Origin: a virus
IMG/VR virus record: IMGVR_UViG_3300020203_000009
Coordinates: 1 to 64,000 of that record
DNA: 64,000 nt
Strand: one strand, 5' to 3'
Positions 1-64,000 of the stretch are shown here, one piece after another. The stretch's first letter is position 1, and the number at the start of each line of letters is the position of its first letter. Under the pieces are notes generated by a model. That model had not been told where the DNA came from. It ran no database searches and worked only from the letters and a program-made list of their open reading frames with translations. The position numbers were made by a program, and so were the translations under genes.

Positions 1-7
1 ATATATC

Positions 8-18
8 TATAATACCAC
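8..18 (-). promoter_or_regulatory. Recurrent extended -10 promoter element
   Basis: On the minus strand this reads GTGGTATTATA, which fits an extended -10 (TGn-TATtAT). It lies just past the stop codon of the first fibre gene and would drive a minus-strand gene beyond the left edge. The same 11-mer recurs across the window upstream of genes. Confidence 0.6.
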
Positions 19-29
19 GTTTTTACACT

Positions 30-1376
30 TTAAGACAAGCCTCCGTGGCCGTTAGAGCAACCCGCTACACCGGCTTTTGCTACTGTTAAAGTACCAAAGC
101 TTGTTGCTGCGCCAGTAGTAGCTATAGTTACGTAGTCTATTGTGTTGTAAGGCGATACACTGATACTAAATCCTCCAGCCCAAACGCCTCTGACCTGACT
201 AGAGCAGGAAGCTAAATTCCACCGTCCAAGAGTCAAGTTACCAAAAGTTGTTCCGTTTCCAAGAGTGGCTATTGTCAAATATTCTGCGGCAAGAACTACG
301 GGGCCATTGTCACCGCCGCCAATCATTGCCCTGGTAGAAGACGAACATGCGGCAGAGTATTCCCTAGAGTTGGCCAAAGTGCCAAAACTTATAGCATTGC
401 CAGTAGTAGCAATGGTCACGTAGTCGATCACATTCAAGACCGTCGGAGTGTTACCTCCAGCAAAGATTGCCCTGGTAGTAGATGCACACGCGGCGATACC
501 CATACGTACTCCTGTAAGATCGCCAAAGTCGATAGCGTTTCCAAGTGTAGCGATGGTCACGTAGTCGATTACGTTGACACGTCCGCCTGATGTTCCTGCG
601 GCGATCAATCCCCGTGTGTTATTAGCTGTGGCAGATGGCTCAGACCTAGCAATTGTAAGGTCACCAAAGTCAATGGCGTTCCCAAGAGTGGAGAAGGTCA
701 CGTAGTCAATAATATTTGACGCAGACGATCCCGCCCACAAACCTCGCGTTCTATTTCCCATAGAGGCGACAGTATAAGCGGTGCGAGTCAAATTTCCAAA
801 ACTAATAGCGTTACCTGTTGTTGCTATTGATATATATTCAATAGCAGATGAAGGCGCATCGCCGCCTCCAAACAAACCTCTAACAGAGGTACTATCTCCT
901 GCAAAATTTGCAATTCTAGTCCAGGTGTTAGCTGTTGATGTATAAGATACGGAGTTGTAGTTAGTACTGATAACATCTAAGCCAAAAGTCCCGTCTATTT
1001 CGTTTGATCCGAAAGAAACAGTTATTTTGTTAGTGGCTGAAGTTCCCATTAGATCTTTAATTGTAACTATAAAATCTATCGCAGGAGCAGGCATAGTGAT
1101 CGAAATAGGACCGGAGGTTGTGTCTATGTTTATTGTTTTTCCGTTATCGCTAGATAAAACGGTATAGTCTGCTGTTTTAGTAGAAGAAATACTTCCTGAA
1201 GTTACTCCTCCTGCCTTTCCAACTATTACCCAAGCACCACTTTTGTATTGCCACAATCCAATTTCTCTAATGGTACCGTCAGAGAAGTAAAAAGCACCTT
1301 CAGAAGGAGAAACTGGATCTGCTGCTTGGGGAGGAAGATTAATGCCCTTGTTTATTTGTTGAAAATCTCTAGACAT
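30..1376 (-). CDS. Kelch-like repeat tail fibre/adhesin, copy 1
   Basis: This 448-residue virion protein is probably a distal tail fibre or receptor-binding protein. Residues 1-55 (QQINKGINLPPQAADP, then FYFSDGTIREIGLWQYKSG) match the two genes upstream and probably anchor it to the tail. A beta-rich module follows (about 65-165, with YTVLSSDNGKTINID). Then come six repeats of about 45 residues with an S/T-T-R-G/A-hydrophobic-GG core and an IDYVTIATTGNAIxFG strand. They resemble kelch beta-propeller blades. The protein ends CSNGHGGLS. Its ATG overlaps the stop of the upstream paralogue (TAATG), so the three genes are translationally coupled. Virion location is inferred from context; the repeat structure is directly visible. 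Confidence 0.8.
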   Translation of the reverse strand: MSRDFQQINKGINLPPQAADPVSPSEGAFYFSDGTIREIGLWQYKSGAWVIVGKAGGVTSGSISSTKTADYTVLSSDNGKTINIDTTSGPISITMPAPAIDFIVTIKDLMGTSATNKITVSFGSNEIDGTFGLDVISTNYNSVSYTSTANTWTRIANFAGDSTSVRGLFGGGDAPSSAIEYISIATTGNAISFGNLTRTAYTVASMGNRTRGLWAGSSASNIIDYVTFSTLGNAIDFGDLTIARSEPSATANNTRGLIAAGTSGGRVNVIDYVTIATLGNAIDFGDLTGVRMGIAACASTTRAIFAGGNTPTVLNVIDYVTIATTGNAISFGTLANSREYSAACSSSTRAMIGGGDNGPVVLAAEYLTIATLGNGTTFGNLTLGRWNLASCSSQVRGVWAGGFSISVSPYNTIDYVTIATTGAATSFGTLTVAKAGVAGCSNGHGGLS

Positions 1377-2755
1377 TATAAACCTCCATGACCGTTAGAG
1401 CAAGCCTTGTTGTAGCCTTTTGGTGTTAGAAGACTGCCGAAATTTGCGCCATTTCCTAACGTAGCTATCGTAACTTGTTCAAGAACGGCGGAGTGGGAGC
1501 TGGGAATACGACCACCAGCGAAAAAGCCCTTAATAGTGCTAGATGCCGCCCCAAGGTTCATTTTAGCTTGAGTCAGTGTTCCAAATGTGGCGGAGTTTGC
1601 AGTAGTAGCGATGGTAAGGTACTCGATGTGATTGTAATATATTCCGCCTGCACCCGGATCGTAAAATCCGCCACCCATTAGTCCTCTGGTGCTTGATGAA
1701 CATCCCGCCATCCAAGTTTTTATCTGAGTTATGTTTCCAAAACTTGTGGCGTTTCCGGTAGTCGCAATAGTTACGTAATCAATAGTGGTGTAATAAGTAG
1801 TGTTATTCTGTCCTCCAGACCAAACACCTCTGGTTGGTGAAGCCAACGCAGCGGCAGCCTCTCTAGATACGGTCAAATCTCCAAAATCAATTGCATTTCC
1901 GGTACTAGCAATGCTTATATAGTCGATGATGTTAACATATGTTGAGGTATAACCCCCGCCAAATAAACCTCTGGTAGAAGAGGAACAACCTCCAGCGCCT
2001 ACCCTACCAACTGTAAGGTTACCGAACGAAACCGAGTTTCCGGTAATGGCGAAAGTAATGTATTCGATTAAAATCAAAGCACCAGTACCACCGGCAGCAA
2101 TTATTCCACGAGTCTTACTTGCGCAAGTTCCGTAATCAAATTTTCCAGTTGTTGACAGTGCCCCAAAGCTAACAGAGCTGGCTGGAGCAGCCATGTTGAT
2201 ATACTCTAAGGTGTTTTCAGTCACCCCACTATAACCAGTACCTACCACCATTCTTGAAACGGGGGCTACACCGTTAAAATAAGCAACACGAACCCAGTCT
2301 GTTCCATCAGATGTAAACGAAATAGAGTTATAATTGGTTTTAATAAAATCTAGACCTGCGATACCATCAATTTTAGTCGCGTCACTAGTCAAGATGATTA
2401 TGTTATTAGTAGCAGAAACCCCACCGACATCTTTAATGGTGACGTTAAAATCAGCCACAACTGCTGGAAGAGTTATGGTAACAGGATTAGAAGTACTGTC
2501 AACGTTTATAACCTTACCTTTATCGCTAGATAAAACGGTATAGTCTGCTGTTTTAGTAGAAGAAGCACCTTCAGACACTATACCACCGGAGCCGCTTCCG
2601 CCTATTACCCAAGCACCACTTTTGTATTGCCACAATCCAACTGCACGAATGGTACCGTCAGAGAAGTAAAAATCTCCGTCTACTGGCGTAGATGGGTCTG
2701 TTGCTTGCGGAACAAGGGTTATTCCTTTATTTATTCTTTGAAAGTTATTAGCCAT
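1376..2755 (-). CDS. Kelch-like repeat tail fibre/adhesin, copy 2
   Basis: This 459-residue paralogue of its two neighbours has the same three-part plan: an anchor (residues 1-50), a beta-rich module (about 70-165) and six kelch-like repeats ending in CSNGHGGL. Anchor and middle module are close to copy 1, while the loops between repeat cores differ strongly. That is what one expects if the loops contact variable receptors. It overlaps copy 3 by one base (TAATG) and shares its transcript, which probably starts at the element at 4550-4560. A receptor-binding role is inferred. Confidence 0.8.
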   Translation of the reverse strand: MANNFQRINKGITLVPQATDPSTPVDGDFYFSDGTIRAVGLWQYKSGAWVIGGSGSGGIVSEGASSTKTADYTVLSSDKGKVINVDSTSNPVTITLPAVVADFNVTIKDVGGVSATNNIIILTSDATKIDGIAGLDFIKTNYNSISFTSDGTDWVRVAYFNGVAPVSRMVVGTGYSGVTENTLEYINMAAPASSVSFGALSTTGKFDYGTCASKTRGIIAAGGTGALILIEYITFAITGNSVSFGNLTVGRVGAGGCSSSTRGLFGGGYTSTYVNIIDYISIASTGNAIDFGDLTVSREAAAALASPTRGVWSGGQNNTTYYTTIDYVTIATTGNATSFGNITQIKTWMAGCSSSTRGLMGGGFYDPGAGGIYYNHIEYLTIATTANSATFGTLTQAKMNLGAASSTIKGFFAGGRIPSSHSAVLEQVTIATLGNGANFGSLLTPKGYNKACSNGHGGL

Positions 2756-4533
2756 TATAGTCCACCATGTACGTTAGAGCAGCCACCAAAAGCTCTTCTA
2801 GCGACGGTTAAATTTCCAAAATTAGTAGAATTTCCTAGAGAAGCAATAGTAAAAAATCCCATAGTTAACGAAGCAACTGCACCGTCAAGACCACCGGCAA
2901 ATACTGCTCTTAAAGAGCTAGCACATCCTGCCAACTGTGTTCTTGTTGCGGACAAATTGCCAAAATTGATAGCGTTTGCCGTAGTAGCTATGGCTATATA
3001 GTCTACGTTAATAACACCTGCGGCACCCCCACCACCAAATAAACCTCTGGTGGAATTAGACGCGCCGCACTCGTAATCTCTAGAGCCCGTCAGGTTGCCA
3101 AAGCTAATCGCGTTGCCAGTGGTAGCTATAGTAACGTAATCCATAACTGCGGTTTCAGAACCACTATTACCACCTGCAAATACACCGCGAGTAGTAGAGG
3201 ATAATGCTCCTGGACCTGACCTAGCAAGGGTTAAGTTTCCAAAGTTAGTGGCGTTACCGACTGTAGCAAAAGTTACGTAGTCTATTGTGTTCCTTACAAC
3301 GGCGGCGGCAGATCCTCCACCAGCGACGCCACGAGTAGAACTACCACACCCGGCGACATATAGCCTAGCCACAGTGAGTGTACCGAAGGAAACTGCGTTT
3401 GCTAGTGTTGCAAAAGACACATAATCTATTAAGTTTGAGTCAGAACCAGTAGAGCCGCCGATAAATAACGCACGCAATGAACTGGAATGTGCACCTAACT
3501 GTACCCTACCGGTAGATAAGGAGCCGAATGAAGTCGCATTTGAAGCCGTAGGTATAGTTATATGATCTATAACTACCGAGTTAGTTGGGATACCGCCTCC
3601 AAACAAACCTCTAGATAAGGGGCTACTACCGTTAAACCTTGCAACCCTAAACCAATTAGTTCCGTCAGAAACTAATGTTACGGCTGAAAAGTTAGTCTCT
3701 ATAAGTTCAATTGTAGTTGAAATCCCGTCTAAATTTCCAGACAGAATTACATGTATTTTGTTTGTAGCTGAAGTTCCCTTGTAGTCCTTGATAGTGGCTA
3801 TGAATTTATCAGTAGGAGCCGGTAGGATCACTTCAATTGCACCGGCAGAGGTGTCTATGTTTATAATTTTGCCATTATCTGTAGTTAAAACAGTATACGG
3901 GTTTATGGTGGTTTCTTTGATTGATATGTTGTCAAATTGCAAAGTAACAGGATCGCCGCCGTTATATAGCTGTATGAAAACATTCGAAGATAAGGCTGTA
4001 AATACACCCGTTGAAGTTACCCAGCCGGTAGTCGAATTTGTGGCAGAAAAAAGCAGAGTGCCGCTATTATTAGCACCGTTATAAACATTAATTGTCGTGT
4101 TTCCAGTTCCACTAACCATTCTAGAATCGGCAGAAAATGTGTATATTACTCCGGTTGCTAGAGAGGTAAGGGCTTGAGTAGCAGGTCCGCCGCCAGCGCT
4201 GTAGGTTTGCTGAATGACACCCGCAGTCCATGAGTTGTTAGACCCTAGAGTCCACCCGGTCGCATTGATATCTAAAGTACCGTTTGTAACTAATTCTGAA
4301 CCACTGGTTACATACCCAAGAAGTGTTCGGTCTTTAGTGCTGCTAACTCCGCCGCTTCCAATGCCTCCGCTTCCAACAATAGAGGCCCAAGCACCACTTT
4401 TGTATTGCCATAGTCCAATTTCTCTAATGGTACCGTCAGAGAAGTAAAAATCTCCGTCTACTGGCGTAGATGGGTCTGTTGCTTGCGGTTGCAATACAAG
4501 CCCTCTACTTCTTTGTTGAAAATCTATAGCCAT
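2755..4533 (-). CDS. Kelch-like repeat tail fibre with inserted carbohydrate-binding-like domain
   Basis: This 592-residue first gene of the fibre trio shares anchor, middle module and six terminal kelch-like repeats (about 312-585, ending CSNVHGGL) with copies 1 and 2. It carries about 140 extra residues (roughly 66-205) inserted between SSTK and YTVL, where the paralogues read SSTKTADYTVL. The insert (ELVTNGTLDINATGWTLG, later LQFDNISIKE) has the look of a CBM4/9-type beta-sandwich: an N-terminal NG-W motif and a closing FDNISI strand. The ATG at 4533 follows an AGGAAA ribosome site and the promoter element at 4550-4560. Binding to surface glycan is inferred. Confidence 0.8.
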   Translation of the reverse strand: MAIDFQQRSRGLVLQPQATDPSTPVDGDFYFSDGTIREIGLWQYKSGAWASIVGSGGIGSGGVSSTKDRTLLGYVTSGSELVTNGTLDINATGWTLGSNNSWTAGVIQQTYSAGGGPATQALTSLATGVIYTFSADSRMVSGTGNTTINVYNGANNSGTLLFSATNSTTGWVTSTGVFTALSSNVFIQLYNGGDPVTLQFDNISIKETTINPYTVLTTDNGKIINIDTSAGAIEVILPAPTDKFIATIKDYKGTSATNKIHVILSGNLDGISTTIELIETNFSAVTLVSDGTNWFRVARFNGSSPLSRGLFGGGIPTNSVVIDHITIPTASNATSFGSLSTGRVQLGAHSSSLRALFIGGSTGSDSNLIDYVSFATLANAVSFGTLTVARLYVAGCGSSTRGVAGGGSAAAVVRNTIDYVTFATVGNATNFGNLTLARSGPGALSSTTRGVFAGGNSGSETAVMDYVTIATTGNAISFGNLTGSRDYECGASNSTRGLFGGGGAAGVINVDYIAIATTANAINFGNLSATRTQLAGCASSLRAVFAGGLDGAVASLTMGFFTIASLGNSTNFGNLTVARRAFGGCSNVHGGL

Positions 4534-4549
4534 TGTTTTCCTGTAATAC

Positions 4550-4560
4550 TATAATACCAC
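4550..4560 (-). promoter_or_regulatory. Extended -10 promoter for the kelch-fibre trio
   Basis: The minus strand reads GTGGTATTATAG, followed by TATTACAGGAAAACAATG. The distance to the ribosome site and ATG at 4533 fits a short leader starting about 7 bases after the -10. No convincing -35 box is present. Confidence 0.7.
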
Positions 4561-4571
4561 TTATTTAAAAA

Positions 4572-6902
4572 TTAGGTCTTTATGCGCTTTACGTCTGCCC
4601 TAAGCGTTGCCGTGTTTGCTCCAGATGAGTAGCGAATATTTACGTTTGCTCCATTTACTATAGCGTCAAAGGTAACTCCAGTAGAAGCAGTTTGATTGCC
4701 GGTTTCTACTACGCTAATGTTAGTTCCATTTGTAACGACAGATATTTTAGCAATCCTAACATTGTTTGTAGTTGCCTCTTTAACCTTATAGTGCATTTCA
4801 AACCCCTCATACGATGCATGTGCAAACGTTAGTGAAGCAATAACTGTGTTGGTCTGAGAAGCTGATAGGGCGATGCTGTGGAAATATTCTTCTTGTAGGA
4901 AGTCAGAATTTGAGGAACCTCTCTGTAACCCACCGGAACTATGTACTAAAACATTTGCCCCAAGTGTCATATCCCCGCCTAGAGTAGCCGCCCCAATGTT
5001 TGGAGTTACTAGAGTTGGGGAGGTGTTCATTACAAAAGTGCTTCCAGTTCCTGTCTGAGCACCTACGGCCGTAGCGTTTCCTGTTGAAGTGATGGGGCCG
5101 GTTAGGTTGGCGTTGGTGGCATTGTTTCCATTGAGTTTTTCAATAGCCTGTAGAATTGTGTCTGTTGCAGCTACAGTGCCAGCACCAGATGCGTATCCTG
5201 TTAAAACCTTACCTATCACTACAGAGTTGGGGACAGTGGCAGCGTTATTTATTGTGGTTACGTCTCCCGTGAGAACTGTTAGGTAATCAGCACCCGCTGT
5301 TGCTGCAGATATAGCCGTTCCATCTCCCTTTAGAACACCAGTAATCGTTGTGGAAAGAGTTAAAGCCGGGGTTGCCCCACCAGAGCTAGATCCAGCAAAA
5401 CCATTAGCGCTAGATACAGAAACAGCAGTTACCGTTCCAGTACCGGCAGGGGACCAGGACCCGTCTGCTCTTAGGAAATTAGCTGTACCACCGCCACTTA
5501 GTGGAGCGATACCAGGCTGTGTAGCTGTAAATTGCTGCAAAGCCAAAGCCTGACCTGTTAATATAGCGCCTTTTGCGTCTCCGGTGACTCCCGCTGCAGA
5601 AAGAGTGATGTCTCCGCTATTTGTACCGGATAGGTTGGCTACCGCACCGTTTGCTAGCATAGCGTTAGAAATAGCACCGTTTGCAATATCTGTAGCGTTT
5701 CCTGTTGAGGTAACAGGGCCGGTTAGGTTGGCGTTGGTTGTAACTGTTCCAGAGGTTAGTCCAGAGGCAGTTCCAGTAATGTTGGTACCCACCAAGGCAG
5801 ACGGAGTGCCAAGGTCGGGAGTTACTAGTGTAGGTGAGGTGGCAAAGACCAAAGACCCTGAGCCAGTTTCGTCGGAAATAACCCCTGCAAGCTGAGCAGA
5901 TGTGGTTGCGGCAAACTGAGCTAGTGTTCCACCTGTTAGCGACCTAGTGTCAATATCACTTTGTAGTTCGTTAAGTGCTAGTTGTACAGTAATTGCTGCT
6001 AGGTTTCCAGAAGGTGCGTTTGTAATTTTTGAAGCTGTGTAGTCACCGTTTTCGGCTGTAACAACTCCCTGTCTATTAAACACAGACATAACTGCATCGG
6101 AACCAGGTGTTTTTTGCCAAACAGTGCCGGAATACATAATAAGATCGCCAATACCAAAGTTTAGCGATATTGAATCAAAAGTTTGTGTGCCAGCTACGTT
6201 AACCCTATAGGTATCTCCTGCATTTCCAACGCCATCTGACAAAGAAGGGCTGTTGGTGGTTGCATTCCACTGCCCTTGGAATTCCATAACAGTGTTTGGC
6301 AATTGAGAGGCCGGTACTTTGCCGCCGCCGTCTAGGGTGGCGATTCCGCTAGAAACACCTAGTTGGTCAAACCTAAGAGCGTCTCCATTAGCAGTTGGGT
6401 TTCCCAATCCAGTAAGCTTAAATCCACCCATCGACTGATTAGCAGCGAATGCGTTTACGCCGCTTGCTAAGATGGCTTGTTCGTACCTTACTGAATCACC
6501 GGCCGAAGTGCCATTGCCCAATCCAGTAAGCTTAAAAGTACCCATCGGTTGATTAGCTGTAAAACCTCTAGAGCCGTCTTTCAAGATAGAATTATTAACA
6601 TCTATTAGATTAACGTTGGCATCTGCCATTGTAACTGTTCTAGTAGTTGCTGTTGCTACGCTAGAAACATCAAACGCTAAAATTTTAGTCGCATCTGCTA
6701 GGTTTTTAACGTTAAAAGAATCATCAAAAAAACTAGAGGTTGCTGAAGCACCTGTAACTATAGTTGTAAAGGAACCGTTTTCCCTTAAGATTAGCCTGTG
6801 GGTGGAGCTATTGTAATAGATAAGTCCATTGCCGGTGTCAGAGGGGTCGGCGGCTAAAGAGCCGACTTTTATTGGACCGCTAACTTCAAATGTGCCTGAC
6901 AT
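4572..6902 (-). CDS. Large tail fibre protein
   Basis: This 776-residue fibre-like protein is rich in G, T, S, A and N. The N-terminal part (VGSLAADPSDTGNGLIYYNS) is a common phage fibre start. Near 125-180 it holds two copies of a GxFKLTGLGNxT unit. The middle carries low-complexity beta segments such as LTGPVTSTGNAT, which occurs at least twice. The last 100 residues form a compact module whose pattern recurs twice in the next upstream gene and is probably a tip or trimerisation domain. It uses AGGGGT as ribosome site. It is followed by the fibre-trio promoter. The tail-fibre call is firm; its place on the particle is not known. Confidence 0.8.
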   Translation of the reverse strand: MSGTFEVSGPIKVGSLAADPSDTGNGLIYYNSSTHRLILRENGSFTTIVTGASATSSFFDDSFNVKNLADATKILAFDVSSVATATTRTVTMADANVNLIDVNNSILKDGSRGFTANQPMGTFKLTGLGNGTSAGDSVRYEQAILASGVNAFAANQSMGGFKLTGLGNPTANGDALRFDQLGVSSGIATLDGGGKVPASQLPNTVMEFQGQWNATTNSPSLSDGVGNAGDTYRVNVAGTQTFDSISLNFGIGDLIMYSGTVWQKTPGSDAVMSVFNRQGVVTAENGDYTASKITNAPSGNLAAITVQLALNELQSDIDTRSLTGGTLAQFAATTSAQLAGVISDETGSGSLVFATSPTLVTPDLGTPSALVGTNITGTASGLTSGTVTTNANLTGPVTSTGNATDIANGAISNAMLANGAVANLSGTNSGDITLSAAGVTGDAKGAILTGQALALQQFTATQPGIAPLSGGGTANFLRADGSWSPAGTGTVTAVSVSSANGFAGSSSGGATPALTLSTTITGVLKGDGTAISAATAGADYLTVLTGDVTTINNAATVPNSVVIGKVLTGYASGAGTVAATDTILQAIEKLNGNNATNANLTGPITSTGNATAVGAQTGTGSTFVMNTSPTLVTPNIGAATLGGDMTLGANVLVHSSGGLQRGSSNSDFLQEEYFHSIALSASQTNTVIASLTFAHASYEGFEMHYKVKEATTNNVRIAKISVVTNGTNISVVETGNQTASTGVTFDAIVNGANVNIRYSSGANTATLRADVKRIKT

Positions 6903-6915
6903 AGAATTTTACCCC

Positions 6916-6957
6916 TGTTGATTATATACTTTGTTGATTATATACTTTGTTGATTAT
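6916..6957. repeat. 16-bp tandem repeat holding duplicated TATAAT boxes
   Basis: The unit TGTTGATTATATACTT is present 2.6 times between two fibre genes. On the minus strand it yields two TATAAT boxes 16 bp apart, upstream of the AGGGGT ribosome site of the 4572-6902 gene. The last partial copy supplies the stop codon of the upstream fibre gene. It may be a duplicated promoter -10 or a recombination scar. Confidence 0.75.
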
Positions 6958-9900
6958 GCCCATCTTCTCATTGAGGCCTTGAACGTTCCTGAAAAACCTG
7001 TGCTAGAAGATGTGTACTGTAAAAGAATGTCTCCCGCTGAGAAAACCGCCGTTAGTGGAATTGCTGCACCATTTATCCCCACACCGCCGGTAGGTGTAGA
7101 TGTGTCTGTAAAGAATGCTGTAGCTCCATCGTGAGTGACGGTTATAGTTCCAACCCTTCTCTGTCCATTTCTTACGATTGAGTAATCAACTATTGCAAAT
7201 GGATAAAGTGTGGCGTCGTAAGTAGCTAAGGTATCTGCAGCGACTTGATTGTCATTAATCGTTAGTGGAGCTGATAGTCTCCCTATATTTAGCCCGTTTA
7301 ATGAAATTTGCTTTCCTGCGTTATCCCAAGTGAAATTAGAATCAGCTTCTAGGAAACCACCGGTACCGTTAAACTGAACTTCAGTTATATTACCCGCTGC
7401 TAATGCTCCGCCTACTGCTGATCCAGAATAATTAGGCAATCCTCCAGGACCACCAGAACTGTCTGACCATCTCTTAACAGAATAATTAATTAGCCCATCA
7501 ATCCCTGAGTTGCTAGCCGTGTATCTTAGTCTTACGGTTGATCCTGAAATATCTGCAAATAAATTAACCCCGGTATCACCGATAAATGCACTGGTTTTAG
7601 GATGGCTGATATCTGTTCCGTCAGTCGTTATTACGATACTGCCGGTTTCTTTGTTTACGCCTCTGACTACTGAGAAGTCAATAATCATGTTTTCAGAGCC
7701 AGCATAGTTAACTACAAAGATATTATCAGTTGTATTATCTATGATATCTGTTATCTTTAAAGAACTCTGCTCGTAATAATTAGCGCCGCTGAAGTAGCGA
7801 ACATAGTCGTTAAAATTAAAGGAAGATGTTGAATCGTTATAAACACCCGCAGTTCCTTCAAACCCAGCACCTTCGGTAGCCCTAACAATCTCACCACCTA
7901 CCGGGTCTATTCCGTTTTCAAAGATATCTTGAGCGGCCCACGCAAGAGCAACACCAACTCCTGAGACTTTATAAGCACGGTTGTTATTTACAGCTAGATT
8001 AGTAAACAACACAATATCATCGTCGGCAATCGTCACGTCATCAATTACAGCACTTACACCTGCGGGAAGGGTGGTGGAGACAGGGTCAATGAGATTTACC
8101 TTAGCTTCGCCTGAGCCGGAGCCGGAGCCGCCGGAGCCGCCTATAACACCTAGTTGAAGAATGTGATCAGATTCAATATCATCCATCACACCAGCGGTAT
8201 CAGTGATTAGAACCTGACCAAGAGCAATCCCTTTGGTGTATTTAGCTTTAGGAGCATTGGCTACAACGGCTTCAGACGTGGAGGCTGGAACTACAGAAAT
8301 AGTAGCTGTTATTTCGTTTTCTGAATTTGAAATGCTTGAGGTAAGGGTGACTGCGTACCAAATCGATTCTCCTGCGGGCAAGGCGAACGGAGTAAAGTTT
8401 ACACCTAAAGCGGTTACCCCGTCTGACTTGAATACATCACCAGTTGTAAAATCAACAACAGCACCCTCAAAGGAGAGTACCAAGTTCTTCATTGACTGGG
8501 TAAGTGTGATGCCGCTAGCAAGAATCGCGTCTGCACCGCTAATACGAACGGAGTCGCTTAGGGTTTCATGAGGAGTGATGCGCAATTGAGACAAAGAAGC
8601 AGCGGCAGCAGTGGCAACGCTGTAAAGAGACTTGTCTAGAGATTTAATCCCTTTAGTTAGGTTATCACCGTCAGTTAGGTAGTGATTAACTTCAGGAACA
8701 ACAGTAGCGTTTGTGTAATCTGGAGTACTGTCGCCGTCTCCTGAACTTCCAGTGTATTGAAGTACCGCTAGAGGTACTCCGTCTGAAATATGAAGGCTCT
8801 CGCCCTGTTCTAGCTCTGCACCTAGGAAACGTACATATACCCTTGGGATACCGCCATTGTCGTCTCTGAACATTAGCCAGTAAGTATTTGCATCAAATGG
8901 AACATCTTGTCTTGCTGCAATCTTGATGTGTCGGTCAGTTGATGGAGCTGCGTTTGTGCGATAATTGCCGTATGCGTATTTAGCGTCAATACCGTTGATA
9001 CCGGTAGATGTTCCAGTGAATACTGTCTTAAGGGTAACTTGACTTGTAGAGTCAATACTTAAAATCTGATAGTATTCCGTATCTTCATCAGAGCCAACCT
9101 TAATAAAATCATCTGCCTCTAGTAGGGTGGTCCAGGAGACTGAGCCTACAGATGTTACTACTCCAGAGCCGTTTGTGAAAATAAGCTGTGGAGTTATGTC
9201 TTGATTACGAATAATATTAATATAGGCAGCTTGGCCGTCTGCTAGTGTTAGATTAGTACCGGCGGCATATGCCTCTAGCTTATACTTAAGACGAGAGGAA
9301 ATAACCGTAAGGAAAATATTCTCATCCCAATTCATCTGGCCAGCGACGGATGAGCTATGGGTGATAGTTCCTTCACCTGTCATGAGAGTATTGGCTACAT
9401 CGTAACGAAGCCCCGAAATAGAGCCACCAATAGCAGGAGAATACCAATAATTAGTACCCTTGAGTAGTTTTATTTCTGTCTTAAGAGCGTCGTCGTTTTC
9501 TTTGAAAGAAAGAATCTGCTTATCTCCACCTCTAAAGGGAGAATTCAAGGAAGACGAACTTTGCCAGTAGTTTTCTACTCTGCCCTCTGAATCGTTAGTC
9601 CATGGATAATCATAAAAGGGGTCTGGAGTGCTTACACCTGCAGTTCCCAATCTGAATAGCATAGGGCGACGATCTTGGACAGATAGTACGTTGTTTGCAG
9701 TGTCAGTTTCTACTATAGAGATAGGGATAACGTTAGATGCGAACAAGGTAGAGGAGATTATGATTTGAAAATCAAGAGTCTCAAGGAAGGGAAGGGTTTT
9801 TACTATTTCAGCGCCTACGGTAGGATTCCACAAGTAGGTTTGAATAGCAGTAGAGTCGTCAACTTGACGAATAAACTCAAGCCCCACATAGTTTAGAGCA

Positions 9901-10235
9901 CTGGGCGTAAACGCACCTACAATTTTAGAATTAGTGGTGGACGATAGGGTTTCATTCGCAGTTCCCTCTCTTACTTGAAAGAATGTACCGGAAGTATTGG
10001 ATTGTCCATGCAACATGGCAGAACCAGACACAATCATCTGTAGATTGGAAGCAGACGCCCCAATAGAGCCTGCCATTTCTAGCTCAAAACCGCGAATTAC
10101 ATAAGATTTATTTTCGTTAGTAATGAGTGAGGAGAGTAACTCATCGAAATCGTTAGAACCTCCAGACTCAATAGCCCTCATGTGGGGAACGTCCAACCTC
10201 ATTTGTCCTAAAAAATTTACTCTGGAACGAATCAT
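6954..10235 (-). CDS. Large baseplate-associated/tail fibre structural protein
   Basis: This is a 1,093-residue virion protein. The first 200 residues (VNFLGQMRLDVPHMRAIES, then SYVIRGFELEMAG) are of the kind seen at the N-terminus of baseplate-attached fibre or wedge proteins of large myophages. A GSGGSGSGSGEA linker near 715-730 separates it from the distal part. The C-terminal 260 residues contain two copies (about 830-945 and 985-1093) of the tip-like module also ending the next fibre: an I-x-D-Y/F-S-V/I-x-R-x strand and a final LxYTxSxxG segment. Transcription probably starts at 10361-10371, leaving a leader of about 125 bases. Confidence 0.75.
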   Translation of the reverse strand: MIRSRVNFLGQMRLDVPHMRAIESGGSNDFDELLSSLITNENKSYVIRGFELEMAGSIGASASNLQMIVSGSAMLHGQSNTSGTFFQVREGTANETLSSTTNSKIVGAFTPSALNYVGLEFIRQVDDSTAIQTYLWNPTVGAEIVKTLPFLETLDFQIIISSTLFASNVIPISIVETDTANNVLSVQDRRPMLFRLGTAGVSTPDPFYDYPWTNDSEGRVENYWQSSSSLNSPFRGGDKQILSFKENDDALKTEIKLLKGTNYWYSPAIGGSISGLRYDVANTLMTGEGTITHSSSVAGQMNWDENIFLTVISSRLKYKLEAYAAGTNLTLADGQAAYINIIRNQDITPQLIFTNGSGVVTSVGSVSWTTLLEADDFIKVGSDEDTEYYQILSIDSTSQVTLKTVFTGTSTGINGIDAKYAYGNYRTNAAPSTDRHIKIAARQDVPFDANTYWLMFRDDNGGIPRVYVRFLGAELEQGESLHISDGVPLAVLQYTGSSGDGDSTPDYTNATVVPEVNHYLTDGDNLTKGIKSLDKSLYSVATAAAASLSQLRITPHETLSDSVRISGADAILASGITLTQSMKNLVLSFEGAVVDFTTGDVFKSDGVTALGVNFTPFALPAGESIWYAVTLTSSISNSENEITATISVVPASTSEAVVANAPKAKYTKGIALGQVLITDTAGVMDDIESDHILQLGVIGGSGGSGSGSGEAKVNLIDPVSTTLPAGVSAVIDDVTIADDDIVLFTNLAVNNNRAYKVSGVGVALAWAAQDIFENGIDPVGGEIVRATEGAGFEGTAGVYNDSTSSFNFNDYVRYFSGANYYEQSSLKITDIIDNTTDNIFVVNYAGSENMIIDFSVVRGVNKETGSIVITTDGTDISHPKTSAFIGDTGVNLFADISGSTVRLRYTASNSGIDGLINYSVKRWSDSSGGPGGLPNYSGSAVGGALAAGNITEVQFNGTGGFLEADSNFTWDNAGKQISLNGLNIGRLSAPLTINDNQVAADTLATYDATLYPFAIVDYSIVRNGQRRVGTITVTHDGATAFFTDTSTPTGGVGINGAAIPLTAVFSAGDILLQYTSSSTGFSGTFKASMRRWA

Positions 10236-10337
10236 GCTATAAGTCTTTGATATTGTTGGTTTTTTGTATTAGAAGTTATTTAAAGATTACAATGAACGAT
10301 ATGGTAAAGATTGCGTTTTTATATGTTTATCTATTGT

Positions 10338-10371
10338 TTGACTATTTTTTCTGTATAGGTTATAATACCAC
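10338..10371. promoter_or_regulatory. Overlapping divergent promoters sharing one -10 region
   Basis: On the plus strand TTGACT (10338-10343), a 17-bp spacer and TATAAT (10361-10366) form a good sigma70 promoter for the plus-strand gene at 10388. On the minus strand the same bases read GTGGTATTATA (10361-10371), the recurrent extended -10 element, pointing at the large fibre gene starting at 10235. The two promoters should compete for polymerase. Confidence 0.75.
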
Positions 10372-10387
10372 TAACAGGAGACAGTTT

Positions 10388-11008
10388 ATGCAAATTAACA
10401 AAGAATTCTTGAAAAGCCTTAAACCCTGTGCTGACAGGTATAAGGTTTTTCTAGAACACCATGCTGATTTTAGCGGAAGTCTTAATGATTTCCTGGACTT
10501 ACCTGATCTTGACTACGACGATAAAATTTGGATTGCAAGGAAGGTATTAATCAGGAATCAACTGGTTAAATGGGCAACGCTATGCGCTGAAAGTGTATTA
10601 CATATGTTTGAAGATAAGCATCCAGGTGACAAACGCCTTAGTGATTGCATCAATTTTCTTAAAACCGTTAATAATTTCAATATCTTGACATATGCTCAAC
10701 TATTAGAGGTTAGTAGACATATAAGCGCTACCAATAGTGCCCGCTTTGTTTCCAGTGCTGCCTGTGTTTCCAGTGATTCCGCCAGCGCTGCCCTTGCCGT
10801 CTATTTTGCCGTCTATGCCGCCAACTATGCCTATGCTACCTATGCCACCGAAGCTGACTATGCTGCAGCCTATACCGCCCATTATGCCATCGAAGCTGCC
10901 ACCTATGCCACCGAATCTGCCAAGGATGCCGGTAAAGATGATGACGCTGCTCAACAAAATCAAGAAGCTCTTAACATTAAGTTTCTTAAGCAAGTGATTA
11001 GTTTGTAA
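10388..11008 (+). CDS. Ala/Tyr-repeat Imm5-like paralogue, dispersed copy
   Basis: This 206-residue protein belongs to the family arrayed at 44.6-49.3 kb. The N-terminal half (MQINKEFLKSLKPCADRYKV, then DKIWIARKVL and WATLCAESVLHMFEDKHPGD) is followed by an Ala/Tyr/Thr-rich helical tract (about 125-190, with AYATYATEADYAAAY). The end QEALNIKFLKQVI is shared with the array. The WAxxCAExVxxxFExxxPxD block plus Ala-rich tract resembles the Imm5-like putative immunity family. Function is unknown. The ATG at 10388 is chosen because AGGAGA precedes it and the family starts with MQINKE. It has its own sigma70 promoter and is read against the flanking structural genes. Confidence 0.8.
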   Translation: MQINKEFLKSLKPCADRYKVFLEHHADFSGSLNDFLDLPDLDYDDKIWIARKVLIRNQLVKWATLCAESVLHMFEDKHPGDKRLSDCINFLKTVNNFNILTYAQLLEVSRHISATNSARFVSSAACVSSDSASAALAVYFAVYAANYAYATYATEADYAAAYTAHYAIEAATYATESAKDAGKDDDAAQQNQEALNIKFLKQVISL

Positions 11009-11022
11009 AATAGGAGTTATTT

Positions 11023-11163
11023 ATGAAAGAAAACGTAAAATCAAGCACTTACAAAGACGAATGGACAGAACGTGATGCGTTGCCAGAGAATGACGTTTAT
11101 GGGGATGAAAACCCAACAAAAAACGACAATACTAGCTCATGTCAACCGGAGAATAGGGAATAA
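11023..11163 (+). CDS. Small acidic hypothetical protein
   Basis: This 46-residue hydrophilic protein (MKENVKSSTYKDEWTERDAL..., ending SSCQPENRE) sits 14 bases after the Imm5-like gene with a TAGGAG ribosome site, so both are probably one short plus-strand transcript. Its end overlaps the convergent structural gene by 32 bases. I do not recognise it. Confidence 0.6.
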   Translation: MKENVKSSTYKDEWTERDALPENDVYGDENPTKNDNTSSCQPENRE

Positions 11164-11659
11164 TCCCCTTAAACGTAAAAGAAAGTTTAACGGTTCCCTT
11201 TGCTTGGATACTCATTGTTTCTGCGCTAACAACACACTGTGGGATAAATATAATCTTAGTGTCAGACTGGCGCTCTCTTATTTCAAATGAAACATACGGA
11301 GCAAAAAGCTTTTGATTAATCTTTGTCAGCGCATCGTGGCCTTGAAGTCCGCCAGATAGCTTTACAAAAATACCAGAAACAGAGCCCTGAACTGACACTT
11401 TAGTGATAGCGATTTCTTGTGGAAAAAAAGAGTCAATTCCATATATGAAATCTTGACCGTAATCAACCGTGTAAGAAATGCTTTGAGCCTCTGGGTAAAG
11501 CTTACCGCCGATATACAAACTGCACTCGGCCCCTTTTAGTACTATTGATTGACTGATAACCCACCACCTGTATTTTTGTAAAAAATCATACTGTTCCCTA
11601 TACTGGGTCTGGTCCGAATATCTTTGTGATTTCAGAGTTAACAGTTCCCCAATGACCAA
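11132..11659 (-). CDS. Tail/baseplate structural protein, uncertain start
   Basis: This gene of up to 175 residues lies in the baseplate cluster. The conserved-looking part begins at SIVLKGAECSLYIGGKLYPE and contains YGIDSFFPQEI and SGGLQGHDALTKIN, a pattern I associate with small baseplate or tail-tube-like proteins of large myophages. The start is unclear. The longest frame begins with TTG (11659), deep inside the upstream gene. A well-placed ATG with AGGGA just after that gene's stop lies one frame off and runs only 15 codons. A frameshift, a non-standard start or a sequence error is possible. Confidence 0.65.
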   Translation of the reverse strand: MVIGELLTLKSQRYSDQTQYREQYDFLQKYRWWVISQSIVLKGAECSLYIGGKLYPEAQSISYTVDYGQDFIYGIDSFFPQEIAITKVSVQGSVSGIFVKLSGGLQGHDALTKINQKLFAPYVSFEIRERQSDTKIIFIPQCVVSAETMSIQAKGTVKLSFTFKGIIPYSPVDMS

Positions 11660-13202
11660 GTCCTGTGTCTCCGGGATAAAGAATATAAAACACTAGCTGA
11701 ATACCTGTAGCAGCTACTAATCGAATAAGCTCTTCAGCGTACAAACGTCCTGCCACTACGTCTGTAATATACGACTGATATGAAGTCCCATCCGTAGCTG
11801 GATCAAATGGGAAGTTTTGAGAAATCAAAGAAATGTTTGTCCCAGATGGGTGTGAATTCTCAAACACATAAGAAGGGTTTAGCAACAACTGAGTGCTAGA
11901 AGGACGTGCGGTGTATGGAACGGGCCCTTCTTCTCTGCTAGTCCCAAACCCAAACACCAAGTGTCCCTGCTTGTCTGGAATATCAGAGGCATTGTTTACT
12001 GTAATCAATAATTCTGCATTTCCATCTACTAATTGAGTTGTTTCGCACTCTTCTCCACCAATAACGTAAGCCTTGGTGATATCGTAAATATACGGGCCTA
12101 GTTCGTCCGGTAGTCCAGAGCCAGACGTTACAAAGTGTGTAGATCCTATTCTGTTTCTCCTAACTACCTTGGTGGTAGCTGGCATGAATACCTCTAAAAG
12201 TCTGTTTTCTGTTTGAAAAGCCGCTGCAAAAGTGTTTTTAGAAACAAGAGTCTTTCTTTCTGGGCTAAAAAATAAAATACCCTCATCATTTCCCTGAGCT
12301 GTTGTTTCAGAAACACCTGTTGGGTTTTCCCACTCAACATAGGCTTCTCCTGAGACTCCGCCATGAGAGTTTGTTATTGTAAAAGTGCCTCTGTTTACTG
12401 CGCTAAAAGCAGTTCCATATATATTTACGTAGTCATCTTTATTGACCTTACCTACAGAGGGGTCTGGTCCGCCAGACCATGTGGCTCTAATGATACCGCC
12501 GTTTTCAATACTGATAGTCCACTGAGTCGCGGCTAGTCCGGTAGTTTGCCTTATCTCGGCAAACCTTAATTTATTTTGAGCCTTACCTCCCAACACTCTT
12601 ACTGAAGAGCTGGGTCCGTTAGTTTCAGATATTAAGACGGGATACCCACCAATACCGTCGTCTTTGGCTATTGCAGAGCCCTTTCTTCCTAGTCTTCTAG
12701 TTTCTTTAGTAATAGCGTCTGACACTTCTTGGGCTGTAGCTGAATTTATGTTAGAAAACTGAGAGGCTTTAAAGACTATTGTTACGGGTGGTTGGTCATC
12801 AAAGCTAACGATTAAGTTATCACCATTTTCTAATGCATACGTTTCTAGCTCTTCAGCCTGTATTGAAGCCCTTACAAAATCTTCTCCATATACGATACGT
12901 AAAATTTCATGAACCAAGTCCCTAACCTGTTTCCTAGTAGAAATGGCTATCCCAATTTCCCTAAACGCTTCATCTGCCAGACCTACGTTGTCTGGCCTTG
13001 TAATGTTTCTTCCAGCTAACAGTTGGTCTAGATACTGCCCTTCAGCGGTAACTACATAAAGCATGTCATTGATTTGCTCTACATTGTTAATGAGGTAGGA
13101 AGCACCCGTAGATAGAGCGTTTAGAACTGCGTCAGTTCCTGGGCCTCTAATGCTAGGGTTTAGATAGCTTCTTAATCGCTTTTGTTCGTCTTCAATACTC
13201 AT
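11598..13202 (-). CDS. Baseplate structural protein
   Basis: This 534-residue protein follows directly after the J-like gene (TAG-A-ATG). The N-terminus (RLRSYLNPSIRGPGTDAVL, then VNDMLYVVTAEGQYLDQLLA-like residues) resembles the N-terminal region of J-type baseplate proteins, and the middle is beta-rich. This suggests a second wedge component paired with the preceding giant J-like protein. The ATG at 13202 is preferred over a TTG three codons upstream that would overlap the previous stop. The exact family is uncertain. Confidence 0.7.
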   Translation of the reverse strand: MSIEDEQKRLRSYLNPSIRGPGTDAVLNALSTGASYLINNVEQINDMLYVVTAEGQYLDQLLAGRNITRPDNVGLADEAFREIGIAISTRKQVRDLVHEILRIVYGEDFVRASIQAEELETYALENGDNLIVSFDDQPPVTIVFKASQFSNINSATAQEVSDAITKETRRLGRKGSAIAKDDGIGGYPVLISETNGPSSSVRVLGGKAQNKLRFAEIRQTTGLAATQWTISIENGGIIRATWSGGPDPSVGKVNKDDYVNIYGTAFSAVNRGTFTITNSHGGVSGEAYVEWENPTGVSETTAQGNDEGILFFSPERKTLVSKNTFAAAFQTENRLLEVFMPATTKVVRRNRIGSTHFVTSGSGLPDELGPYIYDITKAYVIGGEECETTQLVDGNAELLITVNNASDIPDKQGHLVFGFGTSREEGPVPYTARPSSTQLLLNPSYVFENSHPSGTNISLISQNFPFDPATDGTSYQSYITDVVAGRLYAEELIRLVAATGIQLVFYILYPGDTGLGHWGTVNSEITKIFGPDPV

Positions 13203-13203
13203 T

Positions 13204-16200
13204 CTATCCAACTTTCGAGATTTGAATGTCGTTAATAGGGTCTATAATAAACGCTTTTTCTGAAGGATTTACAGCTATTACATCGTTTGTAATGTTGTAA
13301 GATGGAGAGGTAATACTAACCGCTTTTACACCGGGAATGCTGTTTACAACAGACACAATGTCTGAAATGGCAATACTAACACCAACTCCAGAAGAGTTAA
13401 TCAAAGAAGAGACGTTATTCCTAACCTGTTCTGCGATTTTACTGAAGGGTATTCCTGTATTTACCCTAACTCCAACTCCAACCCTTATCCGTCTCTTTAG
13501 AGAAGACTTAATAAAGATTTCAGCACCGGCGGCCGATGTTCCTGGATAGCTTGCATTATCTCTAGGATCTCCGTAGGTAATCCTGTTTGCCTCTGCGATT
13601 AATCCAGTGTTGAATTTATAGGAATCTAACCCTAGTTTAACGCTAGTAGAGAAATTCAACTTTCCTATGGCATAAACAGACACTTCACCTGCGTCTCTGT
13701 TTGACTTCAAATACTGATCGTTTGTGGTGAATATAAGATCTGTCCTGCTTGAATTTCCAGGATCAACAGCCTTACTGTAGATTTGTTTATACCCAACATA
13801 CTTGAGAAACTCTTCAATATATACTTGAATAAATTTATCAGCTAGTTGAACGGCTGTTTTAGAAGCCAAAATAGATCCGACTACAATAGTGTTTCTATCT
13901 AAAACTGCTACTACTGAATAATCTCCAACGTTATCCCCATCAAATACATCGCCTGAATTGATGAATCTATCTCCGACAACGGTTGCGTCGTAATCAGAAA
14001 AAACAACAGAAGGGTTGTGGGCTTCAAATACGTCTGTTATGGTTAGGTTGGTTTCTACTACGGCCTTTGAGTTGGCAACCTCAATGTAGTTAACCCCTGA
14101 TTTCAAAACCATGAAATTACCCTGATTGTCGGCGTCAAAGTCGGTACCAAAAGTAGCCACGTCTCCAAACTTAGCAAGGCTAAGGGTTGGCTGTGTACCT
14201 ACAGAGTTCCACTCAACACGCATAACGCCGCTGGACACTACAACATCAAACTCTGTTGTTCCACTGAAACCCAATGAACGCAGGTTACTTGCAACAGTGA
14301 CAACTTCTTCTACGGCATTGATATTTTCAATATAAAAACTATTGCTATATGGTCTAATAACCCTAAAGGTACCCCTGTTTAGAGTAGCAAAAGAATCGTC
14401 TATAACTACGCTATCTCCCTCTCTAATTTTAGCTGAGATAACAAAAGATCCAGCCGCTACGACTTGACCGACGGCATCGATGCCGTCTGGATTATCAACA
14501 ACAAGTACACTTCCATCGTCCGAAACACCTACTACTGGGAATGTTCCGTTGTTTTCAGCATTTGTGAAGTTAGTAATAACAGCAACATCACTTCTCTGAG
14601 ACTCTAAAAAGTTTACGACTCCAGAAGAAACCGTGTATTCCGTATACCCAGTGGCTTCGTTATAGTTAACAGCAACAGTAGAAGATGCATCATTAATCTC
14701 TACAGTTTTAGAAAAAACGGGACTTGATCCGACTTCTGTCCATGAGATACAGACTAGTTTACCGTGCTTTTCTACCTGGAATGTTCTGTTTCTGTCCCTA
14801 AAGAAATTTCTAGGCTCTCCAAAGTAAAGGTCGGCAGAGGTTCGGCTAGAAAGTTCAATTGTAGACTGACCGGCTGTAGGTGCGTTTGCTGTAATATCTA
14901 CAACGGTTGCAAACCCCATCCCAGTGTCTTTCTTCTGAGCCCTTAATGCTTCTAGTTTAACCCACTGGTTTGAATATAGCCCTTCAGAGGCAGAACGCAA
15001 TATAATTGCCTTCATCATGTCAGAGTCTTCAACCTTAGAGGCTGACTGCAGTAGTGGTGCCTGAGAGCTATTCCCTCTGCCACCAGCAATCTGGACGGCT
15101 CCGTTAGATCCTAGGATATTAGTTCTTAGCTGTATCTTTCTGTCTCTAGAAGAAGTGTTAATATCTCCGAGCGTGGTAAATCCCGTAACTGCTAGGACAT
15201 TTAGGAATTCAGAGAGTTGTTTTGCAGTTGTTGGGATTAGCCTGACTTCTTCACCAGTATTGAAGGCGTATGCATTAGCTGTAGAAGTATTGAACGAAGG
15301 AATAGACAACGCCTTCTTAAACCTAAACTGATAAGTAGGAGCGGCAGCGTCTAGGTCTGATATTTCAATCCAATTAATGCCGTCTAGAAGGTTAATACCG
15401 ACATATGCAAAGTCAGAATCTTCTTCTGTGGATTTAGAAATAACACCAGCTCCAGTTGTGCCACTGTCATCTACCAATACTGAAGTTAAGTAATCAGCCA
15501 AATTACTAGAACAATAGGCCACTACTTCAGCGGCAGTTGTATTGTCGGCTAGATATAGCCTAATAGTGTTATTAGTTAGGGTAGCCTTGTTAGACTCTGC
15601 AGTAGCAGCCCCAACCTCTCTGATAGTGGTAAAAGAACTGGAAGTAGAGCTGGAAACTCTAAATGTACCTGTATTTTCCAGGGCAAATTCACCTTCTGGG
15701 ATAACGGTTGCATAACCACCAGAAGAAAGTGCTGAATCAATGCTAGGGTTAGTTCCAGTTGCATTCCATGTATATGTTACGGCATCATATGCGCCCATGT
15801 TTGTAACTGTAACATCCCACTCGGTAGTTCCATCAATAGCATTAAGAACAGCGTTGCCGGATTTTAGTGCTATACGAATGTTAACGCTAGTACCCACAGA
15901 AACGACATGTGTCATGGGCTGATTGTCAGATGTTGGATAGATATACCCTACGTTATATCTCTCTCCGTCGTATCCCCAATCTACAGACCTAAATATAACT
16001 GCGTCTTGGTTTGCCATTGGGTTTGTGGGGTGCAGTACATTTCTAGCCTGCATCAATGCGCGGTAGTTTTTGAATGCAAATTCTGCACCAAAAAACTCTT
16101 CAAATTGAGTAGTAGCTCCTGAAGCGGTGTCATACGCTCTAAAATTGTTAGAGTTTATCCCAGTAGTGTTGTTGGTTATGGCTCTTCTATATAGAGGAAT

Positions 16201-19116
16201 AGAAAACGTCTTGTCAGAAGAATTTGAGTCTAAAATAACAGTTAAACCATCGTTTGCCCCAAACTGATAGGTATCCGCAACATGGAATCTATCAGCTACC
16301 CTCAATCTGCGGATTAATTGACTGGAATCAATTTCAATATTGTTTGCCGTAATTGCGTCAATCTGAACAGACTCTCCAGAAGAGATGTTGTCTGGTATTA
16401 ACCCAAACGGCTCTTCCATAGTAACCTGTGCGTTTGGATTTATTCCAAGTGAGGATATGTCGGCGGCAGAATCAAAGTCCGAAACAGTAGAGTTTGGTGG
16501 GTCTGAAAAGCTATCGTCTGTAATCTTTTCGTGAATAAACAACGGAAACTCGTTATCAGACGCTTCACTAACTTGGAATGCAAACAAGGAAACTTGGCTG
16601 GATTGACGAGTGTTTTCTTCGAAGTTAATCAATTTACCGGACTCGTCAAAGGTTATTACGAAAACTTCGCCATCTAACCCCTCTGTCTGTGTTGTGACAG
16701 AGATGAATTCATCATTTTCAGCAACAGAAGTAGCCCCAATGATATTCTCGGACAATGAAGCGGCAATGCTGTTTATGTTATAAGAACCTGAAGCTATTTT
16801 TACTTTCTGAATAGCTTTTTTAGTTCTAACTACTGCAATACCTTCGCCCCAAACAATTGGACCCTCGATTACTGCAGAGCCGTATTCTGAAGGAGTTACC
16901 TTAAGTTCAATATAATTAGCTGCATTGGCGTATACTTTAGCCTCAAGCCTGTTTGCCGTAGACAAGTCTGTAGACCATAGAATTACCCAGTCTCCTACTT
17001 CAACGTTATCAAAAGCAGTGGCATCGTTTGATGTATATCTAATGACATTGACTGCTGGCTTGGTTACAGAAATTGTAGTGTCGGAAATCACACCAGTGTT
17101 TATATAAGAAGCGTCTTTATTGTCAATCAAAAACCATAGGTATGCGTCGTTGATCAGTGTTACTGTATTACTAACAAAGGGGCTACTTACGATGCTGCCT
17201 TTTGTAAATTCAGTTCCGGCAGTTAAGCTATCTCCAGCCTCAAGCGGCTCTATTAGTTTAAACTGAGCAGTGTTTCTAGACAGAATGAAGTCAGCCTCAA
17301 GACCACTTGCTTCAAGACCGATTAGGGCGGTAAATAAACCCTTGACTACTAGTGTTGAAGTGGGGTTAATAGAAAGACTTGCCCTAGAGCTTGATCCTAA
17401 ATTTGAAGAAATAAAGATTTGATTGCCGTTAATGGATGCCGTAACACCTGTTATTTTTGTATTGAAAACATTAACCCAAGACTCAAGACTGTTGTTTTTA
17501 GATACAGAGGTATAGCTACCCTCTTCAAGGAAATCAGAATTTGTAAAGGTATAGGTGATTTCTTGAGTACCATCTACAGACAATAGAATAGTGTCACCAG
17601 TTGTAATGGCGTTAGACCAATTAGACTGGTTTTCTGTAGTGATCTTAGCTGGACGGCCGTTTCTGTTTAGGGCTTTTTTGTTCTTATATAGCCGCAATGT
17701 CTGGATTTCTCCAACCGGCAACCCTAGTAGTTCACCGGCATCGTTTCCAAAAGTAGGGACTGTTTTCTCTAGAAACTCACTCTCTTCTTCTCTAGAAAAA
17801 ATAACCACTCTAGTTCTATTCTCTATAGTACTAGCTGAATAGCTAGACGTTGGGTTTGCATTGATAGAAGATATAACCTCATCGGCAGTAGCATTTCCTG
17901 GAGATCTAAAGTCTTCATTTTCAAACGTATGTTGGGATATTTCCCCACCAACAAGAATGGCCAACCTATCTCCGCCAGTAATCTGAAACGGTGCGGTAGC
18001 GTTGGATACTAGAAAAGCCTTAGCTACAGAAGTTTGTCTTCCGCCGGTGGCTAGTTGAAAATACTTTTCGCCACCTAGAGCGGAGTCGATGATAAACTCA
18101 AGACCCACACCATCTGTTTTTTCTTCGTAACCTTCACCATCATCAATAAACATTGTAGTGGTAACGCCGTCTGAGAAAATCTCATTAGACTTAATTACGG
18201 CGTTTTCATCTGGAGCCTTTGCTCCCAACACTGCTGATTTTACAGCAATAGCAGTCCCCAACCCTCTAGAAATTCTGGCTAGCTTAATTCTAGTCCTAAT
18301 TTCAGGATCGGTGTCTGCATTTTTTCCAGTAGTAAAGGGACTATCGTTGGTTACACTAGCTCCCGAAAACGGGTTAGAGGAAAACTTCTTAATTCCATTT
18401 CTAGGTACGTTTCCATCCGAACCAGGATCTTGGGCGGCAACAGGAACACTGGTGATTGAATTTTCTCCGTCTAGAATAACGGCTTGTTGAGTAAGTGTGA
18501 AATTAACATCTCCAGAAACGCCTGAAGTAGGTGATACCACCACTTGACCAGCCGCAACAGTACGGACTCCGCCTTGAGCTAAAATAACAGACTCTGAAAT
18601 ATTGTGAAATTTAGAGGTAATAGATGTTAGGTTAATCTCGTAATATCCACCAACAGTTGTTATAGAGCTGTAAGCTAGCGGTCCCTCGACGTTTGGGGTA
18701 CCTCGGCCGATATAGATTGATCCGGTGGCACTAAACAAGGAAGCTTCGGAAACCTTAATAACGTTAGAGCCAATATTGGGAGGATTGCCGCCTGCATAGA
18801 TTTTAGTAGAAATCTTATCAAAAGATGTGTCCCTAATAGTAACAGTTCCTGTGGCTACCCTGTCTCCGTCTACTTTTACGAATTCTTCGCGGGCTATTCT
18901 TTTTAGTTTTTCACCAGAAGCCCTGTCTACGTTGAAATCCCTCAAGATAGAAAAGTTGTCGGCTGAAGCCCTATATACTGCCTGAGCCATTGCTTCAAAA
19001 AACGAAGTTACAGCAGAACCTGTATTTAGGTCTGAAATACCTCTGGAAGCCATGTAGGAGGCTAACATGTCTGAGAGTATCTGCTCGTAACTTTTGGGTA
19101 AGGGTACACTGGCCAT
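13204..19116 (-). CDS. Giant baseplate J-like wedge protein
   Basis: At 1,970 residues this is far longer than ordinary gpJ/gp47-type proteins (about 300-500). The N-terminus (PLPKSYEQILSDMLASYMAS, then NTGSAVTSFFEAMAQAVYRA) and the ATGTVTI segment are typical of baseplate J. The NPFSGASVTNDSPFTTGKNAD-type stretch near residue 260 (SNPFSG, GxDxDxDxEIRxRI) is the J core. The last 150 residues (RIRVGVGVRVNTGIPFSKIA, then SDIVSVVNSIPGVKAVSI) are the J C-terminal domain. About 1,400 residues of beta-rich insertions lie between them, with recurring TxFxVxNxG-type strands. It would form the wedge around the hub and may project domains outward. Confidence 0.85.
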   Translation of the reverse strand: MASVPLPKSYEQILSDMLASYMASRGISDLNTGSAVTSFFEAMAQAVYRASADNFSILRDFNVDRASGEKLKRIAREEFVKVDGDRVATGTVTIRDTSFDKISTKIYAGGNPPNIGSNVIKVSEASLFSATGSIYIGRGTPNVEGPLAYSSITTVGGYYEINLTSITSKFHNISESVILAQGGVRTVAAGQVVVSPTSGVSGDVNFTLTQQAVILDGENSITSVPVAAQDPGSDGNVPRNGIKKFSSNPFSGASVTNDSPFTTGKNADTDPEIRTRIKLARISRGLGTAIAVKSAVLGAKAPDENAVIKSNEIFSDGVTTTMFIDDGEGYEEKTDGVGLEFIIDSALGGEKYFQLATGGRQTSVAKAFLVSNATAPFQITGGDRLAILVGGEISQHTFENEDFRSPGNATADEVISSINANPTSSYSASTIENRTRVVIFSREEESEFLEKTVPTFGNDAGELLGLPVGEIQTLRLYKNKKALNRNGRPAKITTENQSNWSNAITTGDTILLSVDGTQEITYTFTNSDFLEEGSYTSVSKNNSLESWVNVFNTKITGVTASINGNQIFISSNLGSSSRASLSINPTSTLVVKGLFTALIGLEASGLEADFILSRNTAQFKLIEPLEAGDSLTAGTEFTKGSIVSSPFVSNTVTLINDAYLWFLIDNKDASYINTGVISDTTISVTKPAVNVIRYTSNDATAFDNVEVGDWVILWSTDLSTANRLEAKVYANAANYIELKVTPSEYGSAVIEGPIVWGEGIAVVRTKKAIQKVKIASGSYNINSIAASLSENIIGATSVAENDEFISVTTQTEGLDGEVFVITFDESGKLINFEENTRQSSQVSLFAFQVSEASDNEFPLFIHEKITDDSFSDPPNSTVSDFDSAADISSLGINPNAQVTMEEPFGLIPDNISSGESVQIDAITANNIEIDSSQLIRRLRVADRFHVADTYQFGANDGLTVILDSNSSDKTFSIPLYRRAITNNTTGINSNNFRAYDTASGATTQFEEFFGAEFAFKNYRALMQARNVLHPTNPMANQDAVIFRSVDWGYDGERYNVGYIYPTSDNQPMTHVVSVGTSVNIRIALKSGNAVLNAIDGTTEWDVTVTNMGAYDAVTYTWNATGTNPSIDSALSSGGYATVIPEGEFALENTGTFRVSSSTSSSFTTIREVGAATAESNKATLTNNTIRLYLADNTTAAEVVAYCSSNLADYLTSVLVDDSGTTGAGVISKSTEEDSDFAYVGINLLDGINWIEISDLDAAAPTYQFRFKKALSIPSFNTSTANAYAFNTGEEVRLIPTTAKQLSEFLNVLAVTGFTTLGDINTSSRDRKIQLRTNILGSNGAVQIAGGRGNSSQAPLLQSASKVEDSDMMKAIILRSASEGLYSNQWVKLEALRAQKKDTGMGFATVVDITANAPTAGQSTIELSSRTSADLYFGEPRNFFRDRNRTFQVEKHGKLVCISWTEVGSSPVFSKTVEINDASSTVAVNYNEATGYTEYTVSSGVVNFLESQRSDVAVITNFTNAENNGTFPVVGVSDDGSVLVVDNPDGIDAVGQVVAAGSFVISAKIREGDSVVIDDSFATLNRGTFRVIRPYSNSFYIENINAVEEVVTVASNLRSLGFSGTTEFDVVVSSGVMRVEWNSVGTQPTLSLAKFGDVATFGTDFDADNQGNFMVLKSGVNYIEVANSKAVVETNLTITDVFEAHNPSVVFSDYDATVVGDRFINSGDVFDGDNVGDYSVVAVLDRNTIVVGSILASKTAVQLADKFIQVYIEEFLKYVGYKQIYSKAVDPGNSSRTDLIFTTNDQYLKSNRDAGEVSVYAIGKLNFSTSVKLGLDSYKFNTGLIAEANRITYGDPRDNASYPGTSAAGAEIFIKSSLKRRIRVGVGVRVNTGIPFSKIAEQVRNNVSSLINSSGVGVSIAISDIVSVVNSIPGVKAVSITSPSYNITNDVIAVNPSEKAFIIDPINDIQISKVG

Positions 19117-19132
19117 AAAAATCCTTATCTTT

Positions 19133-19143
19133 TATAATACCAC
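19133..19143 (-). promoter_or_regulatory. Extended -10 promoter for baseplate J operon
   Basis: The minus strand reads GTGGTATTATAAAAGATAAGG then ATG at 19116. It lies in the 30-bp gap between the gp25-like gene and the J-like gene and fits a short leader with an AAGGA ribosome site. Confidence 0.7.
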
Positions 19144-19146
19144 AGA

Positions 19147-21813
19147 TTATACTTCGAACGTTATAGGGACTATTCCACTTCCACCAGCAATCTTTACAGA
19201 CATATCAATAAATAAAGTGGGGCCGTTTAACCTGATACTGATACTGTCAATAGCATCAAATCTGGGATCGTCTTGAACCATTTTATTCAAAGCACTGATT
19301 ATTTCGCCGCTTTCTATGTCTGCTAGTGAAATACCCACAGACAACCCTAGTCCAAACTCAAGGTGTCTTAGTAGGGTGCCCTTTTTTGTCCTAATTTTAA
19401 GCTTAAGGGCTTGAATTAGGTTTGTAAGACCGTTAGCTAGTTGAAACTCTCCAATATCATTTATAGCCAAATCGCCATTGTCGTCTAGCAAGAAATCGAC
19501 CTTGGATACTTTGCTTAGATTGTCTTCGTCTAAATGACTAGGTGTTCTTATTCTGTCATCTGGGTCGGACGGGGCATCTACTGGGATATAAATTTGATTC
19601 TGACTATTTACAGTTCCCGGTAAATACCCCTGAATCTTTGCATTGCCAGCGGTAGTTAGAAGGGAAAGGTTATCCAACCCATCAAAACTAATTAAAAAAT
19701 TGCCTTCACCTATCTTCTCGATATTGATGATTTTTCTAGTAAAAGCAGGCACAGTGTCACTTTTTAGGGTTATTTTCTGACCTATATAAAACCTACGTTC
19801 GGTGTCATCTACATTTATCTGCCTACCGTCTCCATTGGATAGCAAGCTATATATAAATCCGACTTCATCTATGTAGGGAGAAGTTAGCTTGTTTAAGGTA
19901 GCTATTTCTACCCACTTGTCAGGGTTTCCTAAATATCTAGCCGCAATGGCTTCAATTGTTAATCCAAATGGAATGGGAACTAGTAGTTTTGACTCTGATT
20001 GATCAAAATCAATACCAGCTTCGCCAGCCAATCCGCCAACGTATTCCATCGGGTCTTGTATAGACAAATCATCGAAGGCTTTTGTGGAAGTTAGTAGGTC
20101 ATACATTTGAATCGTGTCAAACAATGATGCTAATAGTTCGTTTTCTTCAATAGACATCGGCAATGTTCTTGCTCTTGGGTCTGGACGACCGTAAACGTCC
20201 GAATACACTTGGCTTCCTGCTCCAAATACGTTTGACAAATCAAGGGCAAGTGTCAATATTTCCTGTCTAAAATTTCTTAAGTCATTACTAGTAATCAACC
20301 TAGTACTGTCTATTTCGTCATCAATAGATTGCCGCTGCTCTGGAGAAATAGACAAACTATCAATGTCTACGGCATCAAATAAATCAAAATAAGTCTCTGG
20401 ATTTTCAAAAAACTCATTAGTAGCACTAGTTCTTTGAGACTGAGACGCCCCTAGCCCCAATGCGCCGCCAGAAACAGCATCGTTACTTAGACCTTCACTA
20501 TATAGACTTTCAAACCTTATCTGATTGTAAGCTAGTCCAGCCTTGATTTCCTGGCTATCTGCCCGAATGGCTCCTGCTGTAAATAAACTGCCTGAAGAGC
20601 TTCCAGAACTGCCTCCAGGGCCTCTTTGAAACGAACTTCCAATGATGTTTAGAGAGTCCCTTATTGAAGACCTATAGTCACTGATAATCTGTCTAGGTAG
20701 GTCGGCAACACTTATTACCGCTCCCGACACATCCTTTATCAACAAAGCTGTTTGCCTTAGAACGTTCAAAGGAGCTTGAAAATCTGTTCTAACGGCTTTA
20801 ATCAGATTAATACTATTCCCAACAAGCCTGCGACTTTCTTTAACAGTGCCCATAACTCGTTGAAATACGTTAGCATCTAGCTCGGGTAGTAGCTGTGACC
20901 CGGCGGCAGGTGCCTCTAGTTTAATTCTTTTCCAAGCCTTAAGCTGTAGATTCCACAGCATTTCCATGGGTTTCTCTTTGTTTTGCTCAAGAGAAAAACC
21001 CTGTGGAGTAACGATAAATGCTTGATTTTGCTTAGGAATATCGAAAACTAAACGCCAATTCTTGTTTTTTGGGTTTCTTTTTGCGACAACATACCTTTCA
21101 AGGAACTGACCAAGAAGGAGTGCCTGGTAGTAACCTGTTGAAAACACTGTAGACCCATCATTAAATGGCTCAACCGCATCTGTAGTGGTAGCTGGATACG
21201 ATCCAGAAAATGCCCTAGCAATTCTCTTAGAATCACCTAGAATATTGTTAAACTGACTAAGGCTTCCTGCGAATATACTGCCCAAAGAAGAGGGCGACCT
21301 GGGAATACCGCCTATAGAGGGCTTTTGGGGCCATATACCCGTGGTACCCTGAGCTGTAATGGTCTTAAACCTTACACCGCCGTGTTCTTCTACAATACCC
21401 CTCATTGTAGCGCTGGTGTTGATTGCAAATTCATCAGCAATTCTAAGCATTTGAGGGGTTATTGGTAGGTTAAGCTCCCAAGATCCATTTCGGATTTCTT
21501 GGGTTAAAACATACTCAAAACCACCGTTTTCCTGTGGTCTGGAGGTTTTTCCTTGAGTTAAAGTACCGCGAGAAGAGCCTCCTCCTAGTATTTTATTAGG
21601 TTTAGTGATGTCTATAACCAATAGTCGGTATGGGTATAGCTTGTCCCACCTAGAAGGATCAATATCTAACGGCTTAAAAAAGGCCTCTTCTGGTTCGTTT
21701 AATTTCCAAGCAGAAGGCTGTATTCCGGTGGAATTACTGACTTTATCACTACCCAACCCTAATTGTTTGGATACGAAATTCTGTCCGTTTTTTATCAGGC
21801 TATTGGATGCCAT
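19147..21813 (-). CDS. Baseplate protein with LysM-like and gp25-like domains
   Basis: This 888-residue structural protein is probably a wedge component. The region near 610-665 (PIPFGLTIEAIAARYLGNPD, then KWVEIATLNKL) is a LysM-like fold often fused to tail proteins. The last 120 residues (LKLKIRTKKGTLLRHLEFGLG, trimmed here to its core KKGTLLRHLEFGLG, then SALNKMVQDDPRFDAIDSI) match the gp25/gpW-like wedge family. A Ser/Gly linker (GGSSGSSSGS) near residue 400 separates an N-terminal half that I do not recognise. It lies directly before the J-like gene, in the usual W-then-J order. Divergent promoters lie at 21850-21865. Confidence 0.8.
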   Translation of the reverse strand: MASNSLIKNGQNFVSKQLGLGSDKVSNSTGIQPSAWKLNEPEEAFFKPLDIDPSRWDKLYPYRLLVIDITKPNKILGGGSSRGTLTQGKTSRPQENGGFEYVLTQEIRNGSWELNLPITPQMLRIADEFAINTSATMRGIVEEHGGVRFKTITAQGTTGIWPQKPSIGGIPRSPSSLGSIFAGSLSQFNNILGDSKRIARAFSGSYPATTTDAVEPFNDGSTVFSTGYYQALLLGQFLERYVVAKRNPKNKNWRLVFDIPKQNQAFIVTPQGFSLEQNKEKPMEMLWNLQLKAWKRIKLEAPAAGSQLLPELDANVFQRVMGTVKESRRLVGNSINLIKAVRTDFQAPLNVLRQTALLIKDVSGAVISVADLPRQIISDYRSSIRDSLNIIGSSFQRGPGGSSGSSSGSLFTAGAIRADSQEIKAGLAYNQIRFESLYSEGLSNDAVSGGALGLGASQSQRTSATNEFFENPETYFDLFDAVDIDSLSISPEQRQSIDDEIDSTRLITSNDLRNFRQEILTLALDLSNVFGAGSQVYSDVYGRPDPRARTLPMSIEENELLASLFDTIQMYDLLTSTKAFDDLSIQDPMEYVGGLAGEAGIDFDQSESKLLVPIPFGLTIEAIAARYLGNPDKWVEIATLNKLTSPYIDEVGFIYSLLSNGDGRQINVDDTERRFYIGQKITLKSDTVPAFTRKIINIEKIGEGNFLISFDGLDNLSLLTTAGNAKIQGYLPGTVNSQNQIYIPVDAPSDPDDRIRTPSHLDEDNLSKVSKVDFLLDDNGDLAINDIGEFQLANGLTNLIQALKLKIRTKKGTLLRHLEFGLGLSVGISLADIESGEIISALNKMVQDDPRFDAIDSISIRLNGPTLFIDMSVKIAGGSGIVPITFEV

Positions 21814-21851
21814 GTGGTTGAATTCTCGGGGTTTAAAAGAAGGGAAAAGAA

Positions 21852-21862
21852 GTGGTATTATA
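21852..21862 (+). promoter_or_regulatory. Extended -10 element between divergent units
   Basis: On the plus strand it reads GTGGTATTATAGG, about 50 bases before the plus-strand cassette at 21915. Read the other way it gives TATAATACCAC upstream of the minus-strand gene at 21813, with TTGCTT 18 bp away as a possible -35. It may serve both directions. Confidence 0.6.
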
Positions 21863-21914
21863 GGTAAAGATTGAGATTTAAAGCAATCTTTAGATAAACC
21901 ATATAAAAGGCTGT

Positions 21915-22055
21915 ATGAATTTCAACTTTCTATTCGGCTCCATTATAGTCCTTGGCACTATCATTAGTGTAATTTATAACACAAAAAAAGCCATCCTAGC
22001 TAAAGAAAAGAAGTCACGACTAAAAATCGTACAAAACCAGTACAACAGGCAATGA
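21915..22055 (+). CDS. Small single-pass membrane protein
   Basis: This 46-residue protein has one N-terminal transmembrane segment (FLFGSIIVLGTIISVIY) followed by a basic tail rich in K, R and Q, so the tail is probably cytoplasmic. Its stop overlaps the start of the metallopeptidase lipoprotein gene (ATGA), implying coupled translation and a shared role at the envelope. Its size is small for an i-spanin. Function is unknown. Confidence 0.6.
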   Translation: MNFNFLFGSIIVLGTIISVIYNTKKAILAKEKKSRLKIVQNQYNRQ

Positions 22056-22594
22056 GAACAGTTATTTTAATCCTTATCACGTTTTTCCATTCTGCATGTG
22101 TTGTACTTAGCATTGACAAACAACACCCAGACATTCACCCTGAATTAAGACCATATGTAGAGGAAATCGTAATGATGTCTAAGGGTAGGATAAGACCTAT
22201 ACATCTTCAAGGTCTTACAATGGGTTTTAAAAAGTTTGATTCGAATGACAACGCCATAGGTCTGTATAAGCTCACATCTTACGAAATTGATATCAACATT
22301 GACTGGTGGATTAACACCCCTTCTCAAACAAAAAGGTTTGAGTTAATAGCTCACGAAATAGGCCACGCTGTTCTTAAAAGAGGACACACTAGTGGTACTG
22401 GTTACGAATCCATTGGTGGATGGCTGGAAAGAACATGTTTTTATTTTGGTTTTTGCAAAACAACCCCCTCTCTAGAGGACGGCTGTCCTGCATCTTTAAT
22501 GCACCCGTATTCTATAGACGAACAGTGTCTTGACAGACATCTATCTCATTACATAGAAGAGCTATTTGAAAGAGAAACAAGTGTCAATAATTGA
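22052..22594 (+). CDS. Putative zinc metallopeptidase lipoprotein
   Basis: This 180-residue protein has a lipoprotein signal (MRTVILILITFFHSAC, lipobox HSAC), so it is probably membrane-anchored after export. The zinc motif HEIGHAVLKRGH (about residues 106-117) gives HExxH plus a third His. A downstream CPASLMHP segment resembles the S-(I/L)-M-x-P turn of small HExxH lipoprotein peptidases. A role in envelope or peptidoglycan-protein degradation, or in modifying host surface proteins, is inferred. It is one of two exported proteases in this window. It is part of a plus-strand cassette of three genes set against minus-strand baseplate genes. Confidence 0.75.
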   Translation: MRTVILILITFFHSACVVLSIDKQHPDIHPELRPYVEEIVMMSKGRIRPIHLQGLTMGFKKFDSNDNAIGLYKLTSYEIDINIDWWINTPSQTKRFELIAHEIGHAVLKRGHTSGTGYESIGGWLERTCFYFGFCKTTPSLEDGCPASLMHPYSIDEQCLDRHLSHYIEELFERETSVNN

Positions 22595-22874
22595 CTTTAA
22601 AACTCACGTTGATGTAATAATGACCAGCCTAGAGTCTGTTACTCATTATTTTGAAATCTCCACAGATGAAGTTGAAAGACGTATTCTTTTGCATCTTAAA
22701 AACGAGTATATGGGAAAGCTTAAAGAGCTAGGAACTGACGTAGATATAAATAATCCCGACATAATCCATATCTACAAACAAAAAATTGCCACTATTCAAG
22801 ACTTTATCTCTGATATCTCAAGTGAGATGGCAAGGAATGGAACTGAAAAGTGTGATTACTACTACGAAGACTAG
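22566..22874 (+). CDS. Hypothetical protein in metallopeptidase cassette
   Basis: This protein of up to 102 residues is mostly helical and acidic (FKTHVDVIMTSLESVTHYFE, ending CDYYYED). The start is either TTG at 22566, inside the previous gene, or GTG at 22581 (MSIIDFKTHV). It converges on, and overlaps by 4 bases, the minus-strand structural gene. I do not recognise it. Confidence 0.6.
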   Translation: MKEKQVSIIDFKTHVDVIMTSLESVTHYFEISTDEVERRILLHLKNEYMGKLKELGTDVDINNPDIIHIYKQKIATIQDFISDISSEMARNGTEKCDYYYED

Positions 22875-24175
22875 AGAGTTTTGTAAATCCTAGCGTGGTT
22901 TTCATTTGTATATTTAGCCGGTATCTTTACATTTAAAGTAATAGAATTACCAGCAATAGCCACAATACTTCCTGCTATTTCTTCCTGTCTTTCAGCAACA
23001 ACATAGATATTGTCCGATACGCTAAATAAAGAGCCATCTGTTACATGGATTGTGGTGGAATTCAAAGCAGGAGCCCTAAATTTTGAAGATTTTAATACTA
23101 ACCCATACACCTCTAGAGCGTTATCGTTAGATGCTATTAGCTCATCTTGAACTGTTTTTCCAAGTTCTAGGCTGACTACATTGTTAAGCGTTCCAGTCAA
23201 AAGATTCAATCGTAAATCAATAGCTTTAAATCTCCTATCATAAAGCCCACTACCTGTGTTGTTAATAACACCTGTTGTAAGGTTTTGACCAATAGTTCCT
23301 AGATTGGGGCTCAACTGAGATGCTCTGGTAATGATATAGGCTTGTCTTGCAATGATTTCAGTTTTAAGAACGTTAAACTCATTACTTCTAAACTTAGAAG
23401 AAGTGAAATCTGAAGCAATTAAGGCGTTATAGGCTGCCACTGTTGCTGGCAATACCGTAGTGGTGTCAAATGTCGGATAAGCTATCCAGGCATCTAAAAT
23501 AGCTATTGTGTTGGCAATATCCGCAATGGCAATATTGTTTTGAGACTGTCTAGCAATATCTGGGTCTGAGGCCAATATCTGAGCCTGTTCTAGTATTAAG
23601 AATGCCCTTAAATCGTTTATTTTTGTAATAAACAAAGGTGCCAGTGTCTGTATTGGGGCATATGGCGTATAAACCCCGTCAACCGTAGTCTTCTGTCCAG
23701 TAGATCTTTCAGGAACAGGATACCCATCAACTGTCGCAAAATCATTAAAAATTGGAGTTAAATGGTCATCTTCTTTTGCTGTAGAGGTGGTTGCCTCTAT
23801 GTAGGTTAAACCCTTTGCTTTAGAGCCACTGAAGGAAGGGAAAAACTTCCAAACCCCGTCAGCGATACTCGGCAGAACTACCTGAAAGTTGTTCGGAAAG
23901 AAGAAATTGTTGAGGATTTTTCTTGCTGAATCAATAAAATCCTGTTCAAGCAGTGTAGTATACACCTCACCTGTTAGAAAGGAACGTTCTGATTGATACG
24001 CATTAATAATAGGAGTAATGTCGTCGGCTATTGACTTGTTGGCATTATCTTTGACTATAGCCTTAGCCCTCTCTAATTCAATCTGGTCCTTAATCATAGA
24101 AGCAGATGTGTTTTCAACGGGAATATCGATGATTTTCCTAGAAATGGCTATTCTATCTGATTGAGTCAATGGCAT
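22871..24175 (-). CDS. Virion structural protein (tail/baseplate region)
   Basis: This 434-residue protein has a helical N-terminus (SDRIAISRKIIDIPVENTSA) and a beta-rich C-terminus (NSTTIHVTDGSLFSVSDNIYV-type strands). By position, upstream of the gp25-like gene, it probably belongs to the baseplate or tail. It follows dut by 29 bases, with AAGGAC before the ATG. No named family is recognised. Confidence 0.6.
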   Translation of the reverse strand: MPLTQSDRIAISRKIIDIPVENTSASMIKDQIELERAKAIVKDNANKSIADDITPIINAYQSERSFLTGEVYTTLLEQDFIDSARKILNNFFFPNNFQVVLPSIADGVWKFFPSFSGSKAKGLTYIEATTSTAKEDDHLTPIFNDFATVDGYPVPERSTGQKTTVDGVYTPYAPIQTLAPLFITKINDLRAFLILEQAQILASDPDIARQSQNNIAIADIANTIAILDAWIAYPTFDTTTVLPATVAAYNALIASDFTSSKFRSNEFNVLKTEIIARQAYIITRASQLSPNLGTIGQNLTTGVINNTGSGLYDRRFKAIDLRLNLLTGTLNNVVSLELGKTVQDELIASNDNALEVYGLVLKSSKFRAPALNSTTIHVTDGSLFSVSDNIYVVAERQEEIAGSIVAIAGNSITLNVKIPAKYTNENHARIYKTL

Positions 24176-24204
24176 TGTAAGTCCTTATACCTCAAAGATT
24201 GCCC

Positions 24205-24720
24205 TTATGAGCCTGACAGGAAGCTGTCTATGTTCCAGCTAGGCCATCCGGCTATCTCTTTAGCGTCTTTATTCAGGATAGGGCTTGCCTGCTCTTTGAG
24301 GCCCGAGGAGCCGAAACCGCCACCACCACGGTCAGTGTCATCTAGGCTGTTTACAACTTCAATTGTGACTTCTGGCTGTTTTTGTACTACCAATTGAAAT
24401 AAACGTTCACCGATAGCGGGTTTGTTTTCTTCTTTATAGCTATTAGTCTTATAAAGAAGCCCAATCACCTCTCCTGAATAGTCACGATCAATCAAACCTA
24501 CTGAATTGAACAACATTAGCCCTTTCTTGTGCAGGGAAGATCTTGCAAGCAAAAAGCTGAAATGACCAGCGTCAGGCTGTACTGAAATGCCGGTGTAGAC
24601 CTTAAAGTGATCTGAAAACTCCTCCACCTTGTCTGCATATAGGTCTAATCCCGCTGCCTCTTTGGAACCTGCGGTAGGCAAGATAGCCGTATCTGACATT
24701 TTTTTTACCTTTAGCTTCAT
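24205..24720 (-). CDS. dut: dUTPase (dUTP pyrophosphatase)
   Basis: This 171-residue trimeric-type dUTPase converts dUTP to dUMP and PPi, keeping uracil out of phage DNA and feeding dTMP synthesis. All five motifs are visible: AAGLDLYA (1), ARSSLHKKGL (2), VGLIDRDYSGEV (3), KPAIGERLFQLVV (4) and the Gly-rich RGGGGFGSSG (5). A C-terminal extension of about 30 residues follows motif 5, which normally lies near the end. It overlaps the dNMP kinase gene (ATGA) in an operon with the CYTH and MgtC-like genes. Confidence 0.93.
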   Translation of the reverse strand: MKLKVKKMSDTAILPTAGSKEAAGLDLYADKVEEFSDHFKVYTGISVQPDAGHFSFLLARSSLHKKGLMLFNSVGLIDRDYSGEVIGLLYKTNSYKEENKPAIGERLFQLVVQKQPEVTIEVVNSLDDTDRGGGGFGSSGLKEQASPILNKDAKEIAGWPSWNIDSFLSGS

Positions 24721-25370
24721 ACTATCTCCCTGTCTAAAATTGCTTTAACCTGTCTTTCTGTTTCACTCAAAGTTCCATTGTTATCTACCTTAAAGCACCT
24801 GTCTCTAAACTCAAAAACACATCGCTCAGACGGATGGGAGTTTTCTGTAATTACCTTTTCAGCTTCATCGCGTTGGATATAAATAGGAATGAATTTAATA
24901 TCAGGCATTTTATAAAAATAATCAAACTCATTAGGGAACCTACAGTCAGAGACAATGGTGACCCCATGCTTTTTAATCTTTATTTGCCTGCAGTGGATGT
25001 CTTGATCACCACCCACCCTTAGAACTTCTGTGCCTACAATCTGAGCGATATGGCGAGGTGAGTTTAGACTCATACCAATAAAGTCATATTTAGAGTCAAT
25101 TTCTACTTTTGTCATATAGATATGAAACTCCTCTAGAACACACTGAATATCCTCGTTAGTAAGAATCTTAGGGATTTCAAACGGAATTTCCTTAAGCTCT
25201 TGCTTGTCAAACTGATTGCGCTCTAGACCAAAGACTAAGCAGCATGTATTTTTAAGCTTATTTGCAAGGGCTGTTTCTGTAGCCTCAGGCTCAAACTCGT
25301 GAATCATATGTGAAACTGTAGACTTTCCAGAAGTTTTTACACCCACCAAACCAATAACAAAAGTGTTCAT
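24717..25370 (-). CDS. Deoxynucleoside monophosphate kinase
   Basis: This 217-residue P-loop kinase (GVKTSGKST near residue 10) resembles T4 gene 1 dNMP kinase, which phosphorylates dNMPs to dNDPs for replication. The segment HIAQIVGTEVLRV and a SDCRFPNEFD strand fit that family. The ATG at 25370 follows a GGGAGGAT ribosome site. It forms a dNTP-supply pair with dut and complements the ribonucleotide reductase at 61.5 kb. Confidence 0.85.
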   Translation of the reverse strand: MNTFVIGLVGVKTSGKSTVSHMIHEFEPEATETALANKLKNTCCLVFGLERNQFDKQELKEIPFEIPKILTNEDIQCVLEEFHIYMTKVEIDSKYDFIGMSLNSPRHIAQIVGTEVLRVGGDQDIHCRQIKIKKHGVTIVSDCRFPNEFDYFYKMPDIKFIPIYIQRDEAEKVITENSHPSERCVFEFRDRCFKVDNNGTLSETERQVKAILDREIV

Positions 25371-25433
25371 CTATCCTCCCTTCTCAGTATCTTATTGCAA
25401 TGCCCCACCAGACTAGGACAATCCATCTAATCA

Positions 25434-26090
25434 TCATGCGCTTTGTATAACCGTTTCTACTTCAACACTATTCTTAAAAGGCTGTACGTACATCTCATAA
25501 AGGCTTGATTTTAAACGATTTCTATAAGTAATCCCCATAGGCTGTAGTATGTCTTCGTATTTACGAATTACATTCATTGCTTCCTTTAATGTTAACTTAC
25601 TAATGGTTTTCTCGTCAACCTCAATCTCAATAAAATGCTGTACAGAGTTATCTTCACCCCTAACTGTGTAGAATACCAAGGTAGTGTCGTCCTTCATCTT
25701 ATAGATATGGCAGGCCTTCCAGATCGAGAAGTTGCGCTGATACCCCATCATCTCCGCACCTGCGAAAATAGTTTCAGCGGGAGTTCCATCTACTCTCCAG
25801 TTGACTTCTTTACGTTTAATGTTAGACTTAGCACCTATGGGTTTCTCTTTCATAGTCACTTCTGCACGCTTTTCAGTTGTAGCCTTTCTAAAGCGTAGGA
25901 AAGATCCGTCTGGCTTAGTGAAATAGATATCCGGCCCTTCACAGTAGGTAAATGTTTTATAGTCTAATTCGCTTACGATAGCCTTAAACCTGTACTGACT
26001 ATCACCAGTTACTTTGTATTTTGCTTCAAACTCGGTGTGATGTGGAAGCAATTCATTTTCTAAATTTTTCAATAACTCTTTTGAATCCAT
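25434..26090 (-). CDS. CYTH-domain phosphohydrolase-like protein
   Basis: This 218-residue protein has the CYTH (CyaB/thiamine triphosphatase) signature: EFEAK near residue 20 (ExExK), then FLRFRKA, EVTMKEKP, KRKEVNW and a late IEIEVDE strand. CYTH enzymes line a tunnel with such charged residues and act on triphosphates, including tripolyphosphate and ThTP, using a metal. The phage substrate is unknown. The ATG at 26090 (TTGGAAA upstream) is chosen over a TTG 15 bases earlier. It overlaps the MgtC-like gene by 38 bases. Its place next to nucleotide genes suggests a phosphate or nucleotide-signal function. Confidence 0.8.
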   Translation of the reverse strand: MDSKELLKNLENELLPHHTEFEAKYKVTGDSQYRFKAIVSELDYKTFTYCEGPDIYFTKPDGSFLRFRKATTEKRAEVTMKEKPIGAKSNIKRKEVNWRVDGTPAETIFAGAEMMGYQRNFSIWKACHIYKMKDDTTLVFYTVRGEDNSVQHFIEIEVDEKTISKLTLKEAMNVIRKYEDILQPMGITYRNRLKSSLYEMYVQPFKNSVEVETVIQSA

Positions 26091-26454
26091 TTTCCAATAC
26101 CTCAATAATTATAATCATAACGCTAGTAAAAACAGCTTCAAAATACATATTAAGAGCACATAGACAGCCTATAGCAGCGCATATCCAGATTATTGCCGCT
26201 GAATTAAGGCCCTTGACTTTATTTCTGTCAAGTATAATAGCTCCACCGCCAACAAACCCAACACCACTTACTATTTGAGAAATAACCCTTCCTGCGTCAA
26301 AAACCTGAACTCCCATCAGCGTAAAAAGAGCAGCTCCAACACAGATTAGTGCAGAAGTCTTTAATCCTGCGTCTTTTTGCTTATACTCACGCTCCACCCC
26401 TATCAGAGTTCCACAAAATAGCGATGTCAATATAGGCAATACGAAGTCATTCAT
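26053..26454 (-). CDS. MgtC/SapB-family membrane protein
   Basis: This 133-residue membrane protein has four or so hydrophobic segments. It shows the family signatures GTLIGVEREY, LKTSALICVGAALF and VSGVGFVGGGAIIL, and NSAAIIWICAAIG. It corresponds to the N-terminal membrane domain of MgtC, lacking the soluble C-terminal domain. In bacteria MgtC modulates F1Fo ATP synthase and Mg/phosphate homeostasis; a comparable effect on host energetics is inferred here. It heads an operon behind the element at 26485-26495. Confidence 0.85.
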   Translation of the reverse strand: MNDFVLPILTSLFCGTLIGVEREYKQKDAGLKTSALICVGAALFTLMGVQVFDAGRVISQIVSGVGFVGGGAIILDRNKVKGLNSAAIIWICAAIGCLCALNMYFEAVFTSVMIIIIEVLENGFKRVIEKFRK

Positions 26455-26484
26455 TTACTACAGTCTCACAAGTAGTCTTTACCT

Positions 26485-26495
26485 AATAATACCAC
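26485..26495 (-). promoter_or_regulatory. Extended -10 promoter for the MgtC-CYTH-dNMPK-dut operon
   Basis: The minus strand reads CGTGGTATTATTAGG in the 65-bp gap after the methyltransferase stop, 31 bases before the MgtC-like ATG. Confidence 0.65.
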
Positions 26496-26519
26496 GGTTT
26501 TTAGATACTGGGCTCAGCT

Positions 26520-27629
26520 TCACTTAAGCTTTCCAAAGATGAATACCCTCTCCCTGTTTTGAGCTAGTCCGAAGTTTTTACTATTTACCACTTCAAAATC
26601 TACATCATATCCCAAGCTACTCAAACCCTTCAATATTTCAATGAAGGTTTCACCCTTATTATGGTTTAGCAGTCCTTTAACGTTTTCAGCTAAAATGTAT
26701 TTTGGCTTATGTTTTTCAATAATATCAAAGACATTGAAGATAAGCTTGCCCTTCTTCTCATCCCCAAACCCCTTACGTAGACCGGAAATTGAAAGGGCCT
26801 GACAGGGAAATCCGAACGTTAAAAGATCAAACTGTGGTACATCATCCCTTTCTACTAACTTGGTTGCATCGTGAAAATTGGGAATGTTTGGATAGTGGTA
26901 TTTTAACACACTACTGGCATGTTTATCAAATTCACAGTGCCCAACTACCTTGAATCTATCTGTAAAGCCTAGCTCAGTCCCGCCGCACCCAGAGAAAAGA
27001 GACATAACTCTTATTTCCTCATTAGAAGGGAACATGGTTTTTAGTATGTGGGCAGATACGGGGCTGGATACGCCATTACCTGCCATTTTATATTTTTGAT
27101 TATCCGAAATTTTAACTACTTCACCTTTTTGATCAATGCCACTATCTAGATGGTTATCAGGGTAACCCTGAAGCCTACAGCATTCGGTAGGTGTAAGTTT
27201 GCGGATACGTAGTGTGTTGATTTTTAATGCTTTTTGACAGACCTTTAACGCTGGAGCTAGATTGTTCTTATCATAGACCTGGTATCCGTCTCTATACCCG
27301 TTCCAGTTCAGGTCTTCATCGCCGTGTCTTGGGTCAACTGTTCCGGCTATCACTACCCTGGCTACAAAATTTTGAGTACTCTGGTTACTACATCCATCAC
27401 CCGTACTAAGTGTGTTGGCCTCACCATTTACCTTACCTCTAACGTCTACATGCTTATCTCTAGTTGATTTAGAATAGGCTACGGTTTGCACAATATAAGC
27501 TTCTTTCGATATATTAGCACTTATGCAGTTTGAAACTTCATCATTTCTTGGAACCAGCACCTTACCTCTTCTTGGACAAAAATCTTTGCCGTCTTTCATA
27601 GATTGTTTTCTTACTTTTTTTAGCTTCAT
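26520..27629 (-). CDS. Circularly permuted C5 cytosine DNA methyltransferase (main part)
   Basis: This 369-residue protein has cytosine-C5 methyltransferase motifs in an unusual order. The N-terminal half holds target-recognition-like sequence (KDFCPRRGKVLVPRNDE) and then motifs IX-X (KLTPTECCRLQGYP and YKMAGNGVSSPVSAHIL). Motif I (SLFSGCGGTELGF), the catalytic motif IV (GFPCQALSISG, with the PCQ cysteine), motif VI (ENVKGLL) and motif VIII (QNRERVFIFG) follow, and the protein ends there. The usual order is I-VIII, target domain, IX-X. The missing linker after motif VIII is in the adjacent upstream gene (27666-27899). It probably modifies phage DNA against host restriction. Activity is uncertain because of the apparent frameshifts upstream. 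Confidence 0.85.
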   Translation of the reverse strand: MKLKKVRKQSMKDGKDFCPRRGKVLVPRNDEVSNCISANISKEAYIVQTVAYSKSTRDKHVDVRGKVNGEANTLSTGDGCSNQSTQNFVARVVIAGTVDPRHGDEDLNWNGYRDGYQVYDKNNLAPALKVCQKALKINTLRIRKLTPTECCRLQGYPDNHLDSGIDQKGEVVKISDNQKYKMAGNGVSSPVSAHILKTMFPSNEEIRVMSLFSGCGGTELGFTDRFKVVGHCEFDKHASSVLKYHYPNIPNFHDATKLVERDDVPQFDLLTFGFPCQALSISGLRKGFGDEKKGKLIFNVFDIIEKHKPKYILAENVKGLLNHNKGETFIEILKGLSSLGYDVDFEVVNSKNFGLAQNRERVFIFGKLK

Positions 27630-27665
27630 CTGTTCTGGTTTCGGTCAATGCTTTTGACTCTACCC

Positions 27666-27899
27666 TCACTTATCCTTCCTGAACGAAACCATACGCTCTT
27701 GAAATTTAGATTCTTTTATAATCTTCTCTACTACCTCATTTTTAAGGTAATATTTTTCATTAACATCAACTTCTAAGATATCCATCAACCTTGGTGTCGG
27801 TATTCCGTTGTCTAGCGGAATACTGAAATCAACTAGATTAATTTCAGGGAAATTCTTTTTAATTTTATCTTTAATCTTTAAAACACACTTAATACTCAT
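27666..27899 (-). CDS. Split-off linker segment of the cytosine methyltransferase
   Basis: This 77-residue protein contains RLMDILEVDVNEKYYL, which is the segment that normally follows motif VIII in phage-type cytosine methyltransferases. Downstream, 27629-27669 encodes a second matching piece in another frame (SKALTETRTDEAKK), and an A7 run at 27615-27621 lies where the frame would switch into the main gene. Joining the pieces with two single-base shifts would give one continuous protein of about 465 residues. This is either a split gene, a decayed gene or a sequence error. The ATG overlaps the small membrane gene upstream (ATGA). Confidence 0.65.
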   Translation of the reverse strand: MSIKCVLKIKDKIKKNFPEINLVDFSIPLDNGIPTPRLMDILEVDVNEKYYLKNEVVEKIIKESKFQERMVSFRKDK

Positions 27900-27988
27900 T
27901 CATCACCATCAAGCATCAAACTAACTATACAAGCCACCAGCACAATTACAGGTGACCATAGAAGTAGAATCCAGTCAAAACGAGTCAT
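27896..27988 (-). CDS. Tiny single-pass membrane peptide
   Basis: This 30-residue peptide (MTRFDWILLLWSPVIVLVAC...) is almost one transmembrane helix. Its start overlaps the end of the upstream gene and its stop overlaps the start of the next (ATGA), the same coupled arrangement as its neighbours. Function is unknown. Confidence 0.5.
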   Translation of the reverse strand: MTRFDWILLLWSPVIVLVACIVSLMLDGDE

Positions 27989-28187
27989 TTACTTTAAATG
28001 TTGCTTGAATATTTAGGAATTTAATAGGACTATAAGATTCAAACTCAATATATAGTGTACCGTTTTCAATGTAATGTTTTTTTAAAACGCCTACTAGCTC
28101 TTCCTTATCGCCCGTACCAAAGTAAACCTTGTTTGATTTATCACGCCTACAGCCGTTTATTTGAAGATATATATCTACTAAGTTCAT
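27975..28187 (-). CDS. Hypothetical protein
   Basis: This 70-residue protein (MNLVDIYLQINGCRRDKSNK...) is probably a small alpha/beta fold. It overlaps both neighbours (ATGA with the upstream gene), so it belongs to a run of small coupled genes from 28641 down to the methyltransferase. I do not recognise it. Confidence 0.6.
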   Translation of the reverse strand: MNLVDIYLQINGCRRDKSNKVYFGTGDKEELVGVLKKHYIENGTLYIEFESYSPIKFLNIQATFKVNDSF

Positions 28188-28390
28188 CTCTTTTTCCCAA
28201 ATATTCTCATGATTTTACTACAAACCTTCTTATACCCAGGATCTGGCTTGTTTTCTTCTACTGGAGTATTTTTGTACGTCCTGTGTAGTGAATCACCCAA
28301 AGATGCTGAGTTTTGAAAGAAGTCGCCTTTACCTTCAGAAGACTCTTCCTCTACTTCCTTAACTCCGTCAGCGTGTATTTCATATTTCAT
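28184..28390 (-). CDS. Hypothetical hydrophilic protein
   Basis: This 68-residue protein has an acidic N-terminal half (VKEVEEESSEGKG) and a basic end (CSKIMRIFGKKR). It is coupled by ATGA to genes on both sides. No family is recognised. Confidence 0.6.
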   Translation of the reverse strand: MKYEIHADGVKEVEEESSEGKGDFFQNSASLGDSLHRTYKNTPVEENKPDPGYKKVCSKIMRIFGKKR

Positions 28391-28641
28391 AGATCCTCTA
28401 AATCAATTGAATAATCTTTAAGGATGTCGTGAAACTTATCCTCCAACAGTCCGATAATTGCCGCTGTTTTTTCGTCTAGGTTTTGAAGCCCGTCTTCTGA
28501 ATAACCGTGCTTCCTAGCCGGACGAAATACCTGAAGAAGTATTTCGTTTAAAGCAAAAACAAGGTCTTGAGATTTTAGGCAACGGTTTAGGTTTGCCCGG
28601 TCTTCTGAACTATCTAGGTCAAACTCAAGCTTTGATTTCAT
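28387..28641 (-). CDS. Conserved phage-type hypothetical protein
   Basis: This 84-residue acidic helical protein (LEFDLDSSEDRANLNRCLKS, then FALNEILLQVFR and DKFHDILKDYSIDLEDL) has the layout of a small conserved family seen in many tailed phages, with a D-DRxxLxRCxKSxD start. Its function is unknown. It begins the small-gene operon and is preceded by a leader with two hairpins. Confidence 0.65.
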   Translation of the reverse strand: MKSKLEFDLDSSEDRANLNRCLKSQDLVFALNEILLQVFRPARKHGYSEDGLQNLDEKTAAIIGLLEDKFHDILKDYSIDLEDL

Positions 28642-28732
28642 TGGAATACCTTAAAATTGCCAGTCTATTCCTGGCTGTCACCCCACCTACCAACAAAAAT
28701 TGTAGGTGAGTATTAGTAATCGCGTTACTATT
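28642..28732 (-). other. Structured leader with two hairpins
   Basis: This 91-bp gap contains an inverted repeat CACCTAC/GTAGGTG (28684-28708) and a second GCCAG/CTGGC hairpin (about 28658-28674, 17 bases end to end). Both lie between the HTH gene stop and the ATG at 28641. Neither has a long T tract, so they look more like processing or regulatory structures than simple terminators. Confidence 0.4.
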
Positions 28733-28912
28733 TTAACGAACCGACAAGGACAAGGATAGCTTTTCGGCTTTGCGACTAACGGATTTAACAGTACGACCTA
28801 GGCGGGCGGCAATTTTCTTGCTAGTCATTTTACCGGCATTGCTGAAGATAAAATTAACTGCAGCTTTTGTAAAAGGCTTTCCAGCGTTACGAACTTGGGT
28901 GGGCTTAGACAT
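28733..28912 (-). CDS. Small helix-turn-helix DNA-binding protein
   Basis: This 59-residue basic protein ends in a clear helix-turn-helix: KMTSKKIAARLGRTVKSVSR followed by KAEKL. The pattern is that of SANT/Myb-like or sigma-type HTH modules in phage regulators. The ATG at 28912 has an AGGAGA ribosome site. Transcription would start at 28960-28970 and pass a terminator-like hairpin before the gene, so expression may be attenuated. It is a candidate regulator of the recurrent promoters; that link is inference. Confidence 0.7.
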   Translation of the reverse strand: MSKPTQVRNAGKPFTKAAVNFIFSNAGKMTSKKIAARLGRTVKSVSRKAEKLSLSLSVR

Positions 28913-28925
28913 GATTCTCTCCTAT

Positions 28926-28948
28926 AAAAAAAGCCTTAATTGGCTTTT
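28926..28948 (-). terminator. Terminator/attenuator hairpin in HTH gene leader
   Basis: On the minus strand AAAAGCC, a 6-base loop (AATTAA) and GGCTTTT are followed by three more T. It sits between the promoter element (28960-28970) and the HTH gene start, with 13 bases left to the ATG. It would stop readthrough from upstream and attenuate the HTH transcript. Confidence 0.7.
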
Positions 28949-28959
28949 GTTGCTATTTT

Positions 28960-28970
28960 TATAATACCAC
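28960..28970 (-). promoter_or_regulatory. Extended -10 promoter upstream of the HTH gene
   Basis: The minus strand reads GCGTGGTATTATAAAAATAG, next to the stop codon of the 28972-29220 gene. It is followed by the attenuator-like hairpin. Confidence 0.7.
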
Positions 28971-28971
28971 G

Positions 28972-29220
28972 CTATTGTGTAATACCGATGTTTTCACCAG
29001 TTTCCATGTAGAATACCATTTCACCAGTGGTTTTTAGTTGATGCCCGTCTTTATCATAAAACCTAACGATTTTAACGTCTTGCATTAGTATTAGCTCAAC
29101 CGTTACTCTGTTGTTAAAGCCCATTTTCTCGTTAATTTTAAACAAATAACTTTCTACAGCTTCCCTTGGGTTTAGACTGTTCATTGCTAGTTTAATTGAT
29201 TCTGTTAGATCTCTATTCAT
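28972..29220 (-). CDS. Hypothetical protein
   Basis: This 82-residue protein (MNRDLTESIKLAMNSLNPRE..., ending FYMETGENIGITQ) is not recognised. The ATG at 29220 is chosen because GAGGAAG precedes it; a longer reading from 29250 would sit within the upstream gene. It overlaps that gene's end by 8 bases. Confidence 0.6.
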   Translation of the reverse strand: MNRDLTESIKLAMNSLNPREAVESYLFKINEKMGFNNRVTVELILMQDVKIVRFYDKDGHQLKTTGEMVFYMETGENIGITQ

Positions 29221-29428
29221 TATCGTCTTCCTCATAAATATGTTCGTCAATAAGATTATTAATCAGTGCTTTAATTTCCGATTTCTGAAGATTATCAACA
29301 AAAGTTAAATCATAAATCTGTAAAAGTATAACCTTCAGCCTGTCTCCACAACGCTTTTCTAGCTTATAGTTAGAGCGGGTGTGTTTGTCGTCACCACAGG
29401 ATTTTTGTTTACATACTGGACAACTCAT
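29213..29428 (-). CDS. Small protein with N-terminal zinc-knuckle-like Cys cluster
   Basis: This 71-residue protein begins MSCPVCKQKSC, followed by a helical region (IKALINNLIDEHIYEED). A third and fourth ligand (H16, C27) could complete a metal site. Its ATG overlaps the previous gene's stop (TAATG). Function unknown. Confidence 0.6.
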   Translation of the reverse strand: MSCPVCKQKSCGDDKHTRSNYKLEKRCGDRLKVILLQIYDLTFVDNLQKSEIKALINNLIDEHIYEEDDNE

Positions 29429-29565
29429 TACCGATACCTTTCGTAGATAGTGTTAATAAAAATAACACTCTTGGCGTCAAATTTCAAATCAATCATCTCT
29501 AATAGTGTCGCTTGATCTTTAAAGGACAGCTCTTCCCATTTGTTTGAAAGAATTTTATATTTCAT
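29428..29565 (-). CDS. Small hypothetical protein
   Basis: This 45-residue, mainly helical protein (MKYKILSNKWEELSFKDQAT...) fills the gap between two genes and ends in a TAATG overlap. No strong ribosome site is visible. Not recognised. Confidence 0.5.
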   Translation of the reverse strand: MKYKILSNKWEELSFKDQATLLEMIDLKFDAKSVIFINTIYERYR

Positions 29566-29591
29566 TACATGGATGGTTTGGTTTGTTAAAA

Positions 29592-29903
29592 TCAAGACAA
29601 CTTCCTGTTTTTACAGTAATCAAGGTGATAACTAGGTCTGCTGGTATACCTAGCTCCGCAAATGCAAGACACACTGTCGTTGCTGATTACTTTAGGTATT
29701 TTTGTAAATAACACCATCGGGCATTCCCCGAACACTCCCTCTAGTGTAATCATAGAGTAGTCAAAGTAGTTACCTGAGTTATTATAATACACATCTCTGC
29801 GAATTGACTCAATAATGTAAGTCATACTTTCGTCAATATTGTGAGGAACAACGCAGTCCTTAGATATAAAAACTGCGTCACCTACCTCAAACCCCTTTTC
29901 CAT
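29592..29903 (-). CDS. Hypothetical protein with C-terminal Cys/His cluster
   Basis: This 103-residue protein has an N-terminal beta-rich part (FEVGDAVFISKDCVVPHNID), like a small SH3-like barrel. It closes with CICGARYTSRPSYHLDYC, a likely zinc site. The ATG at 29903 has GGAG upstream and is preferred to a TTG 15 bases earlier. Function is unknown. Confidence 0.6.
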   Translation of the reverse strand: MEKGFEVGDAVFISKDCVVPHNIDESMTYIIESIRRDVYYNNSGNYFDYSMITLEGVFGECPMVLFTKIPKVISNDSVSCICGARYTSRPSYHLDYCKNRKLS

Positions 29904-30261
29904 ATAGCTGCTCTCCAATTGTTTTTATTCTTTCGTCCGAATTAATAACAGAACAGAATGAAACCGAACGAATCTCAAAAGAAGTGATTCTATTGCCTTC
30001 TTTATTTTTAATTACGCACTCAACAATGGGAGTCAAGTATCTATAAGCTTTCATATTTTCTTTAAACATATCAATGTTTTCAATAAAAAGCTCGCTCCCT
30101 TCTTTTACCACCGTAGCGTTCCCAAGCAATTTGGGTAAATCGCCTTTAAAGTCCTGAAAGATACAAATAGTATCGTTAACTTCGATACTTGCATTTTCAG
30201 GCAACATATCTCCATTTAAGTCAGTAAAATTATCATCTAAAATCAATACCTTAAGTCTCAC
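29887..30261 (-). CDS. Hypothetical protein
   Basis: This 124-residue alpha/beta protein (MRLKVLILDDNFTDLNGDML...) shows no family I recognise. It overlaps both neighbours in the small-gene run. The LILDDNFTD start recalls response-regulator-like strands but the rest does not fit a receiver domain. Confidence 0.55.
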   Translation of the reverse strand: MRLKVLILDDNFTDLNGDMLPENASIEVNDTICIFQDFKGDLPKLLGNATVVKEGSELFIENIDMFKENMKAYRYLTPIVECVIKNKEGNRITSFEIRSVSFCSVINSDERIKTIGEQLYGKGV

Positions 30262-30425
30262 TTTTTCTCCGCATGTTTATGAATCTTATTAACTTTAATT
30301 CTATACCCAAGTAGCTCTACAGTCAACTGCCACATGCAATAAAAATTAACCTTTTTAAATTTCAATAACTTACCAAAGGCTGGTTTATTGGTAGACACAT
30401 AGTAACTCCCTATCCTTCTGTTCAT
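30258..30425 (-). CDS. Small basic hypothetical protein
   Basis: This 55-residue basic protein (MNRRIGSYYVSTNKPAFGKL...) starts at 30425 behind a very strong GGAGGAGAGG ribosome site. It ends by overlapping the next gene (ATGA-type). Not recognised. Confidence 0.6.
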   Translation of the reverse strand: MNRRIGSYYVSTNKPAFGKLLKFKKVNFYCMWQLTVELLGYRIKVNKIHKHAEKK

Positions 30426-30739
30426 TTCCTCTCCTCCCAGCAATCACCTACGTTTTCAAGAATTTCTTTATATGCTTGTTGGTATCCCATTCTGTAAGCC
30501 TTCCAGATGCTGATCTCCTCTACTTGCTTTACTTTGTGTCCATGTTTTGCCACTGTTTCTGCGTTTTTAAGTAGAAGTTTACTCCATAGGCTAGACTTTG
30601 CACTAAGCATTGCAAAAAAACGGTTTCTAGACTTCTCAAGTGTTTGCTCTGGAAACGGATCTTGAATTAGCATTGAATTCCTAATATGAGTAATCCTATC
30701 CTTTACGTTCCTTTTAGGGAGTTGTAGTAGGTTGTCCAC
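30422..30739 (-). CDS. Hypothetical helical protein
   Basis: This 105-residue basic, helical protein (NLLQLPKRNVKDRITHIRNS, then SIWKAYRMGYQQAYKEIL) begins with GTG at 30739 behind GGAGAACAGG, inside the end of the lipoprotein gene. Its own end holds the ribosome site of the next gene. Function is unknown. Confidence 0.6.
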   Translation of the reverse strand: MDNLLQLPKRNVKDRITHIRNSMLIQDPFPEQTLEKSRNRFFAMLSAKSSLWSKLLLKNAETVAKHGHKVKQVEEISIWKAYRMGYQQAYKEILENVGDCWEERK

Positions 30740-31061
30740 CCTGTTCTCCTATAATCAAGTCGTTAATGTCATCCTCGCACTGATCTAGAGCCTGTTGATC
30801 ATTTGGGAATCTATCACTGCAGTAGTTTGCAACAGCATCGGCGTCAACACCCACCTTTACTTGCAGGAAATTGCGATAATCTTTAAAACATTTCTCTGAT
30901 TCCAGTGTCTTATAGCCGTATCGGTTATCACAAAATAGTGCAGCTTTTTCAAAGTCAGGGCCGACAAAGGTTTCAATCTTCCTAGGAAGGCTTTCTTTAA
31001 TTTTGAAATCAATTCCGCACGCAGATGTAAGAATCAAGACAACTAGCATTTTACAATTCAT
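30714..31061 (-). CDS. Putative lipoprotein
   Basis: This 115-residue protein has a lipoprotein signal (MNCKMLVVLILTSACG, lipobox LTSAC), then a Cys-rich soluble part (four Cys after the lipobox Cys, probably two disulfides) and a Q/T/P tail. It would sit in the host envelope. Superinfection exclusion or lysis accessory roles are possible but unsupported. The ATG at 31061 has GGAGAAGGAA upstream. Confidence 0.65.
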   Translation of the reverse strand: MNCKMLVVLILTSACGIDFKIKESLPRKIETFVGPDFEKAALFCDNRYGYKTLESEKCFKDYRNFLQVKVGVDADAVANYCSDRFPNDQQALDQCEDDINDLIIGEQGGQPTTTP

Positions 31062-31276
31062 TTCCTTCTCCACCACTTAAAATCTTCAGTTTTAATAACT
31101 ACGTATTCTATTTGCATAAAAGGCTTACCTATATACTGCTCTACATTATCCTTCTTCCTCAGATAGCGCACCTTGCATTTAAGGCCAGTAGAGCATGGGT
31201 AAACTGCCAATATATGCAGGTAAAGATCTGCATTTGCAGCGATGTGTACCCAGTATCCGATGCCTAAGCTACTCAT
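31058..31276 (-). CDS. Hypothetical protein
   Basis: This 72-residue protein (MSSLGIGYWVHIAANADLYL..., ending KTEDFKWWRRK) looks like a small beta-rich domain (CSTGLKCKVRYLRK). The ATG at 31276 overlaps the upstream stop (ATGAGTAG). Not recognised. Confidence 0.55.
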   Translation of the reverse strand: MSSLGIGYWVHIAANADLYLHILAVYPCSTGLKCKVRYLRKKDNVEQYIGKPFMQIEYVVIKTEDFKWWRRK

Positions 31277-31445
31277 CGTTTTCATCAACAAAATCCAAAG
31301 AGACTTGGAAGTCAAAATCAGAAGCCCTTAGAAAGGTTTCCAGTTCTTCCAACACAGTCGTTAGAGTTGTTGTCTCAAAAGAAACTTCAACTGTAGAAAT
31401 TTCAAGTGGATTACTAGGCTCTTTTTTAAGCGTATACTTGGCCAT
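31269..31445 (-). CDS. Small acidic hypothetical protein
   Basis: This 58-residue protein (MAKYTLKKEPSNPLEISTVE..., ending SLDFVDENDE) sits between two genes and overlaps the next by 8 bases. AAGGAAAAAA precedes its ATG. Function is unknown. Confidence 0.6.
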   Translation of the reverse strand: MAKYTLKKEPSNPLEISTVEVSFETTTLTTVLEELETFLRASDFDFQVSLDFVDENDE

Positions 31446-31453
31446 TTTTTTCC

Positions 31454-31579
31454 TTAGCGGTTATAGTTTATTTCTGAATCAGATTCAAATTCATCGTAAA
31501 TTTGATCGTCTTTTTCGTCTTCTGAAAAGGTGTCACATTCTTCTGTTTCAAGGTCATCAATAAATTTTCCATACTTCAT
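31454..31579 (-). CDS. Very acidic small protein
   Basis: This 41-residue protein with many D/E (MKYGKFIDDLETEECDTFSE...) is the first gene of the small-gene operon. GGGGTAAC precedes its ATG and a sigma70-like promoter lies just upstream. Highly acidic small early proteins can mimic DNA, but nothing here proves that. Confidence 0.6.
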   Translation of the reverse strand: MKYGKFIDDLETEECDTFSEDEKDDQIYDEFESDSEINYNR

Positions 31580-31596
31580 AGTTACCCCTTATTACT

Positions 31597-31625
31597 ATAT
31601 TAAATGATCACTGAGGGTATGTCAA
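31597..31625 (-). promoter_or_regulatory. Host-like sigma70 promoter
   Basis: The minus strand has TTGACA (31620-31625), a 17-bp spacer and TAATAT (31597-31602), 18 bases upstream of the ATG at 31579. It should drive the cluster of tiny genes down to about 29 kb and suggests early expression. Confidence 0.8.
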
Positions 31626-31628
31626 GCT

Positions 31629-32036
31629 TTAAATTGCAGATAAACAGGTATCAACCACAATAACCCTTGTGCCATCTACTGAAAACGAGTTAATTCCGTT
31701 CCAAGGAGCTAGAATCACTACAGAAGTGACTCCTTCTTCAACATACCTACGTACCTGCCTGTATACGTCTGCTAGAATTCTGTCGTATTCTTTAGATTTT
31801 TCGACTATCTGGACATATAGATTGTCTATAAAATCAACAGGGTAGCGTTCGGAAATCCATAGAATGTCCCTGCAAACGCTTAGGGTATTGGGTAGGGATA
31901 TTGGTTTATGTGTAAAGAGGCCTTGAGAGCCGTAATTCCAGCCTTGTGTGAATAGAATGCGAATTCTAGCCATAACGTGAGGCTCAGCATCAATAATCAG
32001 TCTGTCTTCGTGTTTAAAAACCCTTCCTAAATTCAT
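31629..32036 (-). CDS. Hypothetical protein
   Basis: This 135-residue protein (MNLGRVFKHEDRLIIDAEPH, then SLPNTLSVCRDILWISERYP) is not assigned. The LPxTxxVCRDLxWxxxRYP stretch recalls the accessory N-terminal region of some phage SNF2-type helicases, but no helicase motifs follow. It lies behind the element at 32179-32189 with an AT-rich leader of about 140 bases that holds no gene. Confidence 0.5.
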   Translation of the reverse strand: MNLGRVFKHEDRLIIDAEPHVMARIRILFTQGWNYGSQGLFTHKPISLPNTLSVCRDILWISERYPVDFIDNLYVQIVEKSKEYDRILADVYRQVRRYVEEGVTSVVILAPWNGINSFSVDGTRVIVVDTCLSAI

Positions 32037-32178
32037 ACTAAAAATGAGTTTAGGATTTCGTATGATATGTAAAACCAGTGGTGTAAAAGTTCAGTTATAA
32101 AAAAAACAAAACTCAAAAAAATGTATAAAATGATTGTCCAGTATAAAAATCTCAAAAATAGTCCCTATAGTGTTTCTC

Positions 32179-32189
32179 TATAGTACCAC
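32179..32189 (-). promoter_or_regulatory. Extended -10 promoter, variant
   Basis: The minus strand reads ACGTGGTACTATAGAG (TACTAT at -10). It sits right after the small basic gene and before the long leader of the 31629-32036 gene. The leader contains T-rich runs but no clear hairpin. Confidence 0.6.
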
Positions 32190-32192
32190 GTA

Positions 32193-32336
32193 TTATTTTG
32201 ACTCTTTTAACTGTCTCCTTACTTCTCTCTTGGCTCTTTGGCGCTCTGAAGAGTTCAGATTTTTTCTGATTTTGGTTGGTTTTTTGTCGATGGATTGCTC
32301 TTCTTTCAGACGCTTGCGCTTGTATTGTGCAGTCAT
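32193..32336 (-). CDS. Small very basic protein
   Basis: This 47-residue protein is packed with K and R (MTAQYKRKRLKEEQSIDKKP, then ERQRAKREVRRQLKESK). It follows the spike gene by 6 bases and could bind nucleic acid. Function unknown. Confidence 0.6.
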   Translation of the reverse strand: MTAQYKRKRLKEEQSIDKKPTKIRKNLNSSERQRAKREVRRQLKESK

Positions 32337-32342
32337 AGCAGC

Positions 32343-33533
32343 CTAGCTTATTAAAACAGAACTTGAAAAGGGCCCGAGAGAAGTCGAAATAACGGGTCCG
32401 CCCAGGTTTCCAATACCGATAAACTTGGTCAACATGTTGACGGCAGGTAGTGGGGCGGGACCTATTAAAACCGTAGACCCCTTCAAAATCATCGATCCAC
32501 CTGACACTAGCTGTATTAGTCCGTCTGATTTAACATCTACCATGCTCTGCCCGATTATTTTAACCATGCTTTGAGCCTGCATTTCTATCATTGATTTAGA
32601 GTTTAGCTTAAACCCCTGTGTTTCAACCCCCATCTTACCTTCGTTTTTGATGTCGAATGTTTGTTTCACCATGTATAAAGCTTTGCCTGTAGCCTCTACT
32701 AACCAGTCTTTAGTTATCTTAGCGTTCATTGACTCTTTAGCTGTTATGTTGAAAGACTTGTCTGTTTTGAAGGAGGTGCTATCTCTAGACTGAACATCCA
32801 CTGTTTTCTTTGTCTTATCAAGCCTAATGCCTTCATATTGAATACCCTCTGGAGCGGCTTCGGCGGCTTTAATCTTTTCAGATGCTAGATTAGACTGAGA
32901 CAGCTCTCCTCTTAAAATATCATTATGTACTTGAAAAGATCCATCCTTTTCTATTTTAATTTGAGTTCCACCAGCGGTTAGATTAGACGGCTTTCCTGTA
33001 TCGTCTGTAGCCGAACGATAGGTTAGCGTGAATGCCCCGTCGTTGTTTACTTCAAATCTAAGACCGTTAAACTCTCCCTCTGCGTGATTTTTTTCAAGAT
33101 CCGTTAGGGTTACACGCTTATTGGGGTTTGGCATAAACCCAACAATTACAGCCTTTTCGGAGTTTTTATCTAAACATAGGATTAGTGCAAGAGTGCCATT
33201 TTGGTCTTTAAAAGATAGCTGGGTCTTTACTTTTTTGGGATTTTTTGTTGGTCTAAGCTTAAACTGAAAATAATCGGCTACTCCGCCAAATGAGTCAAAG
33301 GCTAGGCAACTCTTATAAATACTCGAATTGATACCATTTGTTTCGGCCTGTTCAATACACATTACGTCGTATTCAGGGCCTAGTTTTGATACATTCCTTT
33401 CGTCTGTAGTTTCAATGGTTTCTAATACAACCCCCAACTTAAGACCTGTATTGTCAAATATTTTCCTACCCTGGAGAGTACTGCTCTCATCTCTAGATGA
33501 AAGTAGTGAGGAGTTTAAAGTTGGTCTATACAT
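32343..33533 (-). CDS. Baseplate spike / cell-puncturing protein
   Basis: This 396-residue protein has an N-terminal OB-fold-like part (about 20-150, with VADYFQFKLRP and ALILCLDKNSEKAVIVGF). A long repetitive beta segment follows (about 240-345), with regular short strands such as EMQAQSMVKIIGQSMVDVKS, as in the triple-stranded beta-helix of gp5/gpV-type spikes. The end is Gly/Ser/Pro rich. It lies directly after the hub gene. No lysozyme domain is present. It would form the membrane-piercing tip. Confidence 0.8.
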   Translation of the reverse strand: MYRPTLNSSLLSSRDESSTLQGRKIFDNTGLKLGVVLETIETTDERNVSKLGPEYDVMCIEQAETNGINSSIYKSCLAFDSFGGVADYFQFKLRPTKNPKKVKTQLSFKDQNGTLALILCLDKNSEKAVIVGFMPNPNKRVTLTDLEKNHAEGEFNGLRFEVNNDGAFTLTYRSATDDTGKPSNLTAGGTQIKIEKDGSFQVHNDILRGELSQSNLASEKIKAAEAAPEGIQYEGIRLDKTKKTVDVQSRDSTSFKTDKSFNITAKESMNAKITKDWLVEATGKALYMVKQTFDIKNEGKMGVETQGFKLNSKSMIEMQAQSMVKIIGQSMVDVKSDGLIQLVSGGSMILKGSTVLIGPAPLPAVNMLTKFIGIGNLGGPVISTSLGPFSSSVLIS

Positions 33534-33598
33534 TTTTTACTTTCTGTTTTTGGAGTTAGTTCGTCGTAGGTTTCTATGTAAATCTCTATTTTTTTCAT
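33515..33598 (-). CDS. Possible 27-residue peptide
   Basis: A 27-codon frame (MKKIEIYIETYDELTPKTES...) fills the 70-bp gap between hub and spike genes and runs 19 bases into the spike gene. GCTGAGAAAA precedes the ATG. It could instead be only the spike leader. Confidence 0.35.
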   Translation of the reverse strand: MKKIEIYIETYDELTPKTESKKCIDQL

Positions 33599-33603
33599 TT
33601 TTC

Positions 33604-35424
33604 TCAGCTATCCTTAGAGGGCTTTTTTTCCTCTCCGGTAGGTAGTGTTGAACTTTTAGTAGCTTTCTTGTTTTTCGGGTTTAAAGTGAAAGAGTCTTGT
33701 TTGGTATTGGTAAGCTCTTCTCCACTTACCCTACCACGTACATCCTGTGTATCTGAAAATCCTGGAAGGATTCTTTGGTTTTTCCAGTCTTCAATATCTT
33801 CTCTTAGTTGATCTGTATTTTCCATTTGAGGATAAACAGGGCGTTTACTGTTTGACCTTAGATCTACTCCAGATGATACCTGTATAGTTGTGCGCCATGT
33901 TTTAATGCCGTTAGCTCCAACAGACATCATATCCCTAACGCTTTCAATATGATATACAACGTTATCAAACTCCAGATTATCCCCAACACAAATGGGCTCC
34001 TGTATTCCCTGAAATACGAACGTTCCAGATTCCTTAAGATGGCCGTCTATAACCCAATCAGAGACTATTTTTGCCCAGTCATTGGCTCTAAGCTTTTTAT
34101 TAGTTTTAGTTGGAAAATCAAAGTTAGAGGTTACAACATATGGTCTAAGCCCATTCCTCTGTATGTCTCCGTCGTCTACTATAAAGTTACCAGCCGCTAT
34201 TTGCTGTGCAGCGTCTCCTTCAGAGCCTAGTATTTGATTGTTGGTGAATACCTGTACAAAGTTCATTCTAGCCGCTTCGTCTTTTCCTAGATCAAGCGAA
34301 TAAAGGAGTGTAGGAGATACCTTCCACCTAGGTATATCGAAAAACTTAGTAGTGGAGTATCCAGCAGGTGCGTTAAAATGTTCTGTAGTGAAGGGTTTTT
34401 GTCTTAAAATAATAGTTGGCATAACATTGTTGTTTTGGTCTACCCTAAAACAAGTGTACATTTCATTCATCGTAGAGTTCATGTTGCTTTGAAGAATAGA
34501 CCACGCGGTAACGTTGTTCCAAGATTCTGGCAATATTTCCTTGTTGCCCTGTATAGGGTATTTCCCTATATATGTTCCGGGTTTTTCCGTTTTAGAAAAT
34601 CCGGGATTAAACAATATACCCAAATTCTTAGCATCAGTTGGTACTTCCTTAGAATTTCCCCACCCACCAATATAGTAGTTAAATAATTCTGTAGCGAATT
34701 CCATTTTTCTACCGAGCAGTGTGCTTAGTGTTTTAGGAAGTCTAAAGTGAACAGCTCCAAAGTTTTTTACTTTAACATTGTTTGATCTACGGTTTTTGCC
34801 TATTAAAATCTCAAACAGATCTTTCATAATTATCTGTACATCTGAATTGGTTTTAATATTATCTGAATAGTAATCTCCAACCAGTGTGGGGAACATGAGT
34901 GTGCCAGCTTCCCTAAAAGCTGCGGCAATTGCTGGATTAAAATAGATAACGTTATTAAATTCAGTAAAACCGGCGGCATGGATGGTGTAGGTTAGGATTT
35001 TCTTATCTCCTGCCATTTGAAGATTTTTCCTTACGGTTTGAATCTTAAAAACACCCTTAAACCCGTCTTCATATCTATTAATTGACTGGTTATTCCCCAC
35101 CCTGTCTCTAATTTTTTGAGCATCGGTTTCCCAATTTAAAAGGTTTACTAGAACAAAATCTCCAGGATGAACTGCGGTACTGTAGTTAATGTCTCCGCCC
35201 TTTAAGGTTGCGCTTAAAGTTGGACTTAGGCTACCCTTAGTGTTGCTGACAGACACATTGATTGCGTCTGAATAAACAACCATCGGTTTCCTAACATCGA
35301 GAGGGTCTTGAGATTCGTAATTATATGAACTCCTATTTTCCCAACGACAAAAAGTAAGCACGTAACCAGGGCTCGTTTGGTGAGAATCGCCTGTATTCTG
35401 TGTGATTGGTTTAACAAATCCCAT
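33604..35424 (-). CDS. Baseplate hub protein (gp27/gpD-like)
   Basis: This 606-residue protein follows the tape measure gene by one base. It has beta-rich segments (VYSDAINVSVSNTKGSLSPT, then HPGDFVLVNLLNW) typical of late-control-D/gp27 hub proteins, and a later GDNLEFDNVVYHIESV strand. The order tape measure, hub, spike matches contractile-tail phages. The last 60 residues are charged and disordered. It would form the central hub ring that holds the spike. Confidence 0.75.
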   Translation of the reverse strand: MGFVKPITQNTGDSHQTSPGYVLTFCRWENRSSYNYESQDPLDVRKPMVVYSDAINVSVSNTKGSLSPTLSATLKGGDINYSTAVHPGDFVLVNLLNWETDAQKIRDRVGNNQSINRYEDGFKGVFKIQTVRKNLQMAGDKKILTYTIHAAGFTEFNNVIYFNPAIAAAFREAGTLMFPTLVGDYYSDNIKTNSDVQIIMKDLFEILIGKNRRSNNVKVKNFGAVHFRLPKTLSTLLGRKMEFATELFNYYIGGWGNSKEVPTDAKNLGILFNPGFSKTEKPGTYIGKYPIQGNKEILPESWNNVTAWSILQSNMNSTMNEMYTCFRVDQNNNVMPTIILRQKPFTTEHFNAPAGYSTTKFFDIPRWKVSPTLLYSLDLGKDEAARMNFVQVFTNNQILGSEGDAAQQIAAGNFIVDDGDIQRNGLRPYVVTSNFDFPTKTNKKLRANDWAKIVSDWVIDGHLKESGTFVFQGIQEPICVGDNLEFDNVVYHIESVRDMMSVGANGIKTWRTTIQVSSGVDLRSNSKRPVYPQMENTDQLREDIEDWKNQRILPGFSDTQDVRGRVSGEELTNTKQDSFTLNPKNKKATKSSTLPTGEEKKPSKDS

Positions 35425-35425
35425 C

Positions 35426-37771
35426 TTAATCTTTTGGTTGAGAGGCAGGAATACCGTTTTGTTCCATCATCTTAACCACCTGCTCTAGCTGTCCATTCAT
35501 TTGTTGTAATGCGTCTCCAGAACTCTTGGCTGCTTTTACGAAAAAATCAAACTGTACGTTATACATTTCAGCAGCTTGGGTATGCTTAGAAGCTGCCGCC
35601 ACTAGTCCATCTAAATGTTTATTAACTGCAGACAATTTGGCGGCATCGCCGATAGCTGCCGATCCTGCTATCCGTTCTGTTGGTGTTATATTTGCACCAT
35701 CATCAGACCCGAGTTGTCCTGCTAGTCTAGATGAGAAATTGGCATCAACCCCCTCGCCGCTCATGCGCCTAGCTCTACCGACTGTTGCTGACCTACGGCT
35801 ATCCGCACCCTTGCTTGATTCAGCCGTGCCAAAGGAATTGATATCCTCAATAGAGGCATCGGTAAAAAGAGAAGCTCCTTCTGCCGTCTTTAGAAACTCT
35901 GCAATCTTATTTGGGGTCATTCCCCTTATTCCCTCCCCAAGGGCGGCTGTTGCTTCAGCTTGAGAGGAGGTTCTGGTTTGTTTAAACTCATCTTTTTGTC
36001 TCATTCCTGAAATTAATTCGCCAGTGGTGATACCCATCTTATCAGCCAAACCCCTTGCCAGTTCTGGATCTTTTTCTAAATCCTCTGCTGAGTATTGGTT
36101 AAGGGCGTTCATTAATTTGGAATCAGACTTTATTTTGTCAAAACCTTTACCGAATGCTTTTTTACCGCCCGCGCCTTGAAGGAAACCCATTCCCATCTGT
36201 CCTTCAAGCCCACTAGCCGATTTTGACCTGTCAATCATTTCTCCATAGGTATCCCTAGCACCCTGCATACCGGACTGGGTTAGACTAGTTACACCTGCGC
36301 CGAAATTAGATAAAGCTGTTTCACTAAAACCGCCGCCGGAGCTAGCCAATTCTGCGGTGATGCTAACCATGCGTTTCATTTCCTGAGGCATAGTAGAAGA
36401 GTTAATACCAAGCTTCATAGCCTCTGACATTAATTTAATTACAGCCTGGTCTGTCTGACTGGACTCCATGCCGGTACCTGACAGTTGTCCCATAACCTCT
36501 TGAGAGTTTCCTAACCTCAAATTGCGCTGGAATTGAAGAGCCGAGCCGGCCATAGCCCTTGCACCCTGCGACGTGGCTCCTGCGCCTATCAGCGATTGTG
36601 ACGATGCTGAAACCTCGTCCTGTGTAAATCCAATCTTGGTACCATAGGGGTTCATGGCGTTTGCCATCCACCCCTCTTTTCCAGACTCTCCGTATAACCC
36701 TCTACCGGTAATCCCCAAAGAACGTTCAAGTCCTTTGTTTCTATCCATAGACCCCTGCATTGAGCTATAAGCCATTGATTTTTGTGGATTTTTAAGCTCC
36801 TCCATTGCGAGGTTTTGCTCGTATTTCTCCATACCTTCTTTAGTCATCATCTGTCGGTAAGAGTCTTTATCAAAAACACGGTTTAATAGCTTCGGGCTTG
36901 ACACCATAGCAGCACCAAAACCCACGCCCGCTCCCGTTGCTGCTCCCGCTGCTGCTCCCGCTAATGTTCCCGCTCCTGGAAGTACAGAGCCAGCTACAGC
37001 ACCGGTGAGCATAGATGCTCCGATTTTAGCCCAATCAAGTCTTGCTTCGTTTTTCTGTTCTTTAGCAGCCAATCCCATAGCTCTTTGGCGCTCTTCTGCA
37101 AAAAACAACCCCTTAGATCCTTGACCGGAAAACTGTTCTTGAATTCCGCGACCAGATATCCTGGCAGTGATCCCTTGAGAAGCCAAAACGTTTCTCTCGT
37201 TTTCAATACGACCTGATGCAATGTTTAAAGCGCCGTTTATGATTGCACCAACGCCGATTGACTTTAGAATTCCTGTAAACGCCGTAACACCCTTGCTTTG
37301 TTCGTCTGGAGTGCCCATTTTTGCCGGGCGATATCCTCCCGACTGAATATCGCCAATCCTTGAATTGATATCTTGTCTAGTGCTCTCCATTCCTATAACT
37401 TTTCTAGACATTAGATTGACTTCTCTATTTAATAGGTCGATTTGCTTTTGTTTTTCAGCAGTTATACCACCTTCAGAGGTTTTAATCTTATCCAATTGAG
37501 CTTGTTTTCGTCCCAGAGCAATTGCTTCTTTACGCTGTTCAGACTCAATCTCCTGACTTTGTTTTCTTAGAATACTCTCAGATGATTGGTTATATTTACC
37601 CTGGGCATAGGAAGCTGCTGGAGACAGTGTGGAGCCGGAACTGGCCATGTTGGTTATTTGATTGTTAGTTTTCTGCAATTGTTGAAGACGCGCAGTCATC
37701 TTTTGAATATCTTGATCAAAAGATGAAGTATCTAGCTGTGCTCTTATTTTTATTGACTTACCGTCTGACAT
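35426..37771 (-). CDS. Tail tape measure protein
   Basis: This 781-residue protein has a coiled-coil start (SSFDQDIQKMTARLQQLQKT), further helical stretches, a hydrophobic Gly/Ala segment near 250-290 (MLTGAVAGSVLPGAGTLAGA) and a helical C-terminus. That is the usual plan for tape measure proteins, which set tail length and pass through the inner membrane. 781 residues would imply a tail of moderate length. A weak extended -10 (CTGGTAAATATC) lies about 30 bases upstream of the ATG. Another helical internal tail protein is possible. Confidence 0.75.
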   Translation of the reverse strand: MSDGKSIKIRAQLDTSSFDQDIQKMTARLQQLQKTNNQITNMASSGSTLSPAASYAQGKYNQSSESILRKQSQEIESEQRKEAIALGRKQAQLDKIKTSEGGITAEKQKQIDLLNREVNLMSRKVIGMESTRQDINSRIGDIQSGGYRPAKMGTPDEQSKGVTAFTGILKSIGVGAIINGALNIASGRIENERNVLASQGITARISGRGIQEQFSGQGSKGLFFAEERQRAMGLAAKEQKNEARLDWAKIGASMLTGAVAGSVLPGAGTLAGAAAGAATGAGVGFGAAMVSSPKLLNRVFDKDSYRQMMTKEGMEKYEQNLAMEELKNPQKSMAYSSMQGSMDRNKGLERSLGITGRGLYGESGKEGWMANAMNPYGTKIGFTQDEVSASSQSLIGAGATSQGARAMAGSALQFQRNLRLGNSQEVMGQLSGTGMESSQTDQAVIKLMSEAMKLGINSSTMPQEMKRMVSITAELASSGGGFSETALSNFGAGVTSLTQSGMQGARDTYGEMIDRSKSASGLEGQMGMGFLQGAGGKKAFGKGFDKIKSDSKLMNALNQYSAEDLEKDPELARGLADKMGITTGELISGMRQKDEFKQTRTSSQAEATAALGEGIRGMTPNKIAEFLKTAEGASLFTDASIEDINSFGTAESSKGADSRRSATVGRARRMSGEGVDANFSSRLAGQLGSDDGANITPTERIAGSAAIGDAAKLSAVNKHLDGLVAAASKHTQAAEMYNVQFDFFVKAAKSSGDALQQMNGQLEQVVKMMEQNGIPASQPKD

Positions 37772-37888
37772 TTTGTTACCTAGGATCGATATTTACCAGT
37801 TAGCCTAACCCACTGAAATTAAAGGTAAATGGTTGATTTTTAAGGAGTTGATAGGCAGGAATAGCTTAAAGATTGTCATTTTAAACGG

Positions 37889-38068
37889 TTAAGGGTTGAT
37901 TCTTTCCTCTAATTCACAATGATACTGTTGATATATATTACCATCAATCAGTTTGTGGTCTATTAAAGTGCAGTTATCTCCTGAAAAATCAACATAATCG
38001 TGTGTACACGATGCGATAATCAAGAGAAACAGTGCAATTACAAGTAGATAGGGAATTTGCTTAATCAT
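37889..38068 (-). CDS. Small lipoprotein
   Basis: This 59-residue protein starts at 38068 behind GGAGGCGG. The signal MIKQIPYLLVIALFLLIIAS runs into a Cys lipobox (IASC). The mature part is about 38 residues with two more Cys. The size fits small outer-membrane lipoproteins such as o-spanins, but it lacks the Pro-rich content typical of them and no i-spanin is adjacent. Confidence 0.6.
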   Translation of the reverse strand: MIKQIPYLLVIALFLLIIASCTHDYVDFSGDNCTLIDHKLIDGNIYQQYHCELEERINP

Positions 38069-38119
38069 TACCGCCTCCATAGAGTGAATTGATATTATAA
38101 ACAATAAAATCGTAAAAAA

Positions 38120-38395
38120 TCACATACACCCACTATAGTAATCAAACCACATATCGCTCCAGTACTCATCCTGACTTTCTTGGCAAGTAGGACATAAAAC
38201 ACACCAGTTACGGCTTTCTTCTTCGTATTTAGTGTTCTGCAGTCTATTGGTGGCATTGTTGTTTCCGCAACAAATACACTCCAAGGAACCATCTTCAATT
38301 GCATCCAAAACCCTACTTGAATACCCCTTGCAAACCACGTTGGTGCACCTGCCGTCTTCCTTTATTTTTTTAGAACAAATAGGGCAACTTCTCAT
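38120..38395 (-). CDS. Zinc-ribbon-like Cys-rich protein
   Basis: This 91-residue protein contains CPICSKKI, CTNVVC, CICCGNNNA and CVLCPTC, giving enough Cys pairs for two zinc sites, followed by an aromatic acidic tail (DEYWSDMWFDYYSGCM). GGGAAGAGGT precedes the ATG. Function is unknown. Confidence 0.65.
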   Translation of the reverse strand: MRSCPICSKKIKEDGRCTNVVCKGYSSRVLDAIEDGSLECICCGNNNATNRLQNTKYEEESRNWCVLCPTCQESQDEYWSDMWFDYYSGCM

Positions 38396-38471
38396 ACCTC
38401 TTCCCTCTATATGGTTTATTTCCTAAACCAAAACCACCCATTAGGTGTTTATTGCATTCATGGCAATTCAT
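38370..38471 (-). CDS. Tiny CxxC protein
   Basis: This 33-residue peptide (MNCHECNKHLMGGFGLGNKP...) contains one CHEC knuckle half-site. Its start overlaps the cupredoxin stop (ATGA) and its end overlaps the zinc-ribbon gene. Confidence 0.5.
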   Translation of the reverse strand: MNCHECNKHLMGGFGLGNKPYRGKRYEKLPYLF

Positions 38472-38746
38472 TGTTTAACTTTAACCTCACCCTTCATCAT
38501 AGCCTTGTGAGGCTGACAGTAGTATTTAAACCCCTTGTCTACCTTTACCGTAAAAACCTGATCTTTCTTTAACATCTTTGATTCAATCTTGCCGTCTTCT
38601 GACACTACATTGTGAAGCATCGAGTCTTTATTGATGAATGTTATTGTTTCCCCCTTAGAAACCGTAATAGTAGAGGGGTTAAACTTCATGTTCTTGATTT
38701 CAACAACTTGCGAGTTTAACATAATGTAAAGCAGTAGACTAGACAT
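38468..38746 (-). CDS. Cupredoxin (type 1 copper protein)
   Basis: This 92-residue protein has the single cupredoxin fold pattern: VVEIKNMKFNPSTITVSKGE, then TFINKDSMLHNVV (first His ligand) and YYCQPHKAMMKGEV (Cys, His and Met ligands spaced C-x2-H-x2-M as in amicyanin or plastocyanin). A short hydrophobic start (MSSLLLYIMLNSQ) may direct export. Such proteins carry single electrons. The ATG at 38746 has AAAAGGAAG upstream and overlaps the DenV-like gene. Copper binding is inferred from ligand spacing; the biological partner is unknown. Confidence 0.85.
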   Translation of the reverse strand: MSSLLLYIMLNSQVVEIKNMKFNPSTITVSKGETITFINKDSMLHNVVSEDGKIESKMLKKDQVFTVKVDKGFKYYCQPHKAMMKGEVKVKQ

Positions 38747-39137
38747 TTTTAACTTCCTTTTTACTAGCGTCAATTCTCTCGTTAATCCTGATATTGTTTA
38801 TATTAACAGCTTCTTCAGTGGGAACATAGTCCCTAAAAAATCCATCTGGACAACGCTCGAAAATAGTAATATCTGTAAATTTTGGGCTATACCCACGATA
38901 GATCATCTCCTTAACTAGCATTTCAAATCTTTTCTGTAAAAACAACATTTTATTATAGAAGAACTTAACATGCCCCTTGCCTAGGGTGTAATTTTGCGGA
39001 ATTTCATCAACACTAAATGGTTTTTTGCGCTTTAGAGATTTTTCAAGATTGCCAGGTAAGCGTGTGATTTCACGATACTCGGCAACAAGATGTTGTCTAA
39101 TCAATTTACTTGGATCTATTACATTTATTCTGGTCAC
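38739..39137 (-). CDS. denV: Pyrimidine dimer DNA glycosylase (T4 endonuclease V-like)
   Basis: This 132-residue enzyme removes UV-induced pyrimidine dimers by a glycosylase/AP-lyase reaction. The start MTRINVIDPSKLIRQHLVAE aligns with T4 DenV. Thr2, which becomes the N-terminal nucleophile, and the catalytic Glu23 (AEYREI) are both in place. YTLGKGHVKFFYNK follows as expected. The start is GTG at 39137, chosen because AGGAGG precedes it and because the family needs Thr as residue 2. It overlaps the preceding membrane peptide gene (GTGA). Confidence 0.93.
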   Translation of the reverse strand: MTRINVIDPSKLIRQHLVAEYREITRLPGNLEKSLKRKKPFSVDEIPQNYTLGKGHVKFFYNKMLFLQKRFEMLVKEMIYRGYSPKFTDITIFERCPDGFFRDYVPTEEAVNINNIRINERIDASKKEVKNV

Positions 39138-39217
39138 TTTAACCTCCTGAAACACTCATAAGCATACCATGCCCAGACGATAATAGCAAGCAAAAGCAGT
39201 TTGATTTCATGGCTCAT
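39134..39217 (-). CDS. Tiny membrane peptide coupled to denV
   Basis: This 27-residue peptide (MSHEIKLLLLAIIVWAWYAY...) is mainly one transmembrane helix. Its last codons contain the AGGAGG ribosome site of the DenV-like gene and its stop overlaps that gene's GTG. It may act partly by coupling translation. Confidence 0.5.
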   Translation of the reverse strand: MSHEIKLLLLAIIVWAWYAYECFRRLK

Positions 39218-39253
39218 TTTGTACCTATTAGATCTACTCTAAAGACCACATAG

Positions 39254-39571
39254 CTATTCAAAGAAGTCTTCATTAACTTGCATAAGGAACTCCGAATGAT
39301 CTTCCTCATGCTTTTCCTTACAGTGTGAACATCTCTTATCGTGATCCACCCCATACGGGTCTGAATTTTTATTACATCCGTCACACCCAAATACATCGCA
39401 CAATTTTTCTGGAACTGGAGGAATGGTACTCTTCTCTGGCTCTGGCTCTGGCTCTTGCTTAATTATTACGTCAAAACTTTTACAGCACGTACCGCAAAAA
39501 ACCCTACCGTTCTTTTTAGCCCAAGCAATGTCTATTTCTATTAGTGAATTGCACAGCGGACACATGTTCAT
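39254..39571 (-). CDS. Cys-rich zinc-finger-like protein
   Basis: This 105-residue protein has CPLCNSL and CGTCCKS (one zinc site), a PEPEPEP linker, then CDVFGCDGC and CSHCKEKH (a second site). The two-finger layout suggests binding to nucleic acid or protein. I do not recognise the family. Confidence 0.65.
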   Translation of the reverse strand: MNMCPLCNSLIEIDIAWAKKNGRVFCGTCCKSFDVIIKQEPEPEPEKSTIPPVPEKLCDVFGCDGCNKNSDPYGVDHDKRCSHCKEKHEEDHSEFLMQVNEDFFE

Positions 39572-39609
39572 TTATAACCCCCTAAGCTCTACATAGAAAC
39601 CTACTAGTC

Positions 39610-39777
39610 CTAAATGGATAGGATTCCCCAATAAAAACCACTCAAGATAGAAACCGTAAAACAGATAAGCAAGATTCCTAGTGCCTTTTTTTTGCCTATC
39701 TTTTCTAGATTGTATATGAAAATAAAACCACTCAATAGACCAGTGATAGCTGGGTGTAATATGGAAATGAGTTTCAC
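39610..39777 (-). CDS. Small membrane protein with two helices
   Basis: This 55-residue protein starts with GTG at 39777 behind GGAGAGG. It has two hydrophobic stretches (ISILHPAITGLLSGFIFIY and LGILLICFTVSILSGFYWGI) joined by a KIGKKK turn. GTGA overlap couples it to the gene before. Function unknown. Confidence 0.6.
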   Translation of the reverse strand: MKLISILHPAITGLLSGFIFIYNLEKIGKKKALGILLICFTVSILSGFYWGILSI

Positions 39778-39944
39778 TTTATACCTCTCCGATGCATCAT
39801 CCTATATTGCCAGTCATTACAATCCCAGGCAAACCCGAGTATTCTAAACGCCCTCTTGTATTCCCCGTCAAAACATTCCCAGGTAAGAAAGGCCCAGTGT
39901 CTAATTGAGACACACCTTTTTGGTGATATGTATTGTAGTTTCAC
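39774..39944 (-). CDS. Small Trp-rich hypothetical protein
   Basis: This 56-residue protein starts with GTG at 39944 behind ACGGGGG. It is rich in W, R and C (RHWAFLTWECFDGEYKRAFR). It is coupled to the next gene. No family is recognised. Confidence 0.55.
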   Translation of the reverse strand: MKLQYISPKRCVSIRHWAFLTWECFDGEYKRAFRILGFAWDCNDWQYRMMHRRGIK

Positions 39945-39956
39945 TGTTAACCCCCG

Positions 39957-40283
39957 TTAAAAAGAATAATCATGATAAGCGTTACGAATTCCAAAAGCTA
40001 CTTTTGTGTATTCACCAGATTTGCGCCACTGACCGTCTTTTCTGATAGAAACTCGAATTAGCTGAGCATCTGTATTTGCGCTATATTCGTAATCCTGACT
40101 CTCACTCATACCGTTATTATCTATACGTTTCGCTGAATCCGGCTGAATCCACGCTGTCCGCCCTGATTTAGACACTCTAACTACGGTTGCAGCGTGTCGA
40201 TCCGTATATAGATAGACTGTGGCACCATCACCTACTTCCGGGGCTTTACATTTAATCTTAAGGATGTTTGCAATTTGTGTCAT
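39957..40283 (-). CDS. Hypothetical protein
   Basis: This 108-residue probably beta-barrel protein (VGDGATVYLYTDRHAATVVR, then RTAWIQPDSAKRID) resembles small conserved phage proteins of unknown role. AAGGAG precedes the ATG and the variant promoter element lies 17 bases upstream. Confidence 0.6.
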   Translation of the reverse strand: MTQIANILKIKCKAPEVGDGATVYLYTDRHAATVVRVSKSGRTAWIQPDSAKRIDNNGMSESQDYEYSANTDAQLIRVSIRKDGQWRKSGEYTKVAFGIRNAYHDYSF

Positions 40284-40299
40284 AAAATCTCCTTAAACA

Positions 40300-40310
40300 C
40301 ACAATACCAC
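40300..40310 (-). promoter_or_regulatory. Extended -10 promoter, variant
   Basis: The minus strand reads TGTGGTATTGTGTG before TTTAAGGAGATTTTATG of the 39957-40283 gene. The -10 is TATTGT. Confidence 0.55.
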
Positions 40311-40338
40311 ATGGGAGGGTTTGTTGCAAGCTTATTGT

Positions 40339-40401
40339 TTATCCCCAGAAAATCCCGTTCAGGCCCTTGGCAACTAGAAACTCATTGAATGTATGATCCA
40401 T
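40339..40401 (-). CDS. Possible 20-residue peptide
   Basis: A 20-codon frame (MDHTFNEFLVAKGLNGIFWG) follows the phosphoesterase stop with AAGGTGTAGT before the ATG. It is too short to judge. Confidence 0.35.
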   Translation of the reverse strand: MDHTFNEFLVAKGLNGIFWG

Positions 40402-40402
40402 A

Positions 40403-41038
40403 CTACACCTTGCTAGTAGCACTCAGTACCCTGGCTATCCATTTTTCAATTTGTGAAATAGATACCGGTGCATAGTTGTTTGCAGCCACACCAACGTCAT
40501 ATTGTCGTCCAAGTTCGCGTTTTTTATCGTTGTGGGGCCCGGAGTGTATGTGACCAGATAAATGGAATTGTCCTTCGTCCGCCACGCTATATTTACGATT
40601 CTTAATGTCACCGTGCCAGCATTCGTCACCTGTTGAATTTCTCATACCGTTGGTGTCTTCTCTAAACACGCCGGCCAATGGGCAATGACTCATTGTAATT
40701 CTATTCTCACCTAAATAGATAGTTGCGCCGTGCATTACAACATCAAACCCCATTTCGTAGCAACTATTGTAGCCACGGTCATGGTTCCCCACTACTAGAA
40801 CTTTAACCCCGTTCATTTGTGTAACCACTTCTCTAGTTAAACTACTACTACCTAGTCCAATATCACCGAGAAAGTAGCAAATACCTCTTTCAGGTACGGT
40901 TGCGTTGTAGTTACTAATAAGAACATCGTGCATGTGTTCCAGGTCCCTAAAGGGCCGCCTATCAAACTCCAGTACGCTTTTATGCCCGATATGTAGGTCT
41001 GAGGTGAAAAATGTAGGTTTGCGTACTTCAGAAGTCAT
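40403..41038 (-). CDS. Calcineurin-like metallophosphoesterase
   Basis: This 211-residue enzyme shows all metal-site motifs: FFTSDLHIGH (DxH), FLGDIG (GD), VVGNHD (GNHD), MSHCP and SGHIHSG (GHxH). Such small phage phosphoesterases cleave phosphomono- or diesters, including 2',3'-cyclic or nucleotide substrates; the substrate here is unknown. The ATG at 41038 overlaps the upstream gene's end. It is one of two such enzymes in the window; the other (58 kb) is T5 A1-like. Confidence 0.88.
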   Translation of the reverse strand: MTSEVRKPTFFTSDLHIGHKSVLEFDRRPFRDLEHMHDVLISNYNATVPERGICYFLGDIGLGSSSLTREVVTQMNGVKVLVVGNHDRGYNSCYEMGFDVVMHGATIYLGENRITMSHCPLAGVFREDTNGMRNSTGDECWHGDIKNRKYSVADEGQFHLSGHIHSGPHNDKKRELGRQYDVGVAANNYAPVSISQIEKWIARVLSATSKV

Positions 41039-41267
41039 GTTTCTCACCCTGATATTTTAGCCGTTCTAAACTAATACGCTCTCCTTCACCATTCTTCAAA
41101 ATAAATCCACCATCGCGCATGTCAATACGAAGCTCAATATATTTACATTCAGAATTTTTAAACCACTGCCAACCATCAGGGTTATCCCCCGTAGCAGTTT
41201 GAATGAAATCAAACACACCCTGTAGATTAGTATTCCATACGTTGTCAGGTTTTAAATCTTTTTCCAT
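41028..41267 (-). CDS. Hypothetical protein
   Basis: This 79-residue protein (MEKDLKPDNVWNTNLQGVFD, then YIELRIDMRDGGFIL) is probably an alpha/beta fold of unknown role. It follows the previous stop directly (TGA-ATG) and overlaps the phosphoesterase gene. Confidence 0.6.
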   Translation of the reverse strand: MEKDLKPDNVWNTNLQGVFDFIQTATGDNPDGWQWFKNSECKYIELRIDMRDGGFILKNGEGERISLERLKYQGEKHDF

Positions 41268-41462
41268 TCAAAGCTCTCCGATGAATACGTTTTCGATGTA
41301 AAATAATGACGTGGCCGGACCTTCAAGCCAGCATCCGAAGTCCTCATCAAAATGGCAGAAGGCTGCGGTACCATTGGTTGAATGTTTAATGACGAACAAA
41401 TAGTTGTCCTTGGGCACATACCAGAACCCTTCACGCGGGCGCAATGTTTGGTCATCTTTCAT
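41268..41462 (-). CDS. Hypothetical protein
   Basis: This 64-residue protein (MKDDQTLRPREGFWYVPKDN...) is not recognised. Its start lies within the end of the small membrane gene upstream, where AGGGGGG-like purines give a ribosome site. Confidence 0.55.
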   Translation of the reverse strand: MKDDQTLRPREGFWYVPKDNYLFVIKHSTNGTAAFCHFDEDFGCWLEGPATSLFYIENVFIGEL

Positions 41463-41640
41463 TCACCCCCCTTTCTTGCCGCAACTCGGTCCCTCCAATC
41501 CCCCACCCAATTACGACAGTTGCAATTATTGAACCCAGGGCGACACTAAGAATAATTGTTCCAGCCACTAAGTGGCGGGGTGTGGTGAAGATCATCGCCG
41601 CGATCGCAATAACTACTTCGATGATAAGAATTGTAATCAT
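41452..41640 (-). CDS. Small two-helix membrane protein
   Basis: This 62-residue protein has two hydrophobic helices (ITILIIEVVIAIAAMIF and AGTIILSVALGSIIATVVIG) and a short charged tail. It overlaps the Gly-rich gene upstream (ATGA). Function is unknown. Confidence 0.6.
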   Translation of the reverse strand: MITILIIEVVIAIAAMIFTTPRHLVAGTIILSVALGSIIATVVIGWGIGGTELRQERGVNER

Positions 41641-41759
41641 GTGCCGTCACCGCTGCCATCGCCGCCCTCGCCGCTGTGGCCATAGCCGCTACCGCTGCCG
41701 TAGCCACGGCCGTCGCCGTGCCCGATCATGCTGTGAGCGTCCTCTAGTTCTTTAGCCAT
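41637..41759 (-). CDS. Short Gly/Asp/Ser-repeat protein
   Basis: This 40-residue protein starts MAKELEDAHSMIGHGDGRGY, then GSGSGYGHSGEGGDGSGDGT. Its first residues match the larger neighbour at 41784-42047, so it is a truncated tandem paralogue. The DNA is GC-rich, unlike its surroundings. AAGGAGAG precedes the ATG. Confidence 0.65.
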   Translation of the reverse strand: MAKELEDAHSMIGHGDGRGYGSGSGYGHSGEGGDGSGDGT

Positions 41760-41783
41760 TTGCTCTCCTTGGTTTTGCCGTGG

Positions 41784-42047
41784 TCATGCGCCGTCGCCGT
41801 AGCCGTCTCCATCGCCACCATCGCCGTCTCCATAACCATCCCCATCCCCATCTCCATCTCCGTCGCCTTCGCCGTCGCCGCTGTAGCCAAAGCCATAGCC
41901 GTCTCCAAAGCCGTCTCCGTAGCCGCCAAAGCCGTCTCCGCTGCCGTCGCCGTAGCGGTCGCCGTCGTCTCCGTAGCCGCGAAAGCCACTGCCCTTGCCG
42001 TCGCCGCGGCCGACAGCGCTGTAAGCGTTGTCTAGCTCTTTGGCCAC
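41784..42047 (-). CDS. Gly/Asp-repeat low-complexity protein
   Basis: This 87-residue protein starts with GTG at 42047 (AGGAGAG upstream) and reads MAKELDNAYSAVGRGDGKGS before turning into DG, GDG and GYGDG repeats to the end. Six consecutive DG pairs occur near residue 60. It would be disordered, acidic and possibly calcium-binding or phase-separating; all of that is inference. The GGC/GAC/GGN codons make this the most GC-rich stretch of the window. A shorter paralogue follows directly. Confidence 0.7.
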   Translation of the reverse strand: MAKELDNAYSAVGRGDGKGSGFRGYGDDGDRYGDGSGDGFGGYGDGFGDGYGFGYSGDGEGDGDGDGDGDGYGDGDGGDGDGYGDGA

Positions 42048-42358
42048 TTGCTCTCCTCACAATCCAGCACAAGAACCTCGGCCCCCCGGTGAAAACGGCA
42101 TGTGCCTGCGGGTTCCAAAATTGTGTCGTTGAGGGGGCCGCTGCTCGCCAGTTCGCCCAGGCCTTTGGTCGTGCCCCACCGGCGGATCACTGAAGAATCG
42201 AGTAACAAGCACTCGTCTCCCTCGCGCGAGTATGTGCCCACGAGTACCCAGCCGCGCTGTAGCACTACAATTTTTCTACCCGTCGGTGACTGTGTGGGCG
42301 CAGGTGCGGATTTCTGCTGGAAGACCATCTCAATAATCGCTTTCTGAAACTCGTTCAT
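42032..42358 (-). CDS. Conserved phage hypothetical protein
   Basis: This 108-residue protein contains KIVVLQRGWVLVGTYSREGD, then SSVIRRWGTTKGLGELA and a C-terminal CEESKWP. I recall this RWGTTxGLGELAxxGP pattern from a conserved family of unknown function in tailed phages (DUF6948-like). It lies in the same GC-richer segment as the Gly/Asp-repeat genes and overlaps one of them. Confidence 0.7.
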   Translation of the reverse strand: MNEFQKAIIEMVFQQKSAPAPTQSPTGRKIVVLQRGWVLVGTYSREGDECLLLDSSVIRRWGTTKGLGELASSGPLNDTILEPAGTCRFHRGAEVLVLDCEESKWPKS

Positions 42359-42376
42359 ATATCTCCCCTGTGGGCA

Positions 42377-42616
42377 TCATTGCCCGGTTGTTAACTTCGC
42401 AAGATAGGCCCTTGCTGCTACCGTGGGGCAAGTACCCCCAACGCCAATCCATCCGTGTGACTGGCAGCTTCCATGATGATCGAAGTGGCATTTTGTATCC
42501 TCGGCATCAACCATCGGCCCCAGGTACTCAATGAGGCGCTTAATGGTGGCATCCCGTTCGGCAATCTTTTCGAGAAGTTTTTTAACACTTTTATCTTTCT
42601 GTTCAATCTCTCTCAC
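42377..42616 (-). CDS. Hypothetical protein with coiled-coil start and Cys/His tail
   Basis: This 79-residue protein starts with GTG at 42616 behind GAGGTGAAA. The N-terminal half is a charged coiled coil (SVKKLLEKIAERDATIKRLI). The second half CHFDHHGSCQSHGWIGVGGTC is a likely zinc site. Similar short proteins occur in phages without known role. Confidence 0.6.
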   Translation of the reverse strand: MREIEQKDKSVKKLLEKIAERDATIKRLIEYLGPMVDAEDTKCHFDHHGSCQSHGWIGVGGTCPTVAARAYLAKLTTGQ

Positions 42617-42643
42617 GGTTTCACCTCGGTTACGCGGTTTTAC

Positions 42644-42988
42644 TTATAGCTTCTCATAGTTTTTTTCAATGGCGTCTGCTATCTTATTGAAACTAGTAAT
42701 AGCACGATCGTTTAAATTAATTAGACTAGTTTCACCATCAACCTTCGAACCGTAACAACTAACCATTCCAGCCCACTCCATTACACTGTTTGGAAGGTGT
42801 GCAGACATTTCATCAAACCTACTAACATCGCGACTGCTATCGTAGTCACAAACACCCTCAACCAGTGCTAGGTTGCACAGTACGCCCAAACAACAATTTG
42901 TCCCATCTTTCTCTAAGTTATTAAAACCTTGTTTAAACTCTCCAGACCTAAGAGCATCTACCCACATATCAGCAATTTGTTTTTTCAT
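42644..42988 (-). CDS. Conserved phage hypothetical protein
   Basis: This 114-residue protein (WVDALRSGEFKQGFNNLEKD, CCLGVLCNLA, SVMEWAG, LINLNDRAITSFNKIADAIE) has the distinctive WxxALRSGxYxQG...CCLGVLCxLA...LND pattern of a small family common in phages. Its role is unknown. It overlaps the SET-domain gene by 20 bases. Confidence 0.75.
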   Translation of the reverse strand: MKKQIADMWVDALRSGEFKQGFNNLEKDGTNCCLGVLCNLALVEGVCDYDSSRDVSRFDEMSAHLPNSVMEWAGMVSCYGSKVDGETSLINLNDRAITSFNKIADAIEKNYEKL

Positions 42989-43382
42989 AAGCCTTCCTTA
43001 TTCTATAGGTTAAATCTTTAATAGCTACCTTAGGGTCATATCCGTAATCTATAAACAGTTGTGAGCCTTTCCTTATGTTACTATTTGCCCAGTACTCCAT
43101 GCATTTGTCCTTGTAATTGCAAGAGTAGTCTATATTGCTTTTTTCTTTATGGTTAAACAAACTACCAAACCCCAATGCCAGGCACTCTTTATTACCTTTC
43201 CAGATATATACGTATAGTTCTAAATACTTACCTGCGGTATCTTCTTGTTCTAAATACTTACCTGCGGTATCTTCTTGTTCTAATATAATAATAGGACTAG
43301 ACTCAATAAGCTCTCCAGCTTTTATGTCTTTATTAGCGTAAAGACCGCGCCCATATTTTTTAGTAGTTCTAATTTCAATCAC
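42969..43382 (-). CDS. SET-domain protein (putative lysine methyltransferase)
   Basis: This 137-residue protein has the SET signatures GRGLYANKDIKAGELI, SLFNHKEKSN (the NHxxxxN SAM-binding motif) and GSQLFIDYGYD (the catalytic-Tyr region). It is a minimal SET core without pre- or post-SET zinc sites. SET enzymes transfer methyl from SAM to protein lysines; the target here is unknown. Residues 36-55 hold an exact in-frame duplication of a ten-residue unit (EQEDTAGKYL twice). It lies next to conserved phage genes and the tRNA. Confidence 0.8.
   Translation of the reverse strand: MIEIRTTKKYGRGLYANKDIKAGELIESSPIIILEQEDTAGKYLEQEDTAGKYLELYVYIWKGNKECLALGFGSLFNHKEKSNIDYSCNYKDKCMEYWANSNIRKGSQLFIDYGYDPKVAIKDLTYRIRKAYEKTNC
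43217..43276. repeat. 30-bp perfect tandem duplication inside the SET gene
   Basis: Two identical 30-bp units (43217-43246 and 43247-43276) add ten residues in frame to the SET protein. The perfect identity points to a very recent slippage event. Confidence 0.9.
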
Positions 43383-43401
43383 TTACCGCTCCTCACAATA
43401 A

Positions 43402-43481
43402 TGGTACGACATCAGAGAATCGAACCCTGATTTCAAGTGTTTATAAGACACTTCCGGTAAACCACCAGCCCGCCATGTCGC
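43402..43481 (-). tRNA. tRNA, anticodon UAU (Ile, AUA codon), tentative
   Basis: An 80-base tRNA-like sequence with encoded CCA. The acceptor arm is GCGACAT/ATGTCGT (7 pairs, one G-U). The anticodon arm is AGTGT-CTTATAA-ACACT, and the T arm is CAGGG-TTCGATT-CTCTG. With U33 in place the anticodon is UAU, which decodes AUA. The D stem has a mismatch and position 8 is G instead of the usual U, so the body is unusual. An AUA tRNA would suit an AT-rich phage in a host poor in that codon. Confidence 0.75.
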
Positions 43482-43487
43482 ATAATC

Positions 43488-43516
43488 AGTATACCACGGT
43501 TTTAGTATTGAGTCAA
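43488..43516 (-). promoter_or_regulatory. Promoter for the tRNA
   Basis: The minus strand has TTGACT (43511-43516), a 17-bp spacer ending in GTGG, and TATACT (43488-43493), 6 bases before the tRNA. It combines a full sigma70 promoter with the recurrent GTGG extension. Confidence 0.75.
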
Positions 43517-43532
43517 TTAAATCTCATATATT

Positions 43533-43595
43533 TTAAACAACACAGTCAGCACAGGAAGCGTCACCAACCTCAACCGTTCTTATTCCACTTGGCAT
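43533..43595 (-). CDS. Possible 20-residue peptide after ligase
   Basis: A 20-codon frame (MPSGIRTVEVGDASCADCVV) begins in a TAATG overlap with the ligase stop. The coupling is suggestive but the length is too short to be sure. Confidence 0.35.
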   Translation of the reverse strand: MPSGIRTVEVGDASCADCVV

Positions 43596-44563
43596 TAGCT
43601 ATTCCTAGTTCTTTTGCTTTTAGCGGCGACCTTTAGATCTGAAATCATCTTTTCCATTGTGCAATCCTCTGCATTTAAATCGTCACGAAAGCGGAAAAAT
43701 GTAGGGTGGCGAAGTCTTGGTGGGCTGTTTTTTGTTTTTAAAACTTCCTGCGCCCAGACATCCAGAACTTTTCCTTCGTATTCATAAAAGTTTTTGCTCA
43801 TTTTAATTCTTAACTCGTCGTCAAAGCCGGAGGCAAATCCCACTTCCACAAGGGAGCCATTCTGATATACCGAAAGCGCTAGTGAGCCAATCATTCCCTT
43901 GTACTTGTTGGTCCCCTCTTTCCAACCAGACACTACTACTGAAACGTCATAGGACTTCTTCATTTTTGACCAAAATTTTCCGTAACCCATTCGAATGTCT
44001 TTTATGATTAACCCTTCGCCTCCTGCTGCTACCACTTTATTAAATTCTGCGGAGAATCCAGAAGTAATCCAAGGAATAGGCTTAACGAATTCGTTACCCA
44101 TTTTTTTAACGACTGCTTCTAGTAATTTCCTGCGCTGCTCAAGTGGGAGATCTCTAACGTCTTTGCCCTGAAACATCATGATGTCGAAAACCATATAGGT
44201 TAGGTTTCCAAGTTCTTTCTGTTTACAAGACGCTTCTGCCGCGCCGGAGTTCATTATTGAATTAGTATTTAAAAAGTCGCTTGAAACTATTTCTCCATCA
44301 ATCACAGTACCTTCTAGGCCCTCGTAATCAACCTTGGTGATGTGTGGGATATTGTCAGTCTTGTCTACCAGCAAACCGTCAGACACAGAGCCGCGCCTAG
44401 AAAGAAGTGTATGTCCTGACTTTCTTCTTTCGTATGGGCATGAGTCGAAATACATAACATATCGTGAGCCATCAATTTTTTCTTCAGCTATAAAATAAGG
44501 CTTATCAAAGTCTTCAGGAAGTTTTGCTGTACAACGGCTAGGGATACATAATTCTAATTTCAT
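43595..44563 (-). CDS. ATP-dependent DNA ligase
   Basis: This 322-residue minimal ligase seals nicks using an enzyme-AMP intermediate. Motif I is EEKIDGSR (the Lys is the adenylation site), then SRRGS, VIDGEIVS (motif III), GGEGLIIKD (motif IV) and FWSKMKKSYD (motif V). A C-terminal OB domain follows (VVVSGWKEGTNKYKGMIGSL). The length fits small phage and viral ligases with only nucleotidyltransferase and OB domains. It would act in lagging-strand joining with the polymerase at 52.7 kb. Confidence 0.92.
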   Translation of the reverse strand: MKLELCIPSRCTAKLPEDFDKPYFIAEEKIDGSRYVMYFDSCPYERRKSGHTLLSRRGSVSDGLLVDKTDNIPHITKVDYEGLEGTVIDGEIVSSDFLNTNSIMNSGAAEASCKQKELGNLTYMVFDIMMFQGKDVRDLPLEQRRKLLEAVVKKMGNEFVKPIPWITSGFSAEFNKVVAAGGEGLIIKDIRMGYGKFWSKMKKSYDVSVVVSGWKEGTNKYKGMIGSLALSVYQNGSLVEVGFASGFDDELRIKMSKNFYEYEGKVLDVWAQEVLKTKNSPPRLRHPTFFRFRDDLNAEDCTMEKMISDLKVAAKSKRTRNS

Positions 44564-44581
44564 AGATCCATCTTTAGTTTC

Positions 44582-44653
44582 TTAAAATACACAGCGCGGC
44601 ATTGGAGGCAGCCATGGGTAGAAAGAAAGATGTACGTCTTTATTATTTTGCAC
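44582..44653 (-). CDS. Possible 23-residue peptide
   Basis: A 23-codon frame with GTG start (MQNNKDVHLSFYPWLPPMPR...) follows the last array gene, whose stop region supplies a GGTGGGG ribosome site. The composition (W, P, aromatic) is not random-looking. Function is unknown. Confidence 0.4.
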   Translation of the reverse strand: MQNNKDVHLSFYPWLPPMPRCVF

Positions 44654-44654
44654 G

Positions 44655-45245
44655 TTAAACCCCACCTATTACTTGGTTGAGAAATTTAAGATTCAAGGCT
44701 TGCTGTTTAAGCTTGGCAGCAATGTAAATAGCATCTTCAACATCACTGGAAGCATTGGCGGCAGCAAAGGCAGCTTGGGCAGCACCTTCGACGGCATAGT
44801 GGGCAGCGGCGTTGGTAAAAAAGACATAGTCGGCATTAGTGGCAATGAATGCAATGGGGGAATCATCGGCAGCATCGCGGGTATAGCAGAAGGCAACACA
44901 CTTCGCTTTTACACGCTTTTTAACCTCTAATATTTGAGCATCTGTCAAGCTATCGAAATCATTAACAGTCTTAAGAAAATTGATGCAATTGCTAAGGCTC
45001 TTATCACCTTTATATTTTTCTTCAAAAATATGTACTACGCTTTCAATGCATAGCATTGCCCATTTAACTAGTTGATTCTTGGTTAATACCCTTTTTGCAA
45101 CCCAAACTTTATCGTCGTAGTTGACATTAGGTAAGTACAGGAAATCACTAAAGCTTCCGTCAAAATCAGCATTGTAATTCAGAAAATGTTCATATCTGTC
45201 AGCACAAGGCTCTAGGTTTTTCAGTACTTCTTTATTGATTTGCAT
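44655..45245 (-). CDS. Ala/Tyr-repeat Imm5-like paralogue, array copy 7 (last)
   Basis: This 196-residue protein has a conserved N-terminal half (MQINKEVLKNLEPCADRYEH, VNYDDKVWVAKRVLTKNQLV, WAMLCIESVVHIFEEKYKGD). Its Ala-rich tract (about 125-180) is shorter and less regular than in the other copies. It ends QQALNLKFLNQVIGGV. It follows the preceding copy by 11 bases without its own promoter, so it should be expressed from upstream. Confidence 0.8.
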   Translation of the reverse strand: MQINKEVLKNLEPCADRYEHFLNYNADFDGSFSDFLYLPNVNYDDKVWVAKRVLTKNQLVKWAMLCIESVVHIFEEKYKGDKSLSNCINFLKTVNDFDSLTDAQILEVKKRVKAKCVAFCYTRDAADDSPIAFIATNADYVFFTNAAAHYAVEGAAQAAFAAANASSDVEDAIYIAAKLKQQALNLKFLNQVIGGV

Positions 45246-45256
45246 AAATATCCTGG

Positions 45257-45886
45257 TTAAGCACTGATTGCTTGTTTCAAAAACTGAAGGTTAAGGGCTT
45301 GCTGTTTAAGACTGGCAGCGGCAGCATCTTCACCGTAAATGTCACAATAACCAAGGGTATCATCATAGGTAGCTTCGGCGGCGTAACACAAGACGTGGGA
45401 GGCAACATCGACAGCATAGGCGGCAGCATAGGAATCACAGTAGGAGACGTGGACAAGGGCGGCAACATGGGAAACATTGAGAGCGTGGGCAGCGTGGCCA
45501 ACAAAGATGTCAGGGTCGGTAGAAGCACGGGCAACAGCAAGGGCGAGATCTCTGTGCTTTTTAAGCTCTAATGCTTGATCAATTGTCAAGTTATTAAAAT
45601 CCTTAACTGTTTTAAGGTAATTGATACAATTAATAACATGTTTATAATCCGGGTGTTGTTCTTCAAAAATATGCACTACGCTTTCAGCGCATAGCGTTGC
45701 CCAGCTAATGGCTTGGTTCTTGTTTAATACCCTTTTTGCAACCCAAATTTTATCGACATATTCAAGATTGGGTAATTCCATGAATTCGCTAAGACTTCCA
45801 TCAAAATCAGCGTGATGTTTTAGAAAAACCTTATACCTGTAATAACAGGGTTTAAGGCTTTTCAAGAATTCTTTATTAATTTGCAT
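45257..45886 (-). CDS. Ala/Tyr-repeat Imm5-like paralogue, array copy 6
   Basis: This 209-residue copy begins MQINKEFLKSLKPCYYRYKV. A WATLCAESVVHIFEEQHPDY block and a diverged Ala tract follow (AAAYAVDVASHVLCYAAEAT). The end is QQALNLQFLKQAISA. The ATG at 45886 matches the family start; the reading upstream of it is not conserved. It has its own sigma70 promoter at 45905-45933. Confidence 0.8.
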   Translation of the reverse strand: MQINKEFLKSLKPCYYRYKVFLKHHADFDGSLSEFMELPNLEYVDKIWVAKRVLNKNQAISWATLCAESVVHIFEEQHPDYKHVINCINYLKTVKDFNNLTIDQALELKKHRDLALAVARASTDPDIFVGHAAHALNVSHVAALVHVSYCDSYAAAYAVDVASHVLCYAAEATYDDTLGYCDIYGEDAAAASLKQQALNLQFLKQAISA

Positions 45887-45904
45887 AAATCCCTCTCTCA
45901 AGCC

Positions 45905-45933
45905 ATTATCCCATATAAGACTAAGCTTGTCAA
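45905..45933 (-). promoter_or_regulatory. Sigma70 promoter of array copy 6
   Basis: TTGACA (45928-45933), a 17-bp spacer AGCTTAGTCTTATATGG and GATAAT (45905-45910) on the minus strand. The spacer is nearly the same in the promoters at 46600 and 48016. Confidence 0.8.
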
Positions 45934-45941
45934 GCTAAATA

Positions 45942-46571
45942 CTAATTAATCACTTGCTTAAGAAACTGAAGATTTAAGGCTTCTTGATTTTCAAGAGCAG
46001 CAATTTTATTAGAATCACAGACGGCATGGGTGGCATAGGAAGCATAGATGGCAGCTTGGGCAGCATGGGCGGCATAGATGACAGCTTGGAAAGAGGTGGA
46101 GGCAAAGGTGGCAGAATGGGCGGCAGCATGGGCAGAGGTGGCGGCATAGTTGGCAGCATGGGCGGTGGCATTGGTAGAAAAGAGAGTAGCACTGGCGGCT
46201 GCATGGGCAGCATCGGTGGCAGCAGAGGTGGCTATTTTATGCTTCTTAATCTCTAATGGTTGACAATTGATCAAGCGGTCGAAATCATTAATAGATTTAA
46301 GGTAGTTGATGCAATCACTAAGGCGCTTGTCATCTGGATATTTTGCTTCAAACATATGTACAACACTTTCAGCGCATAGCGTTGCCCATTTAACGGCTTT
46401 ATTTTTGTTTAAAATCTCCCTTGCAACCCAAATTTTATCGTCGTAGTTGACATTAGGTAAGTCAAGGAATTCACTAAAGCTTCCGTTAAACTCACCGTGA
46501 TGTTTTATAAAATGCTCATACCTGTCGGTAAAAAGGTTAATACTTTTCAAGAATTCTTTGTTAATTTGCAT
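45942..46571 (-). CDS. Ala/Tyr-repeat Imm5-like paralogue, array copy 5
   Basis: This 209-residue copy has the conserved head (MQINKEFLKSINLFTDRYEH) but has lost the Pro-Cys of the PCxDR motif, with LF in its place. The WATLCAESVVHMFEAKYPDD block is intact. Its tract is rich in A, H, S and T (AAHAAASATLFSTNATAHAA). The end is QEALNLQFLKQVIN. It has its own promoter upstream. Confidence 0.8.
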   Translation of the reverse strand: MQINKEFLKSINLFTDRYEHFIKHHGEFNGSFSEFLDLPNVNYDDKIWVAREILNKNKAVKWATLCAESVVHMFEAKYPDDKRLSDCINYLKSINDFDRLINCQPLEIKKHKIATSAATDAAHAAASATLFSTNATAHAANYAATSAHAAAHSATFASTSFQAVIYAAHAAQAAIYASYATHAVCDSNKIAALENQEALNLQFLKQVIN

Positions 46572-46599
46572 AATTCACTCCTGTTTTTACTCTTAACCC

Positions 46600-46628
46600 A
46601 TTGTTACATATAAGACTAAACTTGTCAA
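46600..46628 (-). promoter_or_regulatory. Sigma70 promoter of array copy 5
   Basis: TTGACA (46623-46628), 17-bp spacer AGTTTAGTCTTATATGT, and a weak -10 AACAAT (46600-46605) on the minus strand. It is clearly homologous to the other array promoters. Confidence 0.7.
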
Positions 46629-46638
46629 TATAATTCTA

Positions 46639-47301
46639 CTAATTAATCACTTGTTTTAGAAACTTAATATTTAAGGCTTCTTGACTTTCTTGAGCAGCAA
46701 TTTTATTAGAATCACTAGCATCGGTGGTGGCATAGAAGGCAGCTTGGACAGCATAGCACTCAGTATCGGCGACATCAACATCGATGTCATAGGCAGCAAG
46801 GGTGGCATAGGCGGCTTCACGGACAGCGGCACGGACAGCGGCACCGACAGCATCGGCGGCATTGGAGGCACCGGCAGCATAGGGGGCACGGGAACAATAG
46901 GCGGTAAGAGAGACAGCATAGGGGCCACCAGCGGCAACGAAACAAGCAGCTCGGGAGGCTTCTTCATGTCTCTTAATCTCTGATGCTTGATCATTTGTCA
47001 AATTATCAAAATCCTTAACTGTTTTAAGGTAGCTAATGCAATCACTAAGACTCTGGTTATCAGGGTATTCTTTCTCAAAAATATGAACAACGCTTTCAGC
47101 GCATAGCGTTGCCCACTTAACAGCTTGATTCTTGGTTAAAACTCTCCTTGCAATCCAGATTTTATCGACATATTCAAGATTGGGTAGGTCCAGGAAATCA
47201 TTAAGACTTCCGCTAAACTCACCGTGATGTTCTAGGAAATGCTTATACCTGTTGTCGCAAGGGTTTAGGCTTTTCAATACGTCTTTGTTGATCTTCATCA
47301 T
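46639..47301 (-). CDS. Ala/Tyr-repeat Imm5-like paralogue, array copy 4
   Basis: This 220-residue copy begins MMKINKDVLKSLNPCDNRYK. The WATLCAESVVHIFEKEYPDN block follows, then an Ala-rich tract with Val, Arg and Asp (AVGAAVRAAVREAAYATLAA). It ends QEALNIKFLKQVIN. The ATG at 47301 matches the spacing from GAGGGAAAG seen in copy 3. It has its own promoter at 47311-47339. Confidence 0.8.
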   Translation of the reverse strand: MMKINKDVLKSLNPCDNRYKHFLEHHGEFSGSLNDFLDLPNLEYVDKIWIARRVLTKNQAVKWATLCAESVVHIFEKEYPDNQSLSDCISYLKTVKDFDNLTNDQASEIKRHEEASRAACFVAAGGPYAVSLTAYCSRAPYAAGASNAADAVGAAVRAAVREAAYATLAAYDIDVDVADTECYAVQAAFYATTDASDSNKIAAQESQEALNIKFLKQVIN

Positions 47302-47310
47302 CTTTCCCTC

Positions 47311-47339
47311 ATTATCACATATAATACCAGACATGTCAA
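47311..47339 (-). promoter_or_regulatory. Sigma70 promoter of array copy 4
   Basis: TTGACA (47334-47339), 17-bp spacer TGTCTGGTATTATATGT and GATAAT (47311-47316) on the minus strand. The spacer also holds TGGTATTAT, a second possible extended -10, so it may be read in two phases of infection. Confidence 0.75.
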
Positions 47340-47349
47340 TATAATTCCA

Positions 47350-48006
47350 CTAATTAATCACTTGTTTAAGAAACTTAATGTTAAGAGCTTGTTGGTTATG
47401 CTTGGAAGCATCATCAATAGAATCCCGATCATCATAGGTGGCAGCATAGGTGGCATAGTCGGCAGCATAGTCGGCAGCATAGCTGGTAGCATAGGTGGCA
47501 ACATCGACAGCATAGCGTACTTCACGAGCGGCAGCAAAGACGGCATAGTAGGCAGCACGAGCAGCATTGGTGGCACCGATGGCGGCGATGGCGGCACAAC
47601 GGACAGCATAGGCAGCATCAGCGGCAGCTTCGATGGCAAAGCGGGCAGCATGGACAGCTCGGGCATCACTTATATGTCTCTTAATCTCTGATGCTTGATC
47701 AACTGTCAAGTTATCGAAATCATTAACTGTTTTAAGGTAGTTGATGCAATCTCTAATGCATCTTTCATCCGGGTATTCTTTTTCAAAAACATGTACTACG
47801 CTTTCAGCACAAAGAATTGCCCAGTTAATGGCTTGATTCCTTGTTAAAACTCTCCCTGCAACCCAGATTTTATCATTGTAGTCAAGATTAGGTAAGTCAA
47901 GGAATTCACTAAAACTACCGCTAAAATCAGCGTGACGCTCTAGAAAATGCCTATATCTGTCAACACAAGGCTCTAGGTTTTTCAGTACTTCTTTGTTAAT
48001 TTGCAT
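47350..48006 (-). CDS. Ala/Tyr-repeat Imm5-like paralogue, array copy 3
   Basis: This 218-residue copy begins MQINKEVLKNLEPCVDRYRH with the WAILCAESVVHVFEKEYPDE block. Its long regular tract (about 120-195) includes YAADYAADYATYAATYDDRD. The end is QQALNIKFLKQVIN. The DDRDSI-type end of the tract is shared with copy 1. GAGGGAAAG precedes the ATG and a promoter lies at 48016-48044. Confidence 0.82.
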   Translation of the reverse strand: MQINKEVLKNLEPCVDRYRHFLERHADFSGSFSEFLDLPNLDYNDKIWVAGRVLTRNQAINWAILCAESVVHVFEKEYPDERCIRDCINYLKTVNDFDNLTVDQASEIKRHISDARAVHAARFAIEAAADAAYAVRCAAIAAIGATNAARAAYYAVFAAAREVRYAVDVATYATSYAADYAADYATYAATYDDRDSIDDASKHNQQALNIKFLKQVIN

Positions 48007-48015
48007 CTTTCCCTC

Positions 48016-48044
48016 ATTGTTACATATAACCCTAAGCTTGTCAA
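48016..48044 (-). promoter_or_regulatory. Sigma70 promoter of array copy 3
   Basis: TTGACA (48039-48044), 17-bp spacer AGCTTAGGGTTATATGT and AACAAT (48016-48021) on the minus strand. Confidence 0.7.
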
Positions 48045-48054
48045 CCTTTACAAA

Positions 48055-48627
48055 CTACATGCCATTCTCAAAAAATTGAAGGTTAAGAGCTTTTTGGTTA
48101 TTCCCGGCAGCGTCAGCATCTTCACCGGTATCAGCGGCTGCAAGGAGGGCAGCATAGACGGCATAGTTGGCAGAACGGGCGGCATAGTGGAAGGCATAAT
48201 TGGCTGCATAGTTGACAGCATAGAGGGCATAATAGGCAGTATAGAGGGCATAGTGGACAGCACTGGCGACATAGTTGACTCCGCTAATATCTTCATGTTT
48301 TTTTATTTCCCACTTTTCAGTATCAGTTAAGTTATTGAAATCCTTAATAGACTTAAGGAAATTGATACATTTGCTAAGACGTTTATTGCCTGGATAATTA
48401 GCCTCAAAAATATACATAACACTTTCGGCACAGAGAATAGCCCAGCTAACAGCTTGATTTTTAGTTAAAACCTTTTCTGCAATCAAAACTTTATCTTCAT
48501 AACTAATAGTACCTAGGTCCAGGAATTCAATAAAATTACCATCAAAATCAGAGTGGTGTTCTAGAAAATGCTTATATCTATCATCACAAGGATTTAGGCT
48601 TTTCAGAAATTCTTTGTTAATTTGCAT
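48055..48627 (-). CDS. Ala/Tyr-repeat Imm5-like paralogue, array copy 2, altered C-terminus
   Basis: This 190-residue copy begins MQINKEFLKSLNPCDDRYKH with WAILCAESVMYIFEANYPGN. The tract is Tyr-rich (YALYTAYYALYAVNYAANYA). It ends QKALNLQFFENGM instead of the family's FLKQVI, so the last residues are lost or replaced, probably by a frame change near the end. It has no promoter of its own; the gap to copy 1 is 12 bases. Confidence 0.78.
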   Translation of the reverse strand: MQINKEFLKSLNPCDDRYKHFLEHHSDFDGNFIEFLDLGTISYEDKVLIAEKVLTKNQAVSWAILCAESVMYIFEANYPGNKRLSKCINFLKSIKDFNNLTDTEKWEIKKHEDISGVNYVASAVHYALYTAYYALYAVNYAANYAFHYAARSANYAVYAALLAAADTGEDADAAGNNQKALNLQFFENGM

Positions 48628-48639
48628 ATGAAGTCCTTT

Positions 48640-49323
48640 TCAAACACTAGTTACTTGTTTAAGAAACTGAAGGTTAAGAGCTTGTTGGCTATACTTGGCA
48701 GCATAATTAATAGAATCCCGATCATCGTAGGTGGCAGCATAGTTGGTAGCAGAGGTGGCAGCAGAGGTGGCAGCATAGTTGGTAGCAGAGGTGGCAGCAG
48801 AGGTGGCATAGCGTGCTTCACGAGCGGCAGCACCGGCAGCATAGATGGCAGCTTGGACAGCATTGGCGGCACCAGAGGCGGCATAGGCGGCACAGCGGAC
48901 AGCATAGGCAGCATTGGCGGCGGCATAGGTGGCATTGGTGGCATAGACGGTGGCATTGGCAGAAAAGAAAGCAGCATTGGCGGCCATTCCATGCTTCTTA
49001 ATCTCTAATGCCTGGGCATTTGTCAAGTTATTAAAATCATTAATAGATTTAAGGTAGCTGATGCAATCACTAAGACGTTTATCGTCAGGACGCTTATCTT
49101 CAAAAATATGCACAACACTGTCAACACAAAGAACTGACCATTTAACTAGTTGATTCTTGGTTAAAACTATCACAGCAACCCAGATTTTATCTTCATAGTC
49201 AAGATTAGGTAAGTCCATGAATTCGCTAAAGCTTCCGTTAAACTCACCGTGGTGTTTTAGAAAATGCTTATATCTATCAGTGCAAGGGTTAAGGCTTTTG
49301 AGTAATTCTTTATTGATTTGCAT
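48640..49323 (-). CDS. Ala/Tyr-repeat Imm5-like paralogue, array copy 1 (first)
   Basis: This 227-residue copy is the longest and leads the array. The head is MQINKELLKSLNPCTDRYKH with WSVLCVDSVVHIFEDKRPDD, a diverged WA-CAES block. The tract holds an exact repeat of 12 residues (SAATSATNYAAT-type units) encoded by a 36-bp tandem duplication, then DDRDSI. It ends QQALNLQFLKQVTSV. A copy of the extended -10 element lies just upstream (49348-49358). Confidence 0.82.
   Translation of the reverse strand: MQINKELLKSLNPCTDRYKHFLKHHGEFNGSFSEFMDLPNLDYEDKIWVAVIVLTKNQLVKWSVLCVDSVVHIFEDKRPDDKRLSDCISYLKSINDFNNLTNAQALEIKKHGMAANAAFFSANATVYATNATYAAANAAYAVRCAAYAASGAANAVQAAIYAAGAAAREARYATSAATSATNYAATSAATSATNYAATYDDRDSINYAAKYSQQALNLQFLKQVTSV
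48733..48804. repeat. 36-bp perfect tandem duplication in array copy 1
   Basis: Two identical 36-bp units (48733-48768 and 48769-48804) encode two identical 12-residue blocks of the Ala/Thr tract. Within each unit are shorter GGCAGCAGAGGT-type sub-repeats. This is direct evidence for length change by slippage or unequal recombination. Confidence 0.9.
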
Positions 49324-49332
49324 AAAAGCTTC

Positions 49333-49839
49333 CTAATACTTATTACTATTTATACCACTTCTAATAACTATATCAATTTCCTTGCGACAATAGCGAGTTA
49401 CGTTTTCAAAAACCCTTATTTTTCCATCCATGAAGCTTTCTAGAGCAGTTAACATGTCAATTCTGTCTTGAGCAGATACATAGTTAATCTGACGCTGCAA
49501 AAAAGCCTCTCGAACGTGAGTGCTGTCTTTCATCTTACTTTCTTTCAAAAACAAGGGATATAGATCAAGAATAGTCTCTGACTTGGCTTCCAATAGGGCT
49601 TTTTTGGCTTTGGTTATCTCATACCCTATAAGACTCAGATGCTTCCTAGCTTGTCTATATCCCTCGTTAAATGTGTATTCAAGTTCAGAATAGGTCGCAG
49701 GGTTTACTACCTTTGCCTCAATCAATCTGTGTTCAGCCTCTCTAATAGAGCTGATATCAAGACGTACTTCTGGCGTATTACCGAACGCTGGAATGGTTAG
49801 CTCTGCACGTTCGGTGTAATTAGAAGGTAGTGTTTGCAT
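49333..49839 (-). CDS. Hypothetical recombination-accessory-like protein
   Basis: This 168-residue helical protein (AKKALLEAKSETILDLYPLF, then VSAQDRIDMLTALESFMDGK) is coupled to the SSB-like gene by TAATG. Position and the late D-x3-ML-x3-FMDGKI helix recall recombination mediators such as UvsY, which work with the ssDNA-binding protein, but the similarity is only structural impression. Its last codons hold a promoter element (49348-49358). Confidence 0.6.
   Translation of the reverse strand: MQTLPSNYTERAELTIPAFGNTPEVRLDISSIREAEHRLIEAKVVNPATYSELEYTFNEGYRQARKHLSLIGYEITKAKKALLEAKSETILDLYPLFLKESKMKDSTHVREAFLQRQINYVSAQDRIDMLTALESFMDGKIRVFENVTRYCRKEIDIVIRSGINSNKY
49348..49358 (-). promoter_or_regulatory. 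Extended -10 element inside a gene end, upstream of the array
   Basis: The minus strand reads GTGGTATAAATAG within the last codons of the 49333-49839 gene, 25 bases before the first array gene. The -10 is TATAAA with the TGG extension. Confidence 0.55.
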
Positions 49840-50918
49840 TATCCCTCAAGAGATTTCAAGAAATCTTCATCACTCAAGCTATTAAGATCTTCCGCTGCCG
49901 GTGGAGCATCTTTCTTGGGAGTGTTTAGGACTTCTATTTTAGCCTTAGTGGCAGCTTTAGCTTCTAGGGCAGCTTTAGCTTCTAGGGCAGCCTTAGCTTC
50001 TAGGGCAGCTTTAGCCTTGCTTTCTGCGAGTGCCTGAGCCGCCTTGACGTAAGTATCTTCAGAATGATTAGACTGTTCTTCATCATCACCATTGTCTGAA
50101 GGTGTAGATCCATCTGAGTCTCCTAGGATTCGCTCCAAAACAATCGCGCCTTCCTGTTCGCTACGCTCGTAAGCAGCTACCATTTCAGCCACTTGTTCAG
50201 GATTGGGCATAGGATACATAGTGCTAAGCTCATAGGCCTCATCTGCTAGACGAGATAGAATGGCGGGAGTAAGAATGTGAGGCTCTGATTTTTCAACAAT
50301 GCCGTATTCTGCTGTTTTTACCTTTGTTTTAGATTCTGTTACTTGGTAAGCAGTGTCCCTGTCCATTCCAGAACGGTTGAAGTTAATAAAGCGTCCGTCT
50401 TCAACCGAAAGCGGGTCTACACCCTCTCCCTGAAGTTGTTTAACCAGTGCTTTAAATGCATTCATTGCACGAGAGCCAAGCTTTAGAAGACCGATCTTAC
50501 CGGAGGAATCCATGCCATTTGCATGGTGTTTGCTATCAACGTTGAAACGCTTAGTAGACTCTTCTAGATCTTTCAATTGCTTTTTAAGAGACTCAGGGAT
50601 GGGCGCTTTAGCTTCAAATAGCTGCCTGGCTTGTTTTTTAGCCTCATCTTTCTGAATCTTAAGACCTTCGGCTCGGTTATAGGCCGCACAGTCCCTTTCT
50701 ACCATTTTACTCCTGAAGTTAACGTCACGAGGTGAAACGAAAGGGCGCTGCCTGCCTTTTGTGTCCTTATAACCCCATACAACGCGATAGTAGACACTCC
50801 AATAACCCTTGTCTGCTAGTTTACCCATAGGAGGTAGGACTCGGAATAGGTTATCCCCGTCTTTAAATTTAAACACTTCTTTTTTGTCACCTGAATACCT
50901 TGCTTTGCCGACTTTCAT
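49839..50918 (-). CDS. ssDNA-binding protein (gp32-like)
   Basis: This 359-residue protein starts with a basic segment and FKFKDGDNLFRVLPPMGKLA, the typical start of large-phage ssDNA-binding proteins. A helical middle follows, then an acidic stretch (DNGDDEEQSNHSEDT), an Ala/Lys/Glu repeat (KAALEA three times, near 305-325) and an acidic end (LSDEDFLKSLEG). The acidic tail is the usual contact for replication partners. The heptad-like KAALEAK repeat before the tail is unusual. It would coat single strands at the replication fork. Confidence 0.8.
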   Translation of the reverse strand: MKVGKARYSGDKKEVFKFKDGDNLFRVLPPMGKLADKGYWSVYYRVVWGYKDTKGRQRPFVSPRDVNFRSKMVERDCAAYNRAEGLKIQKDEAKKQARQLFEAKAPIPESLKKQLKDLEESTKRFNVDSKHHANGMDSSGKIGLLKLGSRAMNAFKALVKQLQGEGVDPLSVEDGRFINFNRSGMDRDTAYQVTESKTKVKTAEYGIVEKSEPHILTPAILSRLADEAYELSTMYPMPNPEQVAEMVAAYERSEQEGAIVLERILGDSDGSTPSDNGDDEEQSNHSEDTYVKAAQALAESKAKAALEAKAALEAKAALEAKAATKAKIEVLNTPKKDAPPAAEDLNSLSDEDFLKSLEG

Positions 50919-50950
50919 GGATTATCCTTTATTTTAGACCGTTATTGGGC

Positions 50951-51673
50951 TCAAATCTCAGACTTAATTTTCAAAAATACTTTTTCTACAGATCCAGCAG
51001 TAGACACCTTAGTAGTATTCACCAAAAACACACGCTTTGTCAAGTTTTTTAGTGAATTTTCTAGATCAACTGAAAAATCTTTATTTTTTGTATAAAGAAC
51101 TATTGCAACCGTATCGGTGTCAACCCCCTGCTCAAGACCTAGCTTGGCTACTTCGCTTACTGCGTAAATACCTGCAATCTCTGCTCCTACTTTTTCATTA
51201 TATGCCTGCATTAGCAGGGATACAAGATCTTCCTTGTTATTCAACCTGCGAGAATATTTGCTTTCATAGTAAACAGAAGGTGCGGACTCTACTCCGATAT
51301 CAGAGCAAACCTCAGCAAAGTTCCCCATAACAGTGTCAAAAAGCGCAGGTGAAGACTGGACGCCATTGTAATAACGACCGTCTACATCGTTTGCGATAGC
51401 TTCATAGAATAATTCCGCCCTTACATTGAAGCAACCAAATTTGGTGGCTAGGTCTGCAAACTGTTCTGCTTGAGGGCCCCTAGTAACAATAAAAACAGCT
51501 TGCTTGAGAAGAGATTTCTTATATTCAGATTCTAGCTCTTTAAGGTTTTCCTTAGCCCTGCGAATCTGATCTTGTCGAGAACGCCTAACACTAGGAAGCA
51601 TTTCTGCTGTGATTTTAAAATCAGCGATTTCTCTTTCTTTTTTAATCTTCTCAACAATTTCTTTGATTTTCAT
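50951..51673 (-). CDS. Hypothetical replication-cluster protein
   Basis: This 240-residue protein has a helical basic N-terminus (KIKEIVEKIKKEREIADFKI, then KENLKELESEYKKSLLKQAV) and a mixed alpha/beta C-terminal part (VAIVLYTKNKDFSVDLENSL). It sits between the SSB-like gene and the promoter at 51932, so a replication or repair role is plausible. No family is recognised. Confidence 0.6.
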   Translation of the reverse strand: MKIKEIVEKIKKEREIADFKITAEMLPSVRRSRQDQIRRAKENLKELESEYKKSLLKQAVFIVTRGPQAEQFADLATKFGCFNVRAELFYEAIANDVDGRYYNGVQSSPALFDTVMGNFAEVCSDIGVESAPSVYYESKYSRRLNNKEDLVSLLMQAYNEKVGAEIAGIYAVSEVAKLGLEQGVDTDTVAIVLYTKNKDFSVDLENSLKNLTKRVFLVNTTKVSTAGSVEKVFLKIKSEI

Positions 51674-51918
51674 AATTCCCCAATTTTGAAATATTTCCTT
51701 ACCTTATACTCAGTATTAAAATAAACCTTAGCTGTTTTTAAATCAGAAACTCCGTCAAAAGTATTTGGAAAGATTTTATGAGTAGAAAACTTCCCACCCA
51801 TGTACCTTACATGTAAATACAGAACAGTGTTATCAAGACTAGCAGACTCAATCAAGGTCAGACGCTCGTTTACTGTTTTTTCTCTTACAATTTTAGTTTG
51901 ACTAAAAAAATCAATCAT
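51670..51918 (-). CDS. Hypothetical protein
   Basis: This 82-residue protein (MIDFFSQTKIVREKTVNERL...) is not recognised. The ATG at 51918 lies 14 bases after the promoter element, with TAGGAC as weak ribosome site. It overlaps the next gene (ATGA-type). Confidence 0.6.
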   Translation of the reverse strand: MIDFFSQTKIVREKTVNERLTLIESASLDNTVLYLHVRYMGGKFSTHKIFPNTFDGVSDLKTAKVYFNTEYKVRKYFKIGEL

Positions 51919-51925
51919 ATTTGTC

Positions 51926-52630
51926 CTATTTGATATTACCACGTTTTAATATTTCTGCCATTATCTGCGCAGTGGCTTGACTACTCCCTGAAAGCGCCCT
52001 TACACCTGGAATTTCAGGATCAACTAGGAGTCCAGATGCTTTATCTGTAACGATAGATCCGTAGTTAGATCCAAGATAAGCTCTAACTACATGGAAGTTT
52101 TCGCCAGGATATTCCTTTTTATAGCAAGCTGGATAGTAACCGCCATGTGTGTCTAGGTTTATTCCGTCGTTTCCAGAGGCTACGGTTAGTGTCATGCCTT
52201 TTTTCAAAAACCCAAATAGGTAAGATTTTTCCCTAGATTCGTAGGCATTTCCGCCTAGACTTAGGTTTAAATACTTTATTTGGGGATCTGAGTCAATATA
52301 CTCCAGTGCCTTGTAATACGAGTTGGTATTTTCTATGATCGAGTCTTCGTTTTTGTAAAACTTAATGCTCACAATGCAGTGAGTTTTAGGGTTAATACCC
52401 TTAGATATAATCCCAACAATGTTAGAGCCGTGACCGTGGTTATCTTCTGTTTGTCCTAGTGTGTAGTTGATAACACCGTTCCTGCACATGTAGGGGCTTT
52501 TGTCTATGCTTTTAATCACACCCGTATCAATAACGGCTACTTTGATACGGGTTTCAAGACTTTCGCTTGTTGCCACCGTTTCGCAGCAGATAAGAAGAAG
52601 TGTAGAAAGTATGTATTTTAGACTGTTCAT
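51926..52630 (-). CDS. Exported subtilisin-like serine protease
   Basis: This 234-residue S8-type protease has an N-terminal signal (MNSLKYILSTLLLICC). The catalytic triad motifs are IKVAVIDTGV (Asp), NHGHGSNIVGII (His) and LSGSSQATAQIMA (Ser), with the oxyanion Asn in TVASGNDG. It is shorter than most secreted subtilases and has no pro-domain, so it may be directly active. Export suggests action on envelope proteins or on surface receptors. It is driven by its own promoter (52637-52665). Confidence 0.88.
   Translation of the reverse strand: MNSLKYILSTLLLICCETVATSESLETRIKVAVIDTGVIKSIDKSPYMCRNGVINYTLGQTEDNHGHGSNIVGIISKGINPKTHCIVSIKFYKNEDSIIENTNSYYKALEYIDSDPQIKYLNLSLGGNAYESREKSYLFGFLKKGMTLTVASGNDGINLDTHGGYYPACYKKEYPGENFHVVRAYLGSNYGSIVTDKASGLLVDPEIPGVRALSGSSQATAQIMAEILKRGNIK
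51932..51942 (-). promoter_or_regulatory. Extended -10 promoter for the SSB operon
   Basis: The minus strand reads ACGTGGTAATATCAAATAGGAC at the end of the protease gene, leading into ATG 51918. It should drive the genes down to the SSB-like gene. Confidence 0.65.
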
Positions 52631-52632
52631 TT

Positions 52633-52665
52633 ATACAGTGTACAGTATACTTTACGCATTGTCAA
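52633..52665 (-). promoter_or_regulatory. Sigma70 promoter with overlapping dyad, upstream of the subtilase
   Basis: TTGACA (52660-52665), 17 bp, TACACT (52637-52642) on the minus strand. An imperfect inverted repeat (TATACTGTA and TATACAGTG arms, 52633-52650) covers the -10, a natural place for a repressor. The start point would fall at or near the ATG, so the message may be leaderless. Confidence 0.65.
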
Positions 52666-52673
52666 CAAGTTAT

Positions 52674-55600
52674 TTAACACTCTACGTGAATTTCTGTAAT
52701 GTTGGTATAACACTGTCCCTTGCCGTTTTTCTTGCGTTTATAGAAAAAGTATGCTATAGAGCCTTTTTTCAATGACTTAGGATACCTCAACTCTCCACTA
52801 TCGTAATCAGGCCATAGTACTTTTTCAGACACATAGCCTGAGCTATCTATAATGATTTTAAGGGCTTTTTTGCTTCCATTAGAGTATTCAAACTCTTTAC
52901 AATCAATAACATATCCAGCACATGCGGCGTATATTTCTTCTTCAGGCTCCATTAAATCAATTCTTTGAAGGTGTTCCCCGGTCACTAGAGGAAGCTCCCT
53001 AGCCCATTTGTTCATAACCCTACAGAAAGGCTTTCCTGGAAGCAGTTTTAGCTCTGAATCTTCCAACATAACCTTATGTAGGTCTAGATTCATAGTCGGA
53101 AATACAGCTTTTTTCATTAAGAAGTCTTTCTTAGGGGTAAGCATTACATATTCCGAATCAACATTACCCTTGGATGGCCCCTTGTCTTTTAGTTTCTGAA
53201 TAGCTTTTTCTGATTTAACGTATTTTGCCCTGTCTGTCTCTATGCTTAGATTGTAAATGGCATCTTTAACTTTTTCCTCATATTTAACAATCTCTACAAA
53301 GTCTTCATAAATTTGAAGTTTCTGTAACAATGTAGAGTCAGCCGGAAACAGAGAGTTAAGAACACCTACGTGAATAAGTTTACAAGTAAGTCCTGGACCA
53401 GCTACTTTCTTAGATACAAAATCTTTAATGTCAACATACGGCCTTCCAGAAACAATCTTTTCGGCTGCCTTACCACCAACACCAGAAATCATGGAAAGTT
53501 TTGATCGAAGCTTACCTAAATTATAGTCAATTGATATCTCTTCAGTAGAAACGTTGATATCGGGAGGAAGAACTAGGTCTTTGACGTGTTTATAGTGGCT
53601 TTCCTTGATCTCCTTGTCTGTAGAGTTAGAAAGTACAGCCGCCCACCACTCAAGTGGGTAGTGATACTTAAGAAACGCACATGCGTAGGAAACAGTAGCA
53701 TAGGCGGTAGCATGGCTAGCGTTAAATCCGTAAGAAGCAAACTTAATCATCATTTGCCATATCTTTTCTGCGGTTTGAGCGTCAACGGTTTGACATGAAC
53801 CTTCAATAAATTTAGGCTTTAAGCTGTCTAGTAGTTTAAACTTCTTCTTACCCATGGCAACACGAACGTCTTCAGAATCTGCGACACTCATCTTACCCAA
53901 CTCAGTAGCAATTTTTGAAACCTGCTCCTGGAAGCAGAGTACAGAGTAAGTTTCTGGAATTAGAGAGTTTAATATGGGAATATCGGTCTTTGAATGCCCG
54001 TTTTTACGTTCAATATATTCCTGCACCATGTTATTACCTGTAATTTCATCAATGAAACCTAGCGGTCCTGGACGAACCAGTGACGTTGTAACTGCGCAAT
54101 CTACTATTGATGTGGGTTTAATCCGCATCAAGAAGGGAGTAACCGTTGAAGTGTTAAGCTGGAACACTGTCTCTGTTTTTCCATCGGATAGCATCTTGAA
54201 TACTTTTTGATCTTCAGGCAAATCGTAAATATAAGTCTCTTTACCTTCGTGAATGAAATAGCCGGTTTTAAGCTTAATTCCATTTCTTTTATTGACACTT
54301 TCCATGCACATACGAATATCTTTAAGACACAACACAACTAGAAGGTCTAGCTTAACCAGTCCTGCATACTCGCAATCTTTAGCATCTGGCTGGGTTATGC
54401 GTTTAACTCCACCGACTTCAAAAACTGGTACGGTTTCCTCTATATCCACATCAGAAATAATATACGCAGATGCGTGACGTGACATTTGTCTAGATAGAGA
54501 TAGGGATTTTTTTACAATTTCCCACTCTTTTGGGCGAGTCTCTGTGTAATTCCTAAGATCTTTATTTATCTCCAAAAGGCCCCGTATGTGTTCACCATCG
54601 CTATTTTCATAACCAAACACCGAGTCATAGTCTGTTATCCCAGGAGGAGTATCTGGAAGGGTTTTAGACAGAGCCTGTATTTCCTGTTCTAGTGTTCCGT
54701 TGTTTACAAAACGATTTGCGTCAAGAATGGCAGATTTAATGCGAAGCAAGGTACGAGTAGAGCATTGGGCTACTTTATTGCCGTATTTTTCCTTTAAATA
54801 CCCACCGTTACCATCTTTGCCAACCAGAGGCTCCCTGTCTTCAAAATCGGAATCAATATCCATCCACGATCCCTGGCGAATACGGTCAATAGTGGCAAAC
54901 CTGGCAGAGCTAAGCTTATATTTAATAGGGTCAATCTGTGTAATACCCATCAAATAAGCGATCAGGAAACCACCAACAGAGCCGCGCCCTGGACCTACTA
55001 GATATCCATTGTCTTCATAGAATTTAAAGATATCAATCAAAGGTATGAAGTACGGGATGAGGTTTTTTACCCCATTGTTTTCTAGCAAATCCATTTCTTC
55101 ATTAAACTGCTTTACATAAATAGGATTGTTCCAGTCCAGACGCCCCTGAGCTGCAATAGCGTCCATCATTTGTTTTTTGGGGTTTTCTCCTACATCCGGT
55201 AGTCTGTATTCATATTTTAGATTAAAGTCTTTAAACTTATCAGCCCAGTCGTGACTGTTTTTAACCATTTTAGTAATAAAAGAGTCTTCTAGACCAATTT
55301 TAGTGGTTAGGTATTCCCTAACATCGCTGGTACGGCGCATGAATTGACTCTTAATAACCCGTCTTTCCTCACCTAGGCGCATGTCCTGTACAACTTTATC
55401 GTCTCTGTCTGCGTAGTAGCTATAGTTGTTAATCAAAAGCCTGTCTAAGTCCCCATACCGTTTTGCCAGAGCAAGTATGAACTTATTAGCCTTAAGCTGT
55501 ATGTCACCCTCTGGAATATCAACAAAATCATTGACTAGCTTAGCAGATAGCACTTCTGAGAGGCTCTCCTTGACACCGTAGAGCACTTTGTTGATACTAA

Positions 55601-56318
55601 CATGTGTCAGGTGGCACGGCTTACCAAACTGCTTTTTACGGTATACCTCGAAGGCCTTGGAACGCTTTTCTCCCTCTATGCCAACCCTGTCGTTTATCGG
55701 GATATGAACGGTATGGCCGGGTAGTTCGATTTTAACTAGACTATTCCAGTAGCGGTCATGCTCAAATGGTAAGATCGATGGATAAAAGTTTGAAGAGTCA
55801 AACAAATCCCTAAGCTTTTCGTAGTATTTCATTCCCAGGTCAGGACGCCCCACTAGTAGATGTTTACTAACCATGCACTGAGTGTCAGAGGTGCAAACGG
55901 TAAAGGAGTGTTTAGATAGCTCTTCTAGATCAGCCCAATCAAACAAAGGGTAGGAACTGTCGTTAATTACTACGTTTTTGTCGAAATTAGAGCATTTCTT
56001 AACTAGAACCTGATAGGATGCCTGGTCTTTAGCGTGAACTACAATTTTAAAATATTTAATTTGCTGACTTTCTGTGTTTCTGATTATTTTACAGTTGTTA
56101 TCCTTAAAATACAGCTCAACCCCTGGAATTAGCTTGATTCCCTTCTTTTGACAGATTTGATAAGCCTTTAGAATCGCTGTAAGATAACCGTGGTCTGTGA
56201 CTGCGAAATACCCAAGCCCCATTTCCTTAGTCTTGCTAACCATCGTATCAATAGTTGATCCGGTTATGGGGCTTTCAGAGTGATTTACAGGGCTAATGTG
56301 GTTAGTAAGATGATCCAT
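52674..56318 (-). CDS. DNA polymerase III alpha-type replicative polymerase (C family)
   Basis: This protein of about 1,214 residues is a bacterial-type C-family polymerase. The N-terminal PHP domain (about 1-230) shows FAVTDHGY and GIKLIPGVELYF. The palm shows GPGRGSVGGFLIAYLMGI, catalytic MDIDSDFEDRE (two Asp) and LVKLDLL (third Asp). The SRHASAYII, SLVRPGPLGF and YGFNASHATAYA segments also match DnaE. A tandem HhH region (SMISGVGGKAAEKIVSG) and a C-terminal OB fold follow. A DnaQ-like exonuclease is encoded next to it. The ATG at 56318 lies within 8 bases of the -10 element and has no ribosome site. Confidence 0.93.
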   Translation of the reverse strand: MDHLTNHISPVNHSESPITGSTIDTMVSKTKEMGLGYFAVTDHGYLTAILKAYQICQKKGIKLIPGVELYFKDNNCKIIRNTESQQIKYFKIVVHAKDQASYQVLVKKCSNFDKNVVINDSSYPLFDWADLEELSKHSFTVCTSDTQCMVSKHLLVGRPDLGMKYYEKLRDLFDSSNFYPSILPFEHDRYWNSLVKIELPGHTVHIPINDRVGIEGEKRSKAFEVYRKKQFGKPCHLTHVSINKVLYGVKESLSEVLSAKLVNDFVDIPEGDIQLKANKFILALAKRYGDLDRLLINNYSYYADRDDKVVQDMRLGEERRVIKSQFMRRTSDVREYLTTKIGLEDSFITKMVKNSHDWADKFKDFNLKYEYRLPDVGENPKKQMMDAIAAQGRLDWNNPIYVKQFNEEMDLLENNGVKNLIPYFIPLIDIFKFYEDNGYLVGPGRGSVGGFLIAYLMGITQIDPIKYKLSSARFATIDRIRQGSWMDIDSDFEDREPLVGKDGNGGYLKEKYGNKVAQCSTRTLLRIKSAILDANRFVNNGTLEQEIQALSKTLPDTPPGITDYDSVFGYENSDGEHIRGLLEINKDLRNYTETRPKEWEIVKKSLSLSRQMSRHASAYIISDVDIEETVPVFEVGGVKRITQPDAKDCEYAGLVKLDLLVVLCLKDIRMCMESVNKRNGIKLKTGYFIHEGKETYIYDLPEDQKVFKMLSDGKTETVFQLNTSTVTPFLMRIKPTSIVDCAVTTSLVRPGPLGFIDEITGNNMVQEYIERKNGHSKTDIPILNSLIPETYSVLCFQEQVSKIATELGKMSVADSEDVRVAMGKKKFKLLDSLKPKFIEGSCQTVDAQTAEKIWQMMIKFASYGFNASHATAYATVSYACAFLKYHYPLEWWAAVLSNSTDKEIKESHYKHVKDLVLPPDINVSTEEISIDYNLGKLRSKLSMISGVGGKAAEKIVSGRPYVDIKDFVSKKVAGPGLTCKLIHVGVLNSLFPADSTLLQKLQIYEDFVEIVKYEEKVKDAIYNLSIETDRAKYVKSEKAIQKLKDKGPSKGNVDSEYVMLTPKKDFLMKKAVFPTMNLDLHKVMLEDSELKLLPGKPFCRVMNKWARELPLVTGEHLQRIDLMEPEEEIYAACAGYVIDCKEFEYSNGSKKALKIIIDSSGYVSEKVLWPDYDSGELRYPKSLKKGSIAYFFYKRKKNGKGQCYTNITEIHVEC

Positions 56319-56322
56319 AAAA

Positions 56323-56333
56323 TATACTACCAC
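56323..56333 (-). promoter_or_regulatory. Extended -10 promoter for the polymerase gene
   Basis: The minus strand reads CTGTGGTAGTATATTTTATGG: -10 TAGTAT, then ATG five bases on. The start of transcription should coincide with the start codon, giving a leaderless mRNA. Confidence 0.65.
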
Positions 56334-56361
56334 AGATTAAAACGTATAAAAATAGAGCTAT

Positions 56362-56994
56362 CTATTCCATCTCTACAATGTTCAAAAGTTCATGGTTGGA
56401 AATCCCAAGGATGGAAGTCTTTTTGTCCTTCATCATTTTCTTCATAGCTTGATAAACACTAACGGTCATTTTAACATCTTGTTGTGCGTTGTGGGCTTCA
56501 CCCTTAGGTACGTTAAAGTGCTCTACAAGGCTAGTTAGATTACCGAGATCGTCAGGTAAGTATCCGATATCCTGCAGGAAGGTTGTGATATATAGAGTGT
56601 CAATGGGGCGATAGTGTACAGTGCCTTCCCACTCTTCTTGAGACATTAGCTGAGCAAAGATAAACCTTAGATCGAAGGTTATATTTTGTCCGAACGGTCT
56701 GTAATGCTTGCGTTTTCCCTTAATTTTGTGCTTTTGAAGTAACGCCGCTAGCTTTTTGCTACCCTCAGACATGGTAACTGTTTTAGGGTTTTTCAAATGG
56801 TCTGCAATATTTATACCAGTAACAGCCAGGGCTTGAGCCTCCGCAACGATATCACCGCTATCTGGTTTCAAATAAAGATCCAATGAGTCCAACAACTTCC
56901 AGTTTTCATCGTAGACTTCAAAATAAGCCGTAAGAATAGAGTGGGTTTTCTCATTGAGGCCAGATGTTTCTGTATCAAAAGCTAAGAATTTCAT
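56362..56994 (-). CDS. DnaQ-like 3'-5' exonuclease
   Basis: This 210-residue DEDDh exonuclease has FDTETSGL (Exo I, DxE), GQNITFDLRFI (Exo II Asp) and AHNAQQDVKMT (Exo III, His plus Asp). It resembles the epsilon proofreading subunit and is encoded directly upstream of the polymerase, which probably uses it for proofreading. The gene follows the sigma-4-like gene with a one-base overlap. Confidence 0.9.
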   Translation of the reverse strand: MKFLAFDTETSGLNEKTHSILTAYFEVYDENWKLLDSLDLYLKPDSGDIVAEAQALAVTGINIADHLKNPKTVTMSEGSKKLAALLQKHKIKGKRKHYRPFGQNITFDLRFIFAQLMSQEEWEGTVHYRPIDTLYITTFLQDIGYLPDDLGNLTSLVEHFNVPKGEAHNAQQDVKMTVSVYQAMKKMMKDKKTSILGISNHELLNIVEME

Positions 56995-57206
56995 TAAATC
57001 TCCATTAACTCTCTGATTTTATTAACAGCACTTTCAAAAATTTCCCTGACTTCCTCTTCACTTAACAATAATACCTTCGCTATACGCGCATCGTCAACCC
57101 CGTCTGGGTTTTTTTCTATCAATTTTTTTAAACTATTGCCAAGACGTGGGCAATAGATGAAGTCTTCTTCGTTTGTAATTCTAAGTCTTATAGTATTAAC
57201 GTCCAT
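56994..57206 (-). CDS. Small sigma-region-4-like HTH protein
   Basis: This 70-residue protein ends in DARIAKVLLLSEEEVREIFE followed by SAVNKIREL, which fits the helix-turn-helix of sigma70 region 4 (x-IAxxLxLSEEEVRxIxxxAxxKLR). There is no region 2. It could bind a -35 box or core polymerase, or replace region 4 of the host factor. It is a candidate for directing polymerase to the extended -10 elements, which lack -35 boxes; that is inference. Confidence 0.65.
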   Translation of the reverse strand: MDVNTIRLRITNEEDFIYCPRLGNSLKKLIEKNPDGVDDARIAKVLLLSEEEVREIFESAVNKIRELMEI

Positions 57207-57585
57207 TTCTTCCCTTGAAGGGTAAAACCCTCTCTTCTGCTACTTCTTCTATGTATATTGATTCAAATTCATCTAATCTTTTTTCATATTGGTCTAATTT
57301 TATTTTCATTTCTTTCTTTAGGTTATCCCTAAAGTGTTCGTATTTTAAGATTTCACCGTCGGCTACACCTAGCTCTTCCATAGACCTTTTGTATTCTTTG
57401 ATTACACTAATAGTAGAGCCGGATCTGTGTAGTTGAATGTTGTACTCCAAATCTCTCTTAATTCTATTTAGATATATCAAATTACGGTCTATAATGCACA
57501 GGTCATCCTCCATTAGTTTGAGATTCATCTCAAGCCCTAACAGGATACCTCTTAATTTCCTTATTTTATTTCTAAAAATGCTCAT
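57196..57585 (-). CDS. Coiled-coil hypothetical protein
   Basis: This 129-residue protein is helical and charged throughout (NRIKRDLEYNIQLHRSGSTI, then HFRDNLKKEMKIKLDQYEKR), predicted coiled coil. It overlaps both neighbours. Function is unknown. Confidence 0.6.
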   Translation of the reverse strand: MSIFRNKIRKLRGILLGLEMNLKLMEDDLCIIDRNLIYLNRIKRDLEYNIQLHRSGSTISVIKEYKRSMEELGVADGEILKYEHFRDNLKKEMKIKLDQYEKRLDEFESIYIEEVAEERVLPFKGRNGR

Positions 57586-57952
57586 CTATTTTCTTTCTAT
57601 GTCCACACTTACTATTCCCACAGGTATCAACTCTAAAGCCGTTGAATTTTAGCGTTTTAAAATCGTCTCCACCACACTTAGGACATCTGTTCTTTGACTT
57701 CTTCAAGGGTCTTTCTTTGGCAGAAGTTTCCACCAATTCTTTTAGAGATCGATCCTCTACAACTTCACTCAAGTAGTCTTTTGTCTTATCCCAAGCTGCC
57801 TCTAGTGTTGCTACTTCAGAGAGAAGATTCCTAATAGTTTTATCTTTCGCCCTTATTTGAGCCTTTAGGCTTTTTATTTCATCTTCAAGCTTAACGATTC
57901 TATCTTTATGGTTTTTTTTAGCCCAATCTCTTGGTTCCAAGCTTTTCTTCAT
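57572..57952 (-). CDS. Coiled-coil plus zinc-ribbon protein
   Basis: This 126-residue protein has an N-terminal coiled coil (IVKLEDEIKSLKAQIRAKDK) and a C-terminal zinc ribbon (CPKCGGDD, then CGNSKCGHRKK). The ribbon resembles those in transcription elongation and DNA-binding proteins. The ATG at 57952 has TGTAGGAAA upstream, after the promoter at 57968-57978. It is first in the operon with sigma-4-like and DnaQ-like genes. Confidence 0.65.
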   Translation of the reverse strand: MKKSLEPRDWAKKNHKDRIVKLEDEIKSLKAQIRAKDKTIRNLLSEVATLEAAWDKTKDYLSEVVEDRSLKELVETSAKERPLKKSKNRCPKCGGDDFKTLKFNGFRVDTCGNSKCGHRKKIDEHF

Positions 57953-57967
57953 TTTTTTCCTACAGTA

Positions 57968-57978
57968 TATAATACCAC
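57968..57978 (-). promoter_or_regulatory. Extended -10 promoter for the exonuclease operon
   Basis: The minus strand reads TCGTGGTATTATATACTG. A dyad AAACAAT-CGTA-ATTGTTT (about 57980-57998) lies immediately upstream and could be an operator or the terminator of the preceding gene. Confidence 0.7.
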
Positions 57979-58029
57979 GAAACAATTACGATTGTTTTAT
58001 AAAAAGGAACTAAGAATTTAGGCTTGTTT

Positions 58030-59865
58030 CTATTTCTTAGATTTATGCCAACTCATTCTGCCGTTTTTTGTGCGAATGATGTTGATTAGTTGGCGAGAGC
58101 CGTTGGGATATTGAATACACATTGTCTGTGTCCAGGAGGATGGTCCAGAATTGTAACTCAATTTAAGTGTTGTTGATGTCCCTACTTGATAAACTTGACG
58201 CCAAATACCTGCGGTATGGGAGTGTCCAACAGTAGCCTTATGGTAAGCCTTCTCTATACCCCTCATAGAGCCTTTGCTTCCATTAGCCCCCTTGTCTCCA
58301 TGGGCACCGTTTTCAACACCATAAACAATGTAGTCTTCGTCTCTATCCAGCCATTTTACTGAATCTGGAGAATCTATACCTACCATTTCTACAATTAGGT
58401 GTTTTAAAACGTCTTTCTTCTCTATGAATTTCTTAACTAGATCAACTGCGTAGTATAGATTTTCAGCATCGTCTTTCCATCGCCCTTCGTCAATATAACG
58501 CTCTAGAGCCTCATCGTGATTGGATTTAACAATTGTAATGTTATCTACCCTGTTAGACCATAGATTTAGCCATTCGGCGGTTATCTTTGCCTCATACATC
58601 ATAGAGCTTTTGCCAGCCATAGTGATTTGAGCGCGGGTAGCCTTCTTCGTCTGGTCATGGTGGTTATTGAATCTACAGTCAAAAATGTCGTGAACGATGA
58701 TTTCTTTGCAGTTTGCTTTATCTGTAATCTCAGCCAAACACTGGTCAACTTCTAGATCATGTGAACCTACGTGAGTGTCTCCAAAAACACATACTGATTC
58801 GGTTACTTCACTGATTTTTCCATTGGGAGAGTATTTAACGCCTAGGTCAATGAAAGAGCCGTCTTCCTCTGCCTGAATTTGCCTAAAATGAAAAATATCC
58901 CCGTCTTCAATCTCAACTATGATGGCACCTACTAGGTGGTCAAAATCTGCAAGATAAGAAGTTCTTTGAGACATGTAGAAGTCTGTAGAGTAATCAGAAA
59001 CAGTAATAGCGCCGGTAGTCATTAACGCTCTAGGAAGTTTTGTGTTGGAGTTGGCTATAAATTCAAGATATTGTTTAGGAGAGGCTAGGATCATAGACCC
59101 TTTAGCTTGTGCTAGTCTCTGCAAACCTGTTAGAGGATTTATCTGCTTAGCACTTACCTTGATACTAGATAGTAAGATGTTATTGTTTAGGTATAAATCT
59201 TTAAATGCAAATTCACAATCCTTAAGTCTAGGATCAAGTTCAAAAGAAAAGGAGGATTCTCTTTTAATAACATCTTCACACGGCTGAATGATGATTAGAG
59301 CGTCTCTTTCTTTTTTAAAGGTTTCTAGGCTGTTTAAAAAACCTTCATGTATTTTTTTATTATTTACAGCAGTCGTAATAATAAAGGTAGATTTTTCATT
59401 AACCTTATTTTTAAGCAAGCTGAATGACTTTTCTGTAAATACAGAATCATTCACTAGTTTAGAAAAAATCTCTGGATACTCTTCAGAGGCTTCTGTGTAT
59501 AGATTAGAAAAGTTTACAAAGGCTTTGTTGACAGAGCTAGAGCTAAAGCCAAGGTCTTGTAGAATAGCCTGAGTTGGAGTGATGCCGTATTTAGATACAT
59601 AGTTTCCGTAAGCCTTTAGGATATCCTGCCTAATATCGGAACTTTCTTCTATCTTTTTGGTTTCAACTTTAGGGAAAAACAATGCCTTAACAGTTCCGTA
59701 TCCACCTAGCTCATTAAGCTGCTCTTTATTTAACCTGCTGATTTTATTGTCAATAGCAACTCTAATATACTCATCACGCTTGATTTCCGATGGTGATAGC
59801 TTAAGTACTTCAGAAACTTCTCTCATTGATTTTTTGAATAATTCAATGAGTGCCTTGTTTTTCAT
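58030..59865 (-). CDS. T5 A1-like metallophosphoesterase / DNA-transfer-type protein
   Basis: This 611-residue protein has an N-terminal region with TTGAITVSDYS, SQRTSYLADFDHLVGAIIVE and FHFRQIQ, then a calcineurin-like domain (about 370-570). That domain shows CVFGDTHVGS, VHDIFDCRFNNHHD, IVKSNHDEAL, ENGAHGDKGANG and VGHSHTAG. This architecture and the NHH and NHDEAL motifs resemble phage T5 protein A1, needed for second-step DNA transfer and host DNA breakdown. Many large phages carry relatives. Role in host takeover is inferred. AAGGGAAAT precedes the ATG. Confidence 0.8.
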   Translation of the reverse strand: MKNKALIELFKKSMREVSEVLKLSPSEIKRDEYIRVAIDNKISRLNKEQLNELGGYGTVKALFFPKVETKKIEESSDIRQDILKAYGNYVSKYGITPTQAILQDLGFSSSSVNKAFVNFSNLYTEASEEYPEIFSKLVNDSVFTEKSFSLLKNKVNEKSTFIITTAVNNKKIHEGFLNSLETFKKERDALIIIQPCEDVIKRESSFSFELDPRLKDCEFAFKDLYLNNNILLSSIKVSAKQINPLTGLQRLAQAKGSMILASPKQYLEFIANSNTKLPRALMTTGAITVSDYSTDFYMSQRTSYLADFDHLVGAIIVEIEDGDIFHFRQIQAEEDGSFIDLGVKYSPNGKISEVTESVCVFGDTHVGSHDLEVDQCLAEITDKANCKEIIVHDIFDCRFNNHHDQTKKATRAQITMAGKSSMMYEAKITAEWLNLWSNRVDNITIVKSNHDEALERYIDEGRWKDDAENLYYAVDLVKKFIEKKDVLKHLIVEMVGIDSPDSVKWLDRDEDYIVYGVENGAHGDKGANGSKGSMRGIEKAYHKATVGHSHTAGIWRQVYQVGTSTTLKLSYNSGPSSWTQTMCIQYPNGSRQLINIIRTKNGRMSWHKSKK

Positions 59866-59891
59866 CTATTTCCCTTGAAAAGCTTTATACA

Positions 59892-59917
59892 AAGATTGCC
59901 CTTATTGGGTTAATCTT
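59892..59917 (-). terminator. Weak hairpin at a gene end
   Basis: On the minus strand AAGATT-AA-CCC, loop AATAA, GGG-C-AATCTT, followed by TTG. It overlaps the stop of the 59910-60497 gene. The bulge and short T tract make it weak; readthrough into the A1-like gene is likely. Confidence 0.4.
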
Positions 59918-60497
59918 GAGTGACGGCGTTTGGGTTTTTTTCAACACCTTCAGCAATACTATATACTTCCAAGATTTCAAGAGTGGTTCCGTCTGCATTG
60001 GTTACCGATTCTCCTGCTTTTTTACCCATAACTGAATGTCGGGCATCTTCAACGATAGCGGTTACTGCAAACTGAATACGCCCATTGATTACGTTTTTCT
60101 CTTCGTCTAGCTCACGGCCTACTACGAAAGAACGCTCCTCAATTTCTCCACTTTCTGACCTAAGTAGAACTCCGTTTTCTTGAAGGAAGGAAACCTGTGC
60201 CTTAAGTTCGTTAATGCTTTCTTCCACTAGGAGATTGTCGATCATTTCACCCTTCATTTGTCCTTGCTCACCAGCTTGAATTGTTGCATTTAGACGCTTG
60301 GCCAACGCCCTAAGTGTCTGTTTTAGCTCGTAAGAAGACTGCCTTAGCTCTTCGATTTCTTTCTTAAGCAAGTCAATGCTGTTGGCTAGAAATTTAGCGT
60401 TATGTGTTGACCTATCGTTAATCTGCAGCACAGCGTCTTCTAGACCTTCAATACGTTGGGCTGCGGTTAGTTTCTTGGCATTCTTGTCGGTTGTCAT
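59910..60497 (-). CDS. Hypothetical coiled-coil protein
   Basis: This 195-residue protein is helical in residues 1-105 (DLLKKEIEELRQSSYELKQT) with a small beta domain after it (NGRIQFAVTAIVEDARHSVM, then TLEILEVYSI). The domain order recalls transcript-cleavage factors of the GreA type (coiled coil then FKBP-like), but the acidic tip residues are not evident. AGGAG precedes the ATG. Confidence 0.6.
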   Translation of the reverse strand: MTTDKNAKKLTAAQRIEGLEDAVLQINDRSTHNAKFLANSIDLLKKEIEELRQSSYELKQTLRALAKRLNATIQAGEQGQMKGEMIDNLLVEESINELKAQVSFLQENGVLLRSESGEIEERSFVVGRELDEEKNVINGRIQFAVTAIVEDARHSVMGKKAGESVTNADGTTLEILEVYSIAEGVEKNPNAVTQD

Positions 60498-60504
60498 GGG
60501 ACTC

Positions 60505-61449
60505 CTATTTGGTTAACATTGTTGATAGAATATTACCTAAAGCTGTATTCGAGTTACTATCGCCTCTGGATTGCGTAGACGGGGCACCTGAAACCCCTGT
60601 ATAGGGTTGAATAGGAACATACCCGGGAGGCCTTTTCTTATTATTCATGGATACAATATCGGCCGCAGATAGGTTCTTTTCCTGCTCTCTCTGTACTTCT
60701 CTACGTTTTTCTCGTTTAATATCTTCCTTGGCCAACTCAATCGCTTCATCATCTGAGATTTCATTAGACTTGAACTTACGCTTAATTCCATCTGTTTTTG
60801 GTGGTTTAGAGACTGGACTGCTTTTTACCTGTTTTTTCTCAAAAACTTTTTTATTTACCGGCTCTTTGCTCTTAGAGGGCTTAAATGGCTGAAACTCTTC
60901 TTCTTCGTCTTCCTGATCAAGCGCCTGAAGTCCCTGTTCTTCTTCAAACTCCTGTTCCTCGTCTTCTTCTGAAACCCTTAGCTGCTTAGTAGGTGCATTT
61001 AAAGATGCTCCCTTAGTTCCCTTAATAGACAGAGCTTTTAGGAATTCTACCTCTACATCATTGAATTGGGCTTCTACTGCTACTTTTTTAAGCGTTTCTG
61101 TCTTTTCTTTCTTAAGACCGAGTAGAATCTCAAGCCTTTGAACTATATAGCTTTTAAGCTCATTCTGAACAGCCTGAATAGCCTTAGGATTAGCCTTAAC
61201 CCCTTTAAACAGGTCATGCTTAATCAACATGTCATATAGCCTGGCTTGCTCTAGGCGAAGCATTGCGCTATTAACTACGCTAGACTCACGGCTATCTAGG
61301 TCGTATACGGATTTCTTGCTAGAAGAAGGCTTATATACCTTTTCTTCCTCCTCAACCTCGTATTCATCTAGTTCGTCAAGAATCTTCTGAGCACTATCCT
61401 CAACCCCATCTTCTTCGTTTTCTTTATTCCAAAATGTTTTATTACTCAT
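60505..61449 (-). CDS. Hypothetical charged protein conserved in large phages
   Basis: This 314-residue protein has a central helical domain (SSVVNSAMLRLEQARLYDML, then YIVQRLEILLGLKKEK). It is flanked by acidic (DEEQEFEEEQGLQALDQEDE) and basic Lys/Arg-rich disordered segments. I recall a similar LRLEQAxLYxMLxxHDLF stretch in other large phages, without function. AAGGGGC precedes the ATG and the promoter lies at 61465-61475. Confidence 0.6.
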   Translation of the reverse strand: MSNKTFWNKENEEDGVEDSAQKILDELDEYEVEEEEKVYKPSSSKKSVYDLDSRESSVVNSAMLRLEQARLYDMLIKHDLFKGVKANPKAIQAVQNELKSYIVQRLEILLGLKKEKTETLKKVAVEAQFNDVEVEFLKALSIKGTKGASLNAPTKQLRVSEEDEEQEFEEEQGLQALDQEDEEEEFQPFKPSKSKEPVNKKVFEKKQVKSSPVSKPPKTDGIKRKFKSNEISDDEAIELAKEDIKREKRREVQREQEKNLSAADIVSMNNKKRPPGYVPIQPYTGVSGAPSTQSRGDSNSNTALGNILSTMLTK

Positions 61450-61464
61450 AAATGCCCCTTAAAA

Positions 61465-61475
61465 TATAATACCAC
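61465..61475 (-). promoter_or_regulatory. Extended -10 promoter downstream of ribonucleotide reductase
   Basis: The minus strand reads ACGTGGTATTATATTTTAAGGGG, 16 bases before the ATG at 61449. It fills the 27-bp gap after the reductase stop. Confidence 0.7.
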
Positions 61476-61476
61476 G

Positions 61477-63390
61477 TTATTTAATCGGGCAAACACCAGA
61501 TGCACACTCGTCTATTCCTGAGACATCTTCTTCTTTAAACGAGACATCTGAAATAGGAGTGATAGCCGCCGTTAGAGCATCAAACTGCTCTTTGGTGATC
61601 TCCTCTAGGGGAGCCTGTTGAAAACCATGGTCAGAATGAAGCAAAAACGATACTGACTTGATGTTTTCGTTGTAATTATCAGAAAGCCACTGCCTTATTT
61701 TGCCTAGTTCTTCTTTTTTGTAGTAGACAGTGACCGATACTGCGTTGTCAGACCACTCCGTTTGAAGGCGCTTGACTACTTCAAGCTGATCAATGGCGGT
61801 CATATCCTTTACCAATGTAGTTCCTTCAGGAAAAGAGCACGGGAAGGATACTATTTGTGTGTTTTTATCGTCAGTTCCGTCAAAATTCCTTTGAAATTCA
61901 ATAGGATATCCGTTTTTTTTGCAGATTTCAATCAGAGGGCTATTGGAGGCAATACGAATACGACGCAAATGGTATTGAGAAAAACCACCATGGGCACCTG
62001 GGGTAACTCCAGGAAGCAAACTCATAGAGCCGCTAGGCTTAATAGTTGATAGCTTAATTGACTCAGGAAAACCATGGGCTTTGCTGTATTCTTTGTCATA
62101 CTGCCTGAGGGCCGGGTAAAGCTGTTTAAGCCACAGCTTTTTTTCTTCAGGACATTGTAGATAGCCAGTTACACCGATACCCATGCGCATGTTTTTATGA
62201 ACAATCTCTTCCGTCTCTTTTAGATGGCAGGGAAGACGTAGGGAGTGTTTATTGATGCGATACAGAAGTTTTGTTACTTTTTCAAGCTCTTCATAAGATT
62301 CTATGTTTGGCAAGAAAATTTCAGCCAAGCAGCAAGTCTCTTTATCGACTAAGCTTTGTTCGCCACAGGGATTGAAACCGGCTACTTCGTAGTCTGTGTA
62401 TTGAATTTCATTAACCCTGCCCATACGACGAGCGTTGTTTAGATTGATAAGCCCATAAGGCTCTCCATTCCCCTGATATCCTTCCCAAAAATAATCTGGA
62501 AGCCTTGAAAAGTCGTTGCAAACAACAGAGTTATTAGACATAGCACGCCAAGACGGTATATTCCCCAAGTCCCATCGTTTAGCGTTTAGAAACTGAAGGT
62601 CGTCCATGTCTCCTATGGCTATTTGAGCACTGCGCCTTACGTTTCCGGCCACCACTATAAAGCCAATGATATTCATAATATCCAGGCAGTCAATTGGACG
62701 TAGTTTTTTACCAGCGCGGGTATTCAGAACCTTGCTAATTTCGTTCATTCCCCAACAAAGCTCTTCAGGACCGGCGGCAGTACCGCCAAACCCCTTAATT
62801 GGAGTACCTTTGCCTCTAATACAAATAGTAGAATAGCTAAACCCTTTTCCTGTAACAAAGTGAGACTCTAAAACCCTTTGTAAGAGATCAACCCATCCTT
62901 GGCGACTATCTGGAACGATAAGATCGGCGTCCTTAGTGTCTTGGCGAATTATCTTAGCCTTTTTAGGCTTGGGGATTTCGTAAACATACTCTTTTTGAAT
63001 GTTATAGCCCACTCCAGAGCCTAGCATTAGTGCATCCATAGTCCAGGTAAATGGTCGAATAGGCTCGTTTACAATAACAAAAGCACAGTTTTGTAGGCTT
63101 AGAAGACCTAGCTTGTCTACGGTTTTAGTTCCAAGCTGCCACAAAAATCTACCGGCAACGGTTCCCTTCAGGGTAAGCATAGTGTTTCGTAGATCTTCCT
63201 CTTCTTGTTCGGTAAACCCTACCTTAAGTTGTTTGTTGCAGGCTTTAACAACACGATCCACTGTTTCTGGAAACTCTTCAGTGCGTGAATTAGCGTCAGT
63301 TTCACTAATACGACGTGCATAGGTGCGTTTATAGACGATATATCCGACAGTTCCCCATGGAGTTTTGATGCCAGACTTAGTATTATCCAT
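61477..63390 (-). CDS. nrdJ: Adenosylcobalamin-dependent ribonucleotide reductase (class II)
   Basis: This 637-residue monomeric class II reductase makes dNTPs from NTPs using coenzyme B12, independent of oxygen. Visible sites are SLQNCAF (redox Cys), MLGSGVGYNI, FNPCGEQSL (radical Cys and catalytic Glu), KLSTIKPSGSMSLLPGVTPG and the C-terminal redox pair CASGVC. The length and lack of an ATP-cone fit the RTPR type of Lactobacillus and many phages. The host must supply B12 or take it up. It overlaps the HNH gene by TAATG. Confidence 0.93.
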   Translation of the reverse strand: MDNTKSGIKTPWGTVGYIVYKRTYARRISETDANSRTEEFPETVDRVVKACNKQLKVGFTEQEEEDLRNTMLTLKGTVAGRFLWQLGTKTVDKLGLLSLQNCAFVIVNEPIRPFTWTMDALMLGSGVGYNIQKEYVYEIPKPKKAKIIRQDTKDADLIVPDSRQGWVDLLQRVLESHFVTGKGFSYSTICIRGKGTPIKGFGGTAAGPEELCWGMNEISKVLNTRAGKKLRPIDCLDIMNIIGFIVVAGNVRRSAQIAIGDMDDLQFLNAKRWDLGNIPSWRAMSNNSVVCNDFSRLPDYFWEGYQGNGEPYGLINLNNARRMGRVNEIQYTDYEVAGFNPCGEQSLVDKETCCLAEIFLPNIESYEELEKVTKLLYRINKHSLRLPCHLKETEEIVHKNMRMGIGVTGYLQCPEEKKLWLKQLYPALRQYDKEYSKAHGFPESIKLSTIKPSGSMSLLPGVTPGAHGGFSQYHLRRIRIASNSPLIEICKKNGYPIEFQRNFDGTDDKNTQIVSFPCSFPEGTTLVKDMTAIDQLEVVKRLQTEWSDNAVSVTVYYKKEELGKIRQWLSDNYNENIKSVSFLLHSDHGFQQAPLEEITKEQFDALTAAITPISDVSFKEEDVSGIDECASGVCPIK

Positions 63391-64000
63391 TATCTTTTAC
63401 CTTTCTTTAATAGTTTTAATAGTTTTAACGACTTACGTTCTTCTTTAGCTGCTTCTTCAATTCTTTTCTGTTCTAAATACTTAGTATACTCTTTTTCAAA
63501 CATTGCATTATGTTTATTAATAAAATCAATATCAGAAGGGTCAACAACGTCGTATTCTGATTTATCTAATACAAAATCCCAGCACTCTACGTTATTTTTT
63601 TCAGCCAATTCCTTCCATTTTGCTCTAATAAACTTTTCTTGATTAGATTTTTTACCGTGGCAGCTTGCCTTACCCTTCTCTAAAAGCTTCTTAGGAGTTG
63701 AACAAAGCACCTGTAGGTTGTTTAACCTGCAGAAAATACGTCTAGCCTTACAGTCTAAAGACATGTCAGAGTCCCTCATCCAGGTCGGACAAACGGGGTT
63801 TTTGTGGTCTACCTGTACATTTTTTTGACTAAATAACTCACCGCAGTCTGCGCACTTATATCTGACCTGGTTTTTCTTACCTGTGGAGCCGTCTTTAAGA
63901 GTCTTTGGAGGAAGTTCTACCCTACCATCCTGGATGCATTTTTTAAAATCGGGATGAAGCCTATAGCACCTACGCAAAGCACCTGTCCATCGCCCCTTTT
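63390..64000 (-). CDS. HNH endonuclease, N-terminus beyond the window
   Basis: At least 195 residues are visible. A zinc site (YKCADCGELFSQ) and VQVDHKNPVCP (the His-containing DH of HNH) are followed by NLQVLCSTPKK and SCHGKKS. The reading frame continues open to the right edge (GRWTGALRRCYRLHP), so the start lies outside. Its place directly before the reductase gene is typical for free-standing homing nucleases, though a packaging or repair role is also possible. Confidence 0.8.
   Translation of the reverse strand, partial: KGRWTGALRRCYRLHPDFKKCIQDGRVELPPKTLKDGSTGKKNQVRYKCADCGELFSQKNVQVDHKNPVCPTWMRDSDMSLDCKARRIFCRLNNLQVLCSTPKKLLEKGKASCHGKKSNQEKFIRAKWKELAEKNNVECWDFVLDKSEYDVVDPSDIDFINKHNAMFEKEYTKYLEQKRIEEAAKEERKSLKLLKLLKKGKR

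Follow-up and report, generated by a model that had tools for sequence, protein, structure and literature searches.

An array of seven adjacent, related genes in the genome of a large uncultured phage raises the question of why one virus should carry many versions of a single small protein. An anti-host protein generally comes in a single version per phage. The array lies on the minus strand at 44655–49323 of the window, the 64,000-nucleotide stretch that we analysed from a 124-kb viral record, and has an SSB region on one side and a DNA ligase on the other. All sequences compared here are metagenome assemblies.

The array is part of a larger dispersed family

An earlier note on this DNA had described seven genes with a common head and a variable tract, and the open reading frame (ORF) list of the window agrees. 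The seven minus-strand ORFs align, at 49–54% identity to copy 1, over a head of 111 codons without gaps and over a short tail; the tract between head and tail (59–96 residues) differs in length and sequence in each copy (Table 1). For the window as a whole, however, a count of seven misses an eighth copy, which sits among tail genes. Three further copies lie at 122.2–124.07 kb of the record, which terminates inside a copy, so that the phage carries at least 11 copies of one small helical protein (split hits joined); sibling contigs imply a twelfth and contribute others. The seven-gene array is thus part of a larger dispersed family.

Some details of the array needed revision. Copy 2 starts at the ATG at 45886 rather than at an upstream TTG. 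Copy 3 lacks the PC-x-D-R motif ascribed to all seven copies (it has LFTDR) and copy 2 has a changed form (PCYYR). The common ALNxxFLKQVI end does not extend to copy 6, where a 1-nt frameshift gives LNLQFFENGM; the sibling contig is free of this frameshift and has NIQFLRMACSL instead.

Table 1 Family copies and predicted promoter sites in the window
Feature	Position	Strand	Details
Copy 1	44655–45245	-	196 aa; without its own promoter; 11 nt after copy 2
Copy 2	45257–45886	-	209 aa; ATG start; PF21805 33.2 bits
Copy 3	45942–46571	-	209 aa
Copy 4	46639–47298	-	219 aa
Copy 5	47350–48006	-	218 aa; sibling contig has +12 nt (one unit) in tract at 47482; AF2 model
Copy 6	48055–48627	-	190 aa; C-terminus frameshifted relative to sibling contig
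Copy 7	48640–49323	-	227 aa; sibling contig has -12 nt in tract at 48775
Copy 8	10388–11008	+	206 aa; inside minus-strand tail-gene block
Predicted promoter, copy 2	45905–45933	-	TTGACA-17-GATAAT
Predicted promoter, copy 3	46600–46628	-	TTGACA-17-AACAAT
Predicted promoter, copy 4	47311–47339	-	TTGACA-17-GATAAT
Predicted promoter, copy 5	48016–48044	-	TTGACA-17-AACAAT
Weaker promoter-like site before copy 7	49349–49376	-	TTGATA-16-TATAAA
Predicted promoter, copy 8	10338–10366	+	TTGACT-17-TATAAT

Most copies are preceded by a near-consensus sigma-70 promoter of their own, as predicted from sites scoring at least 10/12 (11 of 14 copies, against 0.4 expected). Such a predicted site was found at 1 of 25 other phage genes, and structural genes are without it. 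Copy 8, with its predicted promoter, is set within the foreign transcription unit of the tail block, as a moron is.

A conserved helical head carries a variable arm

Every copy consists of a conserved head, an Ala-rich Ala/Tyr tract and a conserved closing C-terminal helix. The resemblance of the head to Imm5-like proteins, proposed from the letters alone, is borne out by the profile search: each of the eight window copies has PF21805 (Imm5_like) as its top Pfam match, at E-values of 5.5e-8 to 1.6e-4. Four of them pass its curated cut-off of 25 bits (27.6, 33.2, 25.2 and 28.7), and the remaining four score 22.0–23.4 bits. The solid part of the match in the window copies covers only model positions 7–44, beyond which the alignment is low-complexity alanine; none matches the full model with its conserved C-terminal half. 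Some phage relatives also pass PF14423 (Imm5). The head is predicted to be all-helical, and its Imm5_like match is weak but real. Searches of NCBIfam and of the PADLOC models of known anti-phage defence gave no match for the family.

An AF2 model of copy 5 built with 48 sequences (pLDDT 79.5; a 13-sequence version was poor, at pLDDT 61) is all-alpha, with pLDDT of about 88–97 in the head and last helix and 41–71, a low-confidence range, in the arm. The tract is predicted to form an arm, a helical hairpin whose length varies. When the predicted fold was searched against BFVD, the best-named confident match was an Imm-5-like phage protein (A0A6J5RNF9, probability 1.00, E 9e-3), in keeping with the proposed family; nothing solved in the PDB resembles the family protein, by sequence or by fold.

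About 40 viral contigs carry the family, most of them with a single copy. It had been reasoned that a single invariant copy with a structural role in relatives would speak against a diversifying family. A single copy is indeed the rule among relatives, but the length of its tract varies even between near-identical phages (L131/L133), and nothing indicates a structural role. In a scan of genome contigs, a narrow profile gave no matches and a generic core query gave 26 loci. Cellular Imm5_like proteins are present in 92 of 501 genomes, at one to three per genome, and match the whole model (about 2–128, E down to 1e-46), including the conserved C-terminal half.

That the family counters host toxins is an inference. 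We found no toxin gene beside the array and no evident toxin neighbour at 12 cellular loci, and a toxin-partner neighbourhood was rejected on these grounds. A Pfam search with ten of the cellular neighbours gave RFC-like AAA, helicase, radical SAM, PmbA/TldD, ABC, LiaF-like, PAS kinase and menaquinone synthesis proteins, and no match for two. Imm5_like is a computational name, and "immunity protein" is here a family name only; the literature searched contained no experiment behind the name and no paper on Imm5-like phage families.

Family genes are rewritten between near-identical phages

The earlier note had suggested diversifying selection. This does not apply to the heads, where dN/dS is about 0.21 across all copies and selection is purifying; purifying selection does not extend to the tract. 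For the tract the case for diversifying selection is suggestive only: the best-aligned pair has a pN/pS of 1.5 (95% CI 0.87–3.1, compatible with 1), against about 1.06 in a codon-shuffle null. Within each phage, nearly all Ala codons of the tract are the same one (98% of 961 codons in 21 phage tracts, compared with 47% in heads), a silent homogenisation that fits repeat turnover.

Between near-identical phages, differences fall almost entirely inside family genes. The array differs from a sibling contig by two in-frame 12-nt unit indels and a 3'-end cluster within 4.7 kb, whereas the next 9.9 kb beside it holds about 4 single-base differences. Copy 8 carries 23 of the 25 differences from sibling contig G001 over 17.4 kb (P about 1e-31); they lie in two patches, for which no exact donor was found among known copies. 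Two unrelated phage pairs show like changes. In L102/L103, copy C is identical save for a ~75-nt head patch, which resembles paralogue types A and D, and one tract base; in L131/L133, a single-copy gene has a 45-nt tandem duplication in the tract. Mosaicism of the heads is significant in an SSCF permutation test (p < 0.0005) and at third positions (p = 0.0005), and gives no signal at strictly silent columns (17 sites, p = 0.43); the longest-run version of the conversion test was not significant (p 0.10–0.16), whereas the summed-square version was. Close relatives show two kinds of change in the copies: repeat units gained or lost in frame within the tract, and patches replaced in head and tail, as in exchange between copies.

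Alternative explanations

A promoter-plus-gene cassette that is duplicated by recombination and tolerated like a moron, its tract drifting without a specific partner, could leave a similar record. Copies do occur at scattered sites and on either strand, promoter included, and a related phage (G004) has them at sites that are empty in the window phage; frameshifts affect the head of one G003 copy and the tail of copy 6, and the tract pN/pS allows neutrality. Such selfish or neutral expansion nevertheless seems unlikely, given the clear purifying selection on the heads of all copies, the fact that no indel in the 10 or more other copies breaks the reading frame, and the head-plus-arm design common to the viral contigs. 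We regard as quite improbable a true polyimmunity locus, which would neutralise the Imm5-partner polymorphic toxins (DYW deaminases, CdiA-type) of rival bacteria or phages and protect the infected cell. The lack of evident toxin neighbours at the 12 cellular loci, the position of the array between the SSB region and DNA ligase, and the absence of Imm5 from the listed homogeneous-locus families (PMC3482391) all argue against it, in spite of the Pfam similarity and of an uninterrupted, same-orientation tandem of paralogues with small gaps and no intervening toxins, the hallmark of homogeneous polyimmunity loci.

Alanine in the tract recurs at i+3, i+4 and i+7, the pattern of helices that pack on a small-residue face, and PHROG gives weak tail-protein matches there; the arms might then assemble into fibres or a coat in the cell or virion, with the copies tuning length. 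We give this little credence, as the tail matches are low-complexity (E 0.006–0.13), the predicted promoters are of a host type that structural genes are without, and phages differ in copy number, which ranges from 1 to about 12. The window record and no fewer than three sibling contigs break off within family copies, so assemblers struggle there, and the sibling variation could reflect collapsed or mis-joined paralogues. This is a poor explanation for patch changes and tandem duplications that are seen again in unrelated phages of other samples, even in a single-copy gene, for 12-nt indels far shorter than a read, and for a preserved frame. Tract codons are 92% NNY, like the targets of diversity-generating retroelements, but NNY is not a rule because other phages use GCG/GCT tracts; the variation is mostly in length, per-phage codon uniformity fits repeat turnover, and no reverse transcriptase was found in G000–G004 (five records, all fragments). 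We therefore rejected a retroelement, which has almost no chance of being the cause.

Discussion

The anatomy and turnover of the family are well supported; its target we infer. Our preferred reading, to which we assign a probability of about 0.45, is an independently expressed, cytoplasmic, all-helical multigene family with arm-set specificity that forms a changing repertoire of inhibitors. Host RNA polymerase would make the proteins early, and they may bind host proteins, either abortive-infection toxins or other defence components; the arm and exchangeable head patches would set specificity, and many copies with rapid turnover could supply the phage population with its repertoire. On this reading the proteins are cytoplasmic binders driven by host promoters, with a variable arm that helps to set specificity, and host toxins or defences are the probable targets. 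Rather doubtful is the fuller picture of a phage variation system in which a dozen inhibitors expressed by host RNA polymerase, each with a constant head joined to an interchangeable helical arm, diversify by repeat turnover and inter-copy conversion and so track host defences. If our preferred reading is true, phages can keep a variable repertoire inside one genome, the family offers a lead to new host targets, and the label "putative immunity protein", applied to it across many genomes of bacteria, archaea and phages, is called into question.

The family itself is already known as Imm5_like; new are the multicopy variable-arm form, its turnover, the contrast in selection between head and tract, its own predicted promoters and its distribution. 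It is like PF21805 Imm5_like and PF14423 Imm5 in the WAxLCAESVVHIFE..P.D core and the all-alpha prediction, and differs from cellular PF21805 members in having a variable repeat arm where the C-terminal half of those members is conserved. AZF89938.1 of Methanosarcina virus MetMV shares the head core, Ala-rich tract and C-terminal helix, and A0A6J5RNF9 of an uncultured Caudovirales phage matches the predicted fold; each is a single copy, against 11 or more here. Copy 8 resembles phage morons in its predicted host-type promoter among oppositely oriented late genes, but the moron-like behaviour extends here to a full family of paralogues, and the phage is not known to be temperate. Homogeneous polyimmunity loci consist of tandem paralogues that share an orientation, are separated by small gaps and vary in copy number between relatives (Zhang et al. 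2012, PMC3482391), and the array is alike in all four respects; the family differs in being in a phage, in its dispersed and inverted copies, in its own (mostly, and by prediction) promoters, in its hypervariable repeat tract and in having no toxin association that we could find. Tandem paralogues whose copy number changes between close relatives are also seen in csa1 of S. aureus (PMC7360770), and the likeness to such gene accordions and antigenic-variation families is at the DNA level only, since the phage family is not homologous, is cytoplasmic and is viral. Antigenic-variation families let parasites track immunity, and the proposed phage repertoire would track host defences likewise.

Gene family and copy number

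The seven ORFs of the array are mutual paralogues, as the earlier note had described. Their heads (the conserved N-terminal part) align over 111 codons without gaps, and the variable tract, or arm, that follows spans 59–96 residues, of which 34% are Ala and 11% Tyr, with Thr, Ser, Val and Asp also abundant. Family proteins end in a 20-residue tail (QQALNxxFLKQVI); in copy 6 this tail is frameshifted relative to a sibling contig from a near-identical phage. A profile built from the seven copies detected an eighth, together with three more between 122.2 and 124.07 kb, where the virus record, 124,069 bp long, terminates within a family copy. The sibling L002/G002 runs beyond the record end into one more copy in opposite orientation, and the sibling G003 carries one frameshifted copy and one fragment. 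Given the 11 copies in the record and the additional ones on sibling contigs, the phage has at least 11 and probably 12–14 copies.

Family copies and genomic surroundings in the window
Feature	Position	Strand	Remarks
Three adjacent tail-fibre-like genes	30–4533	−	Apparently paralogous; G003 homologues match more than one of them at 45–48%
Putative hypervariable end of tail gene	7245–8000		About 236 bases differ in G003, against only about six across the following 13 kb
Copy 8	10388–11008	+	
DNA methyltransferase gene	26520–27629	−	Single ORF in the window, two ORFs in G003
Another low-complexity ORF	41784–42047	−	Near array; Gly/Asp/Tyr repeats; opposite strand likewise open
SET-domain protein (PF00856, E 2.5e-13)	42969–43382	−	Two genes away from array
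tRNA-Ile, anticodon TAT	43402–43481	−	One-base deletion and one substitution inside it in sibling G001
ATP-dependent DNA ligase	43595–44563		Array neighbour
Copies 1–7	44655–49323	−	Tandem array
168-aa gene without assignment			Array neighbour
gp32-like SSB	49839–50918		Array neighbour
S8 protease (subtilase family, PF00082)	51926–52630	−	Hydrophobic N-terminal leader; phage replication region
DNA polymerase III alpha gene			Farther from array than SSB, ligase and SET-domain genes

Kinship and predicted structure

PF21805 (Imm5_like) is the top Pfam family for all eight window copies, four of which pass its cut-off, chiefly through residues 55–92, so the proposed Imm5-like resemblance is supported. 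Cellular homologues occur in archaea, Chloroflexota and Bacillota; of 501 genomes searched, 92 have them, with one to three each. Unlike the phage copies, they match the full Pfam model and have, in place of a repeat arm, a conserved C-terminal half. The family is a repeat-armed, phage-specific branch of the Imm5_like superfamily. The name "immunity" is without support from gene context, since no toxin neighbour was evident at any of the 12 cellular loci read; a Pfam scan of ten neighbours of cellular homologues returned housekeeping proteins or no match, and no toxin. Functional membership in the immunity-protein class, tested through this context, was not borne out.

Scans of viral contigs and the phage collection found the head–arm–tail design in Methanosarcina virus MetMV and in about 40 viral contigs, most with a single copy. 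Some unrelated phages likewise have tandem arrays (four copies in L102, three in L103 and two in L113). On two other phage contigs (L056:4183–5550 and L057:5156–7819), a long ORF that resembles a polyprotein joins unrelated modules, one of them Imm5-like, with recurring NEIEI(L/V) spacers between them. The closest annotated phage is Myxococcus phage Mx1 (30–36% for SSB, baseplate J-like protein and polymerase); a search of the annotated phage collection with copy 5 retrieved no member of the family, which at that sensitivity seems to be missing from Mx1.

An AlphaFold2 model built with 48 sequences is confident (pLDDT about 88–97) for the head, which is all-alpha, and for the final helix, and renders the tract as long helices of low confidence (pLDDT 41–71). 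Because the final helix is confident despite the tract in between, the model suggests a globular body from which a helical hairpin of varying length protrudes. None of the solved structures compared with it matches; in BFVD, three phage proteins match at probability 1.00, with E values from 9e-3 to 3e-2, and one carries the name Imm-5-like.

Turnover and selection

Across 14.6 kb, identity between the window and the sibling L001 is 99.75%. Copy 7 of L001 has one 12-nt in-frame unit fewer (at 48775), its copy 5 one more (at 47482), and changes in copy 6 cluster at the 3′ end; the next 9.9 kb beyond the array hold about four single-base differences. The match between L003 and the window spans 17.4 kb and contains 25 differences. 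Of these, 23 fall inside copy 8 (clustering P about 1e-31), as one patch of 12 changes within 44 nt and another of 11 within 29 nt. In L102/L103, an unrelated pair, copy C is the same save for one tract base and a head patch of about 75 nt that resembles A- and D-type paralogues, and a tandem duplication of 45 nt within the tract distinguishes the single-copy genes of L131 and L133. Heads within the window family are mosaic by a Sawyer-type test (p < 0.0005; p = 0.0005 for third positions only; the 17 strictly silent columns are underpowered). Patterns of this kind mark the gain and loss of repeat units and patchwise gene conversion. There is a small chance that mis-assembly explains the alleles of the window siblings, whose contigs break inside family genes, but it is unlikely as a general account, since the same kinds of change are replicated in phages from other samples.

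The diversifying selection proposed earlier does not extend to the heads, which are constrained (median dN/dS 0.21, 72 pairs); the arm is free or diversifying. In copies 5 and 7, the best-aligned tract pair, tract pN/pS is 1.5 (CI 0.87–3.1) against 0.38 (0.24–0.59) in their heads; the value for a codon-shuffled null is about 1.06. Silent positions of the arm are unusually uniform: across 21 phage tracts, 98% of the 961 Ala codons belong to the single codon that the respective phage typically uses, against 47% in heads, while other arm residues vary. Across the contigs L050–L133, arms likewise use practically one Ala codon per phage (GCT only, GCC only, or GCG/GCT) and heads differ. The simplest reading is that tandem duplication would rebuild arms faster than silent changes build up. 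Tract codons are 92% NNY, a bias similar to that of DGR targets; a DGR is very unlikely as the tract mutator, as no RT was found in the incomplete records G000–G004 and the GCG/GCT arms of other phages show that NNY is not general.

Predicted promoters and a possible role

Of 14 copies considered (12 of the window family and two of the related phage G004), 11 have a promoter-like site, matching the consensus at 10 or more of 12 bases, within 75 nt upstream of the ATG. The shuffled control gave 0.4 copies on average (maximum 4 across 2000 shuffles), and only 1 of 25 other window genes has such a site. The three copies without one start 11–13 nt after the preceding copy. The copies thus appear to travel along with predicted host-type promoters, as morons do. 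Both G004 copies lie at positions where the window phage has none.

A cytoplasmic head, a variable arm, host promoters, many copies and recombination between them together fit a set of cytoplasmic binding proteins with shifting specificity, which would be produced early in infection. Their likeliest targets would be host toxins or other defence proteins. The main rival is neutral expansion of the cassette. As a binding-protein set, the family would work like antigenic-variation families and polyimmunity loci.
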